64,000 nucleotides of DNA from assembly GCF_038246755.1 (NCBI RefSeq), contig NZ_CP134706.1, forward strand, positions 5,518,001 to 5,582,000, written 5' to 3'. Position 1 is the stretch's first letter, and each line of letters begins with the position of its first letter. Position numbers and translations under genes: made by a program. Below, one piece after another: positions 1 to 64,000 of this stretch. The stretch is from Micromonospora sp. FIMYZ51 (GTDB lineage Bacteria; Actinomycetota; Actinomycetes; Mycobacteriales; Micromonosporaceae). The notes under the pieces were generated by a model that worked only from the letters and a program-made list of their open reading frames with translations, was not told the DNA's origin and ran no database searches.

Positions 1-135
1 ACCTCCGGGCAGGTCACCCCGGTCATCGCGATGGGCGATGCCCTCCTGCACCGCCTCACCGCCGCCGACATCACCTTCCGCCTGCTCAACGACGCACCCA
101 ACGACGGATTGGACGAAGGAAGGGCCCCTTCTTAA
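1..135 (+). CDS. 3' end of an unidentified gene, cut by the window edge
   Basis: Frame 1 is open from the first base to a TAA at 133-135 and gives 44 residues, including GQVTPVIAMGDALLHRLTAA and ending DEGRAPS. No family is recognised from this fragment. The last six residues (EGRAPS) and the stop codon are encoded by the dispersed GGGCCCC repeat at 115-167, so the native C-terminus has been replaced or extended by repeat sequence. The following MerR gene is on the same strand 140 bases downstream but has its own promoter, so co-transcription is not implied. The reading frame is likely; the function is unknown. Confidence 0.55.
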   Translation, partial: TSGQVTPVIAMGDALLHRLTAADITFRLLNDAPNDGLDEGRAPS

Positions 136-167
136 CGCCTGGTGCATAGGAAGGGCCCCTTTTTAAC
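115..167 (+). repeat. Dispersed bipartite 3'-end repeat, copy 1
   Basis: Two direct half-repeats, each a near-palindromic GGGCCCC core followed by TTAAC, are separated by GCCT plus about 12 variable bases: AAGGAAGGGCCCCTTC then TTAACGCCT, and later AGGAAGGGCCCC then TTTTTAAC. Because each core is nearly self-complementary, half 1 can pair with half 2 and leave a T-run at the end, as an intrinsic terminator would. Six more copies lie at 2935, 19614, 21778, 27752, 47154 and 48955. All seven share the orientation of the gene just upstream. This copy encodes the last residues and stop of the upstream gene. Confidence 0.85.
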
Positions 168-236
168 AACCCCGCCACTCGCCGCACCCCGCCGGCAATG
201 CGGCGCTGCGGGTACGGCGGCGAGCAGCCCGGCGGG

Positions 237-267
237 TTGACTCTCTACCAGGTTGAGGCGGCAGGAT
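237..267 (+). promoter_or_regulatory. Candidate MerR-type autoregulated promoter, leaderless
   Basis: TTGACT (237-242) is followed after 19 bases by CAGGAT (262-267). A 19-20 base spacer is the known signature of MerR-activated promoters. The spacer holds CTC-TCTACCAGGTT-GAG, a plausible dyad operator. The GTG start of the regulator at 275 lies eight bases after the -10 element, where +1 would fall, and no Shine-Dalgarno is visible, so the mRNA is probably leaderless. This is inference from spacing and sequence. Confidence 0.5.
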
Positions 268-274
268 CTCGGAC

Positions 275-1354
275 GTGGAGAGCGACCTGCGCAGCATCGG
301 CGAACTGGCCCGGGCCAGCGGGCTGACGGTCAGCGCCCTGCGGTTCTACGATGCCGCCGGCGTGTTGGTGCCGGCCTGGGTGGATCCGGTGACCGGATAC
401 CGCCGGTACACCGACGACCAGGTGGCGCCGGCCCGGCTGGTGGCCGGGCTGCGCCGGGTGGGCATGCCGGTGGCCGAGATCGCTCAAGCGGTACGCGCCG
501 AACCCGCCGACGTACACCGGCTGCTCGACGCGCATCTGCGCCGGCTGGCCGACGGTCTGGCCGACGCGCGCCAAGAGGTGTCCCGAATCCGGTCGCTGCT
601 TCCCGCCGACCAGCCGTCGACCGCCACCCGGCTGGTCCTGGCCGGTGCCGACCTGGCCGCCGCCGTGGATGCCGTCCGGTTCGCCGTCGGCACCGATCCT
701 GAGCTGCCGGCGCTGGCCGGGGTGCTGTTCGACGCGACGGAGCAGGGCGTACGCCTGGTCGCCACCGACCGGCACCGGCTCGCGGTGACCTGGGCCGACG
801 CGGTGGTCCAGGGTCCGGCGGTACGCGCGCTCCTGCCGGTGACCGCCGTGGACGAGCTGCGCCAACTGCTGGACCCGGAGCCGACCGAGGTGCGGCTGAC
901 CATGCACGGTACGCAGGTCGTCGCCGAGGTCGTCGGTAGCCGGTTGCCGATCACCCCGCTGCCGTACGACTTTCCGGACTACCACCCGTTGTTGCCGCGC
1001 GCGGGCGACGGCGGCGCGACCCGCCGGGTATCGGTGGACGCCGCGCGGCTGGTCGCCGCGCTGCGGGCGGGCGAACCGACCCTGACCAGGGAGTACGCTG
1101 GCCGGCCGCGGCCGGTGACGGTGCTCGGCCTGCGCGGCGCGGACACGGTACGCCTGCTCGGCCCCGACGATCTCACCCGGGCCGACCCCGCTGAGCTGCA
1201 CGTCGGCGTCAACGGCGACTACCTGCTCGACGCGCTCGACGCGGCGGGCCACCCACGACCGGTGCTGGAGCTGGGCGGCCCGACCGCCCCGCTGGCCATC
1301 CGCCGGCCGGACGACGAGGTCGCCTTCTCCATCCTGATGCCCATCCGGCTGTGA
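275..1354 (+). CDS. MerR-family regulator fused to a DNA polymerase III beta-clamp-like domain
   Basis: 359 residues. The N-terminus (about 5-75) is a MerR winged helix: SIGELARASGLTVSALRFYD, then GYRRYTDDQV. A short helical segment follows (about 75-110). From about residue 118 the sequence resembles a DnaN sliding clamp (VRFAVGTDPELPALAGVLFD, VRLVATDRHRLAVTWADAV). MerR proteins normally bind a promoter as dimers, and their C-terminal domain senses a ligand. Here that sensor is replaced by a clamp fold, and what it senses is unknown. The GTG at 275 is chosen because the MerR fold begins there and the candidate -10 element ends eight bases upstream. serS follows on the same strand after 184 bases. 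Fusion architecture is clear; target genes are unknown. Confidence 0.85.
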   Translation: MESDLRSIGELARASGLTVSALRFYDAAGVLVPAWVDPVTGYRRYTDDQVAPARLVAGLRRVGMPVAEIAQAVRAEPADVHRLLDAHLRRLADGLADARQEVSRIRSLLPADQPSTATRLVLAGADLAAAVDAVRFAVGTDPELPALAGVLFDATEQGVRLVATDRHRLAVTWADAVVQGPAVRALLPVTAVDELRQLLDPEPTEVRLTMHGTQVVAEVVGSRLPITPLPYDFPDYHPLLPRAGDGGATRRVSVDAARLVAALRAGEPTLTREYAGRPRPVTVLGLRGADTVRLLGPDDLTRADPAELHVGVNGDYLLDALDAAGHPRPVLELGGPTAPLAIRRPDDEVAFSILMPIRL

Positions 1355-1538
1355 CGCCCTGAGCCGGACCCGCCGCTGCGGCCCCAACGCGAGCCTGGTG
1401 GCTCCGCCAATGCGGACCTGGTGCCGGCCGGAGGCCGATCCGTCGCTGACGCGAGAGGTGGGTGCGGGAGGCGGGGCGTTGCGGGCACGGCGGTAGCATC
1501 CTCTGGTCGGCCCAAGCGACGGAGGCGTACGGAGCAGC

Positions 1539-2819
1539 ATGCTCGACATGGAGTTGATCCGGAAGGATCGCGACGCGGTGGCGACCGCACTGGCGAAGCG
1601 GCTCGACGCCGCCGAGGTCGACCGGGCGCTGGACGCGATCCAGCAGCTCGACCGGGATCGTCGCCGGCTGATCAGTGAGATCGACGGGGAGCGCCAGCGC
1701 CGCAAGGCCGAGGCCCGGGCGTACGCACAAGCCAAGCGCGCCGGTGTCGAACCGCAGGTGACCAGCGAGGCGGGCCGCAAGCAGGTCGCCGAGTTGGAGG
1801 CTGAGCTCGACGAGGTGCAGTCCCGGCTGCGTACCGTGATGAGCGAGTTGCCCAACCTGCCCGCCGACGACGTGCTGCCCGGCGGCAAGGAGGCCAACCG
1901 GGTGGTCAAGACCTTCGGCGAGCCACCGGCGATCGAGAAGGTCCGCGACCACGTCGAGTTGAGCCGGATGTTGGGCCTGGTCGACCACGAGCGTGGCGTC
2001 AAGCTCGGCGGCTCCGGTTTCTGGATGTACACCGGCGTCGGCGCCCGGCTGGAATGGGCGCTGATCAACTGGTTGATCGAGCGGAACATCGAGGCCGGGT
2101 ACGAATTCCTGCTCCCGCCGCACCTGCTGCTGGACACCGCAGGCTTCGCCGCCGGCCAGTTCCCCAAGTTCTACGACGACGTCTACCACCTGGACAAGCA
2201 GTCCGCGCCGCGTGGACAGTTCCTGCTGCCCACCGCGGAGACGGCGATCCTCGGCGCGTACCAGGACGAGATCCTGGACCCGGCGAAGCTGCCGCTCAAG
2301 GTGTTCGCGTACACCCCCTGCTATCGGCGGGAGGCGGCGGGCTCGCACTCGGACGAGCGCGGCACCGTCCGGGGACACCAGTTCAACAAGGTGGAAATCT
2401 TCCAGTTCGCCCTCCCCGATCAGGCCGACGCCGCGCTTGAGCAGATGGTCGCGCACGCGGAGAGCCTGGTCGAGGGCTTGGGCCTGCACTACCAGCGCAG
2501 TCTGCTCGCGGCCGGTGACTCCAGCGCGTCGATGCGCAAGACCCTCGACATCGAGGTCTTCATGCCGAGCACCGGCAAGTACAAGGAGGTCTCCTCGGTT
2601 TCCTGGGGCGGTGACTACCAGGCCCGTCGGGCGGCGATCCGCTACAAGGAGCCGGGCGGCAAGCAGACCCGCTTCGTACACACCCTCAACGGCTCGGCGC
2701 TGGCGACCAGTCGGCTCTTCCCGGCGATCCTGGAGCAGTTCCAGCAGCCCGATGGCTCGGTGCTGGTGCCGGAGGTGCTCCGGGACCGGCTCGGTACCGA
2801 CCGCCTCACCCCTCGCTGA
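1539..2819 (+). CDS. serS: Seryl-tRNA synthetase (divergent, possibly a second copy)
   Basis: 426 residues, the normal size for this class II synthetase, which charges tRNA-Ser with serine in the cytoplasm. An N-terminal coiled-coil tRNA-binding arm (about 1-110, rich in R, E and A) is followed by a catalytic core. Visible landmarks are FLLPTAETAILGAYQDEI, a motif-2 loop CYRREAAGSHSDERGTVRG, HQFNKVEIFQF, and a motif-3 region FVHTLNGSALATSRLF. The loop and the segment EVSSVSWGGDYQARRAAIRY differ from the usual FRSEAG...RGLIR and SSCSN.DFQARR, so this may be a paralogue rather than the housekeeping enzyme (inference). ATG 1539 has GGAG upstream. The 3' end overlaps the convergent ccdA-like gene by 14 bases. 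Confidence 0.9.
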   Translation: MLDMELIRKDRDAVATALAKRLDAAEVDRALDAIQQLDRDRRRLISEIDGERQRRKAEARAYAQAKRAGVEPQVTSEAGRKQVAELEAELDEVQSRLRTVMSELPNLPADDVLPGGKEANRVVKTFGEPPAIEKVRDHVELSRMLGLVDHERGVKLGGSGFWMYTGVGARLEWALINWLIERNIEAGYEFLLPPHLLLDTAGFAAGQFPKFYDDVYHLDKQSAPRGQFLLPTAETAILGAYQDEILDPAKLPLKVFAYTPCYRREAAGSHSDERGTVRGHQFNKVEIFQFALPDQADAALEQMVAHAESLVEGLGLHYQRSLLAAGDSSASMRKTLDIEVFMPSTGKYKEVSSVSWGGDYQARRAAIRYKEPGGKQTRFVHTLNGSALATSRLFPAILEQFQQPDGSVLVPEVLRDRLGTDRLTPR

Positions 2820-3798
2820 CCGCCCCACCACCGGACGACGCGACGTGCGCCGCTTCGGTGCGCGCCGCTTCGGTGCGCGCCGCTTCGGTGCGCGCCGCTT
2901 CGGTGCGCGCCGCTTCGGTGCGCGCCGCTTCGGTGTTAATAGGGGGCCCTTCCTCTACCGCAGGCGTTAACAGGGGGCCCTTCCTTCGCAGCCAGGCGGT
3001 GAGGAGCAGCGCGGCGAGGAGGACGGCGAGCACGGCGGGGCCGGCGGTGTCCAGGGTGCCGGCGAGCCAGCGCTGGATGCCGGCGGCGGTGGTCACCACC
3101 GGGTCGGTGAGCGCATCACGGCGGCCGGCGAAGAGCCGTGCCTCGTACCAGCCGTACCAGGCGACGTAGCTGCCGGCGAGCAGCAGCACCAGGCCGCTGA
3201 GCCGGGGTGCCCAGGCGCCGACGCCGCGCAGCCGGGCCACCACCTCGCCGCGCACCAGCGCCACGCCGAGCGCGGCGACCGCCACCACCAGCCCCATGCC
3301 GAGGGCGTACGCGCCGAACAGCGCCAGCCCGCGCAGCGTCGAGCCGGCCTGGAGGCTGGTCACCACGGTGGCCAGGAACGGCGCGATGGCGCAGCCCAGC
3401 GAGGCGACCGCGTACGCCATGCCGAAGAGCACCATCGACGGCAGCGTGCGGGTCAGTCGCGGTGCCCGGGCCAGCGGGCGCGGGGTGGGCAGCCGCCGGC
3501 CGGCGAGCAGCCAGCAGCCGAGCGCCACAAGCAGCAGTCCCAACCCGACGGTGAACCACGGCAGCCGGGGCCGCAGCCAACCGGCGAGTGGGGCCAGCGC
3601 CAGCCCGAAGGCGCCGAACACCAGCACGTACCCGCCGGTGAGCGCACCCGCGGCGGTGAGCGCCCGCCGGATCGCGCCCCGCGTGTCGGCGGCACCGGCG
3701 ACCAGCAACGACAGGTACGCCGGCAGCATCGCGAAGCCGCACGGGTTGACCGCGCCGAGCATGCCGGCGGTCAAGGCGAGCAGCAGTGGCGCCTCCAT
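2806..3798 (-). CDS. ccdA: CcdA/DsbD-type transmembrane thiol-disulfide electron carrier with repeat-derived tail
   Basis: About 330 residues. From MEAPLLLALTAGMLGAVNPC there are six or seven hydrophobic segments typical of CcdA, which passes electrons across the membrane to extracytoplasmic thioredoxins. The conserved Cys-containing NPCGFAMLPAY and YAVASLGCAIAPFLA are present. ATG 3798 is chosen over an upstream in-frame start because it overlaps the stop of the tlpA-like gene (TGATG). The last 60 or so residues are odd: the frame runs through a copy of the dispersed GGGCCCC repeat (RKGPLLTPAVEEGPPIN) and then through a 15-base tandem repeat giving TEAAR copies. This tail is probably not functional CcdA sequence. 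The TlpA partner is next door. Confidence 0.88.
   Translation of the reverse strand: MEAPLLLALTAGMLGAVNPCGFAMLPAYLSLLVAGAADTRGAIRRALTAAGALTGGYVLVFGAFGLALAPLAGWLRPRLPWFTVGLGLLLVALGCWLLAGRRLPTPRPLARAPRLTRTLPSMVLFGMAYAVASLGCAIAPFLATVVTSLQAGSTLRGLALFGAYALGMGLVVAVAALGVALVRGEVVARLRGVGAWAPRLSGLVLLLAGSYVAWYGWYEARLFAGRRDALTDPVVTTAAGIQRWLAGTLDTAGPAVLAVLLAALLLTAWLRRKGPLLTPAVEEGPPINTEAARTEAARTEAARTEAARTEAARTEAAHVASSGGGAVSEG
2858..2935. repeat. 15-base tandem repeat, five perfect copies
   Basis: The unit GTGCGCGCCGCTTCG repeats perfectly at 2858, 2873, 2888, 2903 and 2918, with a partial copy before and after. On the minus strand it encodes (TEAAR)n in the C-terminal tail of the CcdA-like protein. A unit divisible by three lets copy number change without breaking the frame. 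Confidence 0.9.
2935..2986 (-). repeat. Dispersed bipartite 3'-end repeat, copy 2 (read through in frame)
   Basis: Minus-strand copy with both GGGCCCCC cores and both TTAAC ends (GTTAATAGGGGGCCC ... GTTAACAGGGGGCCC on the plus strand). Unlike the other six copies it lies inside an open frame: the CcdA-like gene reads through both halves because the TTAA falls out of phase, giving KGPLLTPAVEEGPPIN. Confidence 0.85.
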
Positions 3799-4397
3799 CA
3801 GCCGGCCAGCGCGGTGACTCGGCGGGTGAGGTCCTCCCCGTCCAGCCAACCCTGGTGGACCACCTTGCCGTCCCGGTCGATGATCACGAAGGTGCTCTGC
3901 TCGACGACCTCGAAGCGCCGCCAGATCGCCCCCGCCCGGTCGTCGAGCTGCGGCACCGGCTCAAGCTCGAACTCGGTGACGAAGTCGGTCATCGCCTTGT
4001 GCTCGCCGAGCCCGGCCACGCCGATGATCGGCACGGTGTCCCGGAAGCCGGGCGCGATCTCGGCCACCGTCCATGCCTGGCTGGCGCAGGCCGCGCACCA
4101 GGGCGCCCAGAACCAGAGCACCACCGGTCGGCCGGCCAGGCTGGCGCCGTCGAACGCCGCGCCGTCCAGATGCTTACCGGTGAACCGGAGGGTCTCCGGC
4201 ACCGGCCCGGGGCTGGCCGGTCCGGTCGAGGGCGACCCGGTGGTGCCCTCCGCCGGGGTCGCGGCGGCCGTTGGGCCGGCCGGCGGGGCCGCCTCGGCGA
4301 CCGGGTCGGCACCGCAGCCGGCGGTGGCCAGCACCCCGGCGAGCAGTGTGGCGACGATCGCGCCGGTGGAACGTCCCGTGGTACCTGCCGACCGCAT
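3798..4397 (-). CDS. TlpA/ResA-like thioredoxin-fold lipoprotein
   Basis: 199 residues. An N-terminal signal with lipobox (LLAGVLATAGC) predicts a lipid-anchored extracytoplasmic protein. A Pro/Ala/Thr-rich linker follows (about 30-65), then a redoxin fold with VVLWFWAPWCAACASQ; WCAAC is the CxxC redox centre at about residue 100. The later STFVIIDRDGKVV segment is the usual beta-strand region. Such proteins reduce exported disulfides, for example in cytochrome c or oxidative-damage repair, with electrons from a CcdA/DsbD membrane carrier. The carrier is encoded directly downstream with a one-base overlap (TGATG), so the two genes surely form one unit. Confidence 0.9.
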   Translation of the reverse strand: MRSAGTTGRSTGAIVATLLAGVLATAGCGADPVAEAAPPAGPTAAATPAEGTTGSPSTGPASPGPVPETLRFTGKHLDGAAFDGASLAGRPVVLWFWAPWCAACASQAWTVAEIAPGFRDTVPIIGVAGLGEHKAMTDFVTEFELEPVPQLDDRAGAIWRRFEVVEQSTFVIIDRDGKVVHQGWLDGEDLTRRVTALAG

Positions 4398-4457
4398 CCG
4401 CGTCTCCTTCGGTTCGCTCAGCCGGGCCGGGCGCTCGGGCCGCCGCCGGCCACCCGC

Positions 4458-5924
4458 TCAGGCCCTTGTCAGCCGCAGCGCGAGTTCCGGACAGACCTTG
4501 ACCGCCTTCGCCGCGCCCTCCCGCAACCAGGTCGGCACGGGAGTGGCCGGGAAGGCCGGGTATCCGTTGTGGTCGAGCCGGATGAAGTCCGGCACCACGT
4601 GGGCGCAGAGGCCGTGCCCGTCGCACCGGGACCAGTCCAGCACCAGCTTCTGCGGGTCCGGGTCGGGTGCGCCGGGCAGGCCCATCACGCCCTTGACCCG
4701 CCGGCCGCAGCCCTCGCCGGTGGTGTGCCGCTTCAGGTCGTCGGCGAAGACCTCCATCGCCGAGAGGGCGAAGCGGGACGTACCGTCGGGGTGGCTGCAC
4801 GCGCCGCGGCCCTTGACGTCGCCGGCCGCGGCCCGGACCACCTCCACCGGCGCGCTGCCGGAGACGGCCAGGTCGACGGCGCGGGCCAGGTCGGGCAGGC
4901 CGCGTTTGCACGGGCCGCACTGCCCGGCGGACTCGCCGGCCAGGTAGCGCACCACCTGGGCGGCCTCGCCGAGCGGGCAGGTGTCGTTGGCCAGCGGCAC
5001 GATGATGCCGGCGCCGAGGGTGCCGCCGACCGCGGCCAGCCCCTTGCGGGAGACCTCGGCCTTGTTCGCCGCCTCCCAGGTGATCCACTTGCCGTGGTAG
5101 CCGCCCATCAGGATGCCCGGCCCCTCGGGCACCTCGCAGAGTTCGAGGACCTCCCGCAGCGGCGTGCCGGCGGCGCACTCGACCACTGCGTGCCGCTTCG
5201 CCGCGCCGGTCACGCTGAGCAGCACGGTGCCGGGCTCGTCGTCGGTGCCGAGCGCCGCGTACTCGTACGGTCCGAGCCGGGCGGCGATCGCCATCTGGGA
5301 GTACGTCTCGGCGTTGGAGAGCAGGGTGGGCAGGTTGTTCACGCCGGAGTCGCTGGACCGCTTCTTGGTGCCGGGCGGGATGTGCGGCAACCCGTTGATC
5401 CCGTTGACGAGCGCACCGCCCTCGCCGCTGATGAACCGGTGCGGCACCGTCACCACGCTTGTCGGCACCGGCATCCGGCGCTCCTCCAGCGCCTCCATCA
5501 GGGAGTCCCGGCCGATCAGGTCGTCGGCCACGCAGAGCACGATCTCCTCGGCGTCGAGCGCGAACGCGGCCAGCGCGGCACCGTCGAGGATCAGGTGCGG
5601 GGCCCGGGTGAGGATGACCTTGTCCTTCCAGCTGGCCGGTTCACCCTCGGTGGCGTTCACCACCACCACCGGCGGCAGGTCCTGACGCTCGCAGGACTCC
5701 AGCACCGCGCGCAGTTTCCTGGCGAACGGGAAGCCCGCACCACCCTTGCCCTTGAGCTGGATGCCCTCGGCCAGGCCCAGCAGCACGGAGGGTTCCATCG
5801 GGCTGATCGGGCCGTGCACCATCTCGTGCGCACGCAGGTCGAGCCGGCCGAACTCGGCGAATCCGGCGGTGATCCGGGGCTCGCCGACGCAGGCCACCGG
5901 CGGCACCGTGGTACGCATCGTCAC
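4458..5924 (-). CDS. NuoF-like NADH/FMN iron-sulfur protein fused to a C-terminal ferredoxin
   Basis: 488 residues. The N-terminal two-thirds resembles complex I subunit Nuo[13 protein letters not shown] (about residue 60) is the FMN/NADH loop, and [13 protein letters not shown] and an SLBB-like region follow. The N3-cluster segment reads [13 protein letters not shown] and later [10 protein letters not shown]. NuoF normally has ESCxxCxxC there, so the first cysteine appears to be alanine. The C-terminal ~75 residues are a small ferredoxin, CDGHGLC ... VCPE, the CxxHxxC...CP pattern of actinobacterial 3Fe-4S ferredoxins. It likely passes NADH electrons to the diheme cytochrome encoded just upstream. 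GTG 5924 overlaps that gene's stop (GTGA); ATG 5918 is the alternative. The electron acceptor is unknown. Confidence 0.85.
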
Positions 5925-7696
5925 TTGGCTTCACCCCGCAGACCGGCCCAGTAGGCACCGTCGACACTGTCCGGGTCGGCCCGACGGCGACGCCGGCTCT
6001 CGGCGGAGGAGGCCCGGCGTGCCCGCCGAGAGGCGAGGTCGACGAGGGTCGGGGTGTCGTCCTCCTCCGGGGTGTACCGCGCCGGGGGCCGCCAGTAGTC
6101 GGTTTCCGCCTCCGGCACCTCGTCCTCGGCGCTGTGTCGTCCGCCGCCGCTGCGGGGCGCGGCGGAGATCGGCGTACCGGAAATGGGTGAACCGGAGATC
6201 GGCGCGCCGGAGATCGGGCCGGCGGAGATCGGTGCGCTCGACTCCCAGCGACGCGGGCTGTCCCAGGGCTCCTCCGGCTCGTCCAGGCCCAGGTCCGGCG
6301 GGGCCGAGTAGCGGCTGCGGGCGTCGCTGGCGGGCCGGGAGCGCCGGGCGGCACCGACCTCCTCGTCGTCGCGGCGGCGCCGGCCGACCGGCTCACGGTC
6401 GTCCGCCAGCAGCAGTTCCTCCTCCTCGCGGCGGCGCGTGGAGCGACGGCCCACCGGCTCGCGCTCCGCGTCCCGCCGGGCGGCCCGGCGCCGGGTCGGC
6501 TCCTCGTCGCGCCGGCTGCGGCGGCTGACCGGCTCCAGGTCCTCCTCGACCCGGGCCGACCACCGCTCCGATTCCAGTTCCTCGTCCCGGCGGCTGGTAC
6601 GCCGGCCGGTCGGTTCCTCGTCGCGGCGTCGACGCGCCACCGGTTCGAGCAGTTCGGTCTCCCGGCGGACGACCCGCTCCAGTTCCTCCTCCTCGCGGCG
6701 CGCGGCCCGCCGGACCACCGGCTCCAACTCCTCGTCGCGGCGGTCCCGGCCGGGACGGGCCGGCTCGCCGAGCGAACCCGGCTGCGGCACCACCGGCACG
6801 GTGAAGCGTTCCGGGTCGTTGCGCCGGATGGTGGGGCTGGCCCAGGTGCCGGAGGTGGTGTTCGCCCAGCTGGTGTCGCGGCGGGCCCGCTCGTTCTCGC
6901 CGCCGCGCTTGGTCAGGGTGCCGAGCAGCGACTTGGGCCGGGTCTCCTCGCTACCCTTGCCGGCCATCGCCTCGTTGAGCGCGGCAGCCTGGTGCTGCTC
7001 GCGGCTGCGCCGTTGCAGGGTCACCGAGAGGCGCACGAGCAGCGCCACCACGACCAGCACCACGCAGAGGAAGTAGCTCAGGCTGACCCAGCCGGCGGGC
7101 GGGCGGCCGGCGCCCAGGCCGTGGAAGATGCCGAACGGCCAGGAGACGTACGCCATCGAATGCAGCGCCCGCCACACCCACTTGGGGCCGATGTCGGCGA
7201 ACCGGGCCCGGATGATGCCGGTCCAGAGCACGCCGACCATGAGCAGCGCGGCGATGGTGCCGAGCCCGACGTAGAGGCCCCGGCCACCGACGAACGGCAC
7301 GGCGGCGTCGGTCATTCCGGCCCGACCGGTGGCGATCTTCGTGATCACGTGGAAGCCGAGGCCGGCGACGCCGAGGATGCCGGTGGCCCGGTGGGCGGAC
7401 TGAAGCAGGACCCGGTGCCGGATGAGCAGCACCAGCCGGTCGGTCGAGACCAGCCCCAACATCACGGTGATGCTCAGCGCGACGAGCGCGACGACACCGG
7501 CGAAGAACTCGGTGAAGAAGAAGCCCATCGCGTATGCCTGCTGACCGGCGCCGGTGAGCATGGTCAGCGCCCACAACACGGCGAGTCCGCACGCGGTCAG
7601 CGCCAGGATCTGGGCGCGGGACCGCACCCGGATCCCTCTGGTGCTGACGCTGGTACGGACGGCAGGCGGGTTCTCGTTCTGCGTAGCCCGGGCCAC
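5921..7696 (-). CDS. Ferric-reductase-like diheme cytochrome b membrane protein with charged tail
   Basis: 591 residues. Six or so transmembrane segments lie within about residues 20-230. Two His pairs have heme b spacing: HRATGILGVAGLGFH (13 between) and HSMAYVSWPFGIFH (12 between), as in ferric reductase/NOX-type domains, so two hemes across the membrane are likely. The C-terminal 350 residues are low complexity, with many RRDEE-like blocks and a PISxxPIS repeat, presumably cytoplasmic and disordered. GTG 7696 has GAGGAG five bases upstream and is preferred to the ATG at 7867, which would add a cysteine-rich leader unlike the family. The NuoF-ferredoxin fusion follows with a 4-base overlap and is the obvious electron donor. 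Substrate unknown. Confidence 0.8.
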   Translation of the reverse strand: MARATQNENPPAVRTSVSTRGIRVRSRAQILALTACGLAVLWALTMLTGAGQQAYAMGFFFTEFFAGVVALVALSITVMLGLVSTDRLVLLIRHRVLLQSAHRATGILGVAGLGFHVITKIATGRAGMTDAAVPFVGGRGLYVGLGTIAALLMVGVLWTGIIRARFADIGPKWVWRALHSMAYVSWPFGIFHGLGAGRPPAGWVSLSYFLCVVLVVVALLVRLSVTLQRRSREQHQAAALNEAMAGKGSEETRPKSLLGTLTKRGGENERARRDTSWANTTSGTWASPTIRRNDPERFTVPVVPQPGSLGEPARPGRDRRDEELEPVVRRAARREEEELERVVRRETELLEPVARRRRDEEPTGRRTSRRDEELESERWSARVEEDLEPVSRRSRRDEEPTRRRAARRDAEREPVGRRSTRRREEEELLLADDREPVGRRRRDDEEVGAARRSRPASDARSRYSAPPDLGLDEPEEPWDSPRRWESSAPISAGPISGAPISGSPISGTPISAAPRSGGGRHSAEDEVPEAETDYWRPPARYTPEEDDTPTLVDLASRRARRASSAESRRRRRADPDSVDGAYWAGLRGEAK

Positions 7697-7870
7697 TGTG
7701 CTCCTCGATCGTCTCGCGGCGGCGCACCGCCGGCCGACCTGTTCCCCACACCAGTACGGCTCCGGACCCTCGGACGGATCAGCCCGCGAGAAAAAATTCT
7801 GGGCAACTTGTCGAACCGTCCCCGCACCCGGCGCGTGTAGGCGGCCCGAGCAGTCACTCATGTCCATACG

Positions 7871-7900
7871 TTGACAGTCAATGAAATCCGCTTGTAACCT
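7871..7900 (+). promoter_or_regulatory. Promoter of the first alpha-amylase gene
   Basis: TTGACA (7871-7876), 18-base spacer, TAACCT (7895-7900). The transcript would start near 7907. A GCCTGCAAG at 7921-7929, the reverse complement of CTTGCAGGC, lies just downstream of the start, where a repressor would block transcription. The CTTGCAG motif is known as the operator of MalR-type LacI regulators in streptomycete amylase genes. Confidence 0.6.
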
Positions 7901-7979
7901 TTCCGAAATTTTTCAGCCCAGCCTGCAAGATCTGGGCAAGGGCTCCATCACCCCCATCCCCCGCCCCCAGGAGCACCCG

Positions 7980-9428
7980 ATGCATCGACGTCGACTCCGC
8001 CCAGCGCTCGTCGCGCTCGCCACGATCGCCAGCCTCCTCGCCCCCAACCTCGTGACGACGCCCCCGGCCATGGCCGCACCGGCCGGCGGCAAGAAGGTCA
8101 TCGCCAACCTCTTCGAGTGGAACTGGCCCTCGGTGGCCAGCGAGTGCACCAGCACCCTCGGCCCGAAGGGCTACGGCTACGTCCAGGTCTCGCCCCCGCA
8201 GGAGCACGTCCGCGGCAACCAGTGGTGGGTGGCCTACCAGCCGGTCAGCTACCGGATCGAGTCCCGCAAGGGCACCCGCGAGCAGTTCCGTTCCATGGTG
8301 GCCACCTGCCAGGCAGCCGGCGTGAAGGTGATCGTGGACGCGGTCATCAACCACATGTCCGGCCAGGCGAACGGCGGCACCGGCTGGGCCGGCTCGTCGT
8401 ACCAGCACTACGTCTACCCGGGCATCTACCAGGCGCAGGACTTCAACTACTGCGGTCGCAACGGCAACAACGACATCGCCAACTACCACGACCGGTACGA
8501 GGTGCAGTACTGCGAACTGGTGAACCTCGCCGACCTCAAGACCGGCTCGGACTACGTCCGGTCCCGGCTGGCCGCGTACCTCAACGACCTGCTCTCGCTC
8601 GGCGTGGACGGCTTCCGGCTGGACGCCAGCAAGCACATGCCCGCCGCCGACATCGCAAACATCCTCAGTCGACTCGACCGTCGGCCGTACATCGTGCAGG
8701 AGGTGATCTTCGGCGCGGGCGAGCCGATCACCCCGAACGAGTACACCGGCAACGGCGACGTGCACGAATTCCGCTACGGCAAGGACCTGGCCCGGGTCTT
8801 CCGCTCGGAGCGGCTGGCCTACCTGCGCAACTTCGGTGCGGGCTGGGGCCACCTGCCCAGCGGCGTCTCCGCCGTCTTCATCGACAACCACGACACCCAG
8901 CGCGACGACGGCGGCGTGCTCACGTACCGCGACCGGGGCATCTACGCGCTCGCCAACGCCTTCATGCTGGCCTGGCCGTACGGCTCGCCGTCGGTGATGT
9001 CGAGCTACACCTTCAACAGCCGGGACGCCGGCCCGCCCTCGGACGGCACCAACAAGACGTTGAACACGGTGTGTTACTCGGGTTGGGAATGCGAGCACCG
9101 CTGGCCGGTGATCGCGAACATGGTCGGCTTCCGCAACGCCACCGAGGGCACCGGGGTCAGCAACTGGTACGACAACGGCAACAACCACATCGCCTTCAGC
9201 CGTACCGGCCGGGGCTTCATCACCATCAACGACGAGGACGCCGCGGTCAACGGCCGCTCGTACTACACCGGCCTACCCGCCGGCCGCTACTGCGACATCA
9301 TCCACGGCACCTACTCAAACGGCACCTGCACCGGCCCGATCATCACGGTCGACGCCAACGGCTGGTTCCCCGCCAACGTCCCCGCCCACGACGCAATAGC
9401 CATCCACACCTCCGCCCGCCTCCCCTAA
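7980..9428 (+). CDS. Secreted alpha-amylase, GH13, without starch-binding domain
   Basis: 482 residues from ATG 7980, which has AGGAG upstream; an earlier in-frame ATG lies before the signal peptide and is not used. Residues 1-32 form a signal peptide ending AMA-AP. GH13 landmarks: VDAVINH (region I), GFRLDASKH with the catalytic Asp (II), IVQEVIFG with the acid/base Glu (III) and FIDNHDTQR (IV). It hydrolyses internal alpha-1,4 bonds of starch outside the cell. The closest relative in the window is the 726-residue enzyme at 17265, but this one stops after the beta-sandwich domain C and has no CBM20. Transcription is divergent from the cytochrome gene. Upstream CTTGCAGG-like sites suggest repression without maltodextrins. 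Confidence 0.93.
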   Translation: MHRRRLRPALVALATIASLLAPNLVTTPPAMAAPAGGKKVIANLFEWNWPSVASECTSTLGPKGYGYVQVSPPQEHVRGNQWWVAYQPVSYRIESRKGTREQFRSMVATCQAAGVKVIVDAVINHMSGQANGGTGWAGSSYQHYVYPGIYQAQDFNYCGRNGNNDIANYHDRYEVQYCELVNLADLKTGSDYVRSRLAAYLNDLLSLGVDGFRLDASKHMPAADIANILSRLDRRPYIVQEVIFGAGEPITPNEYTGNGDVHEFRYGKDLARVFRSERLAYLRNFGAGWGHLPSGVSAVFIDNHDTQRDDGGVLTYRDRGIYALANAFMLAWPYGSPSVMSSYTFNSRDAGPPSDGTNKTLNTVCYSGWECEHRWPVIANMVGFRNATEGTGVSNWYDNGNNHIAFSRTGRGFITINDEDAAVNGRSYYTGLPAGRYCDIIHGTYSNGTCTGPIITVDANGWFPANVPAHDAIAIHTSARLP

Positions 9429-9496
9429 CCCACCCACCCCACCCCTCCCCCACCCCTCTCCCCTCTCCCTCCCCTCACCCCCACCCCACCCGCCGC

Positions 9497-9557
9497 GTTG
9501 ATCATGAGGTTAGCGGCACTTTGACGATCAAATACCGCCGCTAACCTCATGATCAAC
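9497..9557. repeat. 21-base perfect inverted repeat between C-tract and G-tract
   Basis: GTTGATCATGAGGTTAGCGGC at 9497-9517 is repeated in inverse at 9537-9557 with a 19-base loop (one base is added here to complete the arm; the core is TTGATCATGAGGTTAGCGGC). Bases 9429-9495 are almost pure C-runs on the plus strand and 9558-9650 almost pure G-runs, so the whole 220 bases form an extended imperfect inverted repeat. It sits downstream of the amylase gene and could end transcription there. Confidence 0.85.
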
Positions 9558-9590
9558 CGGGAGGGTTGGGGGTTGGGGGTTTGGGGGGGA

Positions 9591-10526
9591 ATGGGAGGGT
9601 TTGGGGGTAGGGTGAGGGTGTGGGGGTTGGCGTGGGGGCGGTGGGCGGTTGTCGCCATCAGTGCGTCCCTCCTGGTTGTGGGGGGTGTCGCCTATGGCGG
9701 GTGGAGGTTGACCTCGCTGCCCGGGGCGGCACCGGTGGCGCGGCCGGACGACCTGACTTCCCGGCCCGTCGGCGAGGCGACGACGCCCGCCGCTGACGAG
9801 GCGCCAGGCGGTCCGGCTGCGGTGCCTGCGCCGGACTGGCTACCGGAGATCGACTACGACCCGGCACCCGCCGGCTTCCCCGCCGACCCGGACACCCTGG
9901 ACACCACACCGTTGACCGAGGGGGTACGCCCCGACCGCCGGCTCGCCGTCTACGACGCGCCCGGCGGACGACCGCTGGCCTTCCTGATGCCGACCATCCG
10001 TGGCGTTGAGCTGACCGTACCCGTCGCGCAGCGGGAGGCTGGCTGGACGGCCGTACTGCTCCCCTCGGCCAACCGCAGACTGGCCTGGCTGCCACCCGGC
10101 GGCTTCCGTACGGTCCCACTGGTCGACCAGATCGTGGTGGAGCGGGTGCCGTACCGGCTGACCTGGTACCGCGACGGCGAGGCGAAACGCAGTTGGCGGC
10201 TCAGTCTGGGCCAGCCCGGCCAGGAGACGCCACTCGGCCGGACCTTCGTCCTGGGCCGCACCCCACCACCGGAGGCGGTCTACGGCGGCGTCGACATCCT
10301 CGCCCTCGGCTCGATCCCCGATGACCCGGACGCGGTACCCGCAGGTCTGCGGGGCGCGCACATCGGCATCCACACCTGGTACCACGACGGCGAACTGGGC
10401 CGGTCGACCACGAACGGCTGTATCCGGCTGACCAGCAGCGGCCAGCGGCTCCTGCTGGAGCAGCTGCGTCCGGGCACGCCGGTGGTGGTCGTCGACGAGC
10501 TACCCACCCCACCCCCGACCGCCTGA
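9591..10526 (+). CDS. Membrane-anchored L,D-transpeptidase (YkuD domain)
   Basis: About 311 residues from ATG 9591; GTG 9612 or 9618 are equally possible, and ATG 9549 lies in the inverted-repeat arm. An N-terminal hydrophobic segment (AVVAISASLLVVGGVAYGG) anchors or exports the protein, and a Pro/Ala-rich linker follows. The C-terminal YkuD domain shows IGIHTWYHDGELG and STTNGCIRL, the His and the SxGCxR nucleophile motif. These enzymes make 3-3 peptidoglycan cross-links or tether proteins, and are usual in mycelial actinobacteria. The start of the gene lies in a run of G-tracts able to form G-quadruplexes. Single gene; no operon partner is evident. Confidence 0.85.
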   Translation: MGGFGGRVRVWGLAWGRWAVVAISASLLVVGGVAYGGWRLTSLPGAAPVARPDDLTSRPVGEATTPAADEAPGGPAAVPAPDWLPEIDYDPAPAGFPADPDTLDTTPLTEGVRPDRRLAVYDAPGGRPLAFLMPTIRGVELTVPVAQREAGWTAVLLPSANRRLAWLPPGGFRTVPLVDQIVVERVPYRLTWYRDGEAKRSWRLSLGQPGQETPLGRTFVLGRTPPPEAVYGGVDILALGSIPDDPDAVPAGLRGAHIGIHTWYHDGELGRSTTNGCIRLTSSGQRLLLEQLRPGTPVVVVDELPTPPPTA

Positions 10527-10651
10527 TCCCCTCCCGGTGACCTTCCGCCTGCCGGTGCTCCCGTTGGGCGTGCCCAGGCAAACGGTCAGGACGGTCGTAG
10601 CGGGACGTTCGGCCCTGGCATGGGATCAGTTTCCAGGGGTATCACCTGGTC

Positions 10652-11779
10652 ATGAGGGCGAGTTTCCGGCTCGGCCGGATCGTGGGCGTACCGGTGGGGG
10701 TCAACTGGAGCGTCCTGGTCATTTTCGGGCTGATCTGGTGGGGGCTGTCGGCAAACCTGTTTCCGCAGTCGTACCCGGGCCGCTCCGGCGTGGCGTACCT
10801 CTTCGCGGGATTGGCCGCGGCGGTGGTCTTCTTTCTGGGGCTGCTCGCCCACGAGGTGTCGCACGCGGTGGTGGCGAAGCGTAACGGGCTGGGCGTCGAG
10901 GGGATCACCCTGTGGCTCTTCGGCGGGGTCGCGCAGTTGCGTGGTGAGGCCCGTACCCCGGGGGCGGAGCTGCGCATCGCCGGCATCGGTCCGCTGGTCA
11001 GCCTGATCATCGGCGGCTTCTTCGGGGCGATCGCGATGTTGCTCGGCATCGCCGGGGTGCAGGGGCTCTGGCTGGGCGTGATGGCCTGGCTCGCCGGCAT
11101 CAACCTGCTGCTGGCGGTCTTCAACATTCTGCCGGCGGCGCCGCTGGATGGTGGCCGGCTGCTGCGCGCGGCGGTCTGGAAGGGCACCGGGGACCGGGTT
11201 CGGGCGACGGTGGTCGCGGCCCGGGCCGGTTGGGTGTTCGGCGTGGTGCTGATCGGGTTCGGGCTCTGGCGGTTCCTCACCGGTGCCGGCGTCGGCGGGC
11301 TGTGGCTGGCGCTGATCGGCTGGTTCCTGATCGGGGCGGCAAGCCTGGAGGAGCGGCAGGCCCGGGTGGGCAGCGCGCTGCGTGGGCTACGGGTCGCCGA
11401 CGTGATGACTCCGCAGCCGCAGACCGCCTCGGGCGAGATGACGGTGGCCGACTTCGTCGACAACTATCTTTTCGCGTACCGGCACACGGCGTTGCCGCTG
11501 ACTGCGGACGGGCGGCCGGTCGGCCTGGTCACCCTCGACCGGGTCCGTGGCGTCCCGAGTGACCAGCGGAGCAGCACCACCCTTGAGGCGGTGGCCTGCC
11601 GGGCCGAGGACCTGGTGCTCGCCTCTCCCGACGAACAGCTCACCGACCTGCTGCCCCGGCTCAGCGAGTGCGCCGACGGCCGCGCCCTGGTGGTCACCGA
11701 GGGTCGCCTGATCGGCATCGTCTCGCCAAGCGACATCAGCCGCGCCGTCCAGCGCGGCCACCTACGCGATCATCCCTGA
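10652..11779 (+). CDS. Site-2-type intramembrane protease (M50) with CBS pair
   Basis: 375 residues. Several transmembrane segments hold the zinc site LAHEVSHAV (HExxH, about residue 70) and FNILPAAPLDGGRLL (NxxPxxPxDGG, third ligand). From about residue 245 two CBS motifs follow (DVMTPQPQTASGEMTVADF ... LIGIVSPSDISRAV), which usually bind adenosyl ligands and regulate the enzyme. Rip3-like members of this architecture cleave membrane proteins such as anti-sigma factors; the substrate here is unknown. ATG 10652 begins the MRASFRLGRIVGVPVGVNWS segment typical of the family. It is transcribed alone, and a small inverted repeat plus tandem repeats follow. Confidence 0.9.
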   Translation: MRASFRLGRIVGVPVGVNWSVLVIFGLIWWGLSANLFPQSYPGRSGVAYLFAGLAAAVVFFLGLLAHEVSHAVVAKRNGLGVEGITLWLFGGVAQLRGEARTPGAELRIAGIGPLVSLIIGGFFGAIAMLLGIAGVQGLWLGVMAWLAGINLLLAVFNILPAAPLDGGRLLRAAVWKGTGDRVRATVVAARAGWVFGVVLIGFGLWRFLTGAGVGGLWLALIGWFLIGAASLEERQARVGSALRGLRVADVMTPQPQTASGEMTVADFVDNYLFAYRHTALPLTADGRPVGLVTLDRVRGVPSDQRSSTTLEAVACRAEDLVLASPDEQLTDLLPRLSECADGRALVVTEGRLIGIVSPSDISRAVQRGHLRDHP

Positions 11780-11808
11780 CCGCCCCGCCGCCTCCACCCC
11801 TCAGCACC

Positions 11809-11882
11809 GCCGATCTTGCACTCTCGGTCGGGACAAATACCCAAGAAAGTGATATACCGGCGACTAAAAGTGCAAGATCGGC
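11809..11882. repeat. Inverted repeat with 14-base arms
   Basis: GCCGATCTTGCACT (11809-11822) and AGTGCAAGATCGGC (11869-11882) flank 46 AT-richer bases. It lies between the convergent protease and alditol-oxidase genes. It may be a short mobile palindrome or a terminator; it encodes nothing visible. Confidence 0.75.
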
Positions 11883-11982
11883 GCGGGGAGGGCGCGCGGG
11901 GAGGGCGCGCGGGGAGGGCGCGCGGGGAGGGCGCGCGGGGAGGGCGCGCGGGGAGGGCGCGCGGGGAGGGCGCGTGGGTGGG
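11881..11982. repeat. 13-base tandem repeat
   Basis: GCGCGCGGGGAGG is repeated perfectly six times from 11892 to 11969, with degenerate units before and after. It abuts the inverted repeat on one side and the stop codon of the alditol oxidase gene (11990) on the other. Confidence 0.9.
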
Positions 11983-11989
11983 GGCGGGG

Positions 11990-13225
11990 TCAGCGGGGGA
12001 AGAGGTGGTCGAGTTCCTCGGTGCGGAAGGTGGCGGTGGGGTCCAGGCGGGATAGCAGGGCGGCGAAATCGGTCCAGTGGGGGTAGGTGGCGGCGATCTC
12101 CTCGGTGGGGATCGTGAAGACCTTGCCCCAGTGCGGGCGGGGCGCGAAGGGGGCGAGGGCGCCCTCGACCGCGGCGACCACCGGCAGCACCGCCGAGGCG
12201 TCGGCGATCCAGGTGAAGTGGATGGCGAGGCTGTCCCGGCCCTGGTTCGGGCTGAGCCAGAGCTCGTCGGCGGCGACGGTACGCAGCTCACTGGTCTGCG
12301 ACACCGGGGCGATCAGGTGCGCCACCTCGTCCAGCGCGGCGAGTGCGTCGGCGGCCACGGCCCGGGGCAGGTGGTACTCGGACTGCAACTCCTCGCCGCT
12401 GCTCGGGGTGAAGCCGAGCCGGAAGTGCGGCAGCCGCTCGTGCCAGGGGCCGGCGACGCCGAGCTGCTCGGTGCAGTTGACCGTCGGCATGCCGGGCACC
12501 GGGTGCCAGGGCCGGTCGGCCGCCGTCGTGCCCAGCCAGCCCGCCGGGGGTGGCGGCTGGTCCGCCAGCTGCTTGCGCCAGACCTGGGTGCCGCGCGTCG
12601 AGCGCCAGTCGGTGAAGACACTGACGCTGTACGCGGAGTCGAGCGCCTCGTCCAGGGCGGCGCGGGGCAGGTCGAGCTGGACGTACTGGCGGATGTCGAA
12701 AGTGGGCAGCACGTCCAGGGTGAGCCGGGTGACGATGCCCAGCGCGCCGAGCGAGACGACCATCCCGGGGAAGTCGGCGCTGCCGCGCTGCACGGTGCGC
12801 AGCTCCCCCGACGCGGTGACCAGTTCCAGGCCGGCGACCGCAGTGGCCAGGTTGCCGATGACCGCGCCGGATCCGTGGGTGCCGGTGGCCACCGCGCCGG
12901 CCACCGAGATGTGCGGCAGCGAGGCGAGGTTGGCCAGGGCGTACCCCCGCTCGTGCAGCCAGGTGGCCAGCTCGCCGTAACGCATCGCGGCCGGCACCTC
13001 GACCTGCCGCCGTGCTTCGTCCAGGCGTACGGTGGCCGGCAGGCCGGCGAGGGTGACCTGATCGCCTGTGGTGTCGCCGAGCCGGTTGAAGGAGTGTCCG
13101 CTGCCCACCGCGCGGATCCGGTCGCTGCCGGCGACCAGCTCGCGCAGCTCATCGACGGAGGACGGCCGGTGGTACGCCCGGGCGGCGTAACGGACGTTTC
13201 CCGCCCAGTTGCGGTGCGTCGACAC
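11990..13225 (-). CDS. Alditol (xylitol/sorbitol) oxidase, FAD-dependent
   Basis: 411 residues, close to the 418 of Streptomyces coelicolor AldO. A PCMH-type FAD domain carries RAVGSGHSFNRL, whose His is the site of covalent flavin attachment in AldO, then GAVATGTHGSG. The C-terminal ALO/cap half has FTDWRSTRGTQVWRKQ and ends FRTEELDHLFPR. AldO oxidises the terminal CH2OH of polyols with O2, releasing H2O2. The related gulonolactone oxidases are the main alternative, but the FTDW segment favours AldO. ATG 13225 starts MSTHRNWAGNV, the usual N-terminus. Divergent from the small EF-hand-like protein across a palindromic operator candidate. Confidence 0.88.
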   Translation of the reverse strand: MSTHRNWAGNVRYAARAYHRPSSVDELRELVAGSDRIRAVGSGHSFNRLGDTTGDQVTLAGLPATVRLDEARRQVEVPAAMRYGELATWLHERGYALANLASLPHISVAGAVATGTHGSGAVIGNLATAVAGLELVTASGELRTVQRGSADFPGMVVSLGALGIVTRLTLDVLPTFDIRQYVQLDLPRAALDEALDSAYSVSVFTDWRSTRGTQVWRKQLADQPPPPAGWLGTTAADRPWHPVPGMPTVNCTEQLGVAGPWHERLPHFRLGFTPSSGEELQSEYHLPRAVAADALAALDEVAHLIAPVSQTSELRTVAADELWLSPNQGRDSLAIHFTWIADASAVLPVVAAVEGALAPFAPRPHWGKVFTIPTEEIAATYPHWTDFAALLSRLDPTATFRTEELDHLFPR

Positions 13226-13244
13226 TGCGACCCCCTTCTCCGCG

Positions 13245-13261
13245 CCGACGGTTACCGTCGG
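13245..13261. promoter_or_regulatory. Perfect palindrome in a divergent intergenic space
   Basis: CCGACGGT-T-ACCGTCGG, 8-base arms around one base, lies 20 bases before the alditol oxidase start and 24 before the small protein start. Its position and symmetry suggest an operator acting on both genes; no regulator is adjacent. Confidence 0.5.
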
Positions 13262-13284
13262 TCCCGTCGGGGAACCCTACGCCG

Positions 13285-13674
13285 ATGAGCAGCTACCGTG
13301 ATCCCGCCCCTCGCGGCGACGTCTACCCCTCCGAAGAGGAGATCGACCCGACCGGCAGCGGCGTCGAGCCGGCCAGCGGCCCGGTCGGTGCGTACTTCGG
13401 GAGCCAGCCCAGCCCACAGCCCGCCCCGACGCCCGGGCCGACGCCCACGCCGCCGCCCACCCCCGGCCCGCCGCCCCGCAGCGAGGTCGGCTCGCGGTCG
13501 ATCGTCAGTCGGCACCTGGACGGCTCGGTGGAGGTGGTCACCGACTTCGACGGGGACGGCATCGCCGACGTGGTGCAGTTCGACCTCGACGGTGACGGGG
13601 TGCCGGATGTCACCTACATCGACAGTGACCGGGACGGCCGGCTGGACACCGTGCTGCGCGCCCCGGCCCACTGA
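13285..13674 (+). CDS. Small acidic protein with EF-hand/dockerin-like calcium loops
   Basis: 129 residues, no signal peptide and no transmembrane segment. The N-terminal half is disordered and Pro-rich (PTPGPTPTPPPTPGPPP). The C-terminal half has three near-consecutive Asp-rich loops, DFDGDGIAD, DLDGDGVPD and DSDRDGRLD, the DxDxDG pattern that binds calcium in dockerin and thrombospondin-3 repeats. The role is unknown. ATG 13285 is the only sensible start. It shares a 59-base divergent control region with the alditol oxidase gene and is followed convergently by the LLM oxidoreductase. Confidence 0.75.
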   Translation: MSSYRDPAPRGDVYPSEEEIDPTGSGVEPASGPVGAYFGSQPSPQPAPTPGPTPTPPPTPGPPPRSEVGSRSIVSRHLDGSVEVVTDFDGDGIADVVQFDLDGDGVPDVTYIDSDRDGRLDTVLRAPAH

Positions 13675-13717
13675 CCGCGAGGCTCGGCGGGCGACGACCC
13701 CGGCGCCCGGCGACGGC

Positions 13718-14647
13718 TCAGAGCTGCCGCATCACCTCGGTGGCGACCAGGTCCAGGTGGTCCAGGTCGCTGAGGTCGAGCACCTGGAGGTAGATGCGCT
13801 GGGTGCCGGTCTCCGCGTACCGACCGATCCTGTCGACGACCTCGGCCGGCGTGCCGGCCAGCCCGTTCTCGCGCAGTTCGGCCGGCTCCCGGCCGATCGC
13901 TTCGGCCCGCCGGGCCACCTCGGCGTCGTCCCGCCCGCAGCAGAGCACCAGCGCGTTGGACCAGGTCAGCTCAGCCGGGTCCCGACCGATCTCCTGGCAC
14001 GCGGCGCGCATCCGGCCGAACTGGGTGACCGTGTCGGCGATCGAGACGAAGGGCAGGTTGAACTCGTCGGCGTACCGGGCGGCGAGCGCCGGCGTACGCT
14101 TCGCGCCCATCCCGCCGAGCAGGATCGGCGGGTGCGGTCGCTGCACCGGCTTGGGCAGTGCGGGCGAGTCGCTTACCTGGTAGTGCTTGCCGGCGAAGTC
14201 GAACGTCTCGCCCGGCGGGGTCCGCCACAGACCGGTGATCACGGCCAGCTGCTCGGCCAGTCGGTCGAACCGCTCCCCCAGCCCGGGGAACGGGATTCCG
14301 TACGCGCTGTGCTCGGCGTCGTACCAGCCGGTGCCGATGCCCAGCTCGACCCGGCCGCCGCTCATCTGGTCGACCTGGGCGACGGTGATGGCGAGCGGGC
14401 CGGGCAGCCGGAACGTCGCGGCGGTCATCAGCGTGCCGAGCCGGATCGATCGGGTGTCGCGGGCCAGTCCGGCCAGGGTGGTCCAGGCGTCGGTGGGGCC
14501 GGGTTCGCCACTTACCGAGCCCATCTTGAGGTAGTGGTCGGAGCGGAAGAAGGCGCCGAAGCCGGTCTCCTCGGCGCGACGGGCCACGGCGAGCAGGTCG
14601 TCGTAGCTGGCACCCTGCTGAGGTTCGGTGAAGATCCGCAGTTCCAT
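13718..14647 (-). CDS. LLM-class, probably F420-dependent, oxidoreductase
   Basis: 309 residues. A luciferase-like TIM barrel: MELRIFTEPQQGASYDDLLAV at the start, FFRSDHYLKMGS, SIRLGTLMTAATFRLPGPLA, GRVELGIGTGWYDAEHSAYG and PPILLGGMGAKRTPALAARY. The last two are the cofactor-site segments seen in the TIGR03560-type F420 family. Actinobacteria use such enzymes for hydride transfer to varied small molecules; the substrate cannot be told. ATG 14647 is preferred because the barrel's first strand begins there; GTG 14668 is in frame. Divergent from the ABC gene at 14700. Confidence 0.85.
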   Translation of the reverse strand: MELRIFTEPQQGASYDDLLAVARRAEETGFGAFFRSDHYLKMGSVSGEPGPTDAWTTLAGLARDTRSIRLGTLMTAATFRLPGPLAITVAQVDQMSGGRVELGIGTGWYDAEHSAYGIPFPGLGERFDRLAEQLAVITGLWRTPPGETFDFAGKHYQVSDSPALPKPVQRPHPPILLGGMGAKRTPALAARYADEFNLPFVSIADTVTQFGRMRAACQEIGRDPAELTWSNALVLCCGRDDAEVARRAEAIGREPAELRENGLAGTPAEVVDRIGRYAETGTQRIYLQVLDLSDLDHLDLVATEVMRQL

Positions 14648-14699
14648 GTGTCGAGCATAGGAAGCCACCGGCCTGGTCGCCTGGATCTAGGGTGAGGCG

Positions 14700-15464
14700 A
14701 TGTCCGAGATCGCCGTCGCCGCAGCCGACCTTGAGGTCACCTACGGCAGCGTGACCGTCGTCCGCGACGTCGGGTTCGAGCTGCCGGCCGGTGGCGCGCT
14801 CTGCCTGGTCGGTGAGAACGGTGCCGGCAAGTCCACGGTGTTGCGCTGCGTCACCGGCCTGGTCGAGCCGACCGCCGGCTCGGTGCGGGTCTTCGGCGCG
14901 CCGCCGGACGGCACGGCCGCGTTCTGGCGCCGGGTGGTGGCCACCGTCGAACACCCCAGCTGGTACGCCGGGCTCACCGTCCGCGAGCACGTGGAGCTGG
15001 TCCGGCTGGCCGGCGGCGGTGATCCGGCCGACGGCCGGGTGGACGAGTTGCTCACCGTGCTCGGTTTGCGCGATCTCGGCGACGGCACGCCGGACCGGCT
15101 CTCGTCCGGGGAACGGCAGCGGCTGTTGCTGGCCGCTGCCCTGGCCCGCCGGGCCGACCTGCTGGTGCTCGACGAGCCGGAGCAGCGGCTCGACGCGGCG
15201 ATCCGGCCGGTGGTGGCGGGGCTGCTCGGCGAGCACCTGGCCGACGGTGGAAGCCTGCTGCTGGCCAGCCACGATCCGGCCTTCGTGACCGCGCTCGGCT
15301 GCCCGGTGCTGCGGCTGCACAGCGGCGCACCCGCCCCGGACGAGTCGTTCCCGGCCACGCCCGCGCCCGGTGCCCTGGTCGACACGGCACCGGTGATCGG
15401 CGGGATCCCGCTGGCTGCCGGGCCGGACCGGTCTGCGGCGGCTGCGCCGGGACCGTACGGATGA
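14700..15464 (+). CDS. ABC transporter ATP-binding protein
   Basis: 254 residues. Walker A GENGAGKST (about 38-46), signature LSSGERQRLLLA, and Walker B LLVLDEP; the catalytic H-loop is in LLASHDPAF. The stretch after about residue 210 is a Pro/Ala-rich tail. It energises the integral membrane partner encoded next, whose start overlaps this stop by four bases (ATGA). Substrate unknown; small two-gene exporters of this kind are common in actinobacteria. Confidence 0.9.
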   Translation: MSEIAVAAADLEVTYGSVTVVRDVGFELPAGGALCLVGENGAGKSTVLRCVTGLVEPTAGSVRVFGAPPDGTAAFWRRVVATVEHPSWYAGLTVREHVELVRLAGGGDPADGRVDELLTVLGLRDLGDGTPDRLSSGERQRLLLAAALARRADLLVLDEPEQRLDAAIRPVVAGLLGEHLADGGSLLLASHDPAFVTALGCPVLRLHSGAPAPDESFPATPAPGALVDTAPVIGGIPLAAGPDRSAAAAPGPYG

Positions 15465-16987
15465 CGCAGGTCGCCGACCCGCCGGTGCAGCGGGAGCGGG
15501 CCGCGGTGACCGCGCGCCGGTTGCGCCGCTGGGTCCGGCGGCGGCGGGCCGGCCGGGGTCGCACGCTGTCGTTGGAGACCGCGTACGTGCTGGTGCTGAC
15601 GGTGGCGATGGCGGTCGCCCTGGCCGGGCCGCGGCTCGGACCGGCCCTCTGGCCGGAGCAGCCGGTGGCCGGGCCGGACCGGGCGGTGGTGCTGGTGCTG
15701 CTGGGCGCGGGTGCCGCCGGACTGGTGCGCCTGCTGCGCGGCCTGGGGCCGCTGGTGCTCGGCCGCGACGAACTGACCTGGCTGCTCCCGGCCCCGGTGG
15801 CCCGGCGCGGCCTGCTGCTGCCCGCGCTGGTGCGGGCGCTCACGGTCGGGGCCGTCGCGGGGGCGGTGCTGGCGCTCGCCGGGGTGGCCCGGTTGGCGGC
15901 CCGCCCGATCTCCGGGCCCGCGCTGGCCGGGTGGCTGGCCGTGGGTGCCGCCGCTGGTGTGCTGCTCGCGCTGCTCGCGGTGGCCGCCCAGCGAAGGCCG
16001 GCCGGTGCCCGCCTGCTGGACGCGGGACTGCCGGCGGTCCTGCTGGCGCTGGGCGCGACCGCGCTGCTCGCCCGGGTGCAGCCACTGCCGGTCCTGCCGC
16101 CGGTCGCCGCGCCGCCGCTTGCCCTCACGGTCGCCGTACTCGGTATCGTCGTCGCCCTCACCGCCGTGGCGGTACGCGGCCTGGCGCGGCTGCCCGACGC
16201 GCGGCTGTACGAGCCGTCGTTGACCGTCGGCACCTACCTGGACGCGGCGTACGCGGTCGAGCCGTCCTTCGTCGCCGACCTGCGCGAGCGGCGGTACTGG
16301 CGGCGGCGGGCGTTGCGGTCCCGGCCGCTGCGGCCCCGGCGCGGCTGGCTCGTACCGTGGCAGCAGGATCTGCTGGTGTTGCGCCGACGCGGGCGGCGGG
16401 TGGCGGCGCTGTTCGCGGTGGCCGCGCTGCCGGCGTTGCTCACCACCGGTCCCGGGTGGCTGCCGACGGCGGCCCTGGTGGTGGGCGCGGTCACCGCGGG
16501 TGGGGTGACGCTCGACGCGCTGCGCCGCGACGCGGCCCATCCGGCGTTGCTGCGGCTGCTCGGGCTGACCGGCCGGCGGGCGGTGGCGATCCGGCTGATC
16601 GTGCCGGCGCTGCTGGCCACCGCCTGGTCCGGGCTGGCCATGGCCGTGCTGAGCTGGCTCGGCGACCTGCCGTCGGGCCCGTGGTGGGCGTTGGGGCTGG
16701 CGTTCGGTCCGCTGGCCGCGATGACCGCTGTACGGCGGGCCCAGGCCGGCCGGATCGACAACTCGCTGCCGCTTGTCGAGACGCCGATGGGTGCCATCGC
16801 ACCCGGCCCGGTGATGTGGCTGGGCAACGGGCTGGACGTGCTGGTGTTCGCGGTGCCGACCCTGTTCGCCCTGCTGGTGAACGTGCAGCCGACCTGGGGC
16901 TGGGTCGGGGTGCAGGCCGGGCTTTCGGCCGCCGCCGTGCTGGCGTACGTGCAGTTCGGCGCGGATACCCGCCGCCCTCGGGTGTGA
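15461..16987 (+). CDS. Polytopic membrane protein, ABC permease partner (DUF6297-like)
   Basis: 508 residues with about ten hydrophobic segments. The N-terminus is strongly basic (TARRLRRWVRRRRAGRGR), putting it in the cytoplasm. No conserved permease motif is visible, but the 4-base ATGA overlap with the ATPase and the topology mark it as the membrane half of the same transporter. DUF6297 is named from general resemblance and cannot be verified here. The gene ends 277 bases before the second amylase. Confidence 0.7.
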   Translation: MTQVADPPVQRERAAVTARRLRRWVRRRRAGRGRTLSLETAYVLVLTVAMAVALAGPRLGPALWPEQPVAGPDRAVVLVLLGAGAAGLVRLLRGLGPLVLGRDELTWLLPAPVARRGLLLPALVRALTVGAVAGAVLALAGVARLAARPISGPALAGWLAVGAAAGVLLALLAVAAQRRPAGARLLDAGLPAVLLALGATALLARVQPLPVLPPVAAPPLALTVAVLGIVVALTAVAVRGLARLPDARLYEPSLTVGTYLDAAYAVEPSFVADLRERRYWRRRALRSRPLRPRRGWLVPWQQDLLVLRRRGRRVAALFAVAALPALLTTGPGWLPTAALVVGAVTAGGVTLDALRRDAAHPALLRLLGLTGRRAVAIRLIVPALLATAWSGLAMAVLSWLGDLPSGPWWALGLAFGPLAAMTAVRRAQAGRIDNSLPLVETPMGAIAPGPVMWLGNGLDVLVFAVPTLFALLVNVQPTWGWVGVQAGLSAAAVLAYVQFGADTRRPRV

Positions 16988-17084
16988 ACCCGGCAGCCAC
17001 CGGTCCACGTTGAGCGATCGCGGCGGGACTGCCGATGGCGCCTACCGCCACCTCGGCGCGGGGACAGCGACACGGACGGAAATT

Positions 17085-17222
17085 CTTGCAGGGTTTTCAG
17101 ATGCACACAATAGCCGGCCTGGCATTGCCGCGAAGGATGAAACAGAGGTTCACAACCATCGACACCACTGTTACGGTCACGCAACCACCGCAACTTCTTG
17201 CATTACTTGCAGGAATCCTTGC
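17085..17222 (+). promoter_or_regulatory. Operator cluster (CTTGCA repeats) upstream of the second alpha-amylase
   Basis: CTTGCAGGG at 17085, CTTGCA at 17197, CTTGCAGG at 17206 and CTTGC at 17218 occur as direct repeats within 180 bases of the GTG start at 17265. Direct CTTGCAG repeats over amylase promoters are the known targets of MalR-type LacI repressors in Streptomyces. The region 16988-17264 holds no gene. Confidence 0.6.
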
Positions 17223-17264
17223 TGTCATCGTGACTGCACCTGACCGTCCCCAGAGGAGGGCTCC

Positions 17265-19445
17265 GTGCGCATCCCCCGTCCCCGTGCCGCGATCTCCGCG
17301 GCCCTGGCCGCGACCCTGGTCGCGGCCGGTCTCACCGCCGTCACCCTCGGCACCACACCCGCCGGCGCGGCCGACGTACGCGCCAACGGCGATGCGATCG
17401 TCCACCTGTTCCAGTGGCGGTGGGACTCCATCGCCGACGAATGCGAGACCAACCTCGGCCCGAACGGCTGGGGTGGCGTGCAGGTCTCGCCACCGCAGGA
17501 GCATGTGGTGCTGCCCAGCGCCGAGGGCGCCACCTACCCGTGGTGGCAGGACTACCAGCCGGTGTCGTACCGGCTGGACGCCACCCGGCGAGGCACCAGG
17601 GCCGAGTTCGTCAACATGGTCGAGCGCTGCCGGGCGCAGGGCGTGAAAATCTATGTGGACATGGTGCTCAACCACATGAGCGGCACCGGTTCGGCCGGCA
17701 GCGGACCGGGCAGCGCGGGCACCGTCTACAGCAAGTACAGCTACCCGAACCTGTTCAACGACGGCTCGGGCGACAGCTACGGCTACGCCGACTTCGCGCC
17801 CTGCTACCGACGGATCAGCAACTGGGGCAACAAGCAGGAGGTCCAGGACTGCGAGCTACTCGACCTGGCCGACCTCAACACCGCCGACCCGGAGGTACGC
17901 CGGAAGATCGCCAAGTACATGAACGCGGTCATCGACCTGGGCGTGGCCGGGTTCCGGGTGGACGCGGCCAAGCACGTGCAGGAGGCACACCTGGCCGACA
18001 TCATCAACCGGCTGCGTGACGTACCCGGCTTCGGCGGTCGGCCCGACCTCTTCCACGAGGTGTACGGCGACGGGACGATCCCCTACACCGCGTACGCCCC
18101 GTACGGCGGAGTGACCAACTTCGACTACCAGCGCGCCGTCTCGTCGGCGTTCCGCGACGGCAACATCGCCCAGTTGGGCAACCTGCCCAACTACGGCGGG
18201 CTCACCGCGCAGCAGGCCGTGGTCTTCATCGACAACCACGACACCCAGCGGGAGAACCCGACGCTTACCTACAAGAACGGCGCCCGCTACTACCTGGCGG
18301 ACACGTTCATGCTGGCCCACCCCTACGGCCGGCCCCAGCTGATGTCGAGTTACGCCTTCGGCTCCGTGCACGGGCAGGGCCCGCCCAGCACCTCAACCGG
18401 CAGCACCCTGGCCACCGACTGCGGCAACGGCGCGTGGATCTGCGAGCACCGCAACCCCGGCGTGGCCGGCATGCCGGGCTTCCGCAACGCGGTCGCCGGC
18501 ACCGGCATCGGATCGGTCGTCACCGAGGGCAACGGCCGGCTGGCCTTCGCCCGGGGCAACCGGGGGTACGCGGCCTTCAACGCCACCGGCAGCACGTGGA
18601 GCCGCAGCTTCGACACCTCGCTGCCGGACGGCCGCTACTGCAACGTCGGCCGGGGCCGGTACGACCGCTCCACCGGGGCCTGCCCGGGCGGCGTGGTGAC
18701 CGTCTCCGGCGGTGCCTTCACCGCGTCGATCCCCGCAGACCAGGCCGTCGCCCTGCACGTCGAGGCCCGCCTGGACGGCCCGGCGCCCACTCCCACGGCC
18801 ACGCCGACCGCCGGGCCGACCGGCTCGCCGACGCCGACCCCGAGCCCGTCCAACCCGGCCGGGGCCACCCGGTTCACCGCGACCGTGACCACCACCCCCG
18901 GTCAGGAGGTGTACGTGGTCGGCTCGCTTCCGCAGCTCGGCTCCTGGAACCCGGCGAACGGGGTGCCGCTCTCCACCACGTCGGGCAGCTACCCGACCTG
19001 GACCGGGTCGGTGGACCTCCCGGCCGGCACCGCCTTCGAATGGAAGCTGGTGAAGGTCGGCAACGGCACGGTGCAGTGGGAGAACGATCCGAACCGTACC
19101 GGCACCGCCGGCACGGCCATCACCGCCAGCTGGAACCAACCTGCCGGCAACCCGCCGGGCGATGCGACTGTCTCCTTCCGGGCCACCGCCACCACCACCC
19201 TGGGCCAGCACCTCTACGTCGTCGGTGACCTGCCCGCGCTCGGTGGCTGGGATCCGGCCCGGGGCGTACGCCTCTCGCCCACCGGCTACCCGGTCTGGAC
19301 CGGCGAGCTGAGCCTGCCGACCGGCACCGCGTTCTCCTACAAGTACGTCAAGCGCACCGACGCCGGCCAGGTGGTCTGGGAGTCGGGCGCAAACCGTACG
19401 GCCACCGCCACCGGACCGCTCACCCTGACCGACACCTGGCGCTGA
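17265..19445 (+). CDS. Secreted alpha-amylase with two C-terminal CBM20 starch-binding domains
   Basis: 726 residues. GTG 17265 has GAGGAGGG just upstream. A signal peptide covers about 1-35 (ending PAGAADV). The GH13 catalytic domain (about 40-465) shows VDMVLNH, GFRVDAAKH, FHEVYG and FIDNHDTQR with the catalytic Asp, Glu and Asp. A Thr/Pro linker (about 505-530) leads to two CBM20 modules, FTATVTTTPGQEVYVVGS ... and FRATATTTLGQHLYVVGD ..., each with the Trp-rich starch-binding face (GSWNPANG; GGWDPARG). Two CBM20 copies help attack on raw starch granules. Paralogue of the shorter enzyme at 7980, with a similar operator upstream. Its last codons have been amplified into the tandem repeat that follows. 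Confidence 0.94.
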   Translation: MRIPRPRAAISAALAATLVAAGLTAVTLGTTPAGAADVRANGDAIVHLFQWRWDSIADECETNLGPNGWGGVQVSPPQEHVVLPSAEGATYPWWQDYQPVSYRLDATRRGTRAEFVNMVERCRAQGVKIYVDMVLNHMSGTGSAGSGPGSAGTVYSKYSYPNLFNDGSGDSYGYADFAPCYRRISNWGNKQEVQDCELLDLADLNTADPEVRRKIAKYMNAVIDLGVAGFRVDAAKHVQEAHLADIINRLRDVPGFGGRPDLFHEVYGDGTIPYTAYAPYGGVTNFDYQRAVSSAFRDGNIAQLGNLPNYGGLTAQQAVVFIDNHDTQRENPTLTYKNGARYYLADTFMLAHPYGRPQLMSSYAFGSVHGQGPPSTSTGSTLATDCGNGAWICEHRNPGVAGMPGFRNAVAGTGIGSVVTEGNGRLAFARGNRGYAAFNATGSTWSRSFDTSLPDGRYCNVGRGRYDRSTGACPGGVVTVSGGAFTASIPADQAVALHVEARLDGPAPTPTATPTAGPTGSPTPTPSPSNPAGATRFTATVTTTPGQEVYVVGSLPQLGSWNPANGVPLSTTSGSYPTWTGSVDLPAGTAFEWKLVKVGNGTVQWENDPNRTGTAGTAITASWNQPAGNPPGDATVSFRATATTTLGQHLYVVGDLPALGGWDPARGVRLSPTGYPVWTGELSLPTGTAFSYKYVKRTDAGQVVWESGANRTATATGPLTLTDTWR

Positions 19446-19536
19446 CCGACACCCTGGCACTGACCGACACCCTGGCACTGACCGGCACCCTGGCACTGAC
19501 CGGCACCCTGGCACTGACCGGCACCCTGGCGCTGAC
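19442..19536. repeat. 18-base tandem repeat copied from the end of the amylase gene
   Basis: Five units of CTGACCGRCACCCTGGCA lie at 19442, 19460, 19478, 19496 and 19514, with a partial sixth. The last codons and stop of the amylase (CTGACCGACACCTGGCG) are the same unit with one base fewer, so the array appears to have grown out of the gene's 3' end. Confidence 0.9.
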
Positions 19537-19547
19537 GGCAGCATCGC

Positions 19548-19581
19548 GCGGCCCCTCCCGAGTTCGATCGGGAGGGGCCGC
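19548..19581 (+). terminator. Intrinsic-type terminator hairpin
   Basis: GCGGCCCCTCCCG (19548-19560), loop AGTTCGAT, CGGGAGGGGCCGC (19569-19581): a perfect 13-base stem just past the amylase gene. It has no U-tract, as is usual in actinobacteria. Confidence 0.75.
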
Positions 19582-19613
19582 CCCCGTTGCGCGGGTCGGG
19601 TAGCTGTCGTGGC

Positions 19614-19666
19614 GTTAAAAGGGGGCCCCTGCTCTACACCAGGCGTTAATAAGGGGCCCTTCCTTT
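19614..19666 (-). repeat. Dispersed bipartite 3'-end repeat, copy 3
   Basis: Plus-strand GTTAAAAGGGGGCCCC ... GCGTTAATAAGGGGCCC, i.e. both half-repeats in minus orientation. It starts immediately after the TGA of the minus-strand permease gene (19666-19668). Confidence 0.85.
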
Positions 19667-20361
19667 CACGGGGTTGCGCGGCGGATGATGAGCCAGCTGA
19701 CGATGGCGAGCGGGATAGCGAGCAGTGCGGGATAGCCCACCAGCAGGGCCGCGCCGGACTGGTCGGCGAACCATTCGCCGATCGCCGGCCACCAGCCCCG
19801 CCAGGAGGCCAGCACCGCCGCACCGCCGAACACGACGAGCGACAGGGTGCCGAGCGTGAGCATGCCGTTGACACCCCACCGCTTGAACACCAACGCGATG
19901 GCCATGCCCAGGAAGCCGAGCAGCAGGAACGGGATCGCGAAGCCGAGGAACCGCAGTACCGGGTGCTCCACCAGCAGGAACGGCAGGCCGAAGAAGCGCA
20001 GTCCAATGCCCCAGCCGCCGGTCGCCTCCTCGGTGACGGCCAACAGGTAGAGCACAGCGGCGTAGCTGATCGCCTGTGCCCCGAACTGGAGGACGTTGCC
20101 GAGGTAGAAGCTGCGGCGCGAGACGCCCAGGCCGATCGCGAACGGGAAGTCCTGCGTGATTGTGGTGATGCAGGCGACGAGCATCACGATGTAGATGCTG
20201 AGCAGGCCACCGGTGGTCGGTTCGGCTTCGATGGGTTCGCGCATGGCGGTGAAGAGCGCCAGGTTGATGAAGAAGCTGAGGGCGAGGATCCCCCAGGGCC
20301 AGCCGACCACGAGGGGCCAGGCGACGAACTGGAGCCGGGCGACGGTCAGGGCTCGGTTCAT
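19666..20361 (-). CDS. ABC-2-type membrane permease
   Basis: 231 residues with six hydrophobic segments, such as FLGFAIPFLLLGFLGMAIAL. It is the membrane partner of the ATPase encoded just upstream, with a 4-base overlap, in a GntR-ATPase-permease operon of the YtrA type. Such operons usually respond to cell-wall-active compounds or export small peptides; nothing here fixes the substrate. The stop lies at the edge of a dispersed repeat. Confidence 0.8.
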   Translation of the reverse strand: MNRALTVARLQFVAWPLVVGWPWGILALSFFINLALFTAMREPIEAEPTTGGLLSIYIVMLVACITTITQDFPFAIGLGVSRRSFYLGNVLQFGAQAISYAAVLYLLAVTEEATGGWGIGLRFFGLPFLLVEHPVLRFLGFAIPFLLLGFLGMAIALVFKRWGVNGMLTLGTLSLVVFGGAAVLASWRGWWPAIGEWFADQSGAALLVGYPALLAIPLAIVSWLIIRRATP

Positions 20362-21275
20362 CGGAGTGCCTCCTTGCTGGTCGCCCCGGCGGTGGCCGGC
20401 GCGGCGCCGTTGGTCGCGGTGGTCAGGCGGACGACGGTGTCCTGGAGCGAGGAGGCTTCCAGGGTGAGGCCGAGGGTGCGGGCGCGGTCGTGCTCGGCCG
20501 GGCCGAAGTCGCCGCGTACGGTGGCGCGGGCCGTTCCGCCGAGCAACATCCGGTGTAGTTCGGCACCGGTACGTGCGAACTCGTCCACCGCGGCGACCGG
20601 GCCGGACACGGTGAGTACCTGACCGCGCAGCGCCTCCGTCTCCGCATCCAGCAGCAGCCGACCCCGGTCGATCAGCAGCACGTGCTCGATCAGGTCGCTC
20701 ACCTCGTCGATGAGGTGGGTGGAGAGCACGATCGTGCGGGGGTGCTCGGTGTAGTCGGCCAGCAGGCGGTCGTAGAAGATCTGCCGGGCGACGGCGTCCA
20801 GGCCGAGGTACGGCTCGTCGAAGAAGGTGAGCGGGGCCCGGGAGGCCAGCCCGATGATGATGCCGAGTGAGGAGAGCATGCCCCGGGACAGCTTGCTGAC
20901 GGCGCGCCGCAGCGGCAGCCGGAAATCGTCGACCAACTGCTTGGCGAACTCGTCGTCCCAGCCCGGGTGGACCAGGCTGGCCGCGCGCAGCACGTAGTGC
21001 ACGGCCATCGACGGGTACGTCTGGCTCTCCTTGATGAAGGAGATGCGGGACAGCACCGCCTCGTTCTCGTACGGGTGCTGCCCGAAGACCGTGACCTCGC
21101 CGGAGGTGGCGAAGTGCTGCGCGGTGAGGATCTGCATCAGGGTGGTCTTGCCGGCCCCGTTGCGGCCCAGCAGCCCGTAGATCCGGTTCTCGGTGAGCGA
21201 GAAACTGATCCCGTCCAGCGCGGTGACCTCCCGGTACCGCTTGGTCAGATTGCTGACGGTGACGACCGGGCTCAT
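20358..21275 (-). CDS. ABC transporter ATP-binding protein, YtrB-like
   Basis: 305 residues. Walker A GRNGAGKTT, signature-like SKLSRGMLSSLGI, Walker B-like APLTFFDEP and an H-loop in VLSTHLIDEV. Walker B ends FFDEP rather than LLDEP. ATG 21275 is chosen over longer in-frame starts because it has GGGAGGGG upstream and overlaps the GntR stop by four bases (ATGA). It drives the ABC-2 permease encoded downstream. A C-terminal extension of about 90 residues after the ATPase core may bind the partner. Confidence 0.9.
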   Translation of the reverse strand: MSPVVTVSNLTKRYREVTALDGISFSLTENRIYGLLGRNGAGKTTLMQILTAQHFATSGEVTVFGQHPYENEAVLSRISFIKESQTYPSMAVHYVLRAASLVHPGWDDEFAKQLVDDFRLPLRRAVSKLSRGMLSSLGIIIGLASRAPLTFFDEPYLGLDAVARQIFYDRLLADYTEHPRTIVLSTHLIDEVSDLIEHVLLIDRGRLLLDAETEALRGQVLTVSGPVAAVDEFARTGAELHRMLLGGTARATVRGDFGPAEHDRARTLGLTLEASSLQDTVVRLTTATNGAAPATAGATSKEALR

Positions 21276-21643
21276 CGGGACCCCTCCCACGTGTCGATCA
21301 TGTGTTTGAGTTCCGCCGGGTCGATGCCGAGCTTGCGCGCCTCGGTGAGCAGCGGTTGGACGTACTGCCGAGCGAAGTCGTCGCGACGCCGGCCGCGCAG
21401 CTTCGCGCGGGCGCCGGAGGAGACGAACATCCCGATTCCTCGTTTCTTGTAGAGCGTTCCGTCGTCGACCAGCTTGTTGACGCCCTTGGCTGCGGTGGCG
21501 GGGTTGATTCGGTGAAAGGCCGCCAACTCGTTCGTGGACGGCACCTGCGCCTCCTCGGCCAGCGTCCCGTCCAGGATCGAGTTCTCCAGCAGCTCCGCGA
21601 TCTGGAGAAAGATCGGTCGCCCGTCCTCCATCACATCCACCAC
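21272..21643 (-). CDS. GntR-family repressor, YtrA subfamily
   Basis: 123 residues, the short YtrA form: a winged helix (IFLQIAELLENSILDGTLAE, VPSTNELAAFHRINPATAAK, GTLYKKRGIGMFVS) and a short dimerisation tail without a ligand domain. It heads the operon with the ABC ATPase and permease and very likely represses it. GTG 21643 is the longest start that keeps the whole helix; GTG 21640 and ATG 21631 are alternatives. Confidence 0.88.
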   Translation of the reverse strand: MVDVMEDGRPIFLQIAELLENSILDGTLAEEAQVPSTNELAAFHRINPATAAKGVNKLVDDGTLYKKRGIGMFVSSGARAKLRGRRRDDFARQYVQPLLTEARKLGIDPAELKHMIDTWEGSR

Positions 21644-21672
21644 CGTGACTCGCCGCCCTGGTTGGCCGGTTC

Positions 21673-21718
21673 ACTACTCATGTAACTAACCATGCAACCA
21701 CGGTGCCTCTGCTGTCAA
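21673..21718 (-). promoter_or_regulatory. Promoter and likely operator of the GntR-ABC operon
   Basis: On the minus strand TTGACA (21713-21718) is followed after 18 bases by CATGGT (21689-21694). Around and downstream lies ACTCATGTAACTAACCATGC, with CATG half-sites, an unusually AT-rich block here. This is where a YtrA-type repressor would bind. Confidence 0.5.
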
Positions 21719-21777
21719 GCGAACGTGCCGCCCGGTCGCGGTGACCGGGCGGCACGTCAGCAGGTTGTGGTTGTGGT

Positions 21778-21830
21778 GTTAATAGGGGGCCCCTGCTCTA
21801 CCCCAGGCGTTAGAAGGGGGCCCCTCCTTT
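21778..21830 (-). repeat. Dispersed bipartite 3'-end repeat, copy 4 (supplies a stop codon)
   Basis: Minus-orientation copy. It encodes the last residues KGGAPF and the TAA stop (21810-21812) of the subtilase gene, so the end of that protein is repeat-derived, as for the partial gene at 1-135. Confidence 0.88.
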
Positions 21831-24800
21831 CAGCCGGTAGGCGCGGATGATCGTCTGGTCGATCGTGTTGCCCTGCCGGTCGGCGACCGAGGTACGCAGC
21901 GACACGTAGCCGTTGCCCCGGGGATGCTGGACCGTCGCGGTCCAGTTCTTGCCGGCGGCCTTGACCTTGGCCGGCTGCCAGGTCCTGCCGTCGTCGTACG
22001 AGACCTGCACGGTGACCCGCTTCGGCGTGACCGACGCCCCTTCGTTGCCGATGACCCGCAGCGGGATGTCGAAGCGTCGGCCGGCGGGTGCCGCGGAGTT
22101 GCGGTCGAGCTTCGGGGCGTACCGCACCACCATCATCGGCAGCAGCGCCCAGTCTGCTCCGTCGGGTCGGGCGGAGCGGAACCGCCAGGTCAGCGCGACC
22201 TCGGTGGACAGCTCAGCGATGCTGCGCCGGGCCGAGGCCTCCAGCCGGTACGCCGCCGGCTGCGCCGGCACCTCGAAGATGCCGAAGCCGGCCTCCTGCG
22301 CGCCGGTCCATTCGTCGATCAGCTCGTCGCCCCGGTAGAGCGCGGTCCGCTCGGCGTCGGCAGTGGAGATGCCGCCGTGCCCGGCCGCGTCACCGTGCAT
22401 CGGGATGTCCACCAGGATCACGTCCTCGATCCGGGCGGCGCTGCCGCTCGGGCTGCCGGTCCGCAGCAGGGTCGGCCCGATCGGTGCGCCGTTCCACACG
22501 TCCTGGTAGGACCGGCCGGCCCGGTACCGCTGGGCCTCGCCGAAGAGCACCTTCCGGAACTCCCCGTACTCCTCGTCCTCGGCGCGCTGCTCGAAGTAGA
22601 GGCTGCCGGCCCAGGCGACTCCCTTGGTGCTGTGGTACTCGGTCCACCTGTCGCTCACCGGCACCGGCATGCCGAAGGTCGACCCGTACACGCCGTCGAA
22701 CGCCGCGGACATGTCCCGATCGACGTGGTTGCCGACCCGCTCGCCGCGCAACTCGTGCCGCACGGTGGCCAGCTCCGAACGCCGGACGTCCTTGCGGTAC
22801 CCGGTGGGCAGCCGACCCGGGAATCCCTCACCCAGGTGATAGAGGTGCGGGCCGCCCGCGCCGCCGGGCCGCACCCACTGGTGCGCCACCATGCTGCTGA
22901 GGTGGTCCGCGTTCTTCTGGCTACCGAGCTGGGCCGAGTGGATGGTGGTGAAGTCCTCGGCCATGACGCCGATCAGCCCGTACGCCCCGTCGGACAACTC
23001 GACCACCATCGCCATCTGGACCAGGGCCAGCCGGGCGGCGCGGTCCGGCACGGTGGCCCTGATCGGCTTGGCCTTGCGGGCGTCCAGGCTGACCGTGGCG
23101 TCCCGGGTCAGGTTGAGCTCGGGTTGGGCCAGCAGACTGCTGCGCACCTGGTCGTCGTACTCGTCGATGACGCTTGTCACGGCGTACCGGCCGGTGGGGA
23201 CCCGGACGGTGACGGCGCCGTCGACCGCGCTGTAGACGACCTCCACGGTCGGTACGTCGATGCCGCTGATCAGGGTGAAGAAGGCGTCGGCCGGCCCACC
23301 TGTGGAGTCCAGGTGGTTGACGGTCAGGTTGTAGCTCTCCACCTCGCGGTGCACCCCGACCGGAACGACCGTGCGGACCTGGCCGGCGGTGGCGACCAGG
23401 TGCCCGCTGTAGTAGCCGTCCGCCCCGTCGACGCTGGTGTCGACGGTGGCCGCCACCTCGGCGGTGCCGCCCGCCGGCACGGTGACCTGGGACGCGGCGG
23501 TGCGGAACATGCCCTCCGGCGCCGGCTTGCCGTCCGGGCCGGTGACCTGCCAGGCCAGGTCGAGAGTGAGCGCCTCGGTCCCGTCGTTGCGGTACGTCAC
23601 GGTCCGGGTGATCGGCTCGTCGTCCTGGTGCGGCCAGAGCGTGCGGCCGTACGACACGCTCGGCGGATCGGCGGTCACCGGCTGGCCGATGGCCCGCGCC
23701 ACGTCGACCAGGCCGGCCCCCTGCTGGTACGCGGTGTCACCCGGCCGCGGGTTGGCCGAGCCCATCAGGGCGGCCTTGAGCCGGGTCGCGTCCCACTCGG
23801 GGTGCTGCTGGGCGAGCAGCGCCGCCGCCCCCGCGACGTGCGGGGCGGCCATCGAGGTACCGGACTCGGCGACGTAGTGGTCGCCGACCGGGATGCCCAT
23901 CACGCCCTCGGCCGCCTTCGCCGCGACGATCCCGACCCCGGGCGCGGTGATGTCGGGCTTCACCGCGTCGTCACCGACACGCGCGCCCCGGCTGGAGAAG
24001 TCGGCGAGGGAACCGTCCCGGTCGACCGCCCCGACGGTAAGCGCCGCGTCCGCGCTGCCCGGCGAACCGACCGTACGATCGGTCGGCCCCTCGTTGCCGG
24101 CGGAGATCACGAAGAGCGCCCCGGTCTGTGCGGTGAGCGTGTTCACCGCCTCCTCGAACGGGTCGACCTCCGGCCCGTCCGAGCCGCCCAGGCTCATGTT
24201 GATGACGTCGGCCTGCTTGTCCACGGCGGCCCAGTGCATCGCCTCGATGATCGCCGAGTCGTCGCACCAGTACTCGCAGACCTTCGCGGAGACCAACGTG
24301 GCGTCCGGGGCGACCCCCCGGTACCGCCCGTCCGAGGCGGCACCGCTGCCGGCAATCGTCGACGCCACGTGCGTGCCGTGCCCGAACCGGTCCACCGCGT
24401 CGGTCTCCGGCAGGAAGCTGACCGCCTCGGTCACCACGTCGGCCAGGTCGGGATGGGTCAGATCGACACCACTGTCGATGACCGCCACGGTCACCCCGGC
24501 GCCGGTGAACCCGGCCTCGTACGCCGCAGGTGCCCCGATCTGCTGCACGCCCCGGTCCACCGCCGGCCGACGCTTGCCGTCGAGCCAGATCCGCTCGATC
24601 CCGGCGATCTCACCGGCGTCGGCCGCCCGATCGGCGGTCAGCTCCGTCCAGACCTCGGCCAGGTCGTCCTTTGCCGCGCTGACCGCCGCGCCCTCGATGG
24701 CCGGAAGTTCACGGTCGACGCGGATCTCGTCACCGGGCAGCGACGAACCACCCCGCCGGGCGGCTGCCCCGTCCGGGTACGCCACGATCATCGGCAGGCG

Positions 24801-25196
24801 CTCGCGGGCCGCGTCGTGGTAGCCGTACTCGATCAGCTTGTTGACGTTGAACAGCCGGCGGTCCAGCACGCCGGAGCCGATCAGCGGTACCGCGTCCGCG
24901 GGAATGACGTGCAGCTCACCGCCGATCTCGTGGGTGGTGAACCGGATGCTCGCGCGGTCCTTCGCCGGGCGGATCGTCACCCGGTCGGCCCGGCCGACCG
25001 TGACCCGGTCCCCGGTGATCAGTGTGACCGTGGCCGGTTGGTCGAGGGCCCCCGCCGCCGGCACGGCGCCTCGACCCGGCCCGCTGCCCCGCCCCGGCTC
25101 GCCGCCCCCACCGGGTGCGGCCCAGCCGGGTTGCCCCAGCCCCAGGACGAGAGCGGCGGCCAGCCCGGCCGCACCGACCCGTTTGTGTCTCCTCAC
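21810..25196 (-). CDS. Large secreted subtilisin-like serine protease (S8)
   Basis: About 1128 residues. Signal peptide about 1-28, an inhibitor-like pro-region to about 220, then the S8 domain with VAVIDSGVD (Asp about 242), RFGHGTHVAS (His about 274), SAGNE (oxyanion Asn about 369) and ESGTSMAAPHVAG (Ser about 449). About 600 further residues form beta-rich C-terminal domains, as in the 1100-residue secreted subtilases of Streptomyces. It degrades extracellular proteins. GTG 25196 has GGAGG five bases upstream, better than the TTG at 25199. The final KGGAPF and stop derive from a dispersed repeat. No adjacent partner gene. Confidence 0.93.
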   Translation of the reverse strand: MRRHKRVGAAGLAAALVLGLGQPGWAAPGGGGEPGRGSGPGRGAVPAAGALDQPATVTLITGDRVTVGRADRVTIRPAKDRASIRFTTHEIGGELHVIPADAVPLIGSGVLDRRLFNVNKLIEYGYHDAARERLPMIVAYPDGAAARRGGSSLPGDEIRVDRELPAIEGAAVSAAKDDLAEVWTELTADRAADAGEIAGIERIWLDGKRRPAVDRGVQQIGAPAAYEAGFTGAGVTVAVIDSGVDLTHPDLADVVTEAVSFLPETDAVDRFGHGTHVASTIAGSGAASDGRYRGVAPDATLVSAKVCEYWCDDSAIIEAMHWAAVDKQADVINMSLGGSDGPEVDPFEEAVNTLTAQTGALFVISAGNEGPTDRTVGSPGSADAALTVGAVDRDGSLADFSSRGARVGDDAVKPDITAPGVGIVAAKAAEGVMGIPVGDHYVAESGTSMAAPHVAGAAALLAQQHPEWDATRLKAALMGSANPRPGDTAYQQGAGLVDVARAIGQPVTADPPSVSYGRTLWPHQDDEPITRTVTYRNDGTEALTLDLAWQVTGPDGKPAPEGMFRTAASQVTVPAGGTAEVAATVDTSVDGADGYYSGHLVATAGQVRTVVPVGVHREVESYNLTVNHLDSTGGPADAFFTLISGIDVPTVEVVYSAVDGAVTVRVPTGRYAVTSVIDEYDDQVRSSLLAQPELNLTRDATVSLDARKAKPIRATVPDRAARLALVQMAMVVELSDGAYGLIGVMAEDFTTIHSAQLGSQKNADHLSSMVAHQWVRPGGAGGPHLYHLGEGFPGRLPTGYRKDVRRSELATVRHELRGERVGNHVDRDMSAAFDGVYGSTFGMPVPVSDRWTEYHSTKGVAWAGSLYFEQRAEDEEYGEFRKVLFGEAQRYRAGRSYQDVWNGAPIGPTLLRTGSPSGSAARIEDVILVDIPMHGDAAGHGGISTADAERTALYRGDELIDEWTGAQEAGFGIFEVPAQPAAYRLEASARRSIAELSTEVALTWRFRSARPDGADWALLPMMVVRYAPKLDRNSAAPAGRRFDIPLRVIGNEGASVTPKRVTVQVSYDDGRTWQPAKVKAAGKNWTATVQHPRGNGYVSLRTSVADRQGNTIDQTIIRAYRLKGGAPF

Positions 25197-25381
25197 CAAG
25201 ACCTCCCCATCGAAGGATCGAGAACTACGAACATTCTCCAGAGCAGAGATAAGGATCCTGTTAGGACGATCTAGCGAACTCTGACAGATATCGGTCTGCT
25301 AGCTCGCCACGCCGGATGTCACGGCAGGTGCTTGCCCTCGGGCCGACCGTTGGCGAGCATGACCCCTCAGGAGGGCGGCGC

Positions 25382-25747
25382 GTGAAGTACCTGATGTTGA
25401 TTTACGGCAACGAAGAGATCTGGGGCAGCCTCCCGGAAGACGAGCTGGCCACCTTGATCGGCAACGTGGACGCCTTCAACGAGGCGCTGCGCGCCTCAGG
25501 TGAGTTGGTGGACTCGCAGGGGTTGCAGACCCGACCCCGGGCAGTGCGCATCGTCGAGGGCGCGCCGGTCGTCACCGACGGGCCGTACCTGGAGGCCAAG
25601 GAGTACGTCGGCTCGTACTTCGTGGTCGACGTGGCAAGTGAGCAGCGGGCGATGGAGATCGCCCGGTCGTACCCGGGGCTGCGGTTCGCCGCCGGGGCCG
25701 GTGGCGGTCTGGAGGTCTGGCCCCTGATGACCCGGGACGAGCGCTGA
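25382..25747 (+). CDS. DGPF/YCII-family protein, partner of an ECF42 sigma factor
   Basis: 121 residues. VKYLMLIYGNEEIWGSLPED, VTDGPYLEAKEYVGSYFVV and GGLEVWPLM show the YCII-like ferredoxin fold of DGPF proteins. They are genetically linked to ECF42 sigma factors and may affect their activity. GTG 25382 has AGGAGGG upstream; a longer in-frame start adds 22 unrelated residues. The stop overlaps the start region of the sigma factor gene, indicating coupled translation. Confidence 0.88.
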   Translation: MKYLMLIYGNEEIWGSLPEDELATLIGNVDAFNEALRASGELVDSQGLQTRPRAVRIVEGAPVVTDGPYLEAKEYVGSYFVVDVASEQRAMEIARSYPGLRFAAGAGGGLEVWPLMTRDER

Positions 25748-26976
25748 GCCTCGACGAGGCCGACGTCGATCTGCTGCGCCGACTCGCCCCGCAGGTGCTC
25801 GGTGCCCTGGTGCGTCGGCACGGTGACTTCGCCCGGGCCGAGGACGCGGTGCAGGACGCCCTGGTGGCCGCCGTCGAGCAGTGGCCCCGGACGGGCGTAC
25901 CGGAGCATCCGGCGAGCTGGCTGCACACCGTGGCCAGCCGCCGCTACATCGACCAGGTACGCGCCGAGGCCGCCCGGATCCGCCGCGAGCGTACGGCGCA
26001 CGACGCCACCCCGCGGGACGCGCTTGTCGCGCCGCCGCCCGACGTCGAGGCACCCCGCGACGACCTGCTGGAACTGTTCCTGCTCTGCTGCCATCCGGCG
26101 CTGCCCGCGTCGGCACAACTGGCCCTCACCCTGCGCGCGGTGGGCGGGCTGACCACCGCCGAGGTCGCGGCGGCCTTCCTGGTGCCGGAGAAGACCATGG
26201 GGCAGCGGATCTCCCGGGCCAAGCAGCGGCTCCGGGAGGCCGGCGCCCGGTTCGCGCCGGCACCGGCGACGGAGCGGGGCGCACGGCTGGCGGTGGTCCG
26301 CCAGGTGCTGTACCTGATGTTCAACGAGGGCTACACCGCGAGCAGCGGCCCGGCACTACTCCGGCCCGACCTGACCCGGCAGGCGTTGCGACTGGCTCGC
26401 CGGCTGCACGAGCGGTTACCCGACGACGGGGAGACCGCGGGCCTGCTGGCGCTGATGCTGCTGACCGAGGCGCGGGCCACCACCCGGGTCGGCCCGGGCG
26501 GCGAGCTGGTTCCGCTGGCCGACCAGGACCGCCGACGGTGGGACCGGGCGGCCATCGTCGAGGGCTGTGCGCTGCTGACCCGAAGCCTGTCCACCTCGCC
26601 GCCGGGTCCGTACCAGGTCCAGGCCGCCATCGCGGCGGTGCACGCCGAGGCACCGAGCACGGCGGCGACCGACTGGCCGCAGGTGCTGGCCCTCTACGAG
26701 CTGCTGGAGCGGCTGGCCCCCAATCCGGTGGCCACGCTGAACCGGGCGGTGGCGGTCGGCATGGTGCACGGCCCCGCCGCCGGGCTGGACCTGCTGGCCG
26801 AACTGGAGTCGGGGTTGCTCGCCGGACACCACCGGCGGCACGCCGTCCGCGCCCACCTGTTGGAGCTGGCCGGTGACCGGGCTGCCGCCGTCGTGGCCTG
26901 GCGGCAGGCGGCGGAACTCGCCGGCAGCGAGCCCGAGCGGCGGTACCTGCTGGGCCGAGCCGCCGCAGCACAGTGA
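25744..26976 (+). CDS. ECF42-type RNA polymerase sigma factor with C-terminal TPR-like extension
   Basis: About 410 residues. Sigma2 (about 15-80: GDFARAEDAVQDALVAAVEQ, ASWLHTVASRRYIDQVR) and sigma4 (about 115-175: GLTTAEVAAAFLVPEKTMGQ, RISRAKQRLRE) are clear. A 200-residue helical extension follows (NEGYTASSG, LYELLERLAPNPVATLNRAV), diagnostic of ECF42, which lack an anti-sigma and pair with DGPF proteins. The sigma2 homology (LLRRLAPQVLGALVRRHG) begins before the first GTG at 25795. The only start-like codon upstream is CTG 25744, overlapping the DGPF stop as CTGA. That start is inferred; GTG 25795 would clip helix 1. Confidence 0.85.
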   Translation: MSLDEADVDLLRRLAPQVLGALVRRHGDFARAEDAVQDALVAAVEQWPRTGVPEHPASWLHTVASRRYIDQVRAEAARIRRERTAHDATPRDALVAPPPDVEAPRDDLLELFLLCCHPALPASAQLALTLRAVGGLTTAEVAAAFLVPEKTMGQRISRAKQRLREAGARFAPAPATERGARLAVVRQVLYLMFNEGYTASSGPALLRPDLTRQALRLARRLHERLPDDGETAGLLALMLLTEARATTRVGPGGELVPLADQDRRRWDRAAIVEGCALLTRSLSTSPPGPYQVQAAIAAVHAEAPSTAATDWPQVLALYELLERLAPNPVATLNRAVAVGMVHGPAAGLDLLAELESGLLAGHHRRHAVRAHLLELAGDRAAAVVAWRQAAELAGSEPERRYLLGRAAAAQ

Positions 26977-27075
26977 TCTGGATCACGTCGAAGGCTGGTA
27001 GAAGTGACGAGCACGGCTCCGATCCATCGGTGAGCAGGCCCCGAGTTGGGCGCCGCCGAACCGAGAGGAACGAAC

Positions 27076-27753
27076 GTGACAAAGGTGACCGCGCAGCTGT
27101 CGGTTTCGCTTGACGGTTTCTACGCCGGCCCACGGCACGACGGCAACGGCGACTGGATAACGTCCGCGGAGAGCCACGGCTTCTACCGGGTGACCCGCTG
27201 GGCCACCGAGGCGATGGCCTGGCGGGAACGGCAGGGCATCACCGGCGGCCGGCGCGACGTCAACTCCGAGATCATCGCGGAGTCGTTCGGCGCGGCCGGT
27301 GCGTACGTGATGGGCCGCCGGATGGCCGACGGCGGTGAGGTGCCCTGGGGCGACGAACCCCCGTTCCGCGCCCCGGTCTTCGTGGTGACCCACCGGCCCC
27401 GCGAGCGGGTGGTACGCCAGGGCGGCACCAGCTTCACCTACGTCACCGACGGGGTGGCGAGCGCGGTGGCGCAGGCCCGGGCCGCGGCGGGCGGCAAGGA
27501 CGTGGCGGTGGCCGGCGGCGGCAGCCTGGTCCGGCAGGTGCTGCGCGCCGGCCTGCTCGACGAGTTGGAACTGCACGTGGCGCCGGTCGTGCTGGGCACC
27601 GGCATGCGCCTGCTCGACGCCGACCTCGGCCTGGACGAGTTCGAGGCGATCGAACTGACGCCCACCCGCGTCGTGCCCGACCCCCAGGTCACCCACATCC
27701 GGTACGCCGTAACCGGCCGCGCCCCCCTCACCCTCGACTCCCGTGGGAGGTAA
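27076..27753 (+). CDS. Dihydrofolate-reductase-like / RibD C-terminal family reductase
   Basis: 225 residues. VTKVTAQLSVSLDGFYAGP, AAGAYVMGRRMADGGEVPWG, VFVVTHRPRERVV and VAGGGSLVRQVLRAGLLDEL are the landmarks of the RibD_C/YyaP dihydrofolate-reductase fold, which binds NADPH. Substrate unknown; these small reductases are common in actinobacteria and often follow DGPF/ECF genes, as here. GTG 27076 has GAGAGGAACGAAC upstream. The TAA stop is followed at once by copy 5 of the dispersed repeat. Confidence 0.85.
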   Translation: MTKVTAQLSVSLDGFYAGPRHDGNGDWITSAESHGFYRVTRWATEAMAWRERQGITGGRRDVNSEIIAESFGAAGAYVMGRRMADGGEVPWGDEPPFRAPVFVVTHRPRERVVRQGGTSFTYVTDGVASAVAQARAAAGGKDVAVAGGGSLVRQVLRAGLLDELELHVAPVVLGTGMRLLDADLGLDEFEAIELTPTRVVPDPQVTHIRYAVTGRAPLTLDSRGR

Positions 27754-27803
27754 GGAAGGGCCCCCTATTAACGCCTCAGGTAGTAGAAGGGCCCCTTTTT
27801 AAC
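27752..27803 (+). repeat. Dispersed bipartite 3'-end repeat, copy 5
   Basis: AAGGAAGGGCCCCCTA then TTAACGCCT, and later AGAAGGGCCCC then TTTTTAAC. It begins with the last base of the reductase gene's stop and has the same orientation as that gene. Confidence 0.85.
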
Positions 27804-27904
27804 ACTTCTCGCGGGGCCCGGCGGAGTCGCTGGCGTCGGTACGGGACAACGCAAGCGGGCGCCCAGTCCTAGAGTGACGGCAACTTTCGATCTAGGAGGG
27901 CGCG

Positions 27905-30223
27905 GTGTCCGAGCCGCCACCCGTCGGGAATTCCTCGCGCGCCGAAGAAGCCGACGTGCCTGTACCCACCGATGCCAGGACGGTAGATCCGGCGGGGGCG
28001 GCACCCCAGCTACTGGTCGTGCCGCCCACCGCGGGACTGTCGCCAATCGTCTGGCCCGGTCCGGCCGACCAGCCCGCCTGGGCCATTCCGGTGACCGTCC
28101 CGCCCGGCACCAGGGGTTACGCCATCTTCCTCCCCCTGGTGGCGACCGCCGAGGAGCCGATTGCCGGGGCGGCCGGCACGAAACCGGCGGCAGCGCCAGT
28201 TGGCACAGAGCACGCAACGCCAGCCGGCACAGAGCACGCAACGCCAGCCGGCACAGAGCAGGCAACGCCAGCCGCGGTGAAGCAGGCGGCGCCAGTTGGC
28301 CAGGGCACACCGGCAGAGCCGGCAGCGCCAGCCGGTGCGGAGCCGGAAGCGCCAGCCCACGAGGCAACGCGAACCGATGCAGAGCTGGCCGGTGACCGGA
28401 CGCCGGCAGTGCCAGCCGGTGCAGGGCCGGCAACGCCAGCCCACGACGGGACGCCGGCAGCACCGGCCGCCCGTGGCACCACGGGCGAGACAACAGCGGC
28501 GGTGGGTGCGGCGGCGGCAGCGCGGGCCGGACAGGGCACGCCGGCAGTGCCGGTCGCGGTGCAGGCGTCCGGCACGCCCCGGGTGGAAGCTGCGCCACCG
28601 GCGGTGGTCGGCGGGCTCGGGCCCGCACCGGTGCCGGGCAACCATGGCCCGCAGCCGGCACTGCCCGCCTACCAGATGGCCCGCTCACCGTACGACTTTC
28701 GGCGGCAACCTCTGCCGCCGTCGTTCCTACAGCGGGCGTGGCCCGGGCCCGCGCCGGCCGGTGACCGGTCCAGCGTCCTGGCCGTGCTGGCCGGCGCGCT
28801 CGGCGTGGCGGCGCTCGTGCCGCTCGGTCGTACCGGCATCGGTTGGTTTCTCGGCTGGCTGGTGCTCACCGCCAGCGTCACCGTGGCGGTGTGGCGGCAC
28901 ACCGAACGGATGCCCCGCGCGGAGCGCTGGGTCCGGGCCGGCTGGGCGGGTGCGGCGCTGGCGCTGCTCGCGGTGCTCGGCTTCCGCAACGCCTGGTGGC
29001 TGGTGACGTTCTGCGTGCTCGGGGCGCTGGGCTGCGCGGCGCTGGCGATCGTCGACGGTCGTCGGCTCAGATCGATCCTGTTCAGCCTGGCCGCCGCACC
29101 GATCGCAGCGGTACGCGGCCTGCCCTGGGTGCGTACCCAGGTCCGGGCGCCCGGCAGTCCCGGTAGCGTGCGCCGCGTCGTCGGGTCGGTGGCCGCCACC
29201 GTGGTCGTGCTGCTGGTCTTCGGCCCGCTGCTCTCCTCGGCCGACGCCGCCTTCTCCCAGGTGCTCGGTGCCGTCATTCCGGAGATCAGCATCGGTGGCG
29301 TGTTCCGATGGCTGTTCCTCGCGGCCATGGGCGGCCTGATCGCGGTGGCGGCCGTCTACACGATCGCCGCGCCGCCCGATTTGTCCATGGTGGACCGACC
29401 CAGCAGCCGCCGGGTCGGCCTGCTCGAATGGGCACCGCCGATCGCCGCCCTGACCGCCCTGTTCGGCGGCTTCGTCGCGGTGCAGTTCACCGTGCTCTTC
29501 GGCGGGCAGCGGCACGTGCTGGAGACCACCGGTCTCAGCTACGCCGAGTACGCCCGCAGCGGCTTCTGGCAACTGGTCGTCGTCACCCTGCTGACCCTGG
29601 CGGTGCTCGGCGCGGTGACCCGGTGGGCCCGCCGGGACCGGCGCGTCGACCGGGTGCTGCTGCGGGTCATGCTCGGCCTGCTCAGCGCGCTGACCGTGGT
29701 CATCGTGGTGTCGGCACTGTCCCGGATGTACACGTACCAGAAGGTGTACAGCTTCACCGGTGAGCGGATCTTCGTGATGGCGTTCGAGCTGCTGCTCGGT
29801 GCGATCTTCCTGATGATCCTGGTGGCCGGCATCCGCTGGCGCGGCGGTTGGATTCCGCGACTGGCGGCGGCGCTGGGGGTGGTGATGCTGCTCGGGCTGG
29901 CGGTGCTCAATCCCGAGGACTACGCGGCCCGCCGCAACGTCGCCCGGTACGAGCAGACCGGCCGGATCGACGCCTGGTACCTACGCGCGCTCTCCGCCGA
30001 CGCCACGCCCGCCCTGGCCGCCCTGCCCGATCCGGTACGCCGCTGCACGCTTAGTTGGATCGCCGACGACCTGGCCGAACCGGACCCGTGGTACGCCTGG
30101 AACCGGGGCCGCGACCGGGCCCGGGCGGTGCTCGATCGGCTGGGGCCCGAGGCCATCGGCAACCAGCGCGACTGCCGCCGCGCCGACCAGTTCGACCTGC
30201 CGAAGACCCGGTCACCGCGCTGA
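27905..30223 (+). CDS. Membrane protein, DUF4173 family, with long disordered N-terminus
   Basis: 772 residues. Residues about 1-270 are low complexity, rich in Pro, Ala, Thr and Glu, and contain a PAGTEHAT repeat. From about 295 there are ten or more transmembrane segments, with YTYQKVYSFTGERIFVMAFE and a soluble C-terminal tail (LNPEDYAARRNVARYEQTGR, YLRALSADATPALAAL) characteristic of DUF4153/DUF4173 proteins. The function of the family is unknown. GTG 27905 follows AGGAGGGCGC. The gene is convergent with the lipoprotein hydrolase. The N-terminal length probably varies between strains because of the repeats. Confidence 0.8.
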   Translation: MSEPPPVGNSSRAEEADVPVPTDARTVDPAGAAPQLLVVPPTAGLSPIVWPGPADQPAWAIPVTVPPGTRGYAIFLPLVATAEEPIAGAAGTKPAAAPVGTEHATPAGTEHATPAGTEQATPAAVKQAAPVGQGTPAEPAAPAGAEPEAPAHEATRTDAELAGDRTPAVPAGAGPATPAHDGTPAAPAARGTTGETTAAVGAAAAARAGQGTPAVPVAVQASGTPRVEAAPPAVVGGLGPAPVPGNHGPQPALPAYQMARSPYDFRRQPLPPSFLQRAWPGPAPAGDRSSVLAVLAGALGVAALVPLGRTGIGWFLGWLVLTASVTVAVWRHTERMPRAERWVRAGWAGAALALLAVLGFRNAWWLVTFCVLGALGCAALAIVDGRRLRSILFSLAAAPIAAVRGLPWVRTQVRAPGSPGSVRRVVGSVAATVVVLLVFGPLLSSADAAFSQVLGAVIPEISIGGVFRWLFLAAMGGLIAVAAVYTIAAPPDLSMVDRPSSRRVGLLEWAPPIAALTALFGGFVAVQFTVLFGGQRHVLETTGLSYAEYARSGFWQLVVVTLLTLAVLGAVTRWARRDRRVDRVLLRVMLGLLSALTVVIVVSALSRMYTYQKVYSFTGERIFVMAFELLLGAIFLMILVAGIRWRGGWIPRLAAALGVVMLLGLAVLNPEDYAARRNVARYEQTGRIDAWYLRALSADATPALAALPDPVRRCTLSWIADDLAEPDPWYAWNRGRDRARAVLDRLGPEAIGNQRDCRRADQFDLPKTRSPR
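28195..28266 (+). repeat. 24-base in-frame tandem repeat
   Basis: Three copies of GCCAGYYGGCACAGAGCA plus SGCAAC at 28195, 28219 and 28243, encoding PAGTEHAT-like octapeptides in the disordered N-terminus of the DUF4173 protein. Confidence 0.85.
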
Positions 30224-30251
30224 CCGACCCGGTGTTCAAGCCCGGCGCGAC

Positions 30252-31490
30252 TCAGGAGTTGGCCAGGAACTCCAGGACCTGGGGCCAGCCGTCGCGCCGG
30301 GCTGCGGCGTCGCCCGGCCGGGTGCCGCCGAGCGACAGGTCACCGGTGGACGTCCGGTACACCGTCGTCGCCGGCAGGTACGGGAAGGTGCCGACCCGGT
30401 GGCCCGAGTCCGGATAGAACAACGCGCGGTGCGGGGACCCGCCGAGGGCGTGTATCAACTCGGCGGTGAACCAGGCCGCCGGCCAGACCTCGTCGTCCTC
30501 ACCGGTGACGGCCAGCACCGGCCCGTCGATCCGGTCGAGCGGGACCGGGCCGAGCGGGACCGGGCGGCCGTCAAGGGTCCAGGCGGCTGCGCCGGTCTCG
30601 GGGTAACCCGGGTTCACCCAGTTGCTCGGCGCGTACACCACGACCGCCCGGACCAGCTCGGGATACCACTGGGCGAGCAGCAGGGCGGCCTCCGAGCCCC
30701 GGGAGTAGCCCCAGGCCACCACCTCGCCGCCGGAGTGCCGGCCGAGCAGCCCGGCGGCGGTGGCGAAATACTCCAACGGGATGTCGTGCAGCGCCGCCAG
30801 TAGGTCCGCCGCACCGAAGTAGGCCAGGCAGAGCACCGGATGCCCCCGGGAGGCGAGCAGCGGTGCCTCGTACCGCCCGCCGAGCCCGCCCTCGGAGCCG
30901 CCGAGCAACAGCACGCCGGGCCGGCGCGGCACGTCGGGCGGCGGCAGCACGAGCATTCCGCGTACGCCGTCGGTCGCCGGGGACAGCTCGGCGAAGGTGA
31001 CGTCGCCGGTGGTCCAGTCCCGACGTACGGTGGCGGCGGCCGATTCGCGCTGGCCGGCGGCGGCGGAGAGCCGGACCGGGAAGTGCCCCCGCAGGTGCGG
31101 CCATTCCGGTGCGAAGTGCGAGGCGTCGCCGTCGACCGGGTCCATCGACCAGAACGGCCCCATCGGGTCGACGCCGGCGTACGAGCCGTCGATCGGGGCG
31201 TCCTGCGACACGTCCACCACACCGTTGGCGTCGGCGACGAAGGTGCCCCGCGACCGCCACAGCCGACCGGAGCGGTCGTCGGCCTCGGCGGAGACCACCA
31301 CCCGCTCCCCTGCTGCCAGACCACCGACGCGGATCCGTAGCGGCTCGTCGGCGAGCGCGGACGCGGGCGTCACGGCGAGGCTCAGGCGCGCGGCACCGCC
31401 CACCCCACGGTCGCCACCGACGCAGCTGCCCAGCAACAGCAGCACCACGGCGGCTGGCAGGATCCGGCTCGCCACCCGACGGCTTCGCAT
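30252..31490 (-). CDS. Lipoprotein of the acyl-CoA thioesterase/BAAT hydrolase family
   Basis: 412 residues. A signal peptide with lipobox (VVLLLLGSC) predicts a lipid-anchored surface protein. A beta-rich BAAT N-terminal domain spans about 35-165. The alpha/beta hydrolase domain then has VLLLGGSEGG, the nucleophile elbow AWGYSRGSEAALLLAQ, an acid in VTGEDDEVWP and the catalytic His in YPDSGHRVG. In BAAT enzymes the nucleophile is Cys; here it is Ser, as in the thioesterases. An extracellular substrate is likely but unknown. ATG 31490 is preferred to 31511 because the basic signal-peptide start MRSRRVASR begins there. Confidence 0.85.
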   Translation of the reverse strand: MRSRRVASRILPAAVVLLLLGSCVGGDRGVGGAARLSLAVTPASALADEPLRIRVGGLAAGERVVVSAEADDRSGRLWRSRGTFVADANGVVDVSQDAPIDGSYAGVDPMGPFWSMDPVDGDASHFAPEWPHLRGHFPVRLSAAAGQRESAAATVRRDWTTGDVTFAELSPATDGVRGMLVLPPPDVPRRPGVLLLGGSEGGLGGRYEAPLLASRGHPVLCLAYFGAADLLAALHDIPLEYFATAAGLLGRHSGGEVVAWGYSRGSEAALLLAQWYPELVRAVVVYAPSNWVNPGYPETGAAAWTLDGRPVPLGPVPLDRIDGPVLAVTGEDDEVWPAAWFTAELIHALGGSPHRALFYPDSGHRVGTFPYLPATTVYRTSTGDLSLGGTRPGDAAARRDGWPQVLEFLANS

Positions 31491-31600
31491 AGACGGAACA
31501 GGATATCGCAATCGCCGGCCCGGTCGGTGACGCTGCGGAGTTCAGCGGTGGTGGCCGCCGGAGACCTCGATGTCCTGACCGGCTGCCGGGGTCACCCTGC

Positions 31601-32518
31601 TCACGGCCGGAGCACGTAGCGACCGCGTACCCCGCCCTTGGCCATCGCCCGGTGTGCCTCGGCGACCCGGTCCAGCGGCAGCACGGTGTGCACCCGGGCC
31701 GGCAGGTCACCGGAGGCGGCGCGGGCGAGCAGGTCGGCCAGCCGGGTACCGTCGGGCCGCGTTTCCACCACGGCTACCGCGATGGAGCGCTCTGCGGCCG
31801 GCTGGGCGTTCGGCCGGACCCCGACGAACGCTCCGCCGTCGCGGACCAGGGCGAGGGCCTGCTGCTGCAAGGCGGCACCGTCGGCGACCGCGTCCCAGCC
31901 CGGCACGGTCCGCGTGGTGAAGCCTGCGCCGAGGCCGCGGACGAACTCCTCGTCCTCGGCTCGGGCCAGGCCGGTCACCCGCCAGCCCCGCTCGGGCGCG
32001 AGGACCGCGACGTATCCCCCGACCGCGCCGGCCGCCCCGGTCACCAGCAGTCGGTCTCCGTCGGCGGGCGCGTCGCCGAGCAGGTCGACGATCTGTGCGG
32101 CGGCCAGCCCGTTCAGCGGTACCGTCGCCGCCGCCACCAGGTCCAGCCCATCGGGTACGACGGCGAGGTCGGCGGCGGGCACGACAAGCTGTTCGGCGTA
32201 CGTGCCGAAGTCGCGGTCGAAGCCGACCACCAGACCGGCGACCCGGGTACCGACGGCCAACTGCACGCCGGCACCGGTGGCCCCGACGATGCCGGCGAAG
32301 TCCCAGCCCAGGCCGGTGTGGTGCGGCTGGTTGATCAGCCCCAGGTGGTGGAAGTAGCCAGCGGCAACTCCGAGGTCGACAGGGTTGACCGGTGCAGCGG
32401 CGACCTGCACCCGGACCTCGCCGGGCCCGGGTTCGATCAGGGGAACGTCGATGATCTCGACAGCACCCGGTCCGTCGGAGGTGCGGACGACGGCGGTGCG
32501 GAAGGTGGGCGTACGCAA
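31601..32518 (-). CDS. NADPH:quinone-reductase-like MDR oxidoreductase
   Basis: 305 residues. A GroES-like N-terminal half (APVNPVDLGVAAGYF, LGWDFAGIV) and a Rossmann half (LLVTGAAGAVGGYVAVLA) without zinc ligands, typical of QOR-type NADPH enoyl/quinone reductases. The end GGVRGRYVLRP is usual for the family. The start is TTG 32518, chosen because CAGGAG lies six bases upstream and the family N-terminus (RTPTFRTAVVRTSDGPGA) begins there; no ATG or GTG fits. Divergent from an HxlR regulator across a palindromic operator, so it is probably a repressor target induced by electrophiles. Confidence 0.85.
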   Translation of the reverse strand: MRTPTFRTAVVRTSDGPGAVEIIDVPLIEPGPGEVRVQVAAAPVNPVDLGVAAGYFHHLGLINQPHHTGLGWDFAGIVGATGAGVQLAVGTRVAGLVVGFDRDFGTYAEQLVVPAADLAVVPDGLDLVAAATVPLNGLAAAQIVDLLGDAPADGDRLLVTGAAGAVGGYVAVLAPERGWRVTGLARAEDEEFVRGLGAGFTTRTVPGWDAVADGAALQQQALALVRDGGAFVGVRPNAQPAAERSIAVAVVETRPDGTRLADLLARAASGDLPARVHTVLPLDRVAEAHRAMAKGGVRGRYVLRP

Positions 32519-32589
32519 GGTGTGCTCCTGGTGTCTTGTCGCAGCGGTTGTCCTGCACCACGATGGATGGGTAACTCCCCAACGGGAAG

Positions 32590-32609
32590 TACGCACCTCG
32601 AAGTGCGTA
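32590..32609. promoter_or_regulatory. HxlR operator candidate
   Basis: TACGCAC-CTCGAA-GTGCGTA, perfect 7-base arms, is centred between the divergent oxidoreductase and HxlR genes and within promoter distance of both. HxlR proteins bind such dyads and commonly control the adjacent quinone reductase. Confidence 0.65.
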
Positions 32610-32639
32610 AGTCACCCCCTCGGCAGGAAGGAGCGGCCG

Positions 32640-33089
32640 ATCCCCACGCAGACGGCAGCCCAGCAGCGCGCCCAGATGCGGGCGGATTACGACGCGTTCC
32701 TGGCCGGCTGCCCCAGCCGGCAGCTGCTCGACCGGATCTCCGACAAGTGGGTCGCGCTGATCCTGGCCGCACTCGGCCGCGACGGTCCGGACCGCCCCGG
32801 CGACGAGCGGACCGGCGGGCCACGGGCGATGCGTTACTCCGAGCTGTCCCGCAGACTGGCCGGGGTCAGCCAGAAGATGCTCACCCAGACCCTGCGTTCC
32901 CTTGAGCGCGACGGCCTGCTCACCCGTACCGTGATCCCGACCGTGCCGGTGACCGTCAGCTACGAGCTGACCGACCTCGGTCTCTCCCTCCACGACCTGA
33001 TGCGCGGGATCAAGGCATGGGCCGAGGCACACATGGACGAGGTTCACACCAATCGCGAGAAGTACGACGCGGCCCAGCGCGCAACTTGA
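32640..33089 (+). CDS. HxlR-family transcriptional regulator
   Basis: About 149 residues. CPSRQLLDRISDKWVALILA, MRYSELSRRLAGVSQKMLTQ, TLRSLERDGLLTRTV and VTVSYELTDLG form the HxlR winged helix. The Cys at the beginning (FLAGC) is the redox or electrophile sensor position in many members. The start is a problem: a strong AGGAAGGAG (32625-32633) points to codon 32640, which is ATC, and the conserved PTQTAAQQRAQMRADYDAF begins right after it. The first ATG, 32676, has no ribosome site. ATC is rare but known as a start; a sequencing error for ATG is the alternative. Confidence 0.8.
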   Translation: MPTQTAAQQRAQMRADYDAFLAGCPSRQLLDRISDKWVALILAALGRDGPDRPGDERTGGPRAMRYSELSRRLAGVSQKMLTQTLRSLERDGLLTRTVIPTVPVTVSYELTDLGLSLHDLMRGIKAWAEAHMDEVHTNREKYDAAQRAT

Positions 33090-33186
33090 CACCCTTCCCG
33101 ATGTGCGGCCGGTCACCGCCCGCGCGGGGTTCCCACCCCCCAGCCGCGTACGGCCCCCGGCCGGTCACACCACTCCTGCGCGGTCG

Positions 33187-33537
33187 GTGGTCCTGGCCAC
33201 GCTCTACCACCGCGACCGCCCCTTTGATCAGTCCTTCCTGGACTTCTTCGACGGTCAACTCCGCCCGGTGCTCGTCGAGACCGGAGCCGCACCACTCGCC
33301 TGCCTGAAGACCGAGCACGCCGAGAACACCTTCCCGGCGCTACCGGTACGCGTCGGCGAGAACGTCTTCGTCTGGTTCGCACGCTTCCCCAGCCAGGCCG
33401 AACTCGACAGCCACCTGCACCGGCTGGAACGCTCGGACCGCTGGCGTGATCACCTGCAACCGGCCCTGTCGACCATGCTCGACAGCCCACCGCAGCAGCT
33501 GCGGCTGGCCCCGACCGCCCGGTCGTTGCTGAGCTGA
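33187..33537 (+). pseudogene. Truncated NIPSNAP-family protein (C-terminal half only)
   Basis: From GTG 33187 the frame gives about 116 residues: LYHRDRPFDQSFLDFFDGQL, ACLKTEHAENTFPALPV, ENVFVWFARFPSQAELDSHL and RLAPTARSLLS. These match the second half of actinobacterial NIPSNAP proteins. The first NIPSNAP half, normally about 100 residues more, is missing, and upstream bases (33090-33186) carry no homologous codons. It is probably a remnant, though a short functional gene cannot be excluded. It follows the HxlR gene by about 100 bases. Confidence 0.55.
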
Positions 33538-33633
33538 GGAACTTCTGCGCGCAAACGCCGGACCCGGCGGACCCGGCCGGGTCCAGCCACTCCAGGGTGT
33601 GTGCATGTTGACGCTGCGTGTCAGTATTCGGCC

Positions 33634-34098
33634 GTGCAAATCTTCAACGTCATCGTCGGCATCGTGGGTCTCCTCGCCGCGCTGTTCGCCGTCTACGTCT
33701 TCGTCGATGCCAAGCGCAAGGAGGGCATCGAGACGCAGAAGGCGGCCGAGTACCAGCAACGGCTGGCGGACCTGCTGTCCATGACGAACGCGGTCGCCAA
33801 GCAGGCGACCATGATCACTGCGCTCAGTGATCGCGACAGCGTCACCAAGAGCGAGCTGAAGCACCTGCTGATCGGGCAGCTCGCGACGGTGGAGAGCCTG
33901 CAGTCGAGTCTCGCCCGGACGCACGCGGTCGAGCAGCGCTGGCAGTTCGGTGTGCCGGCCACCTACCGCACCATTCCCGTCGGCGCCGCGTCCGCCTCGT
34001 CAACTCCGGCCGCCACGCCCGTGTCACCCGCGCCGACCTCGGCGCCGGGGTCGCCGCCGCACCAGCCGGCCAATGGCCAGCAGGCGACGGATGGCTGA
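33634..34098 (+). CDS. Small single-pass membrane protein with coiled coil, upstream of the kinase-TPR gene
   Basis: About 154 residues from GTG 33634. One transmembrane segment (IFNVIVGIVGLLAALFAVYV) sits at the extreme N-terminus, then a basic/acidic helical region of about 75 residues likely to form a coiled coil (KRKEGIETQKAAEYQQRLAD ... QLATVESLQSSLA). A Pro/Ala/Ser tail follows. No family is recognised. The stop lies 8 bases inside the following kinase gene, so the two are translated together and the protein may tether or sense for the kinase. The start is uncertain (GTG 33601 is in frame). Confidence 0.65.
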   Translation: MQIFNVIVGIVGLLAALFAVYVFVDAKRKEGIETQKAAEYQQRLADLLSMTNAVAKQATMITALSDRDSVTKSELKHLLIGQLATVESLQSSLARTHAVEQRWQFGVPATYRTIPVGAASASSTPAATPVSPAPTSAPGSPPHQPANGQQATDG

Positions 34099-37000
34099 GA
34101 ACGCCTACACGTTCGCGCCGTCGGAGTACCTGCGGCAGGCGGTCACCGCAGCCGACAGCGCCGACGCGTACACCCATCGCGTCGGCGACGTGATCCAACT
34201 GGTTGCCGGGCGCCCGCCGGTGGAGATCCTGGCCCGGCACTGCGGCGGGTTCGGCGTCGTGTATGTGACCCGGTCGGGCACCGACGGCGTGCTGTCGGCG
34301 GTCAAGACACCCCGCGCCGACCGCCACCGCGACAAGAGCACGCTCGACGATTTCGCCCGGGAGGCGACACTGTGGCGCAACCTGCCGCCGCACCAGTTCG
34401 TCCTGCCCGCGCTGCGCGTCTTCCGGTACGACCTGCGGCCATACGTGGAGATGCCGTACGTGTCGCCCGTCACCACATCCGGAGCGTCGCTGGCGAGCCT
34501 GCTCACGGACGGGGCGAGGCACGGCGGGCTCGCCACCGGACTGCTCACGATGGTGGTCGGTCAGCTGCTCCAGGCGTTGGTGTTCCTGGAGACCGAGGTC
34601 CCGGGGTTCGCGCACGGCGACATCAAACCGGCCAATGTGCTGCTCAACGCTCCGGGCGGCGTGCTGTCCGACGAGGTGAGCGTCCAACTGTCGGACTTCG
34701 GCCTGGCTCGCGTCCTCGATCATCCCGGGTCACCGGACGGCGTCTCGGGCGACCCGTACTACCTCCCGACGGAATGGCTGCGGCCGGGAGCAGTGGCCGC
34801 TGGCCCGGCCGGACAACCGATCAGCAAGCTCCAGGACCTGTACGCGTTCGGCTGCACCACGATTGAACTCCTGCTCAACCTGCGCTGGCAGGCGCCCGAC
34901 CTGGCAGCCAACCGATGGCGGACCCTGGCCGACCGTGGTCTCACCCTCGATGATCTTCGGAGGGCTCGACCCGACGTCGGCGACGGGCCGCTGAGTGTGC
35001 TCTGGCAGTGCGTCGCCGTGCCGCCCGAGCAGCGCTGGCTCTCCTTCCACGAGGTGGCGCAGGCGTGGCAGGAGGCCATGACCGCAAAGCCGGGCGTTGC
35101 TTTTCGTGACCTTTCCTCCTGGTCGCCGCTTGGCGCCGACCTCGTTGCAGACTCCACGGCGGAATCGAACCCCACCTATCAATACCTGACCCGATCAGGG
35201 ACGGCATCCGCAGCGGAGGCGGATCGGGTGGCGGCTGCCCTCTGGGACGCCAGCCAGTTCCGTGCCGTCGGCCGTATCGAGGAGTCATCGGCGATCCTGT
35301 CGGAACTCCACAGCGCCTACCCGGGCCTCGCGACGGTGCTCGCGAGCAAGGCGCACGGGCTGTCACTTCTAGCGGACCGATGGAACGAGGCGATCCCGCT
35401 CTATCAGCAGGCCCTCGCCCTGTACCGGGCCGACGAACTGCAACGCGGGCTCGACAGCCTCGGGTTTGCGGCGGCCTGCACCACCCTGGCCCAGCTGTTG
35501 CTGCTCGAGGACGACGAGAGCCTTGCCGCCGCTGCCGCAGCTCTTGCCCGGGAGGCGATCGCCGCCGATCCCTCGATCGGGCTGCCACACGTCACACTCG
35601 GCCATGCGCTCATGGCACTCGGCGACTTCGCCGGCAGTGTCGAGGCGCTGGACCAAGCGGAACGACTCGACCCGGGACGCAGCTCCGTCAAGATCGCACG
35701 GCGGGTTGCGCGCGGTCTCGCCACCGGCGCGCTCCTCGATCCGGTCGGCATCGACGACCTCGACCTGGACCAGCGGGTCCGGGCTCGGACGTTGTGGGCG
35801 TTGATGTCGCCGCCGCTGCGGGAGATGACGCGGCTGGAGGCGGTCGGCCGGTTCGACGACGCGGCAACCGTCGCCGATGCCGCCGTGCGGCGATGCCGGG
35901 AACAGGGCGACCGTGGCGGGGAAGCCCAGGGCCTGACGAACCTCGCGATCGCCTTACGCAAGGCTAACCGCCTCGACGAGGCCGTCGTGGCGTTCCAGGA
36001 GGCCGCTGCGGTCTTCACCGCCATCGGGCGGCCCAACAGCGGAGCCGACGCGATCAACTCCGTTGGACATATCAACTACGAACAGGGCCGCTTCGCCGAG
36101 GCGGTCGCGGCCCATCGCCAGGCGACCGGGGTCTTCAGCGAGGTGACGCAGAAGGATCGGCGGGCGGGCGCCGAACTGGCGCTCGCCATGGCGCTGGGCA
36201 AGCTACGCCGGTGGGACGAGGCGGTGGCGGCGGCGGAGACAGCCATTCGCCTCTGGGCCGAGTCGGGCTCGACCGCCGACGAGGCGCGCGGGTGGTCCCT
36301 GCTCGGCGAGTTGCACCGGGAGGCAGGCCGGGGGCAGGCGGCATTGGCCCCCCTGCGGAAGGCGCTGGACCTGTACCGGTCGGCAAACGACGGTCTGGGG
36401 GCGGGACTGGCACTGAATCACCTCGGATTGATTCACGCCGCCCTCGGCCGACCGGCCGAGGCGCTGAATCTCTACCGCGAGGCGGTGACCCTGCTGACGG
36501 CCATCGGCGACGAGCGAGCCGCTCTCCTTGCGCGCGGGCAAATGGTGACGCTTCTGGTGCGTGAGGAATCGTTCGACCAGGCGATCGAGTTGGCCCGGGA
36601 AACTCTGGAGGCTGATCCGGCCGCCGCGACGGACCCGGAAGCGGCGGCGGTGTTCAACAATCTCGGTCTCGCGCTGGCCGGGCGGTCCCGGTTCGCCGAG
36701 GCGGTCGAGGCGCACCGGCGGGCCGCCGAGCTGCATGCGGCGAATCACAACCCGTACGGGCAGTCGCTGGCAATCAACAACATGGGTGGGGCCCTGGAGG
36801 CGGCTGGAGACGTCGAGGAGGCGGTAGCGGCCTTCCGCGAGGCGGCCCGCCTGGGTGCCGAGGCCGGTGATCCGGGCCGGGAGGCCCAGGCGCTGTACAA
36901 CCTCGGTCTACTGCTTGCTGACTTGCCGGACCACTCAGCCGCCGAGGCTGCGCAGCGCCGTGCCGCCGAGCTGTACGACGCAGCGGGCGAGATCGAGCAG

Positions 37001-37804
37001 AAGGGCCGGGCGCTGCACCAGATCGGCCGCGTGCTCAGTGCGTCGGGGCGGCCGGAGGAGGCGGCCTCGGCGTACGAGGCGGCGGTCGAGGCCCGTCGCC
37101 ACGGCACCGACCGGATCGGCCTCGGCCGATCCTACTTCCACCTCGGCCTGGTCCGGCATCGGCTCGGGCAGCACGACCTCGCCGTTGACGCGCTCGCCGA
37201 GGACCTTGCGATCTGCCGTGCCGTTGGTGACGTGGCGGGCGAGGCACAAACCCTGCGCAGTCTGGGCGACGTCCTGCGCGCCGCCGGTCGGCTCGACGAC
37301 GCCGACGCGGCGGCCCGTTCCGCCGCACAGCGCTACGCCGACATCGGCGACCACGCCGAGCAGGGCGAGATTCTGTACGCCCTGGGCCGGAATCTCGTCG
37401 AGCGACAGCTCTCGGCCGAAGCCGAAGCGGCATTCCGGACTTCAGCCGAGGCGCTCGAACAGGTCGACGCGGTCGCCGTCCGCAGCAGGGTGCTGACCGA
37501 CCTGGGCATGCTGCTCACCAGCACCGGCCGACCCGAGGAGGCTGAGGCGCAGTGCCGGGCGGCGGTGGCCCTGACCGAAGCGCTTGATCAACCTCTCGTG
37601 GCCGGGTACGCCCACCTGGGGCTCGGTGTCGTCCGCTTCGGCGCGAGGGATCTCGCCGAGGCGGAGCGGGCACTGACAACCGCGCGGCACTGCTTCGTCG
37701 AAGGGGAGAGCCCCGGACTGGTAGCCGCAGCCGACCGGCTGCTCGCGGCTGTCGCCGCCGCCGGTGCGGCGACAGCAGGCGAGCCCGAAACGGCTGGCGA
37801 TTGA
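34091..37804 (+). CDS. Ser/Thr protein kinase fused to a very long TPR array
   Basis: 1237 residues, far larger than ordinary PknB-type kinases and with no transmembrane segment. The kinase domain (about 30-335) has the glycine loop CGGFGVVYV, Lys72 in SAVKTP, HGDIKPANVLL with Asp177 and Asn182, and DFG at 202-204. The usual Arg before the catalytic Asp is Gly, so it is a non-RD kinase without canonical activation-loop control. From about residue 380 to the end some 20 tetratricopeptide repeats follow (for example ALYNLGLLLADLPDHSAAEA and LGRSYFHLGLVRHRLGQHDL), a large protein-binding scaffold. ATG 34091 overlaps the coiled-coil gene. Such fusions often occur in actinobacterial signalling or conflict systems; the partner is unknown. 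Confidence 0.9.
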   Translation: MAENAYTFAPSEYLRQAVTAADSADAYTHRVGDVIQLVAGRPPVEILARHCGGFGVVYVTRSGTDGVLSAVKTPRADRHRDKSTLDDFAREATLWRNLPPHQFVLPALRVFRYDLRPYVEMPYVSPVTTSGASLASLLTDGARHGGLATGLLTMVVGQLLQALVFLETEVPGFAHGDIKPANVLLNAPGGVLSDEVSVQLSDFGLARVLDHPGSPDGVSGDPYYLPTEWLRPGAVAAGPAGQPISKLQDLYAFGCTTIELLLNLRWQAPDLAANRWRTLADRGLTLDDLRRARPDVGDGPLSVLWQCVAVPPEQRWLSFHEVAQAWQEAMTAKPGVAFRDLSSWSPLGADLVADSTAESNPTYQYLTRSGTASAAEADRVAAALWDASQFRAVGRIEESSAILSELHSAYPGLATVLASKAHGLSLLADRWNEAIPLYQQALALYRADELQRGLDSLGFAAACTTLAQLLLLEDDESLAAAAAALAREAIAADPSIGLPHVTLGHALMALGDFAGSVEALDQAERLDPGRSSVKIARRVARGLATGALLDPVGIDDLDLDQRVRARTLWALMSPPLREMTRLEAVGRFDDAATVADAAVRRCREQGDRGGEAQGLTNLAIALRKANRLDEAVVAFQEAAAVFTAIGRPNSGADAINSVGHINYEQGRFAEAVAAHRQATGVFSEVTQKDRRAGAELALAMALGKLRRWDEAVAAAETAIRLWAESGSTADEARGWSLLGELHREAGRGQAALAPLRKALDLYRSANDGLGAGLALNHLGLIHAALGRPAEALNLYREAVTLLTAIGDERAALLARGQMVTLLVREESFDQAIELARETLEADPAAATDPEAAAVFNNLGLALAGRSRFAEAVEAHRRAAELHAANHNPYGQSLAINNMGGALEAAGDVEEAVAAFREAARLGAEAGDPGREAQALYNLGLLLADLPDHSAAEAAQRRAAELYDAAGEIEQKGRALHQIGRVLSASGRPEEAASAYEAAVEARRHGTDRIGLGRSYFHLGLVRHRLGQHDLAVDALAEDLAICRAVGDVAGEAQTLRSLGDVLRAAGRLDDADAAARSAAQRYADIGDHAEQGEILYALGRNLVERQLSAEAEAAFRTSAEALEQVDAVAVRSRVLTDLGMLLTSTGRPEEAEAQCRAAVALTEALDQPLVAGYAHLGLGVVRFGARDLAEAERALTTARHCFVEGESPGLVAAADRLLAAVAAAGAATAGEPETAGD

Positions 37805-37817
37805 GTGGCACGTCGGT

Positions 37818-38028
37818 TCAAAGGTGAGCCAGACGCCAGCCCAGGGCGCCGTACCAGATCATGACGGGTAGGTGCAGGGCGTAGCCGAGTTGCTCCAGTG
37901 CTGGTGACGGGCCGTCCGTCCCCGTGGTCCACGGAACGACGACCGCGGCGAGGCCGGCCAGCCCGGATAGCCCCGACTCCGATCCGCGCCGCGAACGGCC
38001 GCACCGGCACGATCAGCGGGCGGTCAGG
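37818..38028 (-). pseudogene. Possible remnant of a membrane-protein gene
   Basis: On the minus strand a short frame ending TGA at 37818-37820 reads GLSGLAGLAAVVVPWTTG and then LGYALHLPVMIWYGALGWRL, which looks like the last transmembrane helices of a polytopic protein. No start or N-terminal part is found before the epoxide hydrolase gene at 38029, so it can only be a fragment. Low confidence; otherwise the 224 bases hold nothing visible. Confidence 0.25.
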
Positions 38029-39258
38029 TCAACGGAGCTTCCGAAAGAACTCGCGGAGATCGTCGATCAACAGTTCCGGTGCTTCCATCGAGAGAAAGTG
38101 GCCGCCCCGGTCGAGTTCCGTCCAGCGCACGATGTGGTGGTCCCGCTCCGCCCAACGGCGGATCGTCACGTCGTGGACGGAGACGAGCACACCGGTTGGT
38201 ACCGTCCCGCGCTGGCTGCCTGACCAGTCCCCTCCGGCGTCCCAGCCGGCGCTGCTCGCGGTGCTGTCGTCCGAACCGTCGCCCCACCCGCCGTCGGCCC
38301 CGCTCCAGTCGGTCGCGGAGATCGCCTCGTAGTAGACCTGCGCTGCCGATCCGGCCGTGCCGGTCAGCCAGTACAGCGAAACATCGGTCAGGATGCGATC
38401 GCGGCTGATGCTCTCCTCGGGCAGCCCGTCCTCCGGGTCGGTGAGCTCCTTGAACTTCTCCACGATCCAGGCGAGCTGGCCCACCGGTGAATCGTGCAGC
38501 CCATAGGTCACCGTCTGGGGCCGCTTGGAGTTGCACTGGAGGTAGCCGTCGTTGAAGTTCTGCATCGCCTGCCAGCGCCGCTGCTCGATGTCGCTGAGAC
38601 CATCCAGCTCGCCGGCTGCGCCGATCGGAAAGGTGATCATGGCGTTGACATGTACGCCGACCACCCGATCCGGATCTTGCTTGCCCAACTCGGGAGCCAC
38701 CCATGAGCCCGTGTCATAACCCTGGACGCCATAGCGTTCGTACCCGAGGAGGGACATCAACTGCGCCAGCAGCCCGGCCATCCTGGCCGGGTCCATGCCG
38801 GGCCCGGCCAGCGGCGTGGAGAACCCGAATCCCGGCAACGACGGTATGACCAGGTGGAACGCGTCGGCCGGGTGACCACCGTACCTGCGGGGGTCCGACA
38901 GCGGTCCGACGACGTCGAGGAAGTCCACGACGCCACCCGGCCAGCCGTGCAGCAAGATCAACGGCGTCGCGTCCGGCTCGGGCGAAGGCACGTGCAGGAA
39001 ATGGATATTCTGCCCGTCGATCGTGGTGAGGTACTGCGGGTGTGCGTTGAGCGCCGCCTCGTGCTTCCGCCAGTCATAGCCGGTACGCCAGTACTCGGCC
39101 AGATCCTTCAGGTACTCGACCGGCACACCCCTGCTCCAGCCCACACCCGGCAGCTCCGCCGGCCAACGAGTGTTCGCCAACCGTGCCTTCAGGTCATCGA
39201 GTTGCGCCTGTGGAATCTCAATCCGGAAGGGTCGGACCTCCGGTGCTCTGTCCGTCAT
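38029..39258 (-). CDS. Epoxide-hydrolase-family alpha/beta hydrolase
   Basis: 409 residues. An EHN N-terminal domain ([40 protein letters not shown]) precedes an alpha/beta hydrolase with HGWPGG (oxyanion), the nucleophile elbow [13 protein letters not shown] (Asp), and [14 protein letters not shown] with the catalytic His. Microsomal-type epoxide hydrolases open epoxides to diols; juvenile-hormone-type substrates are not implied. A Gly/Ser/Asp/Trp-rich insert of about 35 residues ([17 protein letters not shown]...) lies before the last strand and is unusual. ATG 39258 is chosen over 39267 as the family begins MTDR. Divergent from a WYL regulator that probably controls it. Confidence 0.88.
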
Positions 39259-39280
39259 GGGAGCCACGCTAGAGATCCCT

Positions 39281-39299
39281 TAGGACAGCTTCGGTCCTA
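39281..39299. promoter_or_regulatory. Operator candidate between epoxide hydrolase and WYL regulator
   Basis: TAGGAC-AGCTTCG-GTCCTA, 6-base perfect arms, lies in the 63-base space between the divergent starts. The spacing allows one regulator dimer to cover both promoters. Confidence 0.55.
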
Positions 39300-39321
39300 G
39301 GAATGCGAGAGGCTTGATCGC

Positions 39322-40302
39322 ATGCTCGAAACCTCGGCACGACTGCTCAGACTGCTGTCACTCTTGCAGACCCACCGTGACTGGTCGGGCAGCGACCTCG
39401 CCGAACGCCTCGGTGTCACCACCCGTACCGTGCGCCGGGACATCGAACGACTGCGCGAACTCGGCTACCCGGTGCACGCCACCCAGGGTGCCTCGGGCTA
39501 TTGGCTCGGTGCGGGCGCGTCGCTGCCACCCCTGCTACTCGATGACGACGAAGCGGTCGCGGTGGCGATCGGATTGCGCACCGCAGCCGGCAGCTCGGTC
39601 ACCGGAATCGAGGAGACCTCGTTGCGGGCCCTCACCAAACTCGAACAGGTGCTACCGCCCCGGCTCCGGCACCGGATGGACACCTTGCAGAAGGCGACCG
39701 TCCGGGTCGGTGGCACCGGGCCGACGGTCAGCCCGGACATCCTGATGGCCATCGCCGACGCGTGCCGACGACGCGAAGGGCTACGCTTCGAGTACGCCAG
39801 CCCGCGCAGCGGTAACACGCTCCGCTCGGTCGAACCGCACACCCTGGCCCACTTCGGCCGGCACTGGTACCTCGTCGCCTGGGACATTGACCGTAATGAC
39901 TGGCGGACCTTCCGAGCGGACCGATTGACACCGCGTACGCCGAACGGCCCGTCGTTCACCCCGCGCCAACCACCCGACGGTGACGTAGCGACCTACCTGT
40001 CCCACCAACTGTCCTCCCGGACCTGGCCCTACCGGGCAACCGTGACCCTGCACGACTCCGCCGAAGCGCTCGCCGACCGGATCTGGCCCGGCATGGGGGT
40101 CGTCGAGGCAGTCGACGAACACCATTGCCTGATGCATGTCGGTGCCGACACCCCGTCGACACTGGTCTGGATGGTCACATCGGTGGACGTCGACTTCACC
40201 CTCACCAGCGGCCCACCCGAACTCGTCGAGGCATTCCGCGCTCAGGCCGTTCGCTGCCAACTCGCGACACAGCCATGCCAGGACGCGCCCACGACCGGCT
40301 GA
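39322..40302 (+). CDS. YafY-type HTH-WYL transcriptional regulator
   Basis: 326 residues. An N-terminal HTH_11 helix-turn-helix (RLLRLLSLLQTHRDWSGSDL, GVTTRTVRRDIERLREL) is followed by the WYL domain (VEPHTLAHFGRHWYLVAWD, DWRTFRADRL) and the C-terminal WCX extension. WYL domains sense nucleotides or nucleic acids in some bacteria and small ligands in others. The divergent epoxide hydrolase is its likely target; WYL regulators also occur beside defence systems, and the conflict-type cassette starts on the other side. ATG 39322 matches the family start (MLETSARLLRLL). Confidence 0.88.
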   Translation: MLETSARLLRLLSLLQTHRDWSGSDLAERLGVTTRTVRRDIERLRELGYPVHATQGASGYWLGAGASLPPLLLDDDEAVAVAIGLRTAAGSSVTGIEETSLRALTKLEQVLPPRLRHRMDTLQKATVRVGGTGPTVSPDILMAIADACRRREGLRFEYASPRSGNTLRSVEPHTLAHFGRHWYLVAWDIDRNDWRTFRADRLTPRTPNGPSFTPRQPPDGDVATYLSHQLSSRTWPYRATVTLHDSAEALADRIWPGMGVVEAVDEHHCLMHVGADTPSTLVWMVTSVDVDFTLTSGPPELVEAFRAQAVRCQLATQPCQDAPTTG

Positions 40303-40449
40303 GGAACGAGAGTGGACCGAGGGCACACCCGTTGCCGGGTGCGCCGGTGCTCCGGCACCGACTGCCAGGGCCGAGGGCGTGGGTCCGGACCTTGACGCCG
40401 GGCCAGTGCCCGGCCCCACGCCGCCCTGCCGGCTGAGGCATCGTCCGTG

Positions 40450-41487
40450 TCACTCCGGGCCGAGCGGCGGGATGCTGCCGGGTACGCTCGGCTGCCCCGA
40501 GATGCCACCGTTGTGGCGGCGTAGGTATTCCCGAAGGGTATGGATCATGCTCTCCGTGGTCGAGCCCGAGACACCTTCGATGTGCAGCTGGTCCGTGGCG
40601 GCGATGCCCATCACCAGCTCGATGGCCGGCCGGCCGGCAACCATGAGCCGTAGGGTCTGCCTGCCGGTCATGTGCACGATGCCCCCGCCGGCGATGGGGA
40701 TCGGGATCGCCGTCTGGTGCGGCGGCATCGGATGGCCGGGAGGCGACTGCATCGGATGGCCGGGAGGCGGCTGCATCGGATAGCCGGGGGGCGACTGCAT
40801 CGGATGGCCGGGAGGCGGCTGCGCCTGGTCTCCTGGTGGAAGGAACAGGTTCACCCGGTCGCTGGCGGTCTCCAGCCCGTCCACGCTTTGCAGATGGTAT
40901 TCCTTTGTGGCATCGCTGACCGTCATGCCGGTGCGCATATCGAGGATGGACTCGTAGGTCAGTAGCCGATAGCTCGACAGGTACACGACCAGGATCTTGT
41001 AGAGCGAGGCACGCAGGTTGCCGTCAGCACCGCGGGCAATTTGGATCGGGACATCCGGCGGTAGTCCGTGGAAGACCAGAAGATTCTCACCCCACTTGAG
41101 GGTGACTTCGCCAGGGTGGCGGTTCAATCGCCGACGGCCGGCGTCTGCCGCGTAGTTCTCGCCCTCCTCCAGCCAGGTGTCCATCTGGGCGTCTGAGGCG
41201 CGGGGAAAGGCCGCAGCCATTGCCGAGTTGTAGGCCGAGTATTTCCCAGCGAGGCTGATGCCACCGGCGACGACTGCCGCGCCACCGCCGAGTATGCCCA
41301 GACAGCCAAGGCACACCAGACCCGGCTGACTACTATCGACGGAAGAACCGATAAACGACAGGATGCCGACGACCAGGAGCAGGCCGCCGCCGCCGAGCGC
41401 GATCAGAGGCCCCAGGTACGAGGGCTTCCGCGGCACCACGTTGAAGTATTTGTGTACCAGCTCTTCCCTACTGTGGTTCTGCGTCAT
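40450..41487 (-). CDS. Two-helix membrane protein with Pro/Gly/His/Met repeats, conflict-type cassette
   Basis: 345 residues. Two transmembrane segments near the N-terminus (PLIALGGGGLLLVVGILSFI and VCLGCLGILGGGAAVVAGGI) are followed by a soluble region with strand-rich segments (LLVFHGLPPDVPIQIARGAD). A repeat tract follows (PPGHPMQS four times), then a C-terminal domain (IVHMTGRQTLRLMVAGRPAI). No family is recognised. It lies four bases after the trypsin-like gene in the same direction and is the third member of that cassette. It may be the membrane anchor or effector; this is inference. Confidence 0.6.
   Translation of the reverse strand: MTQNHSREELVHKYFNVVPRKPSYLGPLIALGGGGLLLVVGILSFIGSSVDSSQPGLVCLGCLGILGGGAAVVAGGISLAGKYSAYNSAMAAAFPRASDAQMDTWLEEGENYAADAGRRRLNRHPGEVTLKWGENLLVFHGLPPDVPIQIARGADGNLRASLYKILVVYLSSYRLLTYESILDMRTGMTVSDATKEYHLQSVDGLETASDRVNLFLPPGDQAQPPPGHPMQSPPGYPMQPPPGHPMQSPPGHPMPPHQTAIPIPIAGGGIVHMTGRQTLRLMVAGRPAIELVMGIAATDQLHIEGVSGSTTESMIHTLREYLRRHNGGISGQPSVPGSIPPLGPE
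40735..40830 (-). repeat. 24-base tandem repeat, four copies
   Basis: GCATCGGATGGCCGGGAGGC plus GRCT units at 40735, 40759, 40783 and 40807 encode the PPGHPMQS/PPGYPMQP octapeptides of the membrane protein gene. Copies differ by two or three bases. Confidence 0.85.
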
Positions 41488-41491
41488 TCCC

Positions 41492-42502
41492 TCATCCCAT
41501 GGATCGCTGATACAGACTGCGCCAGGTCAGACACTCCGTCGCCGGGACGTGCCCGACGATTTCGGTCGCATGGCCGGTCGACACGTGGCTCGTGGCCACG
41601 TCGTGGTGGCCGCCGCGACCCGGCATCGGCAGGCTGCGCAGGCCGTAGTAGTCCTCACGGACCAGCGCCAGGAGCGCCCGCGCATGCGCCGAACCGGGGT
41701 CGAGGCGGCATGCTTCGCCAAGCAGCCGTTCGATGCCGTCGATGACCTCACCGGAGTGGTTCGCCGGGCGGATTCCTTGGAGCAGCGCGAGTGCCCAGTA
41801 GTAGTACAGATCCGAGCTTCGGCGGTGCCTGCTGTGCAGACCGTGGAACCGTTCGAGAGCCGCGGTGTAGTGCCGGGCGCTGAGGTAGCGCAGCACGGCA
41901 ACGTAGTCGGGGTCTCCAACGAGCGGATCGGCGAGCACCGCGGCGAGCCACGGCACGCTCGCGACGAGCGTGTCGTTGGGAATGACCCAAGCGGATCGCT
42001 CCGAGAGCGACCGGTCCGCGCTCACCACCATGCCGACCACGAGTCCGGTGGCCGCGTCCGTAGCGGCACCGCCGCTGAACCCGGGCTCGACCCATGCCGT
42101 GTGGCCGTGGACGGCGTCGATCTGGATCCACTCGCCGGTGCGGCTCGCGCCCGCCACCCGCGCTCGGCTTCGACGCCCTTCCGGACCGCGATCCGGGAGC
42201 CCGAAGAGATCGAGGATCGTTCCCACAGCGGGGCGGCCGGCCGGTCCCATCGGCGCGACGGCGTCCGCCGGGTGACCGGAAATGTCGATCGTGGCGATGT
42301 CCGGAATCGGATTGACGTCGCTGTCGAACGCGCTGGGGAGGTCCACCGCCCGGGGGCCGGGCAGTGACGCGATCCGGCAATACCGCTGCCCGGGCCCGAT
42401 GAGGTGGGCGCAGGTGAGTGCGCGGGTCGGTGTGACAGCGAAGCCGCATCCGGTGGCCGCGCCGATCACCTCCAGTCGCCACGCCTCATCGACGCCGGTC
42501 AT
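41492..42502 (-). CDS. Trypsin-like serine protease with C-terminal helical region
   Basis: 336 residues, no signal peptide, so probably cytoplasmic. The trypsin fold occupies about 1-190 with TPTRALTCAHLIG (His about 33), PDIATIDIS (Asp about 68) and VEPGFSGGAATD (Ser about 143). The C-terminal 130 residues are helical and resemble a short TPR-like scaffold (YTAALERFHGL ... ARALLALVREDYYG). Cytoplasmic trypsin-like peptidases beside a trypsin-co-occurring protein are a hallmark of predicted actinobacterial conflict/effector-regulated systems. The start overlaps the trypco1 stop by four bases (ATGA), and the membrane protein gene begins four bases after its end. Substrate unknown. Confidence 0.88.
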   Translation of the reverse strand: MTGVDEAWRLEVIGAATGCGFAVTPTRALTCAHLIGPGQRYCRIASLPGPRAVDLPSAFDSDVNPIPDIATIDISGHPADAVAPMGPAGRPAVGTILDLFGLPDRGPEGRRSRARVAGASRTGEWIQIDAVHGHTAWVEPGFSGGAATDAATGLVVGMVVSADRSLSERSAWVIPNDTLVASVPWLAAVLADPLVGDPDYVAVLRYLSARHYTAALERFHGLHSRHRRSSDLYYYWALALLQGIRPANHSGEVIDGIERLLGEACRLDPGSAHARALLALVREDYYGLRSLPMPGRGGHHDVATSHVSTGHATEIVGHVPATECLTWRSLYQRSMG

Positions 42503-42843
42503 GACTGGCTGGTATCCGTGCCATCATCGCGCCGCCAGAGCAGCTCAACCGAGATGTTGCCCTCCACGGCCGAACGGGCGATCACCGCACCGACCTCGGT
42601 CGTCAACTTCACCCCGAATCCGATCTTGATTTCGTCGGGACTCGACGCTCTCCGCAGGTCGGCGAGCACCACTTCGGCCGCGTCGCGAATATGACTCAGA
42701 TTCGACTCGAAGAACTCGCGTGCCTCCCGGACGGCATTCACCCGCTTGCCGGCGGGAGTCGAGCCACGACGCTCCTCTTCCACCTCCACAATGACCGAGG
42801 TGCCATCACGGACAACAAATCTGACCAGCTCAGTTTCCGACAT
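42499..42843 (-). CDS. Trypsin-co-occurring domain 1 protein (CU044_2847-like)
   Basis: 114 residues, no signal or transmembrane segment. The N-terminal strand FVVRDGTSVIVEVEEE, central helices (REAREFFESNLSHIRDAAEV) and the C-terminal IKIGFGVKLTTEVGAVIA ... GNISVELLWRR match the trypco1 fold. It is a small partner found next to cytoplasmic trypsin-like proteases in actinobacteria and thought to activate or regulate them. ATG 42843 has GGGGGGAG upstream; a longer in-frame start adds 11 residues without a ribosome site. It heads a three-gene operon. Confidence 0.85.
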   Translation of the reverse strand: MSETELVRFVVRDGTSVIVEVEEERRGSTPAGKRVNAVREAREFFESNLSHIRDAAEVVLADLRRASSPDEIKIGFGVKLTTEVGAVIARSAVEGNISVELLWRRDDGTDTSQS

Positions 42844-43273
42844 CGCTCCCCCCAAGATGGACATCAACCGTAGCAAGATCGATCGACGCCAAAATCGACC
42901 GAACGTGCACCGTCAATTAACGCATCGTCGCCCGATGCAAGCCATGCCACCAGGTCGGTCGGATAACCGCCCCAGCGACGGCAATGGCCGGACCCGGCCC
43001 GCTCGATCAGCCGGACCTACCGCCGGCAGCGGCGCGGGGCAGCCAGCCCACCGCAGCGCCCCGAAACCGACCGGGCAACGTGGAAGATGCGGCAGCCTAA
43101 AGGTAATCAGGCCCCATAAAAGGGGCAGAGCGGGATGTTGGGAAATCATTGCTCTACCCGTTGAACTACCCGGGGGTGAGCGGCTAGCGAGTGGTCTTCC
43201 CCGCCGGCTTGTCAGAACCGGCGGGAATTGGACGTCCCAGCACCATCCACGTTTCGGACAATGGTGCGAGTGG
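42844..43273. other. 430-base gap with a promoter-like AT-richer part and a tRNA-like relic
   Basis: The stretch next to the trypco1 gene (42844-42935) is AT-richer than its surroundings and likely contains the promoter of the cassette, but no clear -35/-10 pair can be named. The remainder holds a tRNA-Gly-like half (43142-43176) and short hairpins, including CCCGCCGG/CCGGCGGG at 43200-43225. No open frame shows coding character. Confidence 0.5.
43142..43176 (-). pseudogene. Relic of a tRNA gene (5' half, tRNA-Gly CCC-like)
   Basis: The minus strand reads GGGTAGTTCAACGGGTAGAG then CAATGATTTCCCAACAT. This is a textbook D-arm (TAGTTCAACGGGTAGA) followed by a TTCCCAA anticodon-loop sequence as in tRNA-Gly(CCC). 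The anticodon stem does not pair fully and no T-arm follows, so it cannot be functional. Tandem with a real tRNA gene 100 bases upstream. It may be an old integration scar. Confidence 0.5.
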
Positions 43274-43347
43274 TGGGGCGGGCGGGACTCGAACCCGCGA
43301 CCGAGGGATTATGAGTCCCCTGCTCTAACCGGCTGAGCTACCGCCCC
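43274..43347 (-). tRNA. tRNA with anticodon CAT (tRNA-Ile2 more likely than elongator tRNA-Met)
   Basis: The minus strand reads GGGGCGGTAGCTCAGCCGG (acceptor and D-arm), an anticodon loop CTCATAA, then TCGCGGGTTCGAGTCC and CCGCCCC plus discriminator A. All four stems pair. The stem AGGGGACTCATAATCCCT resembles the E. coli Ile2 pattern, where C34 is modified to lysidine to read AUA. Automatic tools often label this tRNA-Met. CCA is not encoded. Confidence 0.88.
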
Positions 43348-43615
43348 GGCAACCGGGCGGATCTTATCCCGCCCGGTCGATCGACGGCCAGCGCCACGGT
43401 CTCTGCTCGCCGGCGTCACCCGCGCACCAGCAGCACGACGGGCAACGCGAGGATAGCAACGAGCAGCCGAGGCGGCGTGCCGTCGGGGTCGCGGCGAGGT
43501 CGCGGGGGCCAGGTCCGCGATGCGCTCCCGCAGGCGGCAGGCGACGCGGCAGGCGACGCGGCAGGACGACGATGAGCCGTACGGTGACGACGGGCGGCGG
43601 TGGGACAACGAGAAA

Positions 43616-43638
43616 CGCCCACCGGTGGCCGGTGGGCG
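43616..43638 (-). terminator. Terminator of the tRNA-Asn gene
   Basis: CGCCCACCGG-TGG-CCGGTGGGCG, a perfect 10-base stem with a 3-base loop, is followed on the minus strand by TTTCTCGTTGT. It lies 17 bases after the tRNA 3' end. Confidence 0.75.
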
Positions 43639-43654
43639 TCGCGACGAGAAAAAG

Positions 43655-43727
43655 CTCCCCCGTTTGGACTCGAACCAAAAACCTGCCGGTTAACAGCCGG
43701 CTGCTCTGCCAATTGAGCTACGGGGGA
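43655..43727 (-). tRNA. tRNA-Asn (GTT)
   Basis: The minus strand shows TCCCCCGTAGCTCAATTGG, anticodon loop CTGTTAA (GTT), TTTGGTTCGAGTCC and CGGGGGA with discriminator G. All stems pair. CCA is not encoded. Confidence 0.93.
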
Positions 43728-43999
43728 CCGCATCATCGCCCGGTGGGGATCTCTCCGCGCCGAGCGACGGGGACAAGACTACAGGATCACAGGGGGTCTT
43801 GGTCCAGGGGGTTGCCTCCTACGGCGGGCGCCAAGAATCGGATTCCGGGGGACAAATCACCATCCCAGCCCAAGGAGGTATGAGCGGAGAGCAGGATGGG
43901 TAGTTAGCTGCCGACGACAGGACGCAGGCGCGAACGGGTCGGTCCCGCCCACGGAGACGAGGGCGGGACGACGGCGCGTCAGGTACGAGAGGAGCCGCC
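43728..43999. other. Intergenic stretch, nothing recognised
   Basis: About 270 bases between tRNA-Asn and the small membrane protein gene. No open frame with coding character and no clear hairpin is seen. The promoters of tRNA-Asn (minus) and of the next gene (plus) must lie here, but cannot be placed reliably. Confidence 0.4.
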
Positions 44000-44389
44000 A
44001 TGCGCGGAAAGATTATGTTCCTTGGCGGGCTGGCTGCAGGGTTCGTCCTGGGCGCCCGTGCCGGCCGGGAGAAGTACGAGGAGCTGGTGGTTCAGGGCCG
44101 TAAGGTGCTCGACCACCCGACCGTCCAGGAGGCGGCCGGGGTCGCGCAGGCCCAGGCGAGCCGGCTCTACCACGAGGGCAAGGACAAGCTCGGCCACTCG
44201 AAGCTGGGCGAGAAGCTGAGCCCGAACGGCAAGCAGGGGCTGACCCCCGCCGACGACACCTTCGCCGGCACCCCTGCCACGGCCGGCAGCAAGTCGGGCT
44301 CCAGCTCGTCGAGCTCGACCACCAGCTCGACGTCGGCCACTCCCCGCAACAAGCCGTCGAGCTCCGGCACCAACGGCAGCAGCATCTGA
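44000..44389 (+). CDS. Small membrane-associated protein, YtxH-like
   Basis: 129 residues. MRGKIMFLGGLAAGFVLGAR is a single glycine-rich membrane segment followed by an amphipathic helix region (AGREKYEELVVQGRKVLDH, AAGVAQAQASRLYHEGKDKL) and a Ser/Thr-rich disordered tail. This is the common actinobacterial YtxH-like layout; role unknown, perhaps general stress. ATG 44000 has GGAG upstream. It is followed by a strong terminator, so it is probably monocistronic. Confidence 0.75.
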   Translation: MRGKIMFLGGLAAGFVLGARAGREKYEELVVQGRKVLDHPTVQEAAGVAQAQASRLYHEGKDKLGHSKLGEKLSPNGKQGLTPADDTFAGTPATAGSKSGSSSSSSTTSSTSATPRNKPSSSGTNGSSI

Positions 44390-44396
44390 GTCATAG

Positions 44397-44439
44397 CCGA
44401 ACGGGCCCGGCCGCCAGCATGGTGGCCGGGCCCGTTCGG
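44397..44439 (+). terminator. Strong hairpin terminator
   Basis: CCGAACGGGCCCGGCC (44397-44412) and GGCCGGGCCCGTTCGG (44424-44439) form a perfect 16-base stem around 11 bases, directly after the YtxH-like gene. Confidence 0.85.
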
Positions 44440-44539
44440 CGGTAACAGGACGCGGAGCTGACGGACCCGAGATGCGTACCCGGGGGCGCTGTCCGTCAAT
44501 GGAAGCGGCCCCTGCCGGCCACAGACCCGAAACACCGGC

Positions 44540-45748
44540 GTGGAAGACTCCGGGCGGGAGGTGGTGGCGGTGGCGCTGCTCCGGCCGGAGAACCCGCAAC
44601 AGGCACGGCTGGTTCGGTTGCTGCGCGACGACGGTCCCCGGTCCCGGGTCGAGTTGGGCGACGCTTTGGGCCTGTCCCGGTCGACGCTCACCGCCGAGCT
44701 GGACCGACTCGTCGCGCGTGGACTGGTCGAGACCGCCGGGCCGGCGGCCTCCCGCGGCGGGCGCCGGTCGTCGATGCTGCGCCTCGCGGGCGGGGTGCGC
44801 TTCGCCAGCGTGGTCGTCGCGGCGGATCGGGTCGGCGTGGCGGTGACCGACGGCGAGTTGCGTCCGCTGGCCGAGGCGGGCGCACCGATCGACGTCCGGG
44901 GCGGGCCCGAGCCGGTGATCGCCCGCGCCGTCGAGCTGGTCGAGAAGCTTCGCGCCGATCTGGGCGTCGCCGAGTTCACCGGCGTCGGCGTCGCCCTGCC
45001 CGGATCGGTGGACGGCGGTGCATCGGTCGCGCCGGCCGTGCTGCCCCGATGGCAGCGCTTCCCCGTCCGCGACGCCTTCGCCACCGAACTGGGCTGTCCG
45101 ACGCTTGTCGACAACGACGCCAACGTGTTCGCCCTCGGCGAGCAGCACGTCGGGATCGGTCGTACCTTCGATGATTTTCTCTTCCTGAAGCTCGGCCCGG
45201 CGATCGGCTGCGGGCTGATCCTCGGTGGCTCGCTGCACCGGGGCGCGACCCGCAGCGCGGGCGACATCGCGCACCTGCCACTCGACGAGGACGGTCCGGT
45301 CTGCGCCTGCGGCGAGGTCGGCTGCCTCGAGGCGTACTGCGGCGATGCCGGCCTGGTCCGGGCGGCGCTGGCAACCGCCCGGTCGGGCCGCTCCGCCCCG
45401 CTGGCGGCCCGGCTGGCCGAGACGGGCACGCTCACCGTGCCGGACATCGCCGCGACCGCGACCGCTGGCGACCCGGCCACCCAGGCCCTGGTCCGCGACA
45501 CCGCCCGTCGCCTCGGTCAGGCGCTCGTCGGTTTGGTCAGCTTCGTCAATCCCGGCATCGTCGTGATCGGCGGCGCGCCCGAGGGGCTCGGGCACGTCCT
45601 GCTCGCCGAGATCCGGGGCGTGGTCTATCGACGGTCGGCACCGCTGGCCACCGGCACCATGCCGATCGTCCTCTCCGACCTGGCGGACCGGGCCGGGCTG
45701 GTGGGCGCGGCCCGGCTGGTCAGCGAACACGTGTTCAGCGCCGGCTGA
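44540..45748 (+). CDS. ROK-family transcriptional regulator
   Basis: 402 residues. An N-terminal winged helix (ARLVRLLRDDGPRSRVELGD, GLSRSTLTAELDRLVARGLV) is joined to a ROK sugar-kinase fold with VGVALPGSVDG, TLVDNDANVFALGE and the zinc motif CACGEVGCLEAYCG. Members such as NagC and XylR repress sugar-uptake genes and release on binding the sugar. It lies at the edge of the sugar/cyclitol island and is the best candidate regulator of it. GTG 44540 is the first start before the helix; the ribosome site is weak. Confidence 0.9.
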   Translation: MEDSGREVVAVALLRPENPQQARLVRLLRDDGPRSRVELGDALGLSRSTLTAELDRLVARGLVETAGPAASRGGRRSSMLRLAGGVRFASVVVAADRVGVAVTDGELRPLAEAGAPIDVRGGPEPVIARAVELVEKLRADLGVAEFTGVGVALPGSVDGGASVAPAVLPRWQRFPVRDAFATELGCPTLVDNDANVFALGEQHVGIGRTFDDFLFLKLGPAIGCGLILGGSLHRGATRSAGDIAHLPLDEDGPVCACGEVGCLEAYCGDAGLVRAALATARSGRSAPLAARLAETGTLTVPDIAATATAGDPATQALVRDTARRLGQALVGLVSFVNPGIVVIGGAPEGLGHVLLAEIRGVVYRRSAPLATGTMPIVLSDLADRAGLVGAARLVSEHVFSAG

Positions 45749-45800
45749 ACCACCCGGCGGCCGATCGGCCGGGCCATCCGGCTGGCAGCCCGGCCTGCCG

Positions 45801-45872
45801 GGATCGGCCGGCTCACGGGCCGGCCCGCCGGGATCGGCCGGCTCACGGGCCGGCCCGCCGGGATCGGCCGGT
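45801..45872. repeat. 30-base tandem repeat between convergent genes
   Basis: Two full units and a partial third of GGATCGGCCGGCTCACGGGC plus CGGCCCGCCG at 45801, 45831 and 45861. Non-coding, GC-rich. Confidence 0.85.
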
Positions 45873-45913
45873 CTGGCCGGGTCACCGCCGGCACGGGGGC
45901 GGCGGTGTCACCG

Positions 45914-45949
45914 GCACCGGGGGCACGGCGTGCGCCGTGCCCCCGGTGC
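45914..45949. terminator. Bidirectional terminator hairpin
   Basis: GCACCGGGGGCACGGC-GTGC-GCCGTGCCCCCGGTGC: a perfect 16-base stem with a 4-base loop between the convergent ROK and isomerase genes. Confidence 0.88.
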
Positions 45950-45958
45950 TCGGCTGGT

Positions 45959-46966
45959 TCAGTCCTTGCTGCTGAACGCCGCGTCGAAGGCGGCAGCGGG
46001 CGCGTCGAAGGCGAGCCGGCGGACGAACTGGAGCGCCTCCGGGGCGCCGACCAGCCGGTCCATCCCGGCGTCCTCCCACTCGATCGAGATCGGGCCGTCG
46101 TAGCCGATCGCGTTCAGCGCCCGGAAGCAGTCCTCCCAGGGCACGTCGCCGTGGCCGGTGGAGACGAAATCCCAGCCGCGGCGCAGGTCGGCCCAGGGCA
46201 GGTGGGAGGCGAGTCGGCCACGCCGACCATCGCCGGTACGCACCTTGGCGTCCTTGCAGTCAACGTGGTAGATCCGGTCGGCGAAGTCGAAGATGAAGTT
46301 GACCGGGTCGAGTTCCTGCCAGACGAAGTGCGACGGGTCCCAGTTCAGCCCGAACGCGGGCCGGTGCCCGATCGCCTCCAGGGTCCGCTTGGTGGTCCAG
46401 TAGTCGTAGGCGATCTCGCTCGGGTGCACCTCGTGCGCGAAGCGCACCCCGACCTCGTCGAAGACGTCCAGGATCGGGTTCCACCGGTCGGCGAAGTCCT
46501 GGTAGCCGCGTTCGATCATCGCGGGCGGTACCGGCGGGAACATCGCCAGGGTGTGCCAGATCGACGATCCGGTGAAGCCGACGACGGTGTTCACCCCGAG
46601 CTTCGCTGCCGCGCGGGCGGTGTCCTTGATCTCCTCGGCGGCCCGCTGGCGTACCCCCTCGGGCTCGCCGTCGCCCCAGATCCGGGCCGGCAGGATGCCC
46701 TGGTGGCGCTCGTCGATGGGGTGGTCGCAGACCGCCTGGCCGACCAGGTGGTTGGAGATCGTGAAGACCTGGAGGTTGTGCTTGGCCAGCGTCTCCCGCT
46801 TGCGGTCGACGTACGCGTCGTCGGCCAGGGCCTTGTCGACCTCGAAGTGGTCGCCCCAGCAGGCGATCTCCAGGCCGTCGTAGCCCCACTCGGCGGCGAG
46901 CCGGCACACCTCTTCGAACGGAAGATCGGCCCACTGGCCGGTGAACAACGTGATCGGTCGCGCCAT
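45959..46966 (-). CDS. Sugar-phosphate isomerase/epimerase-like TIM-barrel protein
   Basis: 335 residues. An AP-endonuclease-2/xylose-isomerase-like barrel: [83 protein letters not shown] and [13 protein letters not shown]. The Glu, Asp, His and Glu ligands for a divalent metal are visible. Proteins of this kind accompany ThuA and Gfo/Idh/MocA proteins and act on inositol-like or keto-sugar compounds. ATG 46966 has AAAGGA upstream; in-frame codons before it are not homologous. First gene of a three-gene minus-strand set that ends with the bidirectional hairpin. Confidence 0.88.
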
Positions 46967-47153
46967 GTGTCCTTTTCCCCTGTCGTGGTGGGGGATTCCG
47001 TAACTGCGGGACCGGGGCGAGGGATGACCGGATGCGGAGACCCCGACGATGCCCGGTGGGCGCGTTTCGCGCCTGGGGCCGACGGGTTGCGCCTCCCGTC
47101 GGTGCACCGGCCACCTCGCGGTCGCCACGTCCACTCTAGGCGGCGGGCGCGTG

Positions 47154-47205
47154 GTTAAAAAGGGGCCCCGGTACAACGCCAGGCGTTAACAAGGGCCCCC
47201 TCCTT
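47154..47205 (-). repeat. Dispersed bipartite 3'-end repeat, copy 6
   Basis: Plus-strand GTTAAAAAGGGGCCCC ... GCGTTAACAAGGGCCCCC. Minus orientation, just beyond the TAG stop of the ThuA/ricin gene (47210-47212). Confidence 0.85.
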
Positions 47206-47209
47206 CGCC

Positions 47210-48931
47210 CTAGGGAAGGACCCAGCGCTGGTTGGCGTTGCTGTGACAGGTCCACAGGTGCACGGCCTGACCGTCGGCCGAGCTGTTGTTCGACACGTCG
47301 AGGCACTTGCCCGAATTCGGGTTACGCAACGTGCCGTTCGACTGCGCCGACCACACCTGCGCACCACCACCGTTGCACGTCCACAACTGGATCTTCGTAC
47401 CATCCGCCGACCCCGCACCATTGACATCCAGGCACTTACCCAACGCCCGGATCGTCGAGTTCGGCGTCACCGTCCACGTCTGCGCCGCACCACCGTTGCA
47501 CGTCCAGATCTGGACCTGCGTACCATCCGCCGACGAACCATTACGCACATCCAGACACTTACCCGCCAACCCGGTGATCCGACCCGTCCGCTCACCACTC
47601 GGCGGCGGATTGGTCCCGCCCAGTTCCTTGATCCGGATGTTGCGGAACGACACGTCGTCGCCAGTGCCGTGGTTCTGGATGCCGATGTGGCCGGCGAGCG
47701 AGCGTACCGGGTCGGTGTTGGTGAAGTCATTGATCTTCACGCCGTTCAGGAAGACCTGGAGCCGCTCCCCCTCCACCAGCAGTTCGTAGGTGTTCCACTC
47801 CCCCGCCGGGTTCAGCGCGGCGTCTCGCGCGGCGATGTCGGCGGCCTTGAAGCCGTAGATCGCACCGGTGGTCTTGTCCACCGTGTCGGTGGGGTCGATC
47901 TGCACCTCGTAGCCGTTGTTGATCGCCGAGTTCGGGTCGCTCGACGGCGGGAAGCCGATGAAGACCCCGGAGTTGTCGTCCCCGGCCACCCGCCAGTCCA
48001 GCTTCAGCGAGTAGTTGGTGAACTGCTTGGCGCTGTACCAGAACAGCCCCATGCCGCCGACCGAGGACAGGGTGGCGTCGGAGTTGCTGAAGCTGCCCGG
48101 CCCGGCCTGGGACCAACCGGTGGTCGAGCCGTTGTAGAGGGTGGTGTAGCCGGTCTCCGGGCGGCAGTCGGCCTTGGTGCGGCCGGCCGCGTACCGGATG
48201 CCGCCGAGCAGGTGCGCCCGGAAGGCCGACTCCGCGTACGAGGCCTGGGTGTGGCCGGCGCCGGTGTAGAAGGAGCGCCCACCCGCGTACGTCTTGCACC
48301 AGGCGATCGGGTGGTCGGCGCCCATCACGCCGCCGGAGTACGACGATTCGTTGAGGTTGGCCAGGATGCGGGCACCGGGGCGGGCGCTGGCCTGGAAGTC
48401 GTACCACTCGTCGGTGCGGGTCCAGGTCTGCGGCAGGTGGGCGGTGGCCGCGTGGGCCCGGTTCTCCACCCGGACCTGGGCCTGCTGGATGGCCGGGTGC
48501 GAGCGGAAGTACGCGCCGACCAGGTTGCCGTAGAAGGACCAGCCGTACTCGGTGTCGGCGGCGGAGTGCACGCCGACGTAGCCGCCGCCGGCGGCGATGT
48601 ACGACTCGAAGGCGGTCTGCTGGCTGGCGTTGAGCACGTCGCCGGTGGTGTTGAGGAAGATCACCGCCTCGTACTGGGCGAGGTTGCCGGTGGTGAAGCG
48701 GGTGGCGTCCTCGGTGGCGGTGACGGTGAAGTTGTTCGCCGCGCCCAGGTCACGAATGGCCTGGGTGCCGACGGCGATGGAGTCGTGCCGGAAGCCGGCC
48801 GTCTTGGAGAAGACCAGCACGTCGTACGGGGCGTCGGCGGCACTGGCGGGGGTGGTTGCGGTGGTGGTGGCGGCCAGCACGGCGAGGACTGCGGTGGCCG
48901 CGCCGAGGCCGGGTCGGAGGAGTTTGCGCAT
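47210..48931 (-). CDS. Secreted ThuA - DUF1080 - ricin-B (CBM13-like) protein
   Basis: 573 residues. Signal peptide about 1-32. The ThuA domain (about 35-250) shows YDVLVFSKTAGFRHDSIAVG and GGGYVGVHSAADTEYGWSFY, the glutamine-amidotransferase-like fold used on trehalose or keto sugars. A DUF1080 beta-sandwich follows (about 260-435: GSTTGWSQAGPGSFSNSDAT, YEVQIDPTDTVDKTTGAIYG), a family of 3-keto-glycoside hydrolases. The last 125 residues are a three-lobed ricin-B lectin with QTW, QVW and QRW motifs. Probably an extracellular enzyme on oxidised sugars. Its ricin-B DNA is nearly identical to that of the next gene. Confidence 0.9.
   Translation of the reverse strand: MRKLLRPGLGAATAVLAVLAATTTATTPASAADAPYDVLVFSKTAGFRHDSIAVGTQAIRDLGAANNFTVTATEDATRFTTGNLAQYEAVIFLNTTGDVLNASQQTAFESYIAAGGGYVGVHSAADTEYGWSFYGNLVGAYFRSHPAIQQAQVRVENRAHAATAHLPQTWTRTDEWYDFQASARPGARILANLNESSYSGGVMGADHPIAWCKTYAGGRSFYTGAGHTQASYAESAFRAHLLGGIRYAAGRTKADCRPETGYTTLYNGSTTGWSQAGPGSFSNSDATLSSVGGMGLFWYSAKQFTNYSLKLDWRVAGDDNSGVFIGFPPSSDPNSAINNGYEVQIDPTDTVDKTTGAIYGFKAADIAARDAALNPAGEWNTYELLVEGERLQVFLNGVKINDFTNTDPVRSLAGHIGIQNHGTGDDVSFRNIRIKELGGTNPPPSGERTGRITGLAGKCLDVRNGSSADGTQVQIWTCNGGAAQTWTVTPNSTIRALGKCLDVNGAGSADGTKIQLWTCNGGGAQVWSAQSNGTLRNPNSGKCLDVSNNSSADGQAVHLWTCHSNANQRWVLP
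47214..47618 (-). repeat. 405-base near-identical duplication, copy A (ricin-B cassette)
   Basis: Aligns without gaps to 49017-49421, offset 1803, with about five mismatches counted by eye, three of them within the first 40 bases. It covers the whole ricin-B domain plus the NPPPSGERTG linker and stops at the domain boundary. Confidence 0.92.
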
Positions 48932-48954
48932 GTCGCTCTCCCAACGATCGTTGT

Positions 48955-49007
48955 GTTAGGAGGGGCCCCCTTTACCACACCAGGCGTTAAAAGGGGGCCC
49001 TTCCTTT
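48955..49007 (-). repeat. Dispersed bipartite 3'-end repeat, copy 7
   Basis: Plus-strand GTTAGGAGGGGCCCCC ... GCGTTAAAAGGGGGCCC, minus orientation, between the stop of the sugar dehydrogenase gene (49013) and the start of the ThuA gene (48931). Confidence 0.85.
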
Positions 49008-49012
49008 CTGAG

Positions 49013-51895
49013 TTACGGAAGGACCCAGCGCTGGTTGGCGTCGGTGTGGCAGGTCCACAGGTGCACGGCCTGACCATCGGCCGAGCTGTTGTTCGACACG
49101 TCGAGGCACTTGCCCGAATTCGGGTTACGCAACGTGCCGTTCGACTGCGCCGACCACACCTGCGCACCACCACCGTTGCACGTCCACAACTGGATCTTCG
49201 TACCATCCGCCGACCCCGCACCATTGACATCCAGGCACTTACCCAACGCCCGGATCGTCGAGTTCGGCGTCACCGTCCACGTCTGCCCCGCACCACCGTT
49301 GCACGTCCAGATCTGGACCTGCGTACCATCCGCCGACGAACCATTACGCACATCCAGACACTTACCCGCCAACCCGGTGATCCGACCCGTCCGCTCACCA
49401 CTCGGCGGCGGATTGGTCCCGGTGCTGAGGGCGAACGAGTCCAGGTCGTAGAGGTGGCCGGTGCCGGAGCCGGCGAAGGTCAGGTAGAGCGTGGTGGTGC
49501 CGGTGGGTGGGTTGGTGATGCTGCCGGTGACCGTGGTGAAGGTGTCCCAGGCGCCGGTGACCGGGACGGTCGCCGAGCCGAGCACGGTGCCGGTGGCCGA
49601 GCCGGCCCGCACCTGGAGGGTGCCGCCGGAGCCGGCCGAGGAGACCCGGGCGCTGAACGAGGTCACGTTGCCGAGCCGGTACGGCTCGAACGCGATCCAG
49701 TCGCCGTTGTTGATGTTGCCGACGGTCTTGCCGCCCTCGGCGGTCGGCTTGTCGAAGGCGTCGACCCCGGAGGCGCTCTTGAAGTGCTCCGCCTGCCGCT
49801 TGCGCGGCTGGAGGGTGTGCTGGGTGTGCGTGGTCAGGCCACCGGCGTCGGTGTACTCGGCGTCGAAGATGCCGAAGATGTTGGCGGCGTCGTCGTGCTC
49901 ACCGTCGACCGGTACGGCGATCGAGCCGGAGCAGCCGTTCTGCGAGGTGATCTGGTGGCCGTGACTGTCGTGGCCCAGCACGTAGGTCATCTTGACCTTG
50001 GTGCAGTCGATGGTGCCGTCCTCCGGGTCGGTCACCGTGATGCTGAACGGCACGGTGTCGCCGAAGCTGAACAGTTGGCCGTTGCCGGGGCTGGTGATGG
50101 TGACCGTCGGGGCGGTGTTGCCGACCCCGATCCGGACGCTCGCCGTGCCGGTGGCGCCCTGCGGGTCGCGTACGGTCAGCGTGGCCGTGTAGTTGCCGTT
50201 CGCGGTGTAGGTCTTGCTCGGGTTCGCCGCCGTCGAGGTGGTGCCGTCGCCGAACGCCCAGGAATAGGTCAACGCCCCACCCTCCGGGTCCGACGACCCG
50301 GCCGAGGAGAAGTTCACGGTCAACGGGGCGACGCCGGAGGTCCTGTCGGCCGAGGCCACCGCGGTCGGTGCCCGGTTGCCGGCGCCGACGTAGTCGTAGC
50401 GGTACAGGGCCGAGTTGTGGTCGCCGTTGTAGTAACCCGTGCCGTAGTCCAGCACGTAGAGCGCCCCGTCCGGGCCGAACGCCGAGTCCATCACCTGCTT
50501 GCCGTTCCACGGGAAGGAGGCGTCGATGCCGGCGATCGAGCCGTTCGCGTTGACGTGGATCGGCTTGATCCAGCCCCGGCCGAACTCGGTGGCGAAGAAC
50601 TGCCCGTCGAAGCTCTGCGGCCACTTGGTGGCCGAGTTCAGGGCGGCGTTGTACCGGTAGACCGGGCCGGCCATCGGCGACTCGGAGCCGCCGCCGAACT
50701 CCGGCGGGCTGCCCGCGTCGCCGGCGTACCGGATCCAGGCCGGTTTGGCGGGCGGCAGCGTGGTCAGGCCGGTGTTGCGGAACGAGTTGTTCGTCGCGCC
50801 GCCGGTGCAGTTGTACTTCGGCCCGGCGGTGTTGTTGGCGAAGTTCCACTCGGAGTACGTCTCGTTCGCGGTGTTGGTGCCGGTGCAGTACGGCCAGCCG
50901 TAGAAGCCGGGCTCGGTGATCCGGTTGAACTCCACCTGGCCGCTGGGGCCACGGTTGGTCGTGCTGCCCGCGTCCGGGCCGTAGTCGCCGACGTAGATGA
51001 CGCCGGTGGCCTTGTCGACGCTCATCCGGAACGGGTTGCGCAGGCCCATCGCGTAGATCTCCGGCCGGGTCCGGGCGGTGCCGGGGGCGAACAGGTTGCC
51101 GGCCGGGATCGAGTACGTCCCGTTGGCGTTGACCTTGATCCGGAGGATCTTGCCACGCAGGTCGTTGGTGTTTGCCGCGCTGCGCTGTGCGTCGTACGCC
51201 GGGTTGCGGTCGGTCCGCTCGTCGAGCGGCGAGTATCCGCTGGAGGAGAAGGGGTTGGTGTCGTCGCCGGTGGAGAGGTACAGGTTGCCGGCCGCGTCGA
51301 AGTCGATGTCGCCACCGGCGTGGCAACAGTTGCCCCGGTCGGCGGCCACGTCCAGGATGTCGATCTTGCTGGACTGGTTGATGGTGAAGTCGGAGTTCAG
51401 GGTGAACCGGGACAGCCGGTTGACGCCCTGCCAGGCGGACCAGTTGGAGCCGGTGGCCGGCGCGTCACCGCCGGGGGTGGCCAGCGGCGGGGCGTAGTAG
51501 AGGAAGATGTGCCGGTTGCTGGCGAAGTTCGGGTCGACCCCGATGCCCTGCAAGCCGTCCTCGTCGTGGGTGTAGACCGGGATGTTGCCGATCACCGAGG
51601 TGTTGCCGGCCGCGTCGGTGCGGCGCACGGTGCCGTTGCGGGCGGTGTGCAGGACCGAGCGGTCCGGCAGCACCGCGAGGGTCATCGGCTCACCGACCTC
51701 GGCGACCCCCTTGGCGAGGGTGACCTGCTGGAAGTCGCTGGCGACGATGGGATGGGCCTGCGCCGGGGCCGGGCCGCCGAGCGGGGCCGGGCCGGTGGCG
51801 AGGGCTACCGTGCCGGCCGTGGCGACAAGCAGTAACGCCGAGCCGGCGGAGCACCGCCGCGCGGCGCGGCGAGGGAAACTGTCTAATGTGGACAT
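49013..51895 (-). CDS. Secreted PQQ-type sugar dehydrogenase with PKD, CBM6-like and ricin-B domains
   Basis: 960 residues. Signal peptide about 1-48. A glucose/sorbosone-dehydrogenase beta-propeller (about 55-480) has THDEDGLQGIGVDPNFASNR, GNCCHAGGDIDFDAAGNLYL, RGKILRIKVNANGTYS and YAMGLRNPFRMSVDKATG, with the PQQ/calcium-site His and Arg positions visible. A PKD domain (about 490-570, FGDGTTSTAANPSKTYTANG), a linker domain, a CBM6-like module (about 700-825, HFKSASGVDAFDKPTAEGGK) and a three-lobed ricin-B lectin complete it. It likely oxidises a sugar bound at the cell surface or on a polymer. ATG 51895 is the only sensible start. Transcribed before the ThuA gene, probably together. Confidence 0.92.
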   Translation of the reverse strand: MSTLDSFPRRAARRCSAGSALLLVATAGTVALATGPAPLGGPAPAQAHPIVASDFQQVTLAKGVAEVGEPMTLAVLPDRSVLHTARNGTVRRTDAAGNTSVIGNIPVYTHDEDGLQGIGVDPNFASNRHIFLYYAPPLATPGGDAPATGSNWSAWQGVNRLSRFTLNSDFTINQSSKIDILDVAADRGNCCHAGGDIDFDAAGNLYLSTGDDTNPFSSSGYSPLDERTDRNPAYDAQRSAANTNDLRGKILRIKVNANGTYSIPAGNLFAPGTARTRPEIYAMGLRNPFRMSVDKATGVIYVGDYGPDAGSTTNRGPSGQVEFNRITEPGFYGWPYCTGTNTANETYSEWNFANNTAGPKYNCTGGATNNSFRNTGLTTLPPAKPAWIRYAGDAGSPPEFGGGSESPMAGPVYRYNAALNSATKWPQSFDGQFFATEFGRGWIKPIHVNANGSIAGIDASFPWNGKQVMDSAFGPDGALYVLDYGTGYYNGDHNSALYRYDYVGAGNRAPTAVASADRTSGVAPLTVNFSSAGSSDPEGGALTYSWAFGDGTTSTAANPSKTYTANGNYTATLTVRDPQGATGTASVRIGVGNTAPTVTITSPGNGQLFSFGDTVPFSITVTDPEDGTIDCTKVKMTYVLGHDSHGHQITSQNGCSGSIAVPVDGEHDDAANIFGIFDAEYTDAGGLTTHTQHTLQPRKRQAEHFKSASGVDAFDKPTAEGGKTVGNINNGDWIAFEPYRLGNVTSFSARVSSAGSGGTLQVRAGSATGTVLGSATVPVTGAWDTFTTVTGSITNPPTGTTTLYLTFAGSGTGHLYDLDSFALSTGTNPPPSGERTGRITGLAGKCLDVRNGSSADGTQVQIWTCNGGAGQTWTVTPNSTIRALGKCLDVNGAGSADGTKIQLWTCNGGGAQVWSAQSNGTLRNPNSGKCLDVSNNSSADGQAVHLWTCHTDANQRWVLP
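49017..49421 (-). repeat. 405-base near-identical duplication, copy B (ricin-B cassette)
   Basis: Partner of 47214-47618. Both copies share A-ending codons such as CCA and GCA at places where neighbouring genes would use GC-ending codons, so the cassette looks foreign to both hosts. Confidence 0.92.
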
Positions 51896-52270
51896 TGGGA
51901 TCTCGTCCCTTCCTGACGATGACTGCCAGGGTGGGCGCGCCGTCGCGCCGGGTGCCAGGGGTGCCGTCGGGCCGCCGGGTCAGCGCCCGGTCGGCCGTGA
52001 CCGCCGATGGCCGGCGGGCCACGTGCTCGGCGGTCACCGATGAACGCGCCCAACCCGCATCGCGGCCCGCGTGGGCGCGGGTCTGCGTACCGTTGAGCAG
52101 GTTCGGTCGATGGGTTCCCGCGCCGCCGGTTCACCTCGACGAAACATTTTCGGTGTTGCCGACGACACTAAATTAGATATGTCGATGTGTCCATACCTTC
52201 CGGCGGCAAGGCGGGGACTTTCGTCGGTTTGATCAAAAGTAGGCGCCGCAGAACACGCAGCCGGAGCGAC
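51896..52270. other. 375-base control region between the Ebo-like operon and the sugar dehydrogenase
   Basis: No gene is seen. The part next to the Ebo operon end (52141-52245) is markedly AT-rich for this genome and holds the best promoter candidate. The remaining 240 bases are GC-rich 5' leader of the dehydrogenase mRNA; an open plus-strand frame there (51886-52176) has no coding character. Confidence 0.5.
52165..52193 (-). promoter_or_regulatory. Promoter candidate for the sugar dehydrogenase/ThuA genes
   Basis: On the minus strand TGGACA (52188-52193), 17-base spacer, TAGTGT (52165-52170) in an AT-rich block. The 5' leader would be about 265 bases. Confidence 0.5.
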
Positions 52271-53338
52271 TCAGCGTTGCCGGTCGGTGGCCTGGGCGGC
52301 CAGCGCGGCCAGCGCCGTGCGGCTCTCCTCGACCAGCTCAAGGCGCTCCAGCACGGCCAGGGCGGCGGCAGCCCGGACCTGGATCATCTGCTCGATCTTC
52401 GTCCGGGCCCCGGTGTCCTCGATGATCTTCCGCAGTTCGGCGGCACCCGCCGGGTCCAGGTCGGGATTGCCGAACAACTCCCGCAGCCGCGCGCTCTGGC
52501 TCCGGTCGGCGGCATCGCGGGCCAGCGCCATCATCACCGTCGGCTTGCCCTCGCGCAGGTCGTCCAGGACGGACTTGCCGGTGACCGCCGGGTCGCCGAA
52601 GACCCCGAGAACGTCGTCGCGGAGCTGGAAGGCGTCCCCGAGCGGGTCACCGAACTCGGCAAGCGCGTCGGTAAGCGCGGCCGGCGCCCCGGCCAGCGCG
52701 GCGCCGATCTGCAACGGCCGGGTGACGGTGTACCGCGCACCCTTCATCCGGATCACGGTGAGCGCGCTGGCGACCGAGCCGTCCCCCACCCCGGAGACCA
52801 GGTCGAGGTACTCCCCCGCGATCACCTCGGTGCGCATCAGCGCGAAGACGGCGTATCCGCGATGCACCGCCTCGGTGCTCAGTCCGCACTCGTGGAACAT
52901 CTGGTCGGCCCACGCGGCGCAGAGATCGCCGCAGAGCAGGGCGGTGTTGCGCCCGTACGCCTCGGGGTCGCCCCGCCAGGACGAGCGGGCGTGCAGATCG
53001 GCGAAGATCCGGTGCACCGAGGGCTCTCCTCGGCGGCGGTCACTGCCGTCCAGGATGTCGTCGTGGATCAGCGCGAAGGCGTGGAACAGCTCCAACGCGG
53101 CGGCGGCGGTCACGATCGGGGTGCCGTCCGGGCCGCCCGCGCCCCGCCAGCCCCAGTAGCAGAAGAGCGGACGCAGCCGCTTGCCGCCGGTCAGCACGAA
53201 CCGGTGCAGTGTGGTGAAGACGCCACGTGGCGCGCCGTCCGGCCAGTCCGGGTCCTGCCGGCCGAGGAAGGCGGTCAGCTCGGCGTCGAACCGGGCCCGC
53301 AGTTCACCCGCGTCGGTCGGCACCGCCGTGACGGTCAT
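52271..53338 (-). CDS. Polyprenyl (GGPP-type) diphosphate synthase, last gene of the Ebo-like operon
   Basis: 355 residues. A trans-prenyltransferase fold: GGKRLRPLFCYWGW, first Asp-rich motif IHDDILDGSDRRRG (about 93-97), MKGARYTVTRPLQIGAAL and the second motif QLRDDVLGVFGD (about 241-245), followed by GKSVLDDLREGKPTVMMAL. It condenses IPP with an allylic diphosphate; the residues before DDILD suggest a C20-type product, but chain length cannot be read from sequence. Start overlaps the EboF stop (ATGA). Its product would serve the UbiA-type EboC of the same operon. Confidence 0.9.
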   Translation of the reverse strand: MTVTAVPTDAGELRARFDAELTAFLGRQDPDWPDGAPRGVFTTLHRFVLTGGKRLRPLFCYWGWRGAGGPDGTPIVTAAAALELFHAFALIHDDILDGSDRRRGEPSVHRIFADLHARSSWRGDPEAYGRNTALLCGDLCAAWADQMFHECGLSTEAVHRGYAVFALMRTEVIAGEYLDLVSGVGDGSVASALTVIRMKGARYTVTRPLQIGAALAGAPAALTDALAEFGDPLGDAFQLRDDVLGVFGDPAVTGKSVLDDLREGKPTVMMALARDAADRSQSARLRELFGNPDLDPAGAAELRKIIEDTGARTKIEQMIQVRAAAALAVLERLELVEESRTALAALAAQATDRQR

Positions 53339-54723
53339 GACGCCGCCAACCCGGCCAGCTCCAGCAGCAGCCCCTTCACCTCCGTGGCCGCTATCCGGTC
53401 CCGGGCCACCGAGGCGTCGGAGCAGAGCAGCACCGGCCCGTCGGCCGGGTCGGCCGGCAGCCGCCCGTGCGACCCGCGCACCGCCCGTGCCCCGGCGTCC
53501 AGCCCGACCACGCTCATCAGGTACCGCATGCCCAGCTTCTTGCGCGCCAGCGCGACGGCGGCGCGGCGCTTCGCCGCACCGGGAGCGGCCGGGTCGAAGA
53601 GCAGCTCCGCCGGGTCGTAGCCAGGTTTGCGGTGGATCTCGACCAGCCGGGCGAAGTCGGGCGCCCGGACGTCGTCCAACCAGTAGTAGTACGTGAACCA
53701 GGCGTCCGGCTCCGCCACCAGCACCAGCTCACCGGCGCGCGGGTGGTCCAGCCCGTAGGTCGCCTTGCCGGCGGCGTCGAGCACCTCGGCCACCCCGGGC
53801 AGCCCGGCGCAGAGCTTCGCCACCGCCGGTACGTCCGCCGGATCGCGCACGTACACGTGGGCGATCTGGTGGTCGGCGACCGCGAACGCCCGGGAGGTCC
53901 ACGGGTCGAGGTACTCCATGCCGGCCTGGGTGTGCACCCGCAGCAGCCCTTCGGCGCGCAGCAGCCGGTTCACGTCGATCGGCCGGGAGACGTCGGTGAT
54001 GCCGTACTCGGAGAGCACCACCACCGTCGCGTCCCGCTCCCGCGCGGCGTCCAGCAGCGGGGCGAGCACGCCGTCCAACTCGGCCGCCGCGGCGGCGGCC
54101 TGCGGCGCGGACGCGCCGAAGCGTTGCAGGTCGTAGTCCAGGTGCGGGACGTAGACCAGGGTCAGGTCGGGTGACTGCTCGGCGAGGATCCGCTGCGCTG
54201 CCTGGCAGATCCACCGGGACGAGGCCAGCCCGGCCCCCGGCCCCCAGTAGTTGAAGAGCGGAAAGGTGCCAAGCGCCGCGGTGAGCGAGTCGTGCAACTG
54301 CGGCGGGTCGGTGTAGCAGTCCGGGTCCTTGCGCCCGTCGGCGTGGTACACCGGGCGCGGGGTGACGGTCCAGTCCACGTCCGCGCCCATCGCGTACCAC
54401 CAGCAGACGTTCGCCACCGTGTAGTCCGGCCGGACCCGGCGCGCCGCCTGCCACAGCTTCTCCCCGCCGACAAGCGCGTTGTGCTGCCGCCAGAGCAGCA
54501 CCTCGCCGAGGTCGCGGAAGTACCACCCGTTGCCGACGATCCCGTGGTCGGCGGGGCGGCCCCCGGTGAGGAATGTCGACTGCACCGAGCAGGTCACCGC
54601 CGGCAGCACCGTGCCCAGCTCGGCGCGGAAGCCGGTGTCGGCCACCGCGCGCAGCCGGGGCATGTGCGCCAGCAGGCGCGGGGTCAGTCCCACCACGTCC
54701 AGCACCACCAGCTGTCGACCCAT
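53335..54723 (-). CDS. eboF: EboF-like nucleotide pyrophosphatase/phosphodiesterase (alkaline-phosphatase superfamily)
   Basis: 462 residues. LVVLDVVGLTPRLLAHMPRL is the metal-binding start with Asp and Thr, VTCSVQSTFLTGGRPADHG holds the Thr/Ser nucleophile loop, and VYVPHLDYDLQRFG, VVVLSEYGITDVSRPIDVN and AVADHQIAHVYV supply the further Asp/His metal ligands. The family hydrolyses phosphodiester or pyrophosphate bonds. In ebo clusters EboF is the member of this superfamily. One-base overlap with EboE (TGATG). Symbol by operon context and homology. Confidence 0.82.
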   Translation of the reverse strand: MGRQLVVLDVVGLTPRLLAHMPRLRAVADTGFRAELGTVLPAVTCSVQSTFLTGGRPADHGIVGNGWYFRDLGEVLLWRQHNALVGGEKLWQAARRVRPDYTVANVCWWYAMGADVDWTVTPRPVYHADGRKDPDCYTDPPQLHDSLTAALGTFPLFNYWGPGAGLASSRWICQAAQRILAEQSPDLTLVYVPHLDYDLQRFGASAPQAAAAAAELDGVLAPLLDAARERDATVVVLSEYGITDVSRPIDVNRLLRAEGLLRVHTQAGMEYLDPWTSRAFAVADHQIAHVYVRDPADVPAVAKLCAGLPGVAEVLDAAGKATYGLDHPRAGELVLVAEPDAWFTYYYWLDDVRAPDFARLVEIHRKPGYDPAELLFDPAAPGAAKRRAAVALARKKLGMRYLMSVVGLDAGARAVRGSHGRLPADPADGPVLLCSDASVARDRIAATEVKGLLLELAGLAAS

Positions 54724-56009
54724 CAGGCCGCCACCTCGCTTCGGTGAAGGGTCAGCCCGAGGGCGACCAGCTCGTCTCGGGCGAAGGCCAGCTCCGCGGC
54801 GATCCCGGCGGCCAGCTCCGCGTCGGTCTGCGGGCGCCGCGCGGCCGGCAGCACCCCCCAGGTGTACGTCTCGACGTCGAGGTGATCACAGCCGACGTCC
54901 GGGCCGGCGAGCAACGCGGCCAGCGCGGTACGCAGCACCGGCAGGGTCGAGCCCAGCGGCGGCTCGGGTGGGGCGTGCAGCGGCACGTGGTAGTGCACCC
55001 GCCACGGGCCCGGCAGCGCCGCGTCGAGCGCCGCGTCCAGGTCGTCGGCGGCCCAGGCCGGGTCCGCCGGATCCGCCGAGCCGGGGCCACCGCCGGCCGA
55101 ACCCGGACCACCGCCGGCCGAGCCGGTCACCGTGCTCCCGACGGGCGAGCCGGTTGCGGCGGCACGGTCGGATGCGGCGGCACAGTCGGCGGTGCGGGTC
55201 TGGTGCAGGAACCGTGGCTCGACCCAGCGGCGCAGCGCGGCGGCGTCGCCGGTCGGGTCGGCCGCCTCCAGCGCGGCGGAGACCTGCACCTTCACCACCG
55301 GCAGACCGGCCGCCGCCAGCCGGGCCAGGGCCGCGGTGGGTTCCTCCCAGGCGCAGGCGAGATGGGCCAGGTCCAGGCAGACCCCGAGCCACTCGGTGTC
55401 CACAGCGGACAGTAGGGTCGCGGCCTGCGTGGTGCTCTCCACCACGCAGCCGGGCTCCGGCTCGAAACCGACCCGGACCGGCCGGCCGGTCTCCCGCTGC
55501 ACGTCGGCGAGCCCGGCGGCGAGCTGGTCGAGGCGGCGTCGGGCGGCGTCGGCCCGGGTCGCGTCCCAGGGCGTCCGCCAGGCCAGCGGCAGGGTGGAGA
55601 CCGAGCCCCGGGCAGCGTCGGGCGGCAGCAGGTCGGCGAGCACCCGGGCCAGGTCCAGGGTGTACCGGAGCCGATCGTCGGTGGTCCAGTCCGGGTGGTA
55701 CACCGCGCCCTTCACCACCGGCGCCTGGAAGGACGCATACGGGAAGCCGTTGAGGGTGACCACCTCCAGGCCGCGTACCGACAGCTCGGTGCGCAACCGG
55801 CGGCGGGCGTGCGGATCGGCGGCCAGCTCGGCGGCGACCGGGGCGGCCAGCCACAGGCCCAGGCCGAGCAGGTCGCTGCCGAGCGCCGCGCGGACCGGCA
55901 CCGCGTACCTGTCGAGCTGACCGAGGATGCCGGTGAGATCCTCGGCCGGGTGCACGTTCGTGCAGTAGCCGAGGTGCACCGTGCGCCCACTCGGGTGCCG
56001 CAGCCGCAT
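54723..56009 (-). CDS. eboE: EboE-like metabolite traffic protein (TIM barrel)
   Basis: 428 residues. The start MRLRHPSGRTVHLGYCTNVH, then AEDLTGILGQLDRYAVPVRA, VVTLNGFPYASFQAPVVKGA, VRVGFEPEPGCVVESTTQAA and GVCLDLAHLACAWEEP are characteristic of EboE, a xylose-isomerase-like barrel required for export of scytonemin-type or other ebo metabolites in other bacteria. Glu, Asp and His positions could bind a metal. A low-complexity insert of about 40 residues (GSAGGGPGSAGGGPGSADPA) interrupts the last third and looks recent. One-base overlaps on both sides. Confidence 0.88.
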   Translation of the reverse strand: MRLRHPSGRTVHLGYCTNVHPAEDLTGILGQLDRYAVPVRAALGSDLLGLGLWLAAPVAAELAADPHARRRLRTELSVRGLEVVTLNGFPYASFQAPVVKGAVYHPDWTTDDRLRYTLDLARVLADLLPPDAARGSVSTLPLAWRTPWDATRADAARRRLDQLAAGLADVQRETGRPVRVGFEPEPGCVVESTTQAATLLSAVDTEWLGVCLDLAHLACAWEEPTAALARLAAAGLPVVKVQVSAALEAADPTGDAAALRRWVEPRFLHQTRTADCAAASDRAAATGSPVGSTVTGSAGGGPGSAGGGPGSADPADPAWAADDLDAALDAALPGPWRVHYHVPLHAPPEPPLGSTLPVLRTALAALLAGPDVGCDHLDVETYTWGVLPAARRPQTDAELAAGIAAELAFARDELVALGLTLHRSEVAA

Positions 56010-56860
56010 CAGCTGCCGCCGCGCAGGATCGAGTTGCCGGCGAAGGTCGCCTCCGGTGCCTCGATGTCGCTCAGGTCGAGCCGGCCGGACTGCCCGTAGA
56101 ACTCGACCGGGTTGCGCCAGAGCACCCGGTCGACGTCGTCCTCGGTGAACCCGGCGAGCCGCATCGCCTCGCCGGTGGCCCGGGTCAGCAGCGGGTCCGA
56201 GCGGCCCCAGTCGGCGGCCGAGTTGACCAGGACCCGTTCGGGCCCGTACGCCTTGAGCACCTCGACCATCCGGGGCGGCGACATCTTGGTGTCCGGGTAG
56301 ATGGAGAAGCCGAGCCAGCAGCCGGTGTCCCGGACCAGTTTGACGGTCACCTCGTTGAGGTGGTCGAGCACCACCCGGCCCGGTTCGATGCCGGACTCGG
56401 CGACCACGGCGAGGCTGCGCTCGACGCCACGGGCCTTGTCCCGGTGCGGGGTGTGCACAAGCGCCGGCAGGTCGTGCGCCACGGCCAGGGCCAGCTGGGC
56501 GGCGAAGGCGGCGTCCTCCTCGGGCGTCATCGAGTCGTACCCGATCTCGCCGACCGCGACCACGCCGTCCTTGTCCAGGTAGCGGGGCAGCACGTCGAGC
56601 ACCGGCCGGCAGCGCGGGTCGTTGGCCTCCTTCGGGTTGAGCGCGACGGTGGCGTGGTGGCGTACCCCGAACTGGCCGGCCCGGAACGGCTCCCAGCCGA
56701 CCAGGGAGTCGAAGTAATCGGTGAACGACCCGACGTTCGTACGCGGCTGGCCGAGCCAGAACGCGGGTTCCACCACCGCCCGCACCCCCGCGGCGGCCAT
56801 CCGCTCGTAGTCGTCGGTGGTCCGGGACGTCATGTGGATGTGCGGGTCGAAGATGCGCAT
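56009..56860 (-). CDS. eboB: EboB-like TatD-family metal hydrolase
   Basis: 283 residues. MRIFDPHIHMTSRTTDDYER carries the HxH metal site. VVEPAFWLGQPRTNVGSFTD, GEIGYDSMTPEEDAAFAAQL, VHTPHRDKARGVERSLAVVA, VLDHLNEVTVKLVRDTGCWL and VNSAADWGRSDPLL supply the further Glu, His, His and Asp ligands of the TatD barrel. EboB of the ebo operon belongs to this family; the substrate is unknown and DNA is not implied. ATG 56860 overlaps the EboA stop (TGATG); longer in-frame starts run into EboA and are not used. Confidence 0.85.
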   Translation of the reverse strand: MRIFDPHIHMTSRTTDDYERMAAAGVRAVVEPAFWLGQPRTNVGSFTDYFDSLVGWEPFRAGQFGVRHHATVALNPKEANDPRCRPVLDVLPRYLDKDGVVAVGEIGYDSMTPEEDAAFAAQLALAVAHDLPALVHTPHRDKARGVERSLAVVAESGIEPGRVVLDHLNEVTVKLVRDTGCWLGFSIYPDTKMSPPRMVEVLKAYGPERVLVNSAADWGRSDPLLTRATGEAMRLAGFTEDDVDRVLWRNPVEFYGQSGRLDLSDIEAPEATFAGNSILRGGS

Positions 56861-57507
56861 CACGCCTCCCTGGGGTGCGGTTGGCCGGTGGCGACCAGCC
56901 GGCCCGGCGGATCGGTGATGGTCAGCCGGTCCAGCAACTCGGTGGCGTCGGCGGGCATGGTCCGGCCAGCGGCCCGCCGCTCGGCGGCGAGCGCGGCGAG
57001 CATCGCCGCCAGTTCCCCGTCGGCGCGGGCGTCGAGGTCGGCCACCACGGCCAGCGGTACGCCGGTGAAGACGCACTTGAGCACGGCCTGCCGCCAGGCC
57101 GGTGCGTCCAGGTGCTCCGCGTACGGGCCGAGGGCGGCGGCGACCAGCCGGGTGTCGTTGGTACGCAGCGCGTCGTGCAGCAGCGGCAAGCCGGCCGCGC
57201 CGACCGGCAGCAGCGGCAGCGCCTTGAGCACGGCCCGCTTCTCGGCCGCGTCCCCGGTGCGGTAGAGCGTCTCGACCCATTCCGCGTGCCCGCTCGGCAG
57301 GGTGGCCAGCAGCAACGCGCGGGCCGCCTCGTCGGCGGTCCAGCCCGGCAGGTCGGGCAGCTCGGCCCGCCCGCAGCAGCGTCCGACGGCCGGAAAGAAC
57401 CGGGCGATCGCCGCCGGCTGCGTCGCGACGCCGCGCAGCGCCGCCGCCAGCCAGTCCGGATCGGGTACGTCCCGCAGGGCCGCCCGCAGCTCGTTCGGTG
57501 TGCTCAC
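56860..57507 (-). CDS. eboA: EboA-domain protein
   Basis: 215 residues, all helical, no signal or membrane segment. WLAAALRGVATQPAAIARFF, FPAVGRCCGRAELPDL, ARALLLATLPSGHAEWVETL, KRAVLKALPLLP and DTRLVAAALGPYAEHLDAPA are landmarks of the EboA family. Its biochemical role is unknown, but it is a fixed member of ebo clusters. GTG 57507 overlaps the stop of the preceding TIM-barrel gene by four bases (GTGA). Confidence 0.88.
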   Translation of the reverse strand: MSTPNELRAALRDVPDPDWLAAALRGVATQPAAIARFFPAVGRCCGRAELPDLPGWTADEAARALLLATLPSGHAEWVETLYRTGDAAEKRAVLKALPLLPVGAAGLPLLHDALRTNDTRLVAAALGPYAEHLDAPAWRQAVLKCVFTGVPLAVVADLDARADGELAAMLAALAAERRAAGRTMPADATELLDRLTITDPPGRLVATGQPHPREA

Positions 57508-58415
57508 CGTCTCCGCCCTTCCTGTGCTGCCGTCAGTGGTGCGCCACCAGCGGACGCGGCGCGCAGGAAATCAAGCGAGTGGGCGGCCACGGCCGGGGCG
57601 GCGTGCGAGTGCCGGGGCAGTTCGACGGCGACCAGACCCCGGTAGCCGACCTCGCGCAGCGCGGCGAGCACCGGCGGGAAGTCGATCTCGCCGGTGCCGA
57701 ACTCCAGGTGCTCGTGCACGCCCCGCCGCATGTCGTCGATCTGCACGTTTACCAGGTGGGCGCCGACCTCGCGGACGCACTCGGGCACCGGCGCAGGCTC
57801 CAGGCAACGACAGTGCCCGATGTCGAGGGTGATGCCGAACGCCGCCGGGCGCCCCAGGTCCGCGTACAGCCGGTGCCAGCCCGCGATGTCCTCGACGAGC
57901 ATTCCCGGTTCGGGCTCGAAGCCCAGCCGCACACCGGCGGCGTCGGCCGCCGCCACCACGGTGGCGGAGCCGGCCAGCAGGCGGTCCCAGGCGACGGCCC
58001 GCGGGACCTCCTCGGGTCGTACCCCGGCCCAGTAGGAGACCGCCTCGGCGCCGAGGTCCGCGCCGATCGCCACCGCGCGACGCAGGAACTCCACCCGGCG
58101 GGCGGGATCGTCGTGCAGCAGCGTCGGGGCGTGCTTGTGCCACGGGTCGAGCAGGTAGCGGGCCCCGGTCTCGATCACCACCGCCAGGTCGAGCGCGGCC
58201 AGCCGGCGACCCACGGCGGCGACCCGGCGGGCCAGCCCCGGCGCGAACGGGTCGAGGTGGTCGTGGTCCAGGGTCAACGCGACACCGGCGTAGCCGAGTT
58301 CGGCGATGACCGCCAGCGCGTCGTCGAGGCGGTGGTTGGCGAAGCCGTTGGTGCCGTACCCGAACCGCAGGCCGCCGGCCCCCGCGCCGGGGGCTGCGGT
58401 GCTGGCGGCGGTCAT
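57504..58415 (-). CDS. TIM-barrel sugar-phosphate isomerase/epimerase-like protein
   Basis: 303 residues. LRFGYGTNGFANHRLDDALA, YAGVALTLDHDHLDPFAPG, VVIETGARYLLDPWHKHAPT, VRLGFEPEPGMLVEDIAGW, GITLDIGHCRCLEP and LVAVELPRHSHAAP describe an AP-endonuclease-2-like barrel with Glu, His, His and Glu metal ligands. It is distinct from EboE. It sits between EboC and EboA and may isomerise or epimerise the cyclitol or its precursor. ATG 58415 overlaps the stop of the frame-shifted EboC tail (ATGA). Confidence 0.88.
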   Translation of the reverse strand: MTAASTAAPGAGAGGLRFGYGTNGFANHRLDDALAVIAELGYAGVALTLDHDHLDPFAPGLARRVAAVGRRLAALDLAVVIETGARYLLDPWHKHAPTLLHDDPARRVEFLRRAVAIGADLGAEAVSYWAGVRPEEVPRAVAWDRLLAGSATVVAAADAAGVRLGFEPEPGMLVEDIAGWHRLYADLGRPAAFGITLDIGHCRCLEPAPVPECVREVGAHLVNVQIDDMRRGVHEHLEFGTGEIDFPPVLAALREVGYRGLVAVELPRHSHAAPAVAAHSLDFLRAASAGGAPLTAAQEGRRR

Positions 58416-59298
58416 GTCGGGGACACCTTCCGGGCCAGTCGCCGACCCAGCGGCGCGGCTGCCGCCACCGCCAGCCCGAGCAGGCCGGCACCGGCACGCG
58501 CGGTCAACGCGCCCTGCAAGGCGGGCAGGCCGGTGATGCCGGCGCCGACCGCCGCGCGGACCCGGTCGGCGGTGGGTCGGGCGACCACCTGGCCTGCGCG
58601 CCGCCGTACCGGGCGGCGTACCAGCCGGCGAGGACGGCGGGCAGCGTCGCCGCGACGGCGCCGACGGCACGCCGACCGGCCCCGGGCCGGGGCGGGCGGG
58701 GTGGGCGGGCGGCGCTGGCGGCGACCAGGGCGGTGCCGGCGAGGGTGCCCAGCGGCAGCACGGCGTCGGTGCCGTGCACCTCGCGGCGGGACAGGACGGT
58801 CACGGTCCAGGTGTGCGCGGCCACGGTGCCGGCCGCCGGTAACGCCCGCACCGGCCGGCAGCCGGCGCCGAGCAGCACGTCCAGGCCCCGGCAGGTGGCC
58901 ATCACGGCCGGCCCGGCGGCGGTGTTCTTGGCCGCCAGGTCGTACCCCCAGACGGCGGCGGCCAGCGGTAGCGCGACGGCGACGGAACCGCGTCCACCGG
59001 CAGCGGCGGCGAGCCCGACGCCCGCGACGGTGAGGCCGGCGGCCAGGCCGACCGCGACGCGGGGGCTGACCCGTCCGCTGGGGATCGGCCGCTCCGGGCG
59101 TTCGACGGCGTCGAGCCGCCGGTCGGCCCAGTCGTTGGCGGCCATGCCGGCCCAGTAGAGCAGGACCGACGCGGCGGCCAGGGCCGGTGTACGCGGGCCG
59201 AGCGTGCCCGCCGCGGCGGCACCGGCGATCACGTCGCCCGGTACCGAGAGCGCGGCCGGTGCCCGGACCAGCTCGGCGAGGTCAGCCACGCGGGTCAT
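58412..59298 (-). CDS. eboC: EboC-like UbiA-family prenyltransferase, with apparent frameshift
   Basis: Starting at ATG 59298: membrane segments begin at about residue 38, and MAANDWADRRLDAVERPERP is the first Asp-rich prenyl-diphosphate motif (NDxxDxxxD). The frame then reads to about 58595 with UbiA-like helices (LAGWYAARYGG), but continues only into a Pro/Ser/Arg-rich tail stopping at 58504. A -1 shift near 58590-58610 restores VVARPTADRVRAAVGAG, then ITGLPALQGALTARAG and a hydrophobic helix, ending at TGA 58412, which overlaps the next gene as ATGA. So one base is probably missing, either a real mutation or a sequencing error. In 264-residue form it would lack its last helix. Confidence 0.82.
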
Positions 59299-60442
59299 CG
59301 GCACCTCCGGTGTGCAGGCGATTGGTGAAGGCGCGGAGCCTGGTCCACTGCTCGGCGAGCGATCCGGTGCCGGTGCCGAGCGGGTCCTTGAAGAAGAAGG
59401 CGAGGTCGGCCAGCGCCCCGGTCTGGCCGGCGGCATGCGCGGCGGCGGTCAGCCGGGCCAGGTCGAGCACGAGTGGCGCGGCCAGTGCCGAGTCGCAGCC
59501 GTGCCAGGTGAACTCCAGGCGCATCCCGGTGCCGAGGAAGCCGGCGAAGGTGATCAGATCCCAGGCGGTCTTGAAGTCGCCCAGGTCCTCGACGTAGTCG
59601 ATCCGGGTGTCGCCCTGCGGCAGGTAACCGAGCGTCTCGCCGAGCACCCGCTGCTTGCTGCGGACCTTTGCGGCGTTGGCCGCCGGGTCGGCAAGCGTGG
59701 CGCCGTCGCCCCCGCCGAGCAGGTTGAGCCCGGACCAGGACCGCACGGTGAGGTTGCGCATCGCGAACATCGGGGCGAGCACCGACTTGAGCAGGGTCTC
59801 CCCGGTCTTGCCGTCGTGCCCGGCGTAGGGCACCCGATGGCTGTCGGCAAGCGCGGTAAGCGCCGGCAGCCGCAGGCCGGTGGAGGGGGTGAAGTCGACG
59901 TACGCACAGCCCGCCGTCACCGCCGCGTACGCGTAGAGCGAGCTGGGTGGCAGCACCTCGTCGGGGCCGGCGAGGGCGGCGTGCAGCGCGTCCGGCTCGG
60001 CGTGCGCGGGGTGCGGGCGGCACGCCGGCTCGGTGGCCGCGACGTTCACCACCACCACCCGGACCAACTGGTGCCGGTCCCGGAACTCGGTGAGGTCGCG
60101 GACCAGCGTGGCCGCCCGGTCGGCCTGACTGCCGCCGCTCGGTGCCGGTCGCAACTCCCGCTCGACGGCGGCCAGTTCCTCCGGCAGCGCGGCGACCAGG
60201 CGGGCCGGCAGCACCCCGGCGGCGGCCAACGCCTCGGCGCGTTTGGCAAGTGGGGTGGCGACCACGTCGTGCCCGCCGAAGACCAGGTCGGCGAAGGCCG
60301 GCAGGGCCGGGCCACTCAGCTCGGGTAACTCGGTGACACACCCGGTCGACCCGGTCAACCCGGCCCGCAGGGCGAGCGCCCCCACGATGCTGGTGGTCGC
60401 GACCGAGCCGCGCGCTCCCACCAGCCAGACACCCGTGCGCAT
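59282..60442 (-). CDS. Inositol-3-phosphate-synthase-family protein heading the Ebo-like operon
   Basis: 386 residues. VWLVGARGSVATTSIVGALA is the NAD-binding Rossmann start, with VVVVNVAATEP, YVDFTPSTGLRLPALTALA, AGHDGKTGETLLKSVLAPMF, LNLLGGGDGATLADP, DYVEDLGDFKTAWDLITFAG and LEFTWHGCDSALAAPLVLDL, as in bacterial and archaeal Ino1. The enzyme turns glucose 6-phosphate into a cyclitol phosphate by an NAD-dependent oxidation, aldol closure and reduction. ATG 60442 has GGGAAGGAGC upstream. It overlaps EboC by 17 bases and takes the place of EboD, the sugar-phosphate cyclase of other ebo operons. Confidence 0.88.
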   Translation of the reverse strand: MRTGVWLVGARGSVATTSIVGALALRAGLTGSTGCVTELPELSGPALPAFADLVFGGHDVVATPLAKRAEALAAAGVLPARLVAALPEELAAVERELRPAPSGGSQADRAATLVRDLTEFRDRHQLVRVVVVNVAATEPACRPHPAHAEPDALHAALAGPDEVLPPSSLYAYAAVTAGCAYVDFTPSTGLRLPALTALADSHRVPYAGHDGKTGETLLKSVLAPMFAMRNLTVRSWSGLNLLGGGDGATLADPAANAAKVRSKQRVLGETLGYLPQGDTRIDYVEDLGDFKTAWDLITFAGFLGTGMRLEFTWHGCDSALAAPLVLDLARLTAAAHAAGQTGALADLAFFFKDPLGTGTGSLAEQWTRLRAFTNRLHTGGADDPRG

Positions 60443-60940
60443 GGCGCTCCTTCCCGGTCGGGGAATCCGGCCATCGAATTACATGAATATCACAGATTGA
60501 TGAAGAAAGATACCCTTTATGCGGATGCGCCCCGTCCGCCCGGCCGCCCGGGATGGAGGCTTGCCGGCCCGGCGGCGAGGTCGGCGGCGACGCCGTCGCA
60601 CCGGCGACCCGGAGCAGGCCCGACGGACGGGGCTGGCAGGCAGGGGCGGTCGGCGTCGCACCCCTGCCTGCTCCGCATCCGGCCGGTCGCGAGCATGGCG
60701 CGTCCGGCCGGACGACTGGTCGAAGGCGGACCGCCGTCGAGGCGGTCGAGGTCTGTCGGCCCGTGGGCCGTGGGGCGGTCCTCCGGTGCGGCCGGGGAAT
60801 CCCGGTCCGGCCACACCGGAGGAACCGCACTGCTTGTGCCCACCGGCGTCACGGCCTGCGGGCACACCCTCCGGTGCCGACCCGTACCGGCCGCGGGGCG
60901 CAACCGCGGCCGGCCCTCGCCGGTCGGCACCGCAGGTGGC
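60443..60940. other. About 500-base gap with the Ebo operon promoter region
   Basis: Bases 60470-60530 are AT-rich for this genome (GAATTACATGAATATCACAG, then GATTGATGAAGAAAGATACC) and must contain the promoter of the minus-strand Ebo operon; no single -35/-10 pair stands out. The next 400 bases are GC-rich, open in several frames on both strands but without recognisable protein sequence, and are taken as non-coding. No terminator after the Gfo/Idh gene is clear. Confidence 0.45.
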
Positions 60941-62149
60941 TCAGGCCACGGCCCCCGCCAACGCCGGCTCCACCTCGGTCCAGGAGGACCCGAGTTCGGC
61001 CGAGCGGACCACCGCGTCCAGCACCAGTTGCACCTGCAACGCCTCGGCGAAGGAGGGCGTCGGATCCGCGCCGGTCGCCACCGCCTCGATGAAGTCGCGC
61101 ATCTGGTGGGTGAAGGAGTGCTCGTACCCGATGATGTGCCCCGGCGGCCACCAGGCCGACAGGTACGGGTGCTCGGCCTCGGTCACCAGGATTCGGTTGA
61201 AGCCCTGCTCCGCGGTGGGCCGCGTGGCGTCGTAGAACTCCAACTCGTTGAGCCGTTCCAGGTCGAAGGCGACGCTGCCGAGCGACCCGTTGATCTCGAC
61301 ACGGAGGGCGTTCTTGCGCCCGGTGGCGAACCGGGTCGCCTCGTAGGTGGCAAGCGACCCGCCTTCCAGCCGGGCCACGAAGATGGCCGCGTCGTCGACG
61401 GTGACCGGGCCGGTGGCGGCGTTGCCCCCGTCGGCCTGCGCGGCCAGCCCGCTCGACTCGGTCGGCAACGGCCGCTCCTTGACGAACGTCTCGGTCACCG
61501 CGCTGACGCCGGTGATCCGCTGGCCGGTGACGTACTGGGTCAGGTCGATGATGTGCGCACCGATGTCACCGAGCGCGCCGGAGCCTGACACCTCCTTGCG
61601 CAGCCGCCAGACCAGGGGGAACTGCGGGTCCACGATCCAGTCCTGAAGGTAGGTGGCCCGGACGTGCCGGATGTCGCCGAGCCGCCCGTCGGCGATCATC
61701 TGCCGCATCAGCGCCACCGCGGGCACCCGCCGGTAGTTGAATCCGCACATCGACCGCGCCCCACCGGCCCGGGCGGTGGCCGCCGCAGCAGCCATCTCCC
61801 GCGCCTCGGCGACGGTGTTGGCAAGCGGCTTCTCGCACAGTACGTGCTTACCGGCGGCCAACGCGGCCAGGGCGATCTCGGCGTGGCTGTCGCCCGGCGT
61901 GCAGATGTCGACCACGTCGATGTCCGGCCGGGCCACCAGTTCCCGCCAGTCCGTGGTGTGTTCCTCCCAGCCGAGCCGGTCGGCGGCCTCGGCCACCTTT
62001 CCCGGATCCCGGCCGCAGACGAGCACCATCCGGGCCCGTGCCGGCAGGTCGTACACCCGGTTCACGGTGCGCCACGCCTGCGAGTGCGCGGCGCCCATGA
62101 ACGCGTAGCCGACCATGCCGACCCGCAGTTGGTTGTCGTTCGTGGACAA
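60941..62149 (-). CDS. Gfo/Idh/MocA-family NAD(P)-dependent dehydrogenase
   Basis: 402 residues. A Rossmann N-terminus (LRVGMVGYAFMGAAHSQAWR, DIDVVDICTPGDSHAEIALA), the conserved lysine motif HVLCEKPLA and the C-terminal beta-sheet domain with GSGALGDIGAHIIDLTQYVT, where the catalytic Asp and His are found. The family includes inositol 2-dehydrogenase and other cyclitol and sugar oxidoreductases. It follows the substrate-binding protein by about 20 bases, in the order permease, binding protein, dehydrogenase. Substrate not determinable. Confidence 0.9.
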   Translation of the reverse strand: MSTNDNQLRVGMVGYAFMGAAHSQAWRTVNRVYDLPARARMVLVCGRDPGKVAEAADRLGWEEHTTDWRELVARPDIDVVDICTPGDSHAEIALAALAAGKHVLCEKPLANTVAEAREMAAAAATARAGGARSMCGFNYRRVPAVALMRQMIADGRLGDIRHVRATYLQDWIVDPQFPLVWRLRKEVSGSGALGDIGAHIIDLTQYVTGQRITGVSAVTETFVKERPLPTESSGLAAQADGGNAATGPVTVDDAAIFVARLEGGSLATYEATRFATGRKNALRVEINGSLGSVAFDLERLNELEFYDATRPTAEQGFNRILVTEAEHPYLSAWWPPGHIIGYEHSFTHQMRDFIEAVATGADPTPSFAEALQVQLVLDAVVRSAELGSSWTEVEPALAGAVA

Positions 62150-62170
62150 GGTGGGTCTCCCCCCGTTGTG

Positions 62171-63214
62171 TCAGAACCCGAGCTTCAGGTAGTCGCTCGC
62201 GTTCTCCTTCGTGATCGTTTCCGAGGCGAGGACGATCTCCTTGGGTACCTGGAGTTCCACCAGGTCGGACATGCCCCGGCCCTGGCCGATCAGCCGGGCC
62301 AGCGAGATTGCCGAGGAGGCCATCGACGGGCTGTAGGTCACGGTGGCCTTGAGCACCGTGTTGTCGGCCTGGATGTCCTCCATCGCCTTCTTCGAGCCGG
62401 CACCGCCGACCATGAAGAACTCGTTGCGGTTGGCCTGGCTGATCGCGGCCATCACCCCGATGCCCTGGTCGTCGTCGTGGTTCCAGATCGCGTCGATCTT
62501 CGGCAGGGCCTGAAGCAGCTGGCTGGCCTCCTGCTGGCCGGAGTCCACGGTGAAGCGGGCCGCCCGCCGGTTGGCCACCTTCAGGCCGTGCTGGGCCAGC
62601 GTGTCGTTGAAGCCCTTCGTGCGCTCCTGGGTCAGCTCCAGTTCGTCCATGCCGGCGATCTCGGCGATCACCGGGTTGCTCACGCCCTTGGCCTTGAGCT
62701 GCTCGAAGATGAAGTTGGCCGCCGAGACGCCCATGCCGTAGTTGTCGCCCTTGATCTGCAACCGGTACGCCTTGGCGTCCGGGAAGGCCCGGTCCAGGTT
62801 GACCACCGGGATGCCGGCCGCCATCGCCTCCAGGCCGAACGAGTTGAGTTCCTTGCCGTCGTGCGGCAGCAGCACGATCACGTCCGGCTTCTGCGAGATC
62901 AGCGTGGACAGCGCCGCCCGCTGGGCCGCCGCGTCCGCACCGGCCTCGACCGTCTTGAACTCCACGTCGGAGTACGCGTCGGCCTGCGCCTTGGCGTTGT
63001 TGGTGATCGCCGCGATCCAGCCGTGGTCGGCGGCCGGCGCGGAGAAGCCGATCGTCACCTGCTTGCCGGGCTCGGCGTTGCCACCGCCGTCGGCCGCCTT
63101 GGTCTGTGCCTCGGTCGGTGTGCTGCTCTCGTTGCTGGTGCAGGCCGAGAGCAGTACGCCGGCGCCGACGGCCGCCCCGCCGAAGAGCAGCCGGCGACGA
63201 CTGTGCTGGGTCAT
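62171..63214 (-). CDS. Sugar/cyclitol ABC transporter substrate-binding lipoprotein (RbsB-like)
   Basis: 347 residues. The signal MTQHSRRRLLFGGAAVGAGV ends in the lipobox LLSAC; the twin arginine could allow Tat export. The mature protein is a type I periplasmic-binding fold: VTIGFSAPAADHGWIAAITN, QKPDVIVLLPHDGKELN, GIPVVNLDRAFP, KGDNYGMGVSAANFIFEQL, IAEIAGMDELELTQERTKGF and AIWNHDDDQGIGVMAA. These binding proteins feed ribose, inositol or xylose-type permeases. The permease encoded upstream is of that type. Confidence 0.92.
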   Translation of the reverse strand: MTQHSRRRLLFGGAAVGAGVLLSACTSNESSTPTEAQTKAADGGGNAEPGKQVTIGFSAPAADHGWIAAITNNAKAQADAYSDVEFKTVEAGADAAAQRAALSTLISQKPDVIVLLPHDGKELNSFGLEAMAAGIPVVNLDRAFPDAKAYRLQIKGDNYGMGVSAANFIFEQLKAKGVSNPVIAEIAGMDELELTQERTKGFNDTLAQHGLKVANRRAARFTVDSGQQEASQLLQALPKIDAIWNHDDDQGIGVMAAISQANRNEFFMVGGAGSKKAMEDIQADNTVLKATVTYSPSMASSAISLARLIGQGRGMSDLVELQVPKEIVLASETITKENASDYLKLGF

Positions 63215-63305
63215 GACGACCTCCTGGGTTCAGGTGGTGAAGAGGGTTTTCGGGTGTGCGAAGCCCGGCCACCGTCGTGCCTCGGTGGCCTGGTGGGAAC
63301 GGTGT

Positions 63306-64000
63306 TCAGCTGGTGGTCAGCCGGTTGCGGCGGAAGAACTGGGAGAGGGTGCCGAACTGGACCTGCTGGATCAGGACGGCCGCGACGATGATGCCGCCCT
63401 TGACCATGTTCTGCGCCTCGGTGGAGAGGCCGTTGATGGCGAAGAGGTTGGTGATGGTGGCGAAAATGATCACCCCGAGCAGGGAGCCGATGATGGTGCC
63501 CCGCCCGCCGCTGAGCAGCGTGCCACCGATGATCACGGCGGCGATCGCGTCCAGCTCGTAGAGGTTTGCCATCGCCGCCTGGGCCGAGGTGGCCTGGGCG
63601 GTGAGCATGATGGCGGCGATGCCGCAGCACAGCCCGGAGAGCGCGTAGAGCAGCAGGGTGTGCCGCTTGACGTCGATGCCGGCCAGCCGGGCGGCCTCCG
63701 GGTTGCCGCCGACGGCGACCGTACGCCGGCCGAAGGTGGTGCGGTTGAGCAGCACCCAGCCGGCGATGACGACCGCGGCCAGGATGTAGACAAGCAGCGG
63801 GATGCCGAGCAGGTTGGTGCTGGCGATGCCGTTGATGGTGCTGTTCTGCGAGATCTGGGTCTGCTTGTCGGAGATCTCGGCGGCCAGCCCACGGGCGGCC
63901 ACCAGCATGGCCAGCGTGGCGATGAACGGCACCAGCCGCCCGTACGCGATGAGGGTCCCGTTGACCAGGCCGACCGCCACCCCGACCACGATCGCGGTGA
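63306..64000 (-). CDS. Ribose/inositol-type ABC transporter permease (RbsC-like), partial
   Basis: The C-terminal ~230 residues, open to the window edge. RLVPFIATLAMLVAARGLAA, FGRRTVAVGGNPEAARLAGI (the EAA-like ATPase contact), LSGLCCGIAAIMLTAQATSA, DAIAAVIIGGTLLSGGRGTI and GSLLGVIIFATITNLFAING place it in the RbsC branch of sugar permeases. Start and ATPase gene lie outside the window. Its stop is 91 bases before the binding-protein start. Confidence 0.9.
   Translation of the reverse strand, partial: TAIVVGVAVGLVNGTLIAYGRLVPFIATLAMLVAARGLAAEISDKQTQISQNSTINGIASTNLLGIPLLVYILAAVVIAGWVLLNRTTFGRRTVAVGGNPEAARLAGIDVKRHTLLLYALSGLCCGIAAIMLTAQATSAQAAMANLYELDAIAAVIIGGTLLSGGRGTIIGSLLGVIIFATITNLFAINGLSTEAQNMVKGGIIVAAVLIQQVQFGTLSQFFRRNRLTTS

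Follow-up and report, generated by a model that had tools for sequence, protein, structure and literature searches.

Introduction

The canonical eboABCDEF cluster occurs in Nostoc punctiforme, in Bacteroidota and in the plastids of eustigmatophytes, according to the available passages of two reports (PMC5133447, PMC6282210). Clusters of this kind are widespread across many phyla. For those containing EboD, a dehydroquinate (DHQ)-synthase-like sugar phosphate cyclase, the idea of a prenylated cyclitol was already put forward in the accessible text of a 2016 study (PMC5133447). Here we describe an ebo operon in a 64,000-nucleotide stretch of DNA (the window) from the Micromonospora-like genome of a soil bacterium. 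The locus resembles the canonical cluster in its EboA, EboB, EboC-like, EboE and EboF proteins, in its operon layout and in the first prenyl-diphosphate motif of EboC. It differs in that EboD is absent and an Ino1-like cyclase and an additional TIM-barrel protein, TIMx, are present.

Results

Organization of the operon

The operon spans 52271-60442 on the minus strand and encodes Ino1, EboC, a TIM barrel, EboA, EboB, EboE, EboF and a prenyl-diphosphate synthase, all eight in the order proposed by a first-pass annotation of this DNA. The first gene, ino1-like (59282..60442), encodes a 386 amino acid cyclase of the myo-inositol phosphate synthase (MIPS) family, belonging to a distinct ebo clade and matching PF07994 (167.5 bits) and PF01658 (103.4 bits). 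It is followed by an eboC-like gene for a UbiA prenyltransferase (58504..59298 in the frame as read), whose start is preceded by a ribosome-site-like sequence, and by the gene for TIMx (57504..58415; PF01261, 119.6 bits), an AP_endonuc_2 protein of the sugar isomerase/epimerase superfamily. EboA (56860..57507) matches the EboA domain model NF035938 with 162.8 bits against a cut-off of 50, and scores below the cut-off of the family model NF035937 (80.1 versus 320 bits). EboE, a TIM barrel (54723..56009), passes the equivalog model NF035939 with 399.2 bits against a cut-off of 250. EboB, a TatD-like metal-dependent hydrolase (56009..56860; PF01026, 43.1 bits), and EboF, of the type I phosphodiesterase/nucleotide pyrophosphatase family (53335..54723; PF01663, 213.9 bits), are homologous to ebo cluster proteins as judged from alignments and trees with EboD-type loci; EboF is 57% identical to that of the EboD-type cluster L053. 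The last gene encodes a short-chain polyprenyl-diphosphate synthase of the GPP/FPP/GGPP type (52271..53338; PF00348, 156.4 bits). None of the eight proteins has a match in PADLOC, and we reject an anti-phage system on this basis.

Upstream of ino1 lies an AT-rich leader (60443..60520, minus strand) containing the ribosome-site-like sequence GGAAGGAG; as read from the sequence, this is likely to be the start of the transcription unit. A promoter scan found no sigma-70 consensus site. Directly after the stop codon of the prenyl synthase gene is a weak terminator-like stem-loop (52245..52261, minus strand), one of a type found twice in the region where chance alone would give 1.8.

The genes are tightly packed, with overlaps as read of 17 bases for Ino1/EboC, 4 bases for TIM/EboA and for EboF/prenyl synthase, and 1 base for EboA/EboB, EboB/EboE and EboE/EboF. 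The overlaps of 1-17 bases claimed throughout the operon thus hold at six junctions and fail at the seventh, where the eboC frame ends at 58504, leaving a gap of 88 bases before the TIM-barrel ATG at 58415. In the related loci L064 and L065 these two genes do overlap; here they do not because the C terminus of EboC, the last 55-60 codons expected from these relatives, lies in another frame. Such a displaced C-terminal part would be expected if the frameshift had made EboC non-functional and the operon were decaying in this strain. Against this, the remaining seven genes have uninterrupted reading frames, the shift falls after the prenyl-diphosphate motifs of EboC and a sequencing error is possible in GC-rich DNA; we consider decay improbable.

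EboC of the window fits the NCBIfam model "SCO3242 family prenyltransferase" (NF045897, 308.2 bits, cut-off 260) rather than the "EboC" model of canonical ebo (NF035940, 103.2 bits, cut-off 250). It is a UbiA protein by PF01040 (61.5 bits, cut-off 34.2) and by its motifs, NDWADRRLD and SRREVHG. The first of these, NDxxDxxxD, is kept in all 16 EboC proteins compared; the second, SxxEVxG, is kept in 7/7 of the Ino1 type and 5/9 of the EboD type.

A MIPS-class cyclase in the place of EboD

Ino1 carries the two Pfam domains and the catalytic lysines of the MIPS family, to which it belongs. Its closest solved structure is the MIPS of A. fulgidus, 1u1i (E 4.7e-68); the places of the catalytic lysines are those of work on that enzyme. 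Nine MIPS positions checked are invariant in 26/26 ebo-clade Ino1 proteins. K278 and K367 appear as alanine in two solved MIPS chains. The structure 6k96, which we take to be the five-membered-cyclitol-phosphate synthase Ari2, is likewise a MIPS homologue with another product, and is more distant from the window protein (E 7.9e-11) than the archaeal MIPS.

The first-pass annotation, in placing Ino1 in the position of EboD, had named two findings that would count against it, an EboD elsewhere in the genome and a housekeeping role for Ino1. Neither is the case. Searching the genome for EboD returned only AroB and a weak second match, a glycerol-1-phosphate dehydrogenase-like gene, and the operon Ino1 scores 22.5 of the 638 bits set by the mycothiol INO1 model TIGR03450, compared with 667.8 bits for the other genomic copy, which excludes the mycothiol enzyme. 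Second DHQ-synthase genes do occur in some of the 26 genomes of the Ino1 type, away from their EboE loci.

Full conservation of the nine positions is also what would be expected if the operon Ino1 merely supplied ordinary inositol phosphate for phosphatidylinositol or other inositol use while EboC acted on an unrelated aromatic acceptor, and the EboC protein UbiA-297 does prenylate 8-hydroxyquinoline-2-carboxylate, as described in the accessible part of PMC9235831. We regard this as very unlikely, since the genome has its separate mycothiol-type INO1, 26/27 EboE-positive genomes have an Ino1 match outside the ebo locus (the exception, G237, has no Ino1 but that of ebo), and the ebo Ino1 clade is a separate branch (support 94/95) whose 26 occurrences all come from ebo-bearing genomes, with 25 located at the ebo locus.

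In a sample of 396 Actinomycetota genomes, 25 of 29 EboE loci carry an Ino1 of the same clade in cis and one carries EboD. In this search for Ino1-Ebo clusters in actinobacteria, which had been suggested for the locus, the order Ino1-EboC-TIM-EboA-EboB-EboE-EboF is found at 24/28 Ino1-type loci, the exceptions being L045, L056, L072 and L050, in the last of which ino1 is a fragment. The 24 loci fall into six family-level groups, so conservation of this order is more than chance, and Ino1 in place of EboD is a stable variant in Actinomycetota. Outside this phylum, EboD is present in 75 of the best 80 of at least 580 relatives' ebo loci and Ino1 in none; these 80 were ranked against an EboD-type query and so cannot show that Ino1-type ebo is absent there.

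TIMx accompanies the ino1 family in 26/26 Ino1-type genomes, and no TIMx was found beside ebo in the same best 80 of at least 580 relatives' loci picked with the EboD-type query. In L070 it is fused to EboA, and in G244, whose ebo operon lacks both Ino1 and TIMx, an Ino1-TIMx pair is located elsewhere in the genome. Its closest solved structures are MJ1311 and L-ribulose-5-phosphate 3-epimerases. We reject Ino1 as the sole replacement; the proposal that Ino1 replaces EboD is correct in that a MIPS-class cyclase occupies EboD's place, and what takes over from EboD is probably a module of Ino1 and TIMx together.

The prenyl-diphosphate synthase

The best model for the prenyl synthase is NF042416, with a score under its cut-off, and the nearest solved structures are a GGPP synthase and an FPP synthase. 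The gene is, as proposed, the eighth of the operon in the window, but it is the last operon gene in only three Micromonospora-like loci, and we reject it as a member of the conserved operon. A homologue lies nearby at 5/28 Ino1-type loci, in three placements.

Neighboring genes and association with GSDH

Gene-by-gene comparison of the flanks of ebo loci does not bear out the statement that no other biosynthetic genes are present, as conserved neighbors lie on the same strand on both sides. Downstream are a GSDH β-propeller protein with PKD, CBM6 and ricin-type lectin domains (49013..51895), with a signal-peptide-like start as read by eye, and a ThuA, 3-keto-disaccharide hydrolase and lectin protein (47210..48931) with homologues near Streptomyces-like (f5) ebo loci. 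Upstream are a Gfo/Idh/MocA oxidoreductase (60941..62149), levoglucosan/inositol dehydrogenase-like with scores below the models' cut-offs, and the sugar-binding protein of an ABC transporter (Peripla_BP_4; 62171..63214). The GSDH of locus L052 carries PKD and CBM6 as well.

GSDH lies near 19/28 Ino1-type loci; the remaining 9/28 have no confirmed GSDH beside them. The secreted β-propeller dehydrogenase and EboE are each found in 27 of the 396 genomes and together in 24, a count over genomes that are not independent of one another; G143, G285 and G301 have EboE and lack this GSDH, and G031, G231 and G283 have the GSDH and lack EboE. This co-occurrence is a new observation. Beside EboD-type ebo, counting confirmed copies among the PF07995 matches listed and thus as a lower bound, there are at least 10 copies in at least 9/50 loci, compared with 0.85 copies expected; among the same listed matches, 41/50 loci have no confirmed GSDH. 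In Alphaproteobacteria, GSDH beside EboD-type clusters is accompanied by cytochrome c and IPP isomerase genes. PqqE, used as the indicator of host PQQ synthesis, scores above its equivalog cut-off in 3/30 genomes, G000 not among them; GSDH might be served by PQQ uptake or by another route.

A common life in soil, or islands transferred together, may account for the link between GSDH and ebo. Another explanation is that exported GSDH, Tat-TIM and Gfo/Idh proteins are tailoring enzymes that act at the outer face, oxidizing the cyclitol head group of the ebo product, and are not users of the lipid. Sugars and cyclitols are the typical substrates of GSDH, Gfo/Idh and AP_endonuc_2 enzymes, a distance of 53-928 bases separates a GSDH gene from eboF in 7/9 of the EboD-type loci counted, and a cytochrome c gene is beside GSDH in six alphaproteobacterial loci, all of which would suit such a role. 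The PKD, CBM6 and lectin domains of the window GSDH, and the PKD and CBM6 of that from L052, point instead to polysaccharide, and we think tailoring unlikely.

Discussion

Considering together gene identity and order, the conserved catalytic residues of Ino1, the alternation of EboD with Ino1 plus TIMx in our samples and the genes for prenyl supply and GSDH associated with ebo, all directly observed, we find it on balance probable, by a modest degree, that this locus is an actinobacterial ebo pathway making a prenylated membrane lipid derived from a cyclitol, which acts at the outer face with exported GSDH-type sugar oxidoreductases. The substrates, products, order of steps and lipid function that we infer are as follows. 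Ino1 and its partner TIMx, an isomerase, epimerase or dehydratase, would take over the role of EboD: Ino1 would cyclize glucose-6-phosphate or a related hexose phosphate, giving a cyclitol phosphate that TIMx would rearrange. EboF would remove or cleave the phosphate, and EboC, a UbiA-type membrane prenyltransferase, would add a short prenyl chain, with the donor in Micromonospora supplied by the eighth gene. EboB and EboE might make further changes, with EboA as a scaffold. The resulting lipid would work at the outer face of the membrane with the exported β-propeller oxidoreductases and is possibly their redox partner.

Some observations weigh against this pathway. UbiA-297, an EboC from clusters of the EboD type, transfers farnesyl groups to quinoline carboxylic acids in vitro, and the accessible passages of that report mention no cyclitol acceptor (PMC9235831). 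The frameshifted EboC of the window may be inactive, or its sequence wrong. IPP isomerase genes, which where they occur favor the pathway as a further sign of prenyl supply, are found at only 8/110 loci (two Ino1-type and six EboD-type).

The product could also be a lipid carrier that takes a metabolite across the membrane, as for the scytonemin monomer, with GSDH marking the export cargo or a shared lifestyle. In Nostoc punctiforme the scytonemin monomer stays in the cytoplasm in every ebo deletion strain constructed, and not in ΔscyE (PMC6282210, accessible passages), as this explanation would predict; but there is no transporter among the seven conserved operon genes, and the recurrent partners found are oxidoreductases, cytochrome c and isoprenoid-supply genes. 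A carrier therefore seems somewhat unlikely.

The prenylated cyclitol-derived lipid can be extended, as a rather doubtful generalization, to a model in which both ebo types build a redox lipid or cofactor of this kind for exported β-propeller oxidoreductases, Actinomycetota having rebuilt the pathway around Ino1 and TIMx. The enzymes served would then be GSDH-type proteins in Actinomycetota, Alphaproteobacteria and some Bacteroidota, and ScyE, a member of the β-propeller clan that acts in the making of scytonemin; ebo mutants would be defective in scytonemin through lack of a partner for ScyE no less than through lack of an exporter. That an unrelated cyclase occupies the place of EboD while the prenyltransferase and the rest are kept suggests that a ring derived from a sugar phosphate is required by the pathway. 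The Ino1 form offers a second, easier entry to ebo, through inositol chemistry in genetically tractable actinomycetes, and the association with secreted dehydrogenases of the GSDH type, with cytochrome c and with IPP isomerase makes the "unknown lipid" directly testable.

A literature search over titles, the starts of abstracts and passages, with subscription papers mostly outside its reach, returned no published description of Ino1-form ebo. A related case, compared by its published description, is the SCO3242/SCO3243 pair that PMC3610822 lists in the CDA cluster of Streptomyces coelicolor. As in the window, a transferase, the namesake of the SCO3242 family, is numbered beside a myo-inositol phosphate synthase; unlike the window, the pair is not named an ebo cluster in the accessible part of that paper. 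Actinobacterial fusions of a TIM barrel and EboA were reported by Yurchenko et al. 2016 (PMC5133447), and, like the L070 protein, these unite TIMx and EboA in a single polypeptide; the available main text mentions no Ino1 neighbor, and "inositol" occurs in it 0 times. The same paper's EboA-less clusters of the EboG type, which the actinobacterial L053 resembles, share EboB, C, D, E and F, as far as its accessible text describes them. Clusters like L053 have no EboA match and retain EboD, and in the EboB tree they are separated from the Ino1 type.

An ebo operon with an inositol-phosphate synthase-like protein in place of EboD

The genome is a single 7.05-Mb contig, of which the window covers bases 5518001–5582000. 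The ebo operon runs on the minus strand from 60442 down to 52271 and comprises Ino1, EboC, a TIM-barrel protein (TIMx), EboA, EboB, EboE, EboF and a polyprenyl-diphosphate synthase, the eight genes and the order given by the first-pass annotation. Operon proteins pass the cut-offs of the curated EboE, EboA-domain and SCO3242-prenyltransferase models. The genes had also been described as joined by overlaps; this holds for six junctions (17, 4, 1, 1, 1 and 4 bases) and fails at EboC/TIMx, where there is an 88-base gap as read. The gap arises because the final 55–60 codons of eboC, as predicted from the same-genus loci L064 and L065, sit in a different frame (58415–58600); the frame as read ends with ∼30 unrelated residues. 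This frameshift may be a genuine mutation or a sequencing error. Upstream of ino1, the DNA is AT-rich and includes a sequence resembling a ribosome-binding site. A scan of the operon region found no promoter consensus, and the terminator-like site 3′ of the last gene is no more than would be expected by chance.

The genome encodes two Ino1 proteins. When scored with the model for mycothiol INO1 (cut-off 638 bits), the other copy reaches 667.8 and the operon protein 22.5, which rules out the housekeeping enzyme as its identity. Nor was an EboD found elsewhere in the genome, where the DHQ-synthase family comprises one AroB near aroC (TIGR01357, 325.8 bits for a cut-off of 305) and a weak match that is glycerol-1-phosphate dehydrogenase-like. 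The closest relatives of the operon Ino1 are Micromonospora proteins (identity ≤93%), and the closest solved structure is the archaeal myo-inositol-1-phosphate synthase (MIPS) of A. fulgidus. Nine positions that we take to be important in the latter (D225, K227, N255, D261, K274, K278, K306, D332 and K367) are invariant in all 26 ebo-clade Ino1 proteins compared, a set that excludes the fragment in L050, and this invariance makes it likely that ebo-clade Ino1 is an active cyclase. K278 and K367 are alanine in two solved MIPS chains; S253 and D259 are both glycine in 26/26 ebo-clade proteins.

Distribution and origin of the replacement

EboE is present in 27 of 396 Actinomycetota genomes, at 29 loci with second copies included. 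Searching the same 396 genomes with the window-type Ino1 gave 26 matches at E ≤1e-98 in 25 genomes, separated by a gap from the next value, 8e-67. All but one of the 26 lie <6 kb from an EboE gene, and the Ino1–ebo pairing first noticed in the window recurs at 25 of the 29 EboE loci. The four loci without an intact Ino1 in cis are those of G301, which has a DHQ synthase (EboD) at its ebo locus; G335, whose operon holds only an ino1 fragment (L050 14479–14748), with an intact same-clade ino1 on a different contig (L051 7993–9162); the second cluster of G123; and G244. The intact G335 gene is close to genes for a TIM-barrel protein whose start is Tat-like, for a secreted β-propeller dehydrogenase (GSDH, PF07995) and for a Gfo/Idh protein. 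The G301 cluster (L053 7645–13625) is of EboD type and has no EboA match; both ebo forms therefore occur within Actinomycetota.

We fetched 28 Ino1-type loci from 26 genomes and seven family-level groups. The order Ino1-EboC-TIMx-EboA-EboB-EboE-EboF is retained at 24 of them, in six groups; Ino1 is missing from L045, TIMx from L056 and both from L072, and L050 has the Ino1 fragment. In unrooted trees built by a quick method, a branch with an SH-aLRT support of 100 keeps all 28 Ino1-type rows on one side for EboF (109 rows), and for EboB (99 rows) they make up one side of a branch supported at 96. The EboB Ino1-type rows join (100) 60 EboD-type rows, 57 with an EboA match, and 11 other rows, none with an EboA match, lie outside. 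Given these groupings, the EboD replacement would most simply have arisen once, beside EboA-type EboD clusters.

Outside Actinomycetota, a genome scan was run with an EboF alignment that had the EboD-type L053 as its first sequence, and the best 80 of at least 580 confirmed relatives were taken; the ranking is biased toward EboD types, so the scan describes EboD clusters and is no test for Ino1 types. Among these best 80, 75 fetched stretches have an EboD match, and Ino1 and an ebo-adjacent TIMx were each found in 0/80 (L133 has one weak TIM match at the end of the stretch). Fifty of these genomes were searched whole, and Ino1 relatives were found in eight, the best at E = 1.5e-51, beyond the ebo-clade range.

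Ino1 is paired with a TIM-barrel protein

TIMx is found in 26/26 Ino1-type genomes, the G244 copy being that of L077. In L070 it is fused to EboA in one protein; actinobacterial TIM-barrel/EboA fusions are mentioned in the available part of Yurchenko et al., 2016 (PMC5133447). Another cluster that recurs in actinobacteria encodes Ino1 proteins of a sister branch together with TIMx proteins that form a corresponding branch. It was annotated in full in L078 (367–8437) as Ino1, HD domain, methyltransferase, Gfo/Idh (inositol-dehydrogenase-like), YcaO and TIMx; four genes were annotated in L074, and L079–L082 were assigned from the two end genes. Its gene content suggests a cyclitol pathway, so far uncharacterised, that includes a YcaO step. 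In G244, the ebo operon lacks Ino1 and TIMx, and the two adjoin each other elsewhere (L077 7249–9303), among genes recognised by eye as groESL-like and tsaD-like. Pairing in three settings argues for Ino1 and TIMx as catalysts of consecutive steps. The closest solved relatives of TIMx are MJ1311 and L-ribulose-5-phosphate 3-epimerases, and it may be an epimerase, isomerase or dehydratase.

Prenyltransferase and isoprenoid supply

The EboC motif NDxxDxxxD is present in all 16 proteins compared (seven Ino1-type, nine EboD-type). A second motif, SxxEVxG, is present in 7/7 Ino1-type and 5/9 EboD-type proteins (cyanobacteria, Bacteroidota, Armatimonadota) and absent from those of L053, L100, L111 and L119. 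A prenyl-diphosphate synthase is near ebo at 5 of 28 Ino1-type loci: after EboF in the three Micromonospora-like loci, before Ino1 in L044, and adjoining EboF on the opposite strand in L071. The window's genome has five such genes. Of the 110 loci searched for IPP isomerase, eight have it close to ebo: two of Ino1 type (L044, L068) and six of alphaproteobacterial EboD type (L111, L117, L118, L120, L123, L124). Six of the eight were compared with curated models, and all six pass TIGR02150. That isoprenoid-supply genes adjoin ebo in both cluster types supports a working ebo prenyltransferase.

A secreted β-propeller dehydrogenase accompanies ebo

Genes that flank the operon and share its strand encode, on one side, a GSDH-PKD-CBM6-lectin protein (49013–51895) whose N terminus resembles a signal peptide and a ThuA/3-keto-disaccharide hydrolase and, on the other side, Gfo/Idh and a sugar-binding protein. 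GSDH and the ThuA gene are downstream of the operon in this genus and upstream of ino1 in the Streptomyces-like f5 loci. GSDH is near 19 of 28 Ino1-type loci (in L066 and L067 only a 29% relative) and was not seen near L044, L045, L046, L050, L054 (upstream flank incomplete), L056, L068, L070 and L072.

The window-type GSDH (E ≤1e-60) occurs in 27 of the 396 Actinomycetota genomes and EboE in 27, with both in 24 (Fisher p ∼5e-32, which treats genomes as independent although they are not). GSDH occurs without EboE in G031, G231 and G283, and EboE without GSDH in G143, G285 and G301. The two are within 15 kb in 17 of the 24. No GSDH at this threshold lies within 15 kb of EboE on the same contig in G153 and G094 (where contig ends limit the search), G237, G335, G154, G244 and G281; a 29% relative adjoins the ebo genes of G154 and G281, and the G335 GSDH is next to the intact second ino1.

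In the 50 EboD-type genomes, 239 PF07995 matches over ∼304 Mb would place 0.85 copies in the fetched stretches by chance. At least 10 were confirmed among the matches listed, at nine loci (L111 twice, L117, L118, L120, L121, L123, L124, L147 and L151), and none at the other 41 (Poisson p ∼2e-8, with fewer independent events owing to relatedness). Identification was by Pfam, except for L151 (phmmer plus the coordinates of the PF07995 match). The seven alphaproteobacterial loci have GSDH in 7/7, a small cytochrome c in 6/7 and IPP isomerase in 6/7. In L111, L117, L120 and L124 the cytochrome gene separates GSDH from eboF; in L118 a homologue comes after GSDH, and the same position in L121 holds a cytochrome c that is unrelated (Pfam check: L111, L117 and L121). 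A DUF3617 protein with a signal-peptide-like start adjoins eboB of the Hyphomicrobium locus (L117 1280–1792).

A His and an Arg-Asn that are conserved among the aligned solved relatives, and that have a role in PQQ binding, are retained by the window GSDH. PqqE scores above cut-off in 3 of 30 genomes checked, the window's own not among them. A CC pair stands just ahead of the conserved HxGG of this protein (CCHAGG).

Comparison with known ebo systems

As genomics, the Ino1-type ebo is almost certainly a real, conserved and new variant of the ebo cluster, and no description of it or of its GSDH link was found within the literature searched. The most likely candidate for its product would be a prenylated cyclitol-derived lipid, a proposal we hold with about as much confidence as doubt; the available part of Yurchenko et al., 2016 (PMC5133447) carries a prenylated-cyclitol idea for EboD/EboC, and that of PMC9235831 reports farnesylation by an EboC in vitro. 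A bolder reading, that the product partners exported β-propeller oxidoreductases, we consider unlikely. In the portion of PMC6282210 available, which assigns ebo a metabolite translocation role, the Nostoc scyE deletion and every ebo deletion made share the same scytonemin loss and the same monomer accumulation; ScyE is a beta-propeller clan member (PMC4870267, available part). Confinement of the monomer to the cytoplasm, which is seen in ebo mutants only, speaks against a purely redox reading (PMC6282210). In the CDA cluster, SCO3242 is listed as a transferase and SCO3243 as a myo-inositol phosphate synthase, according to the available part of PMC3610822.
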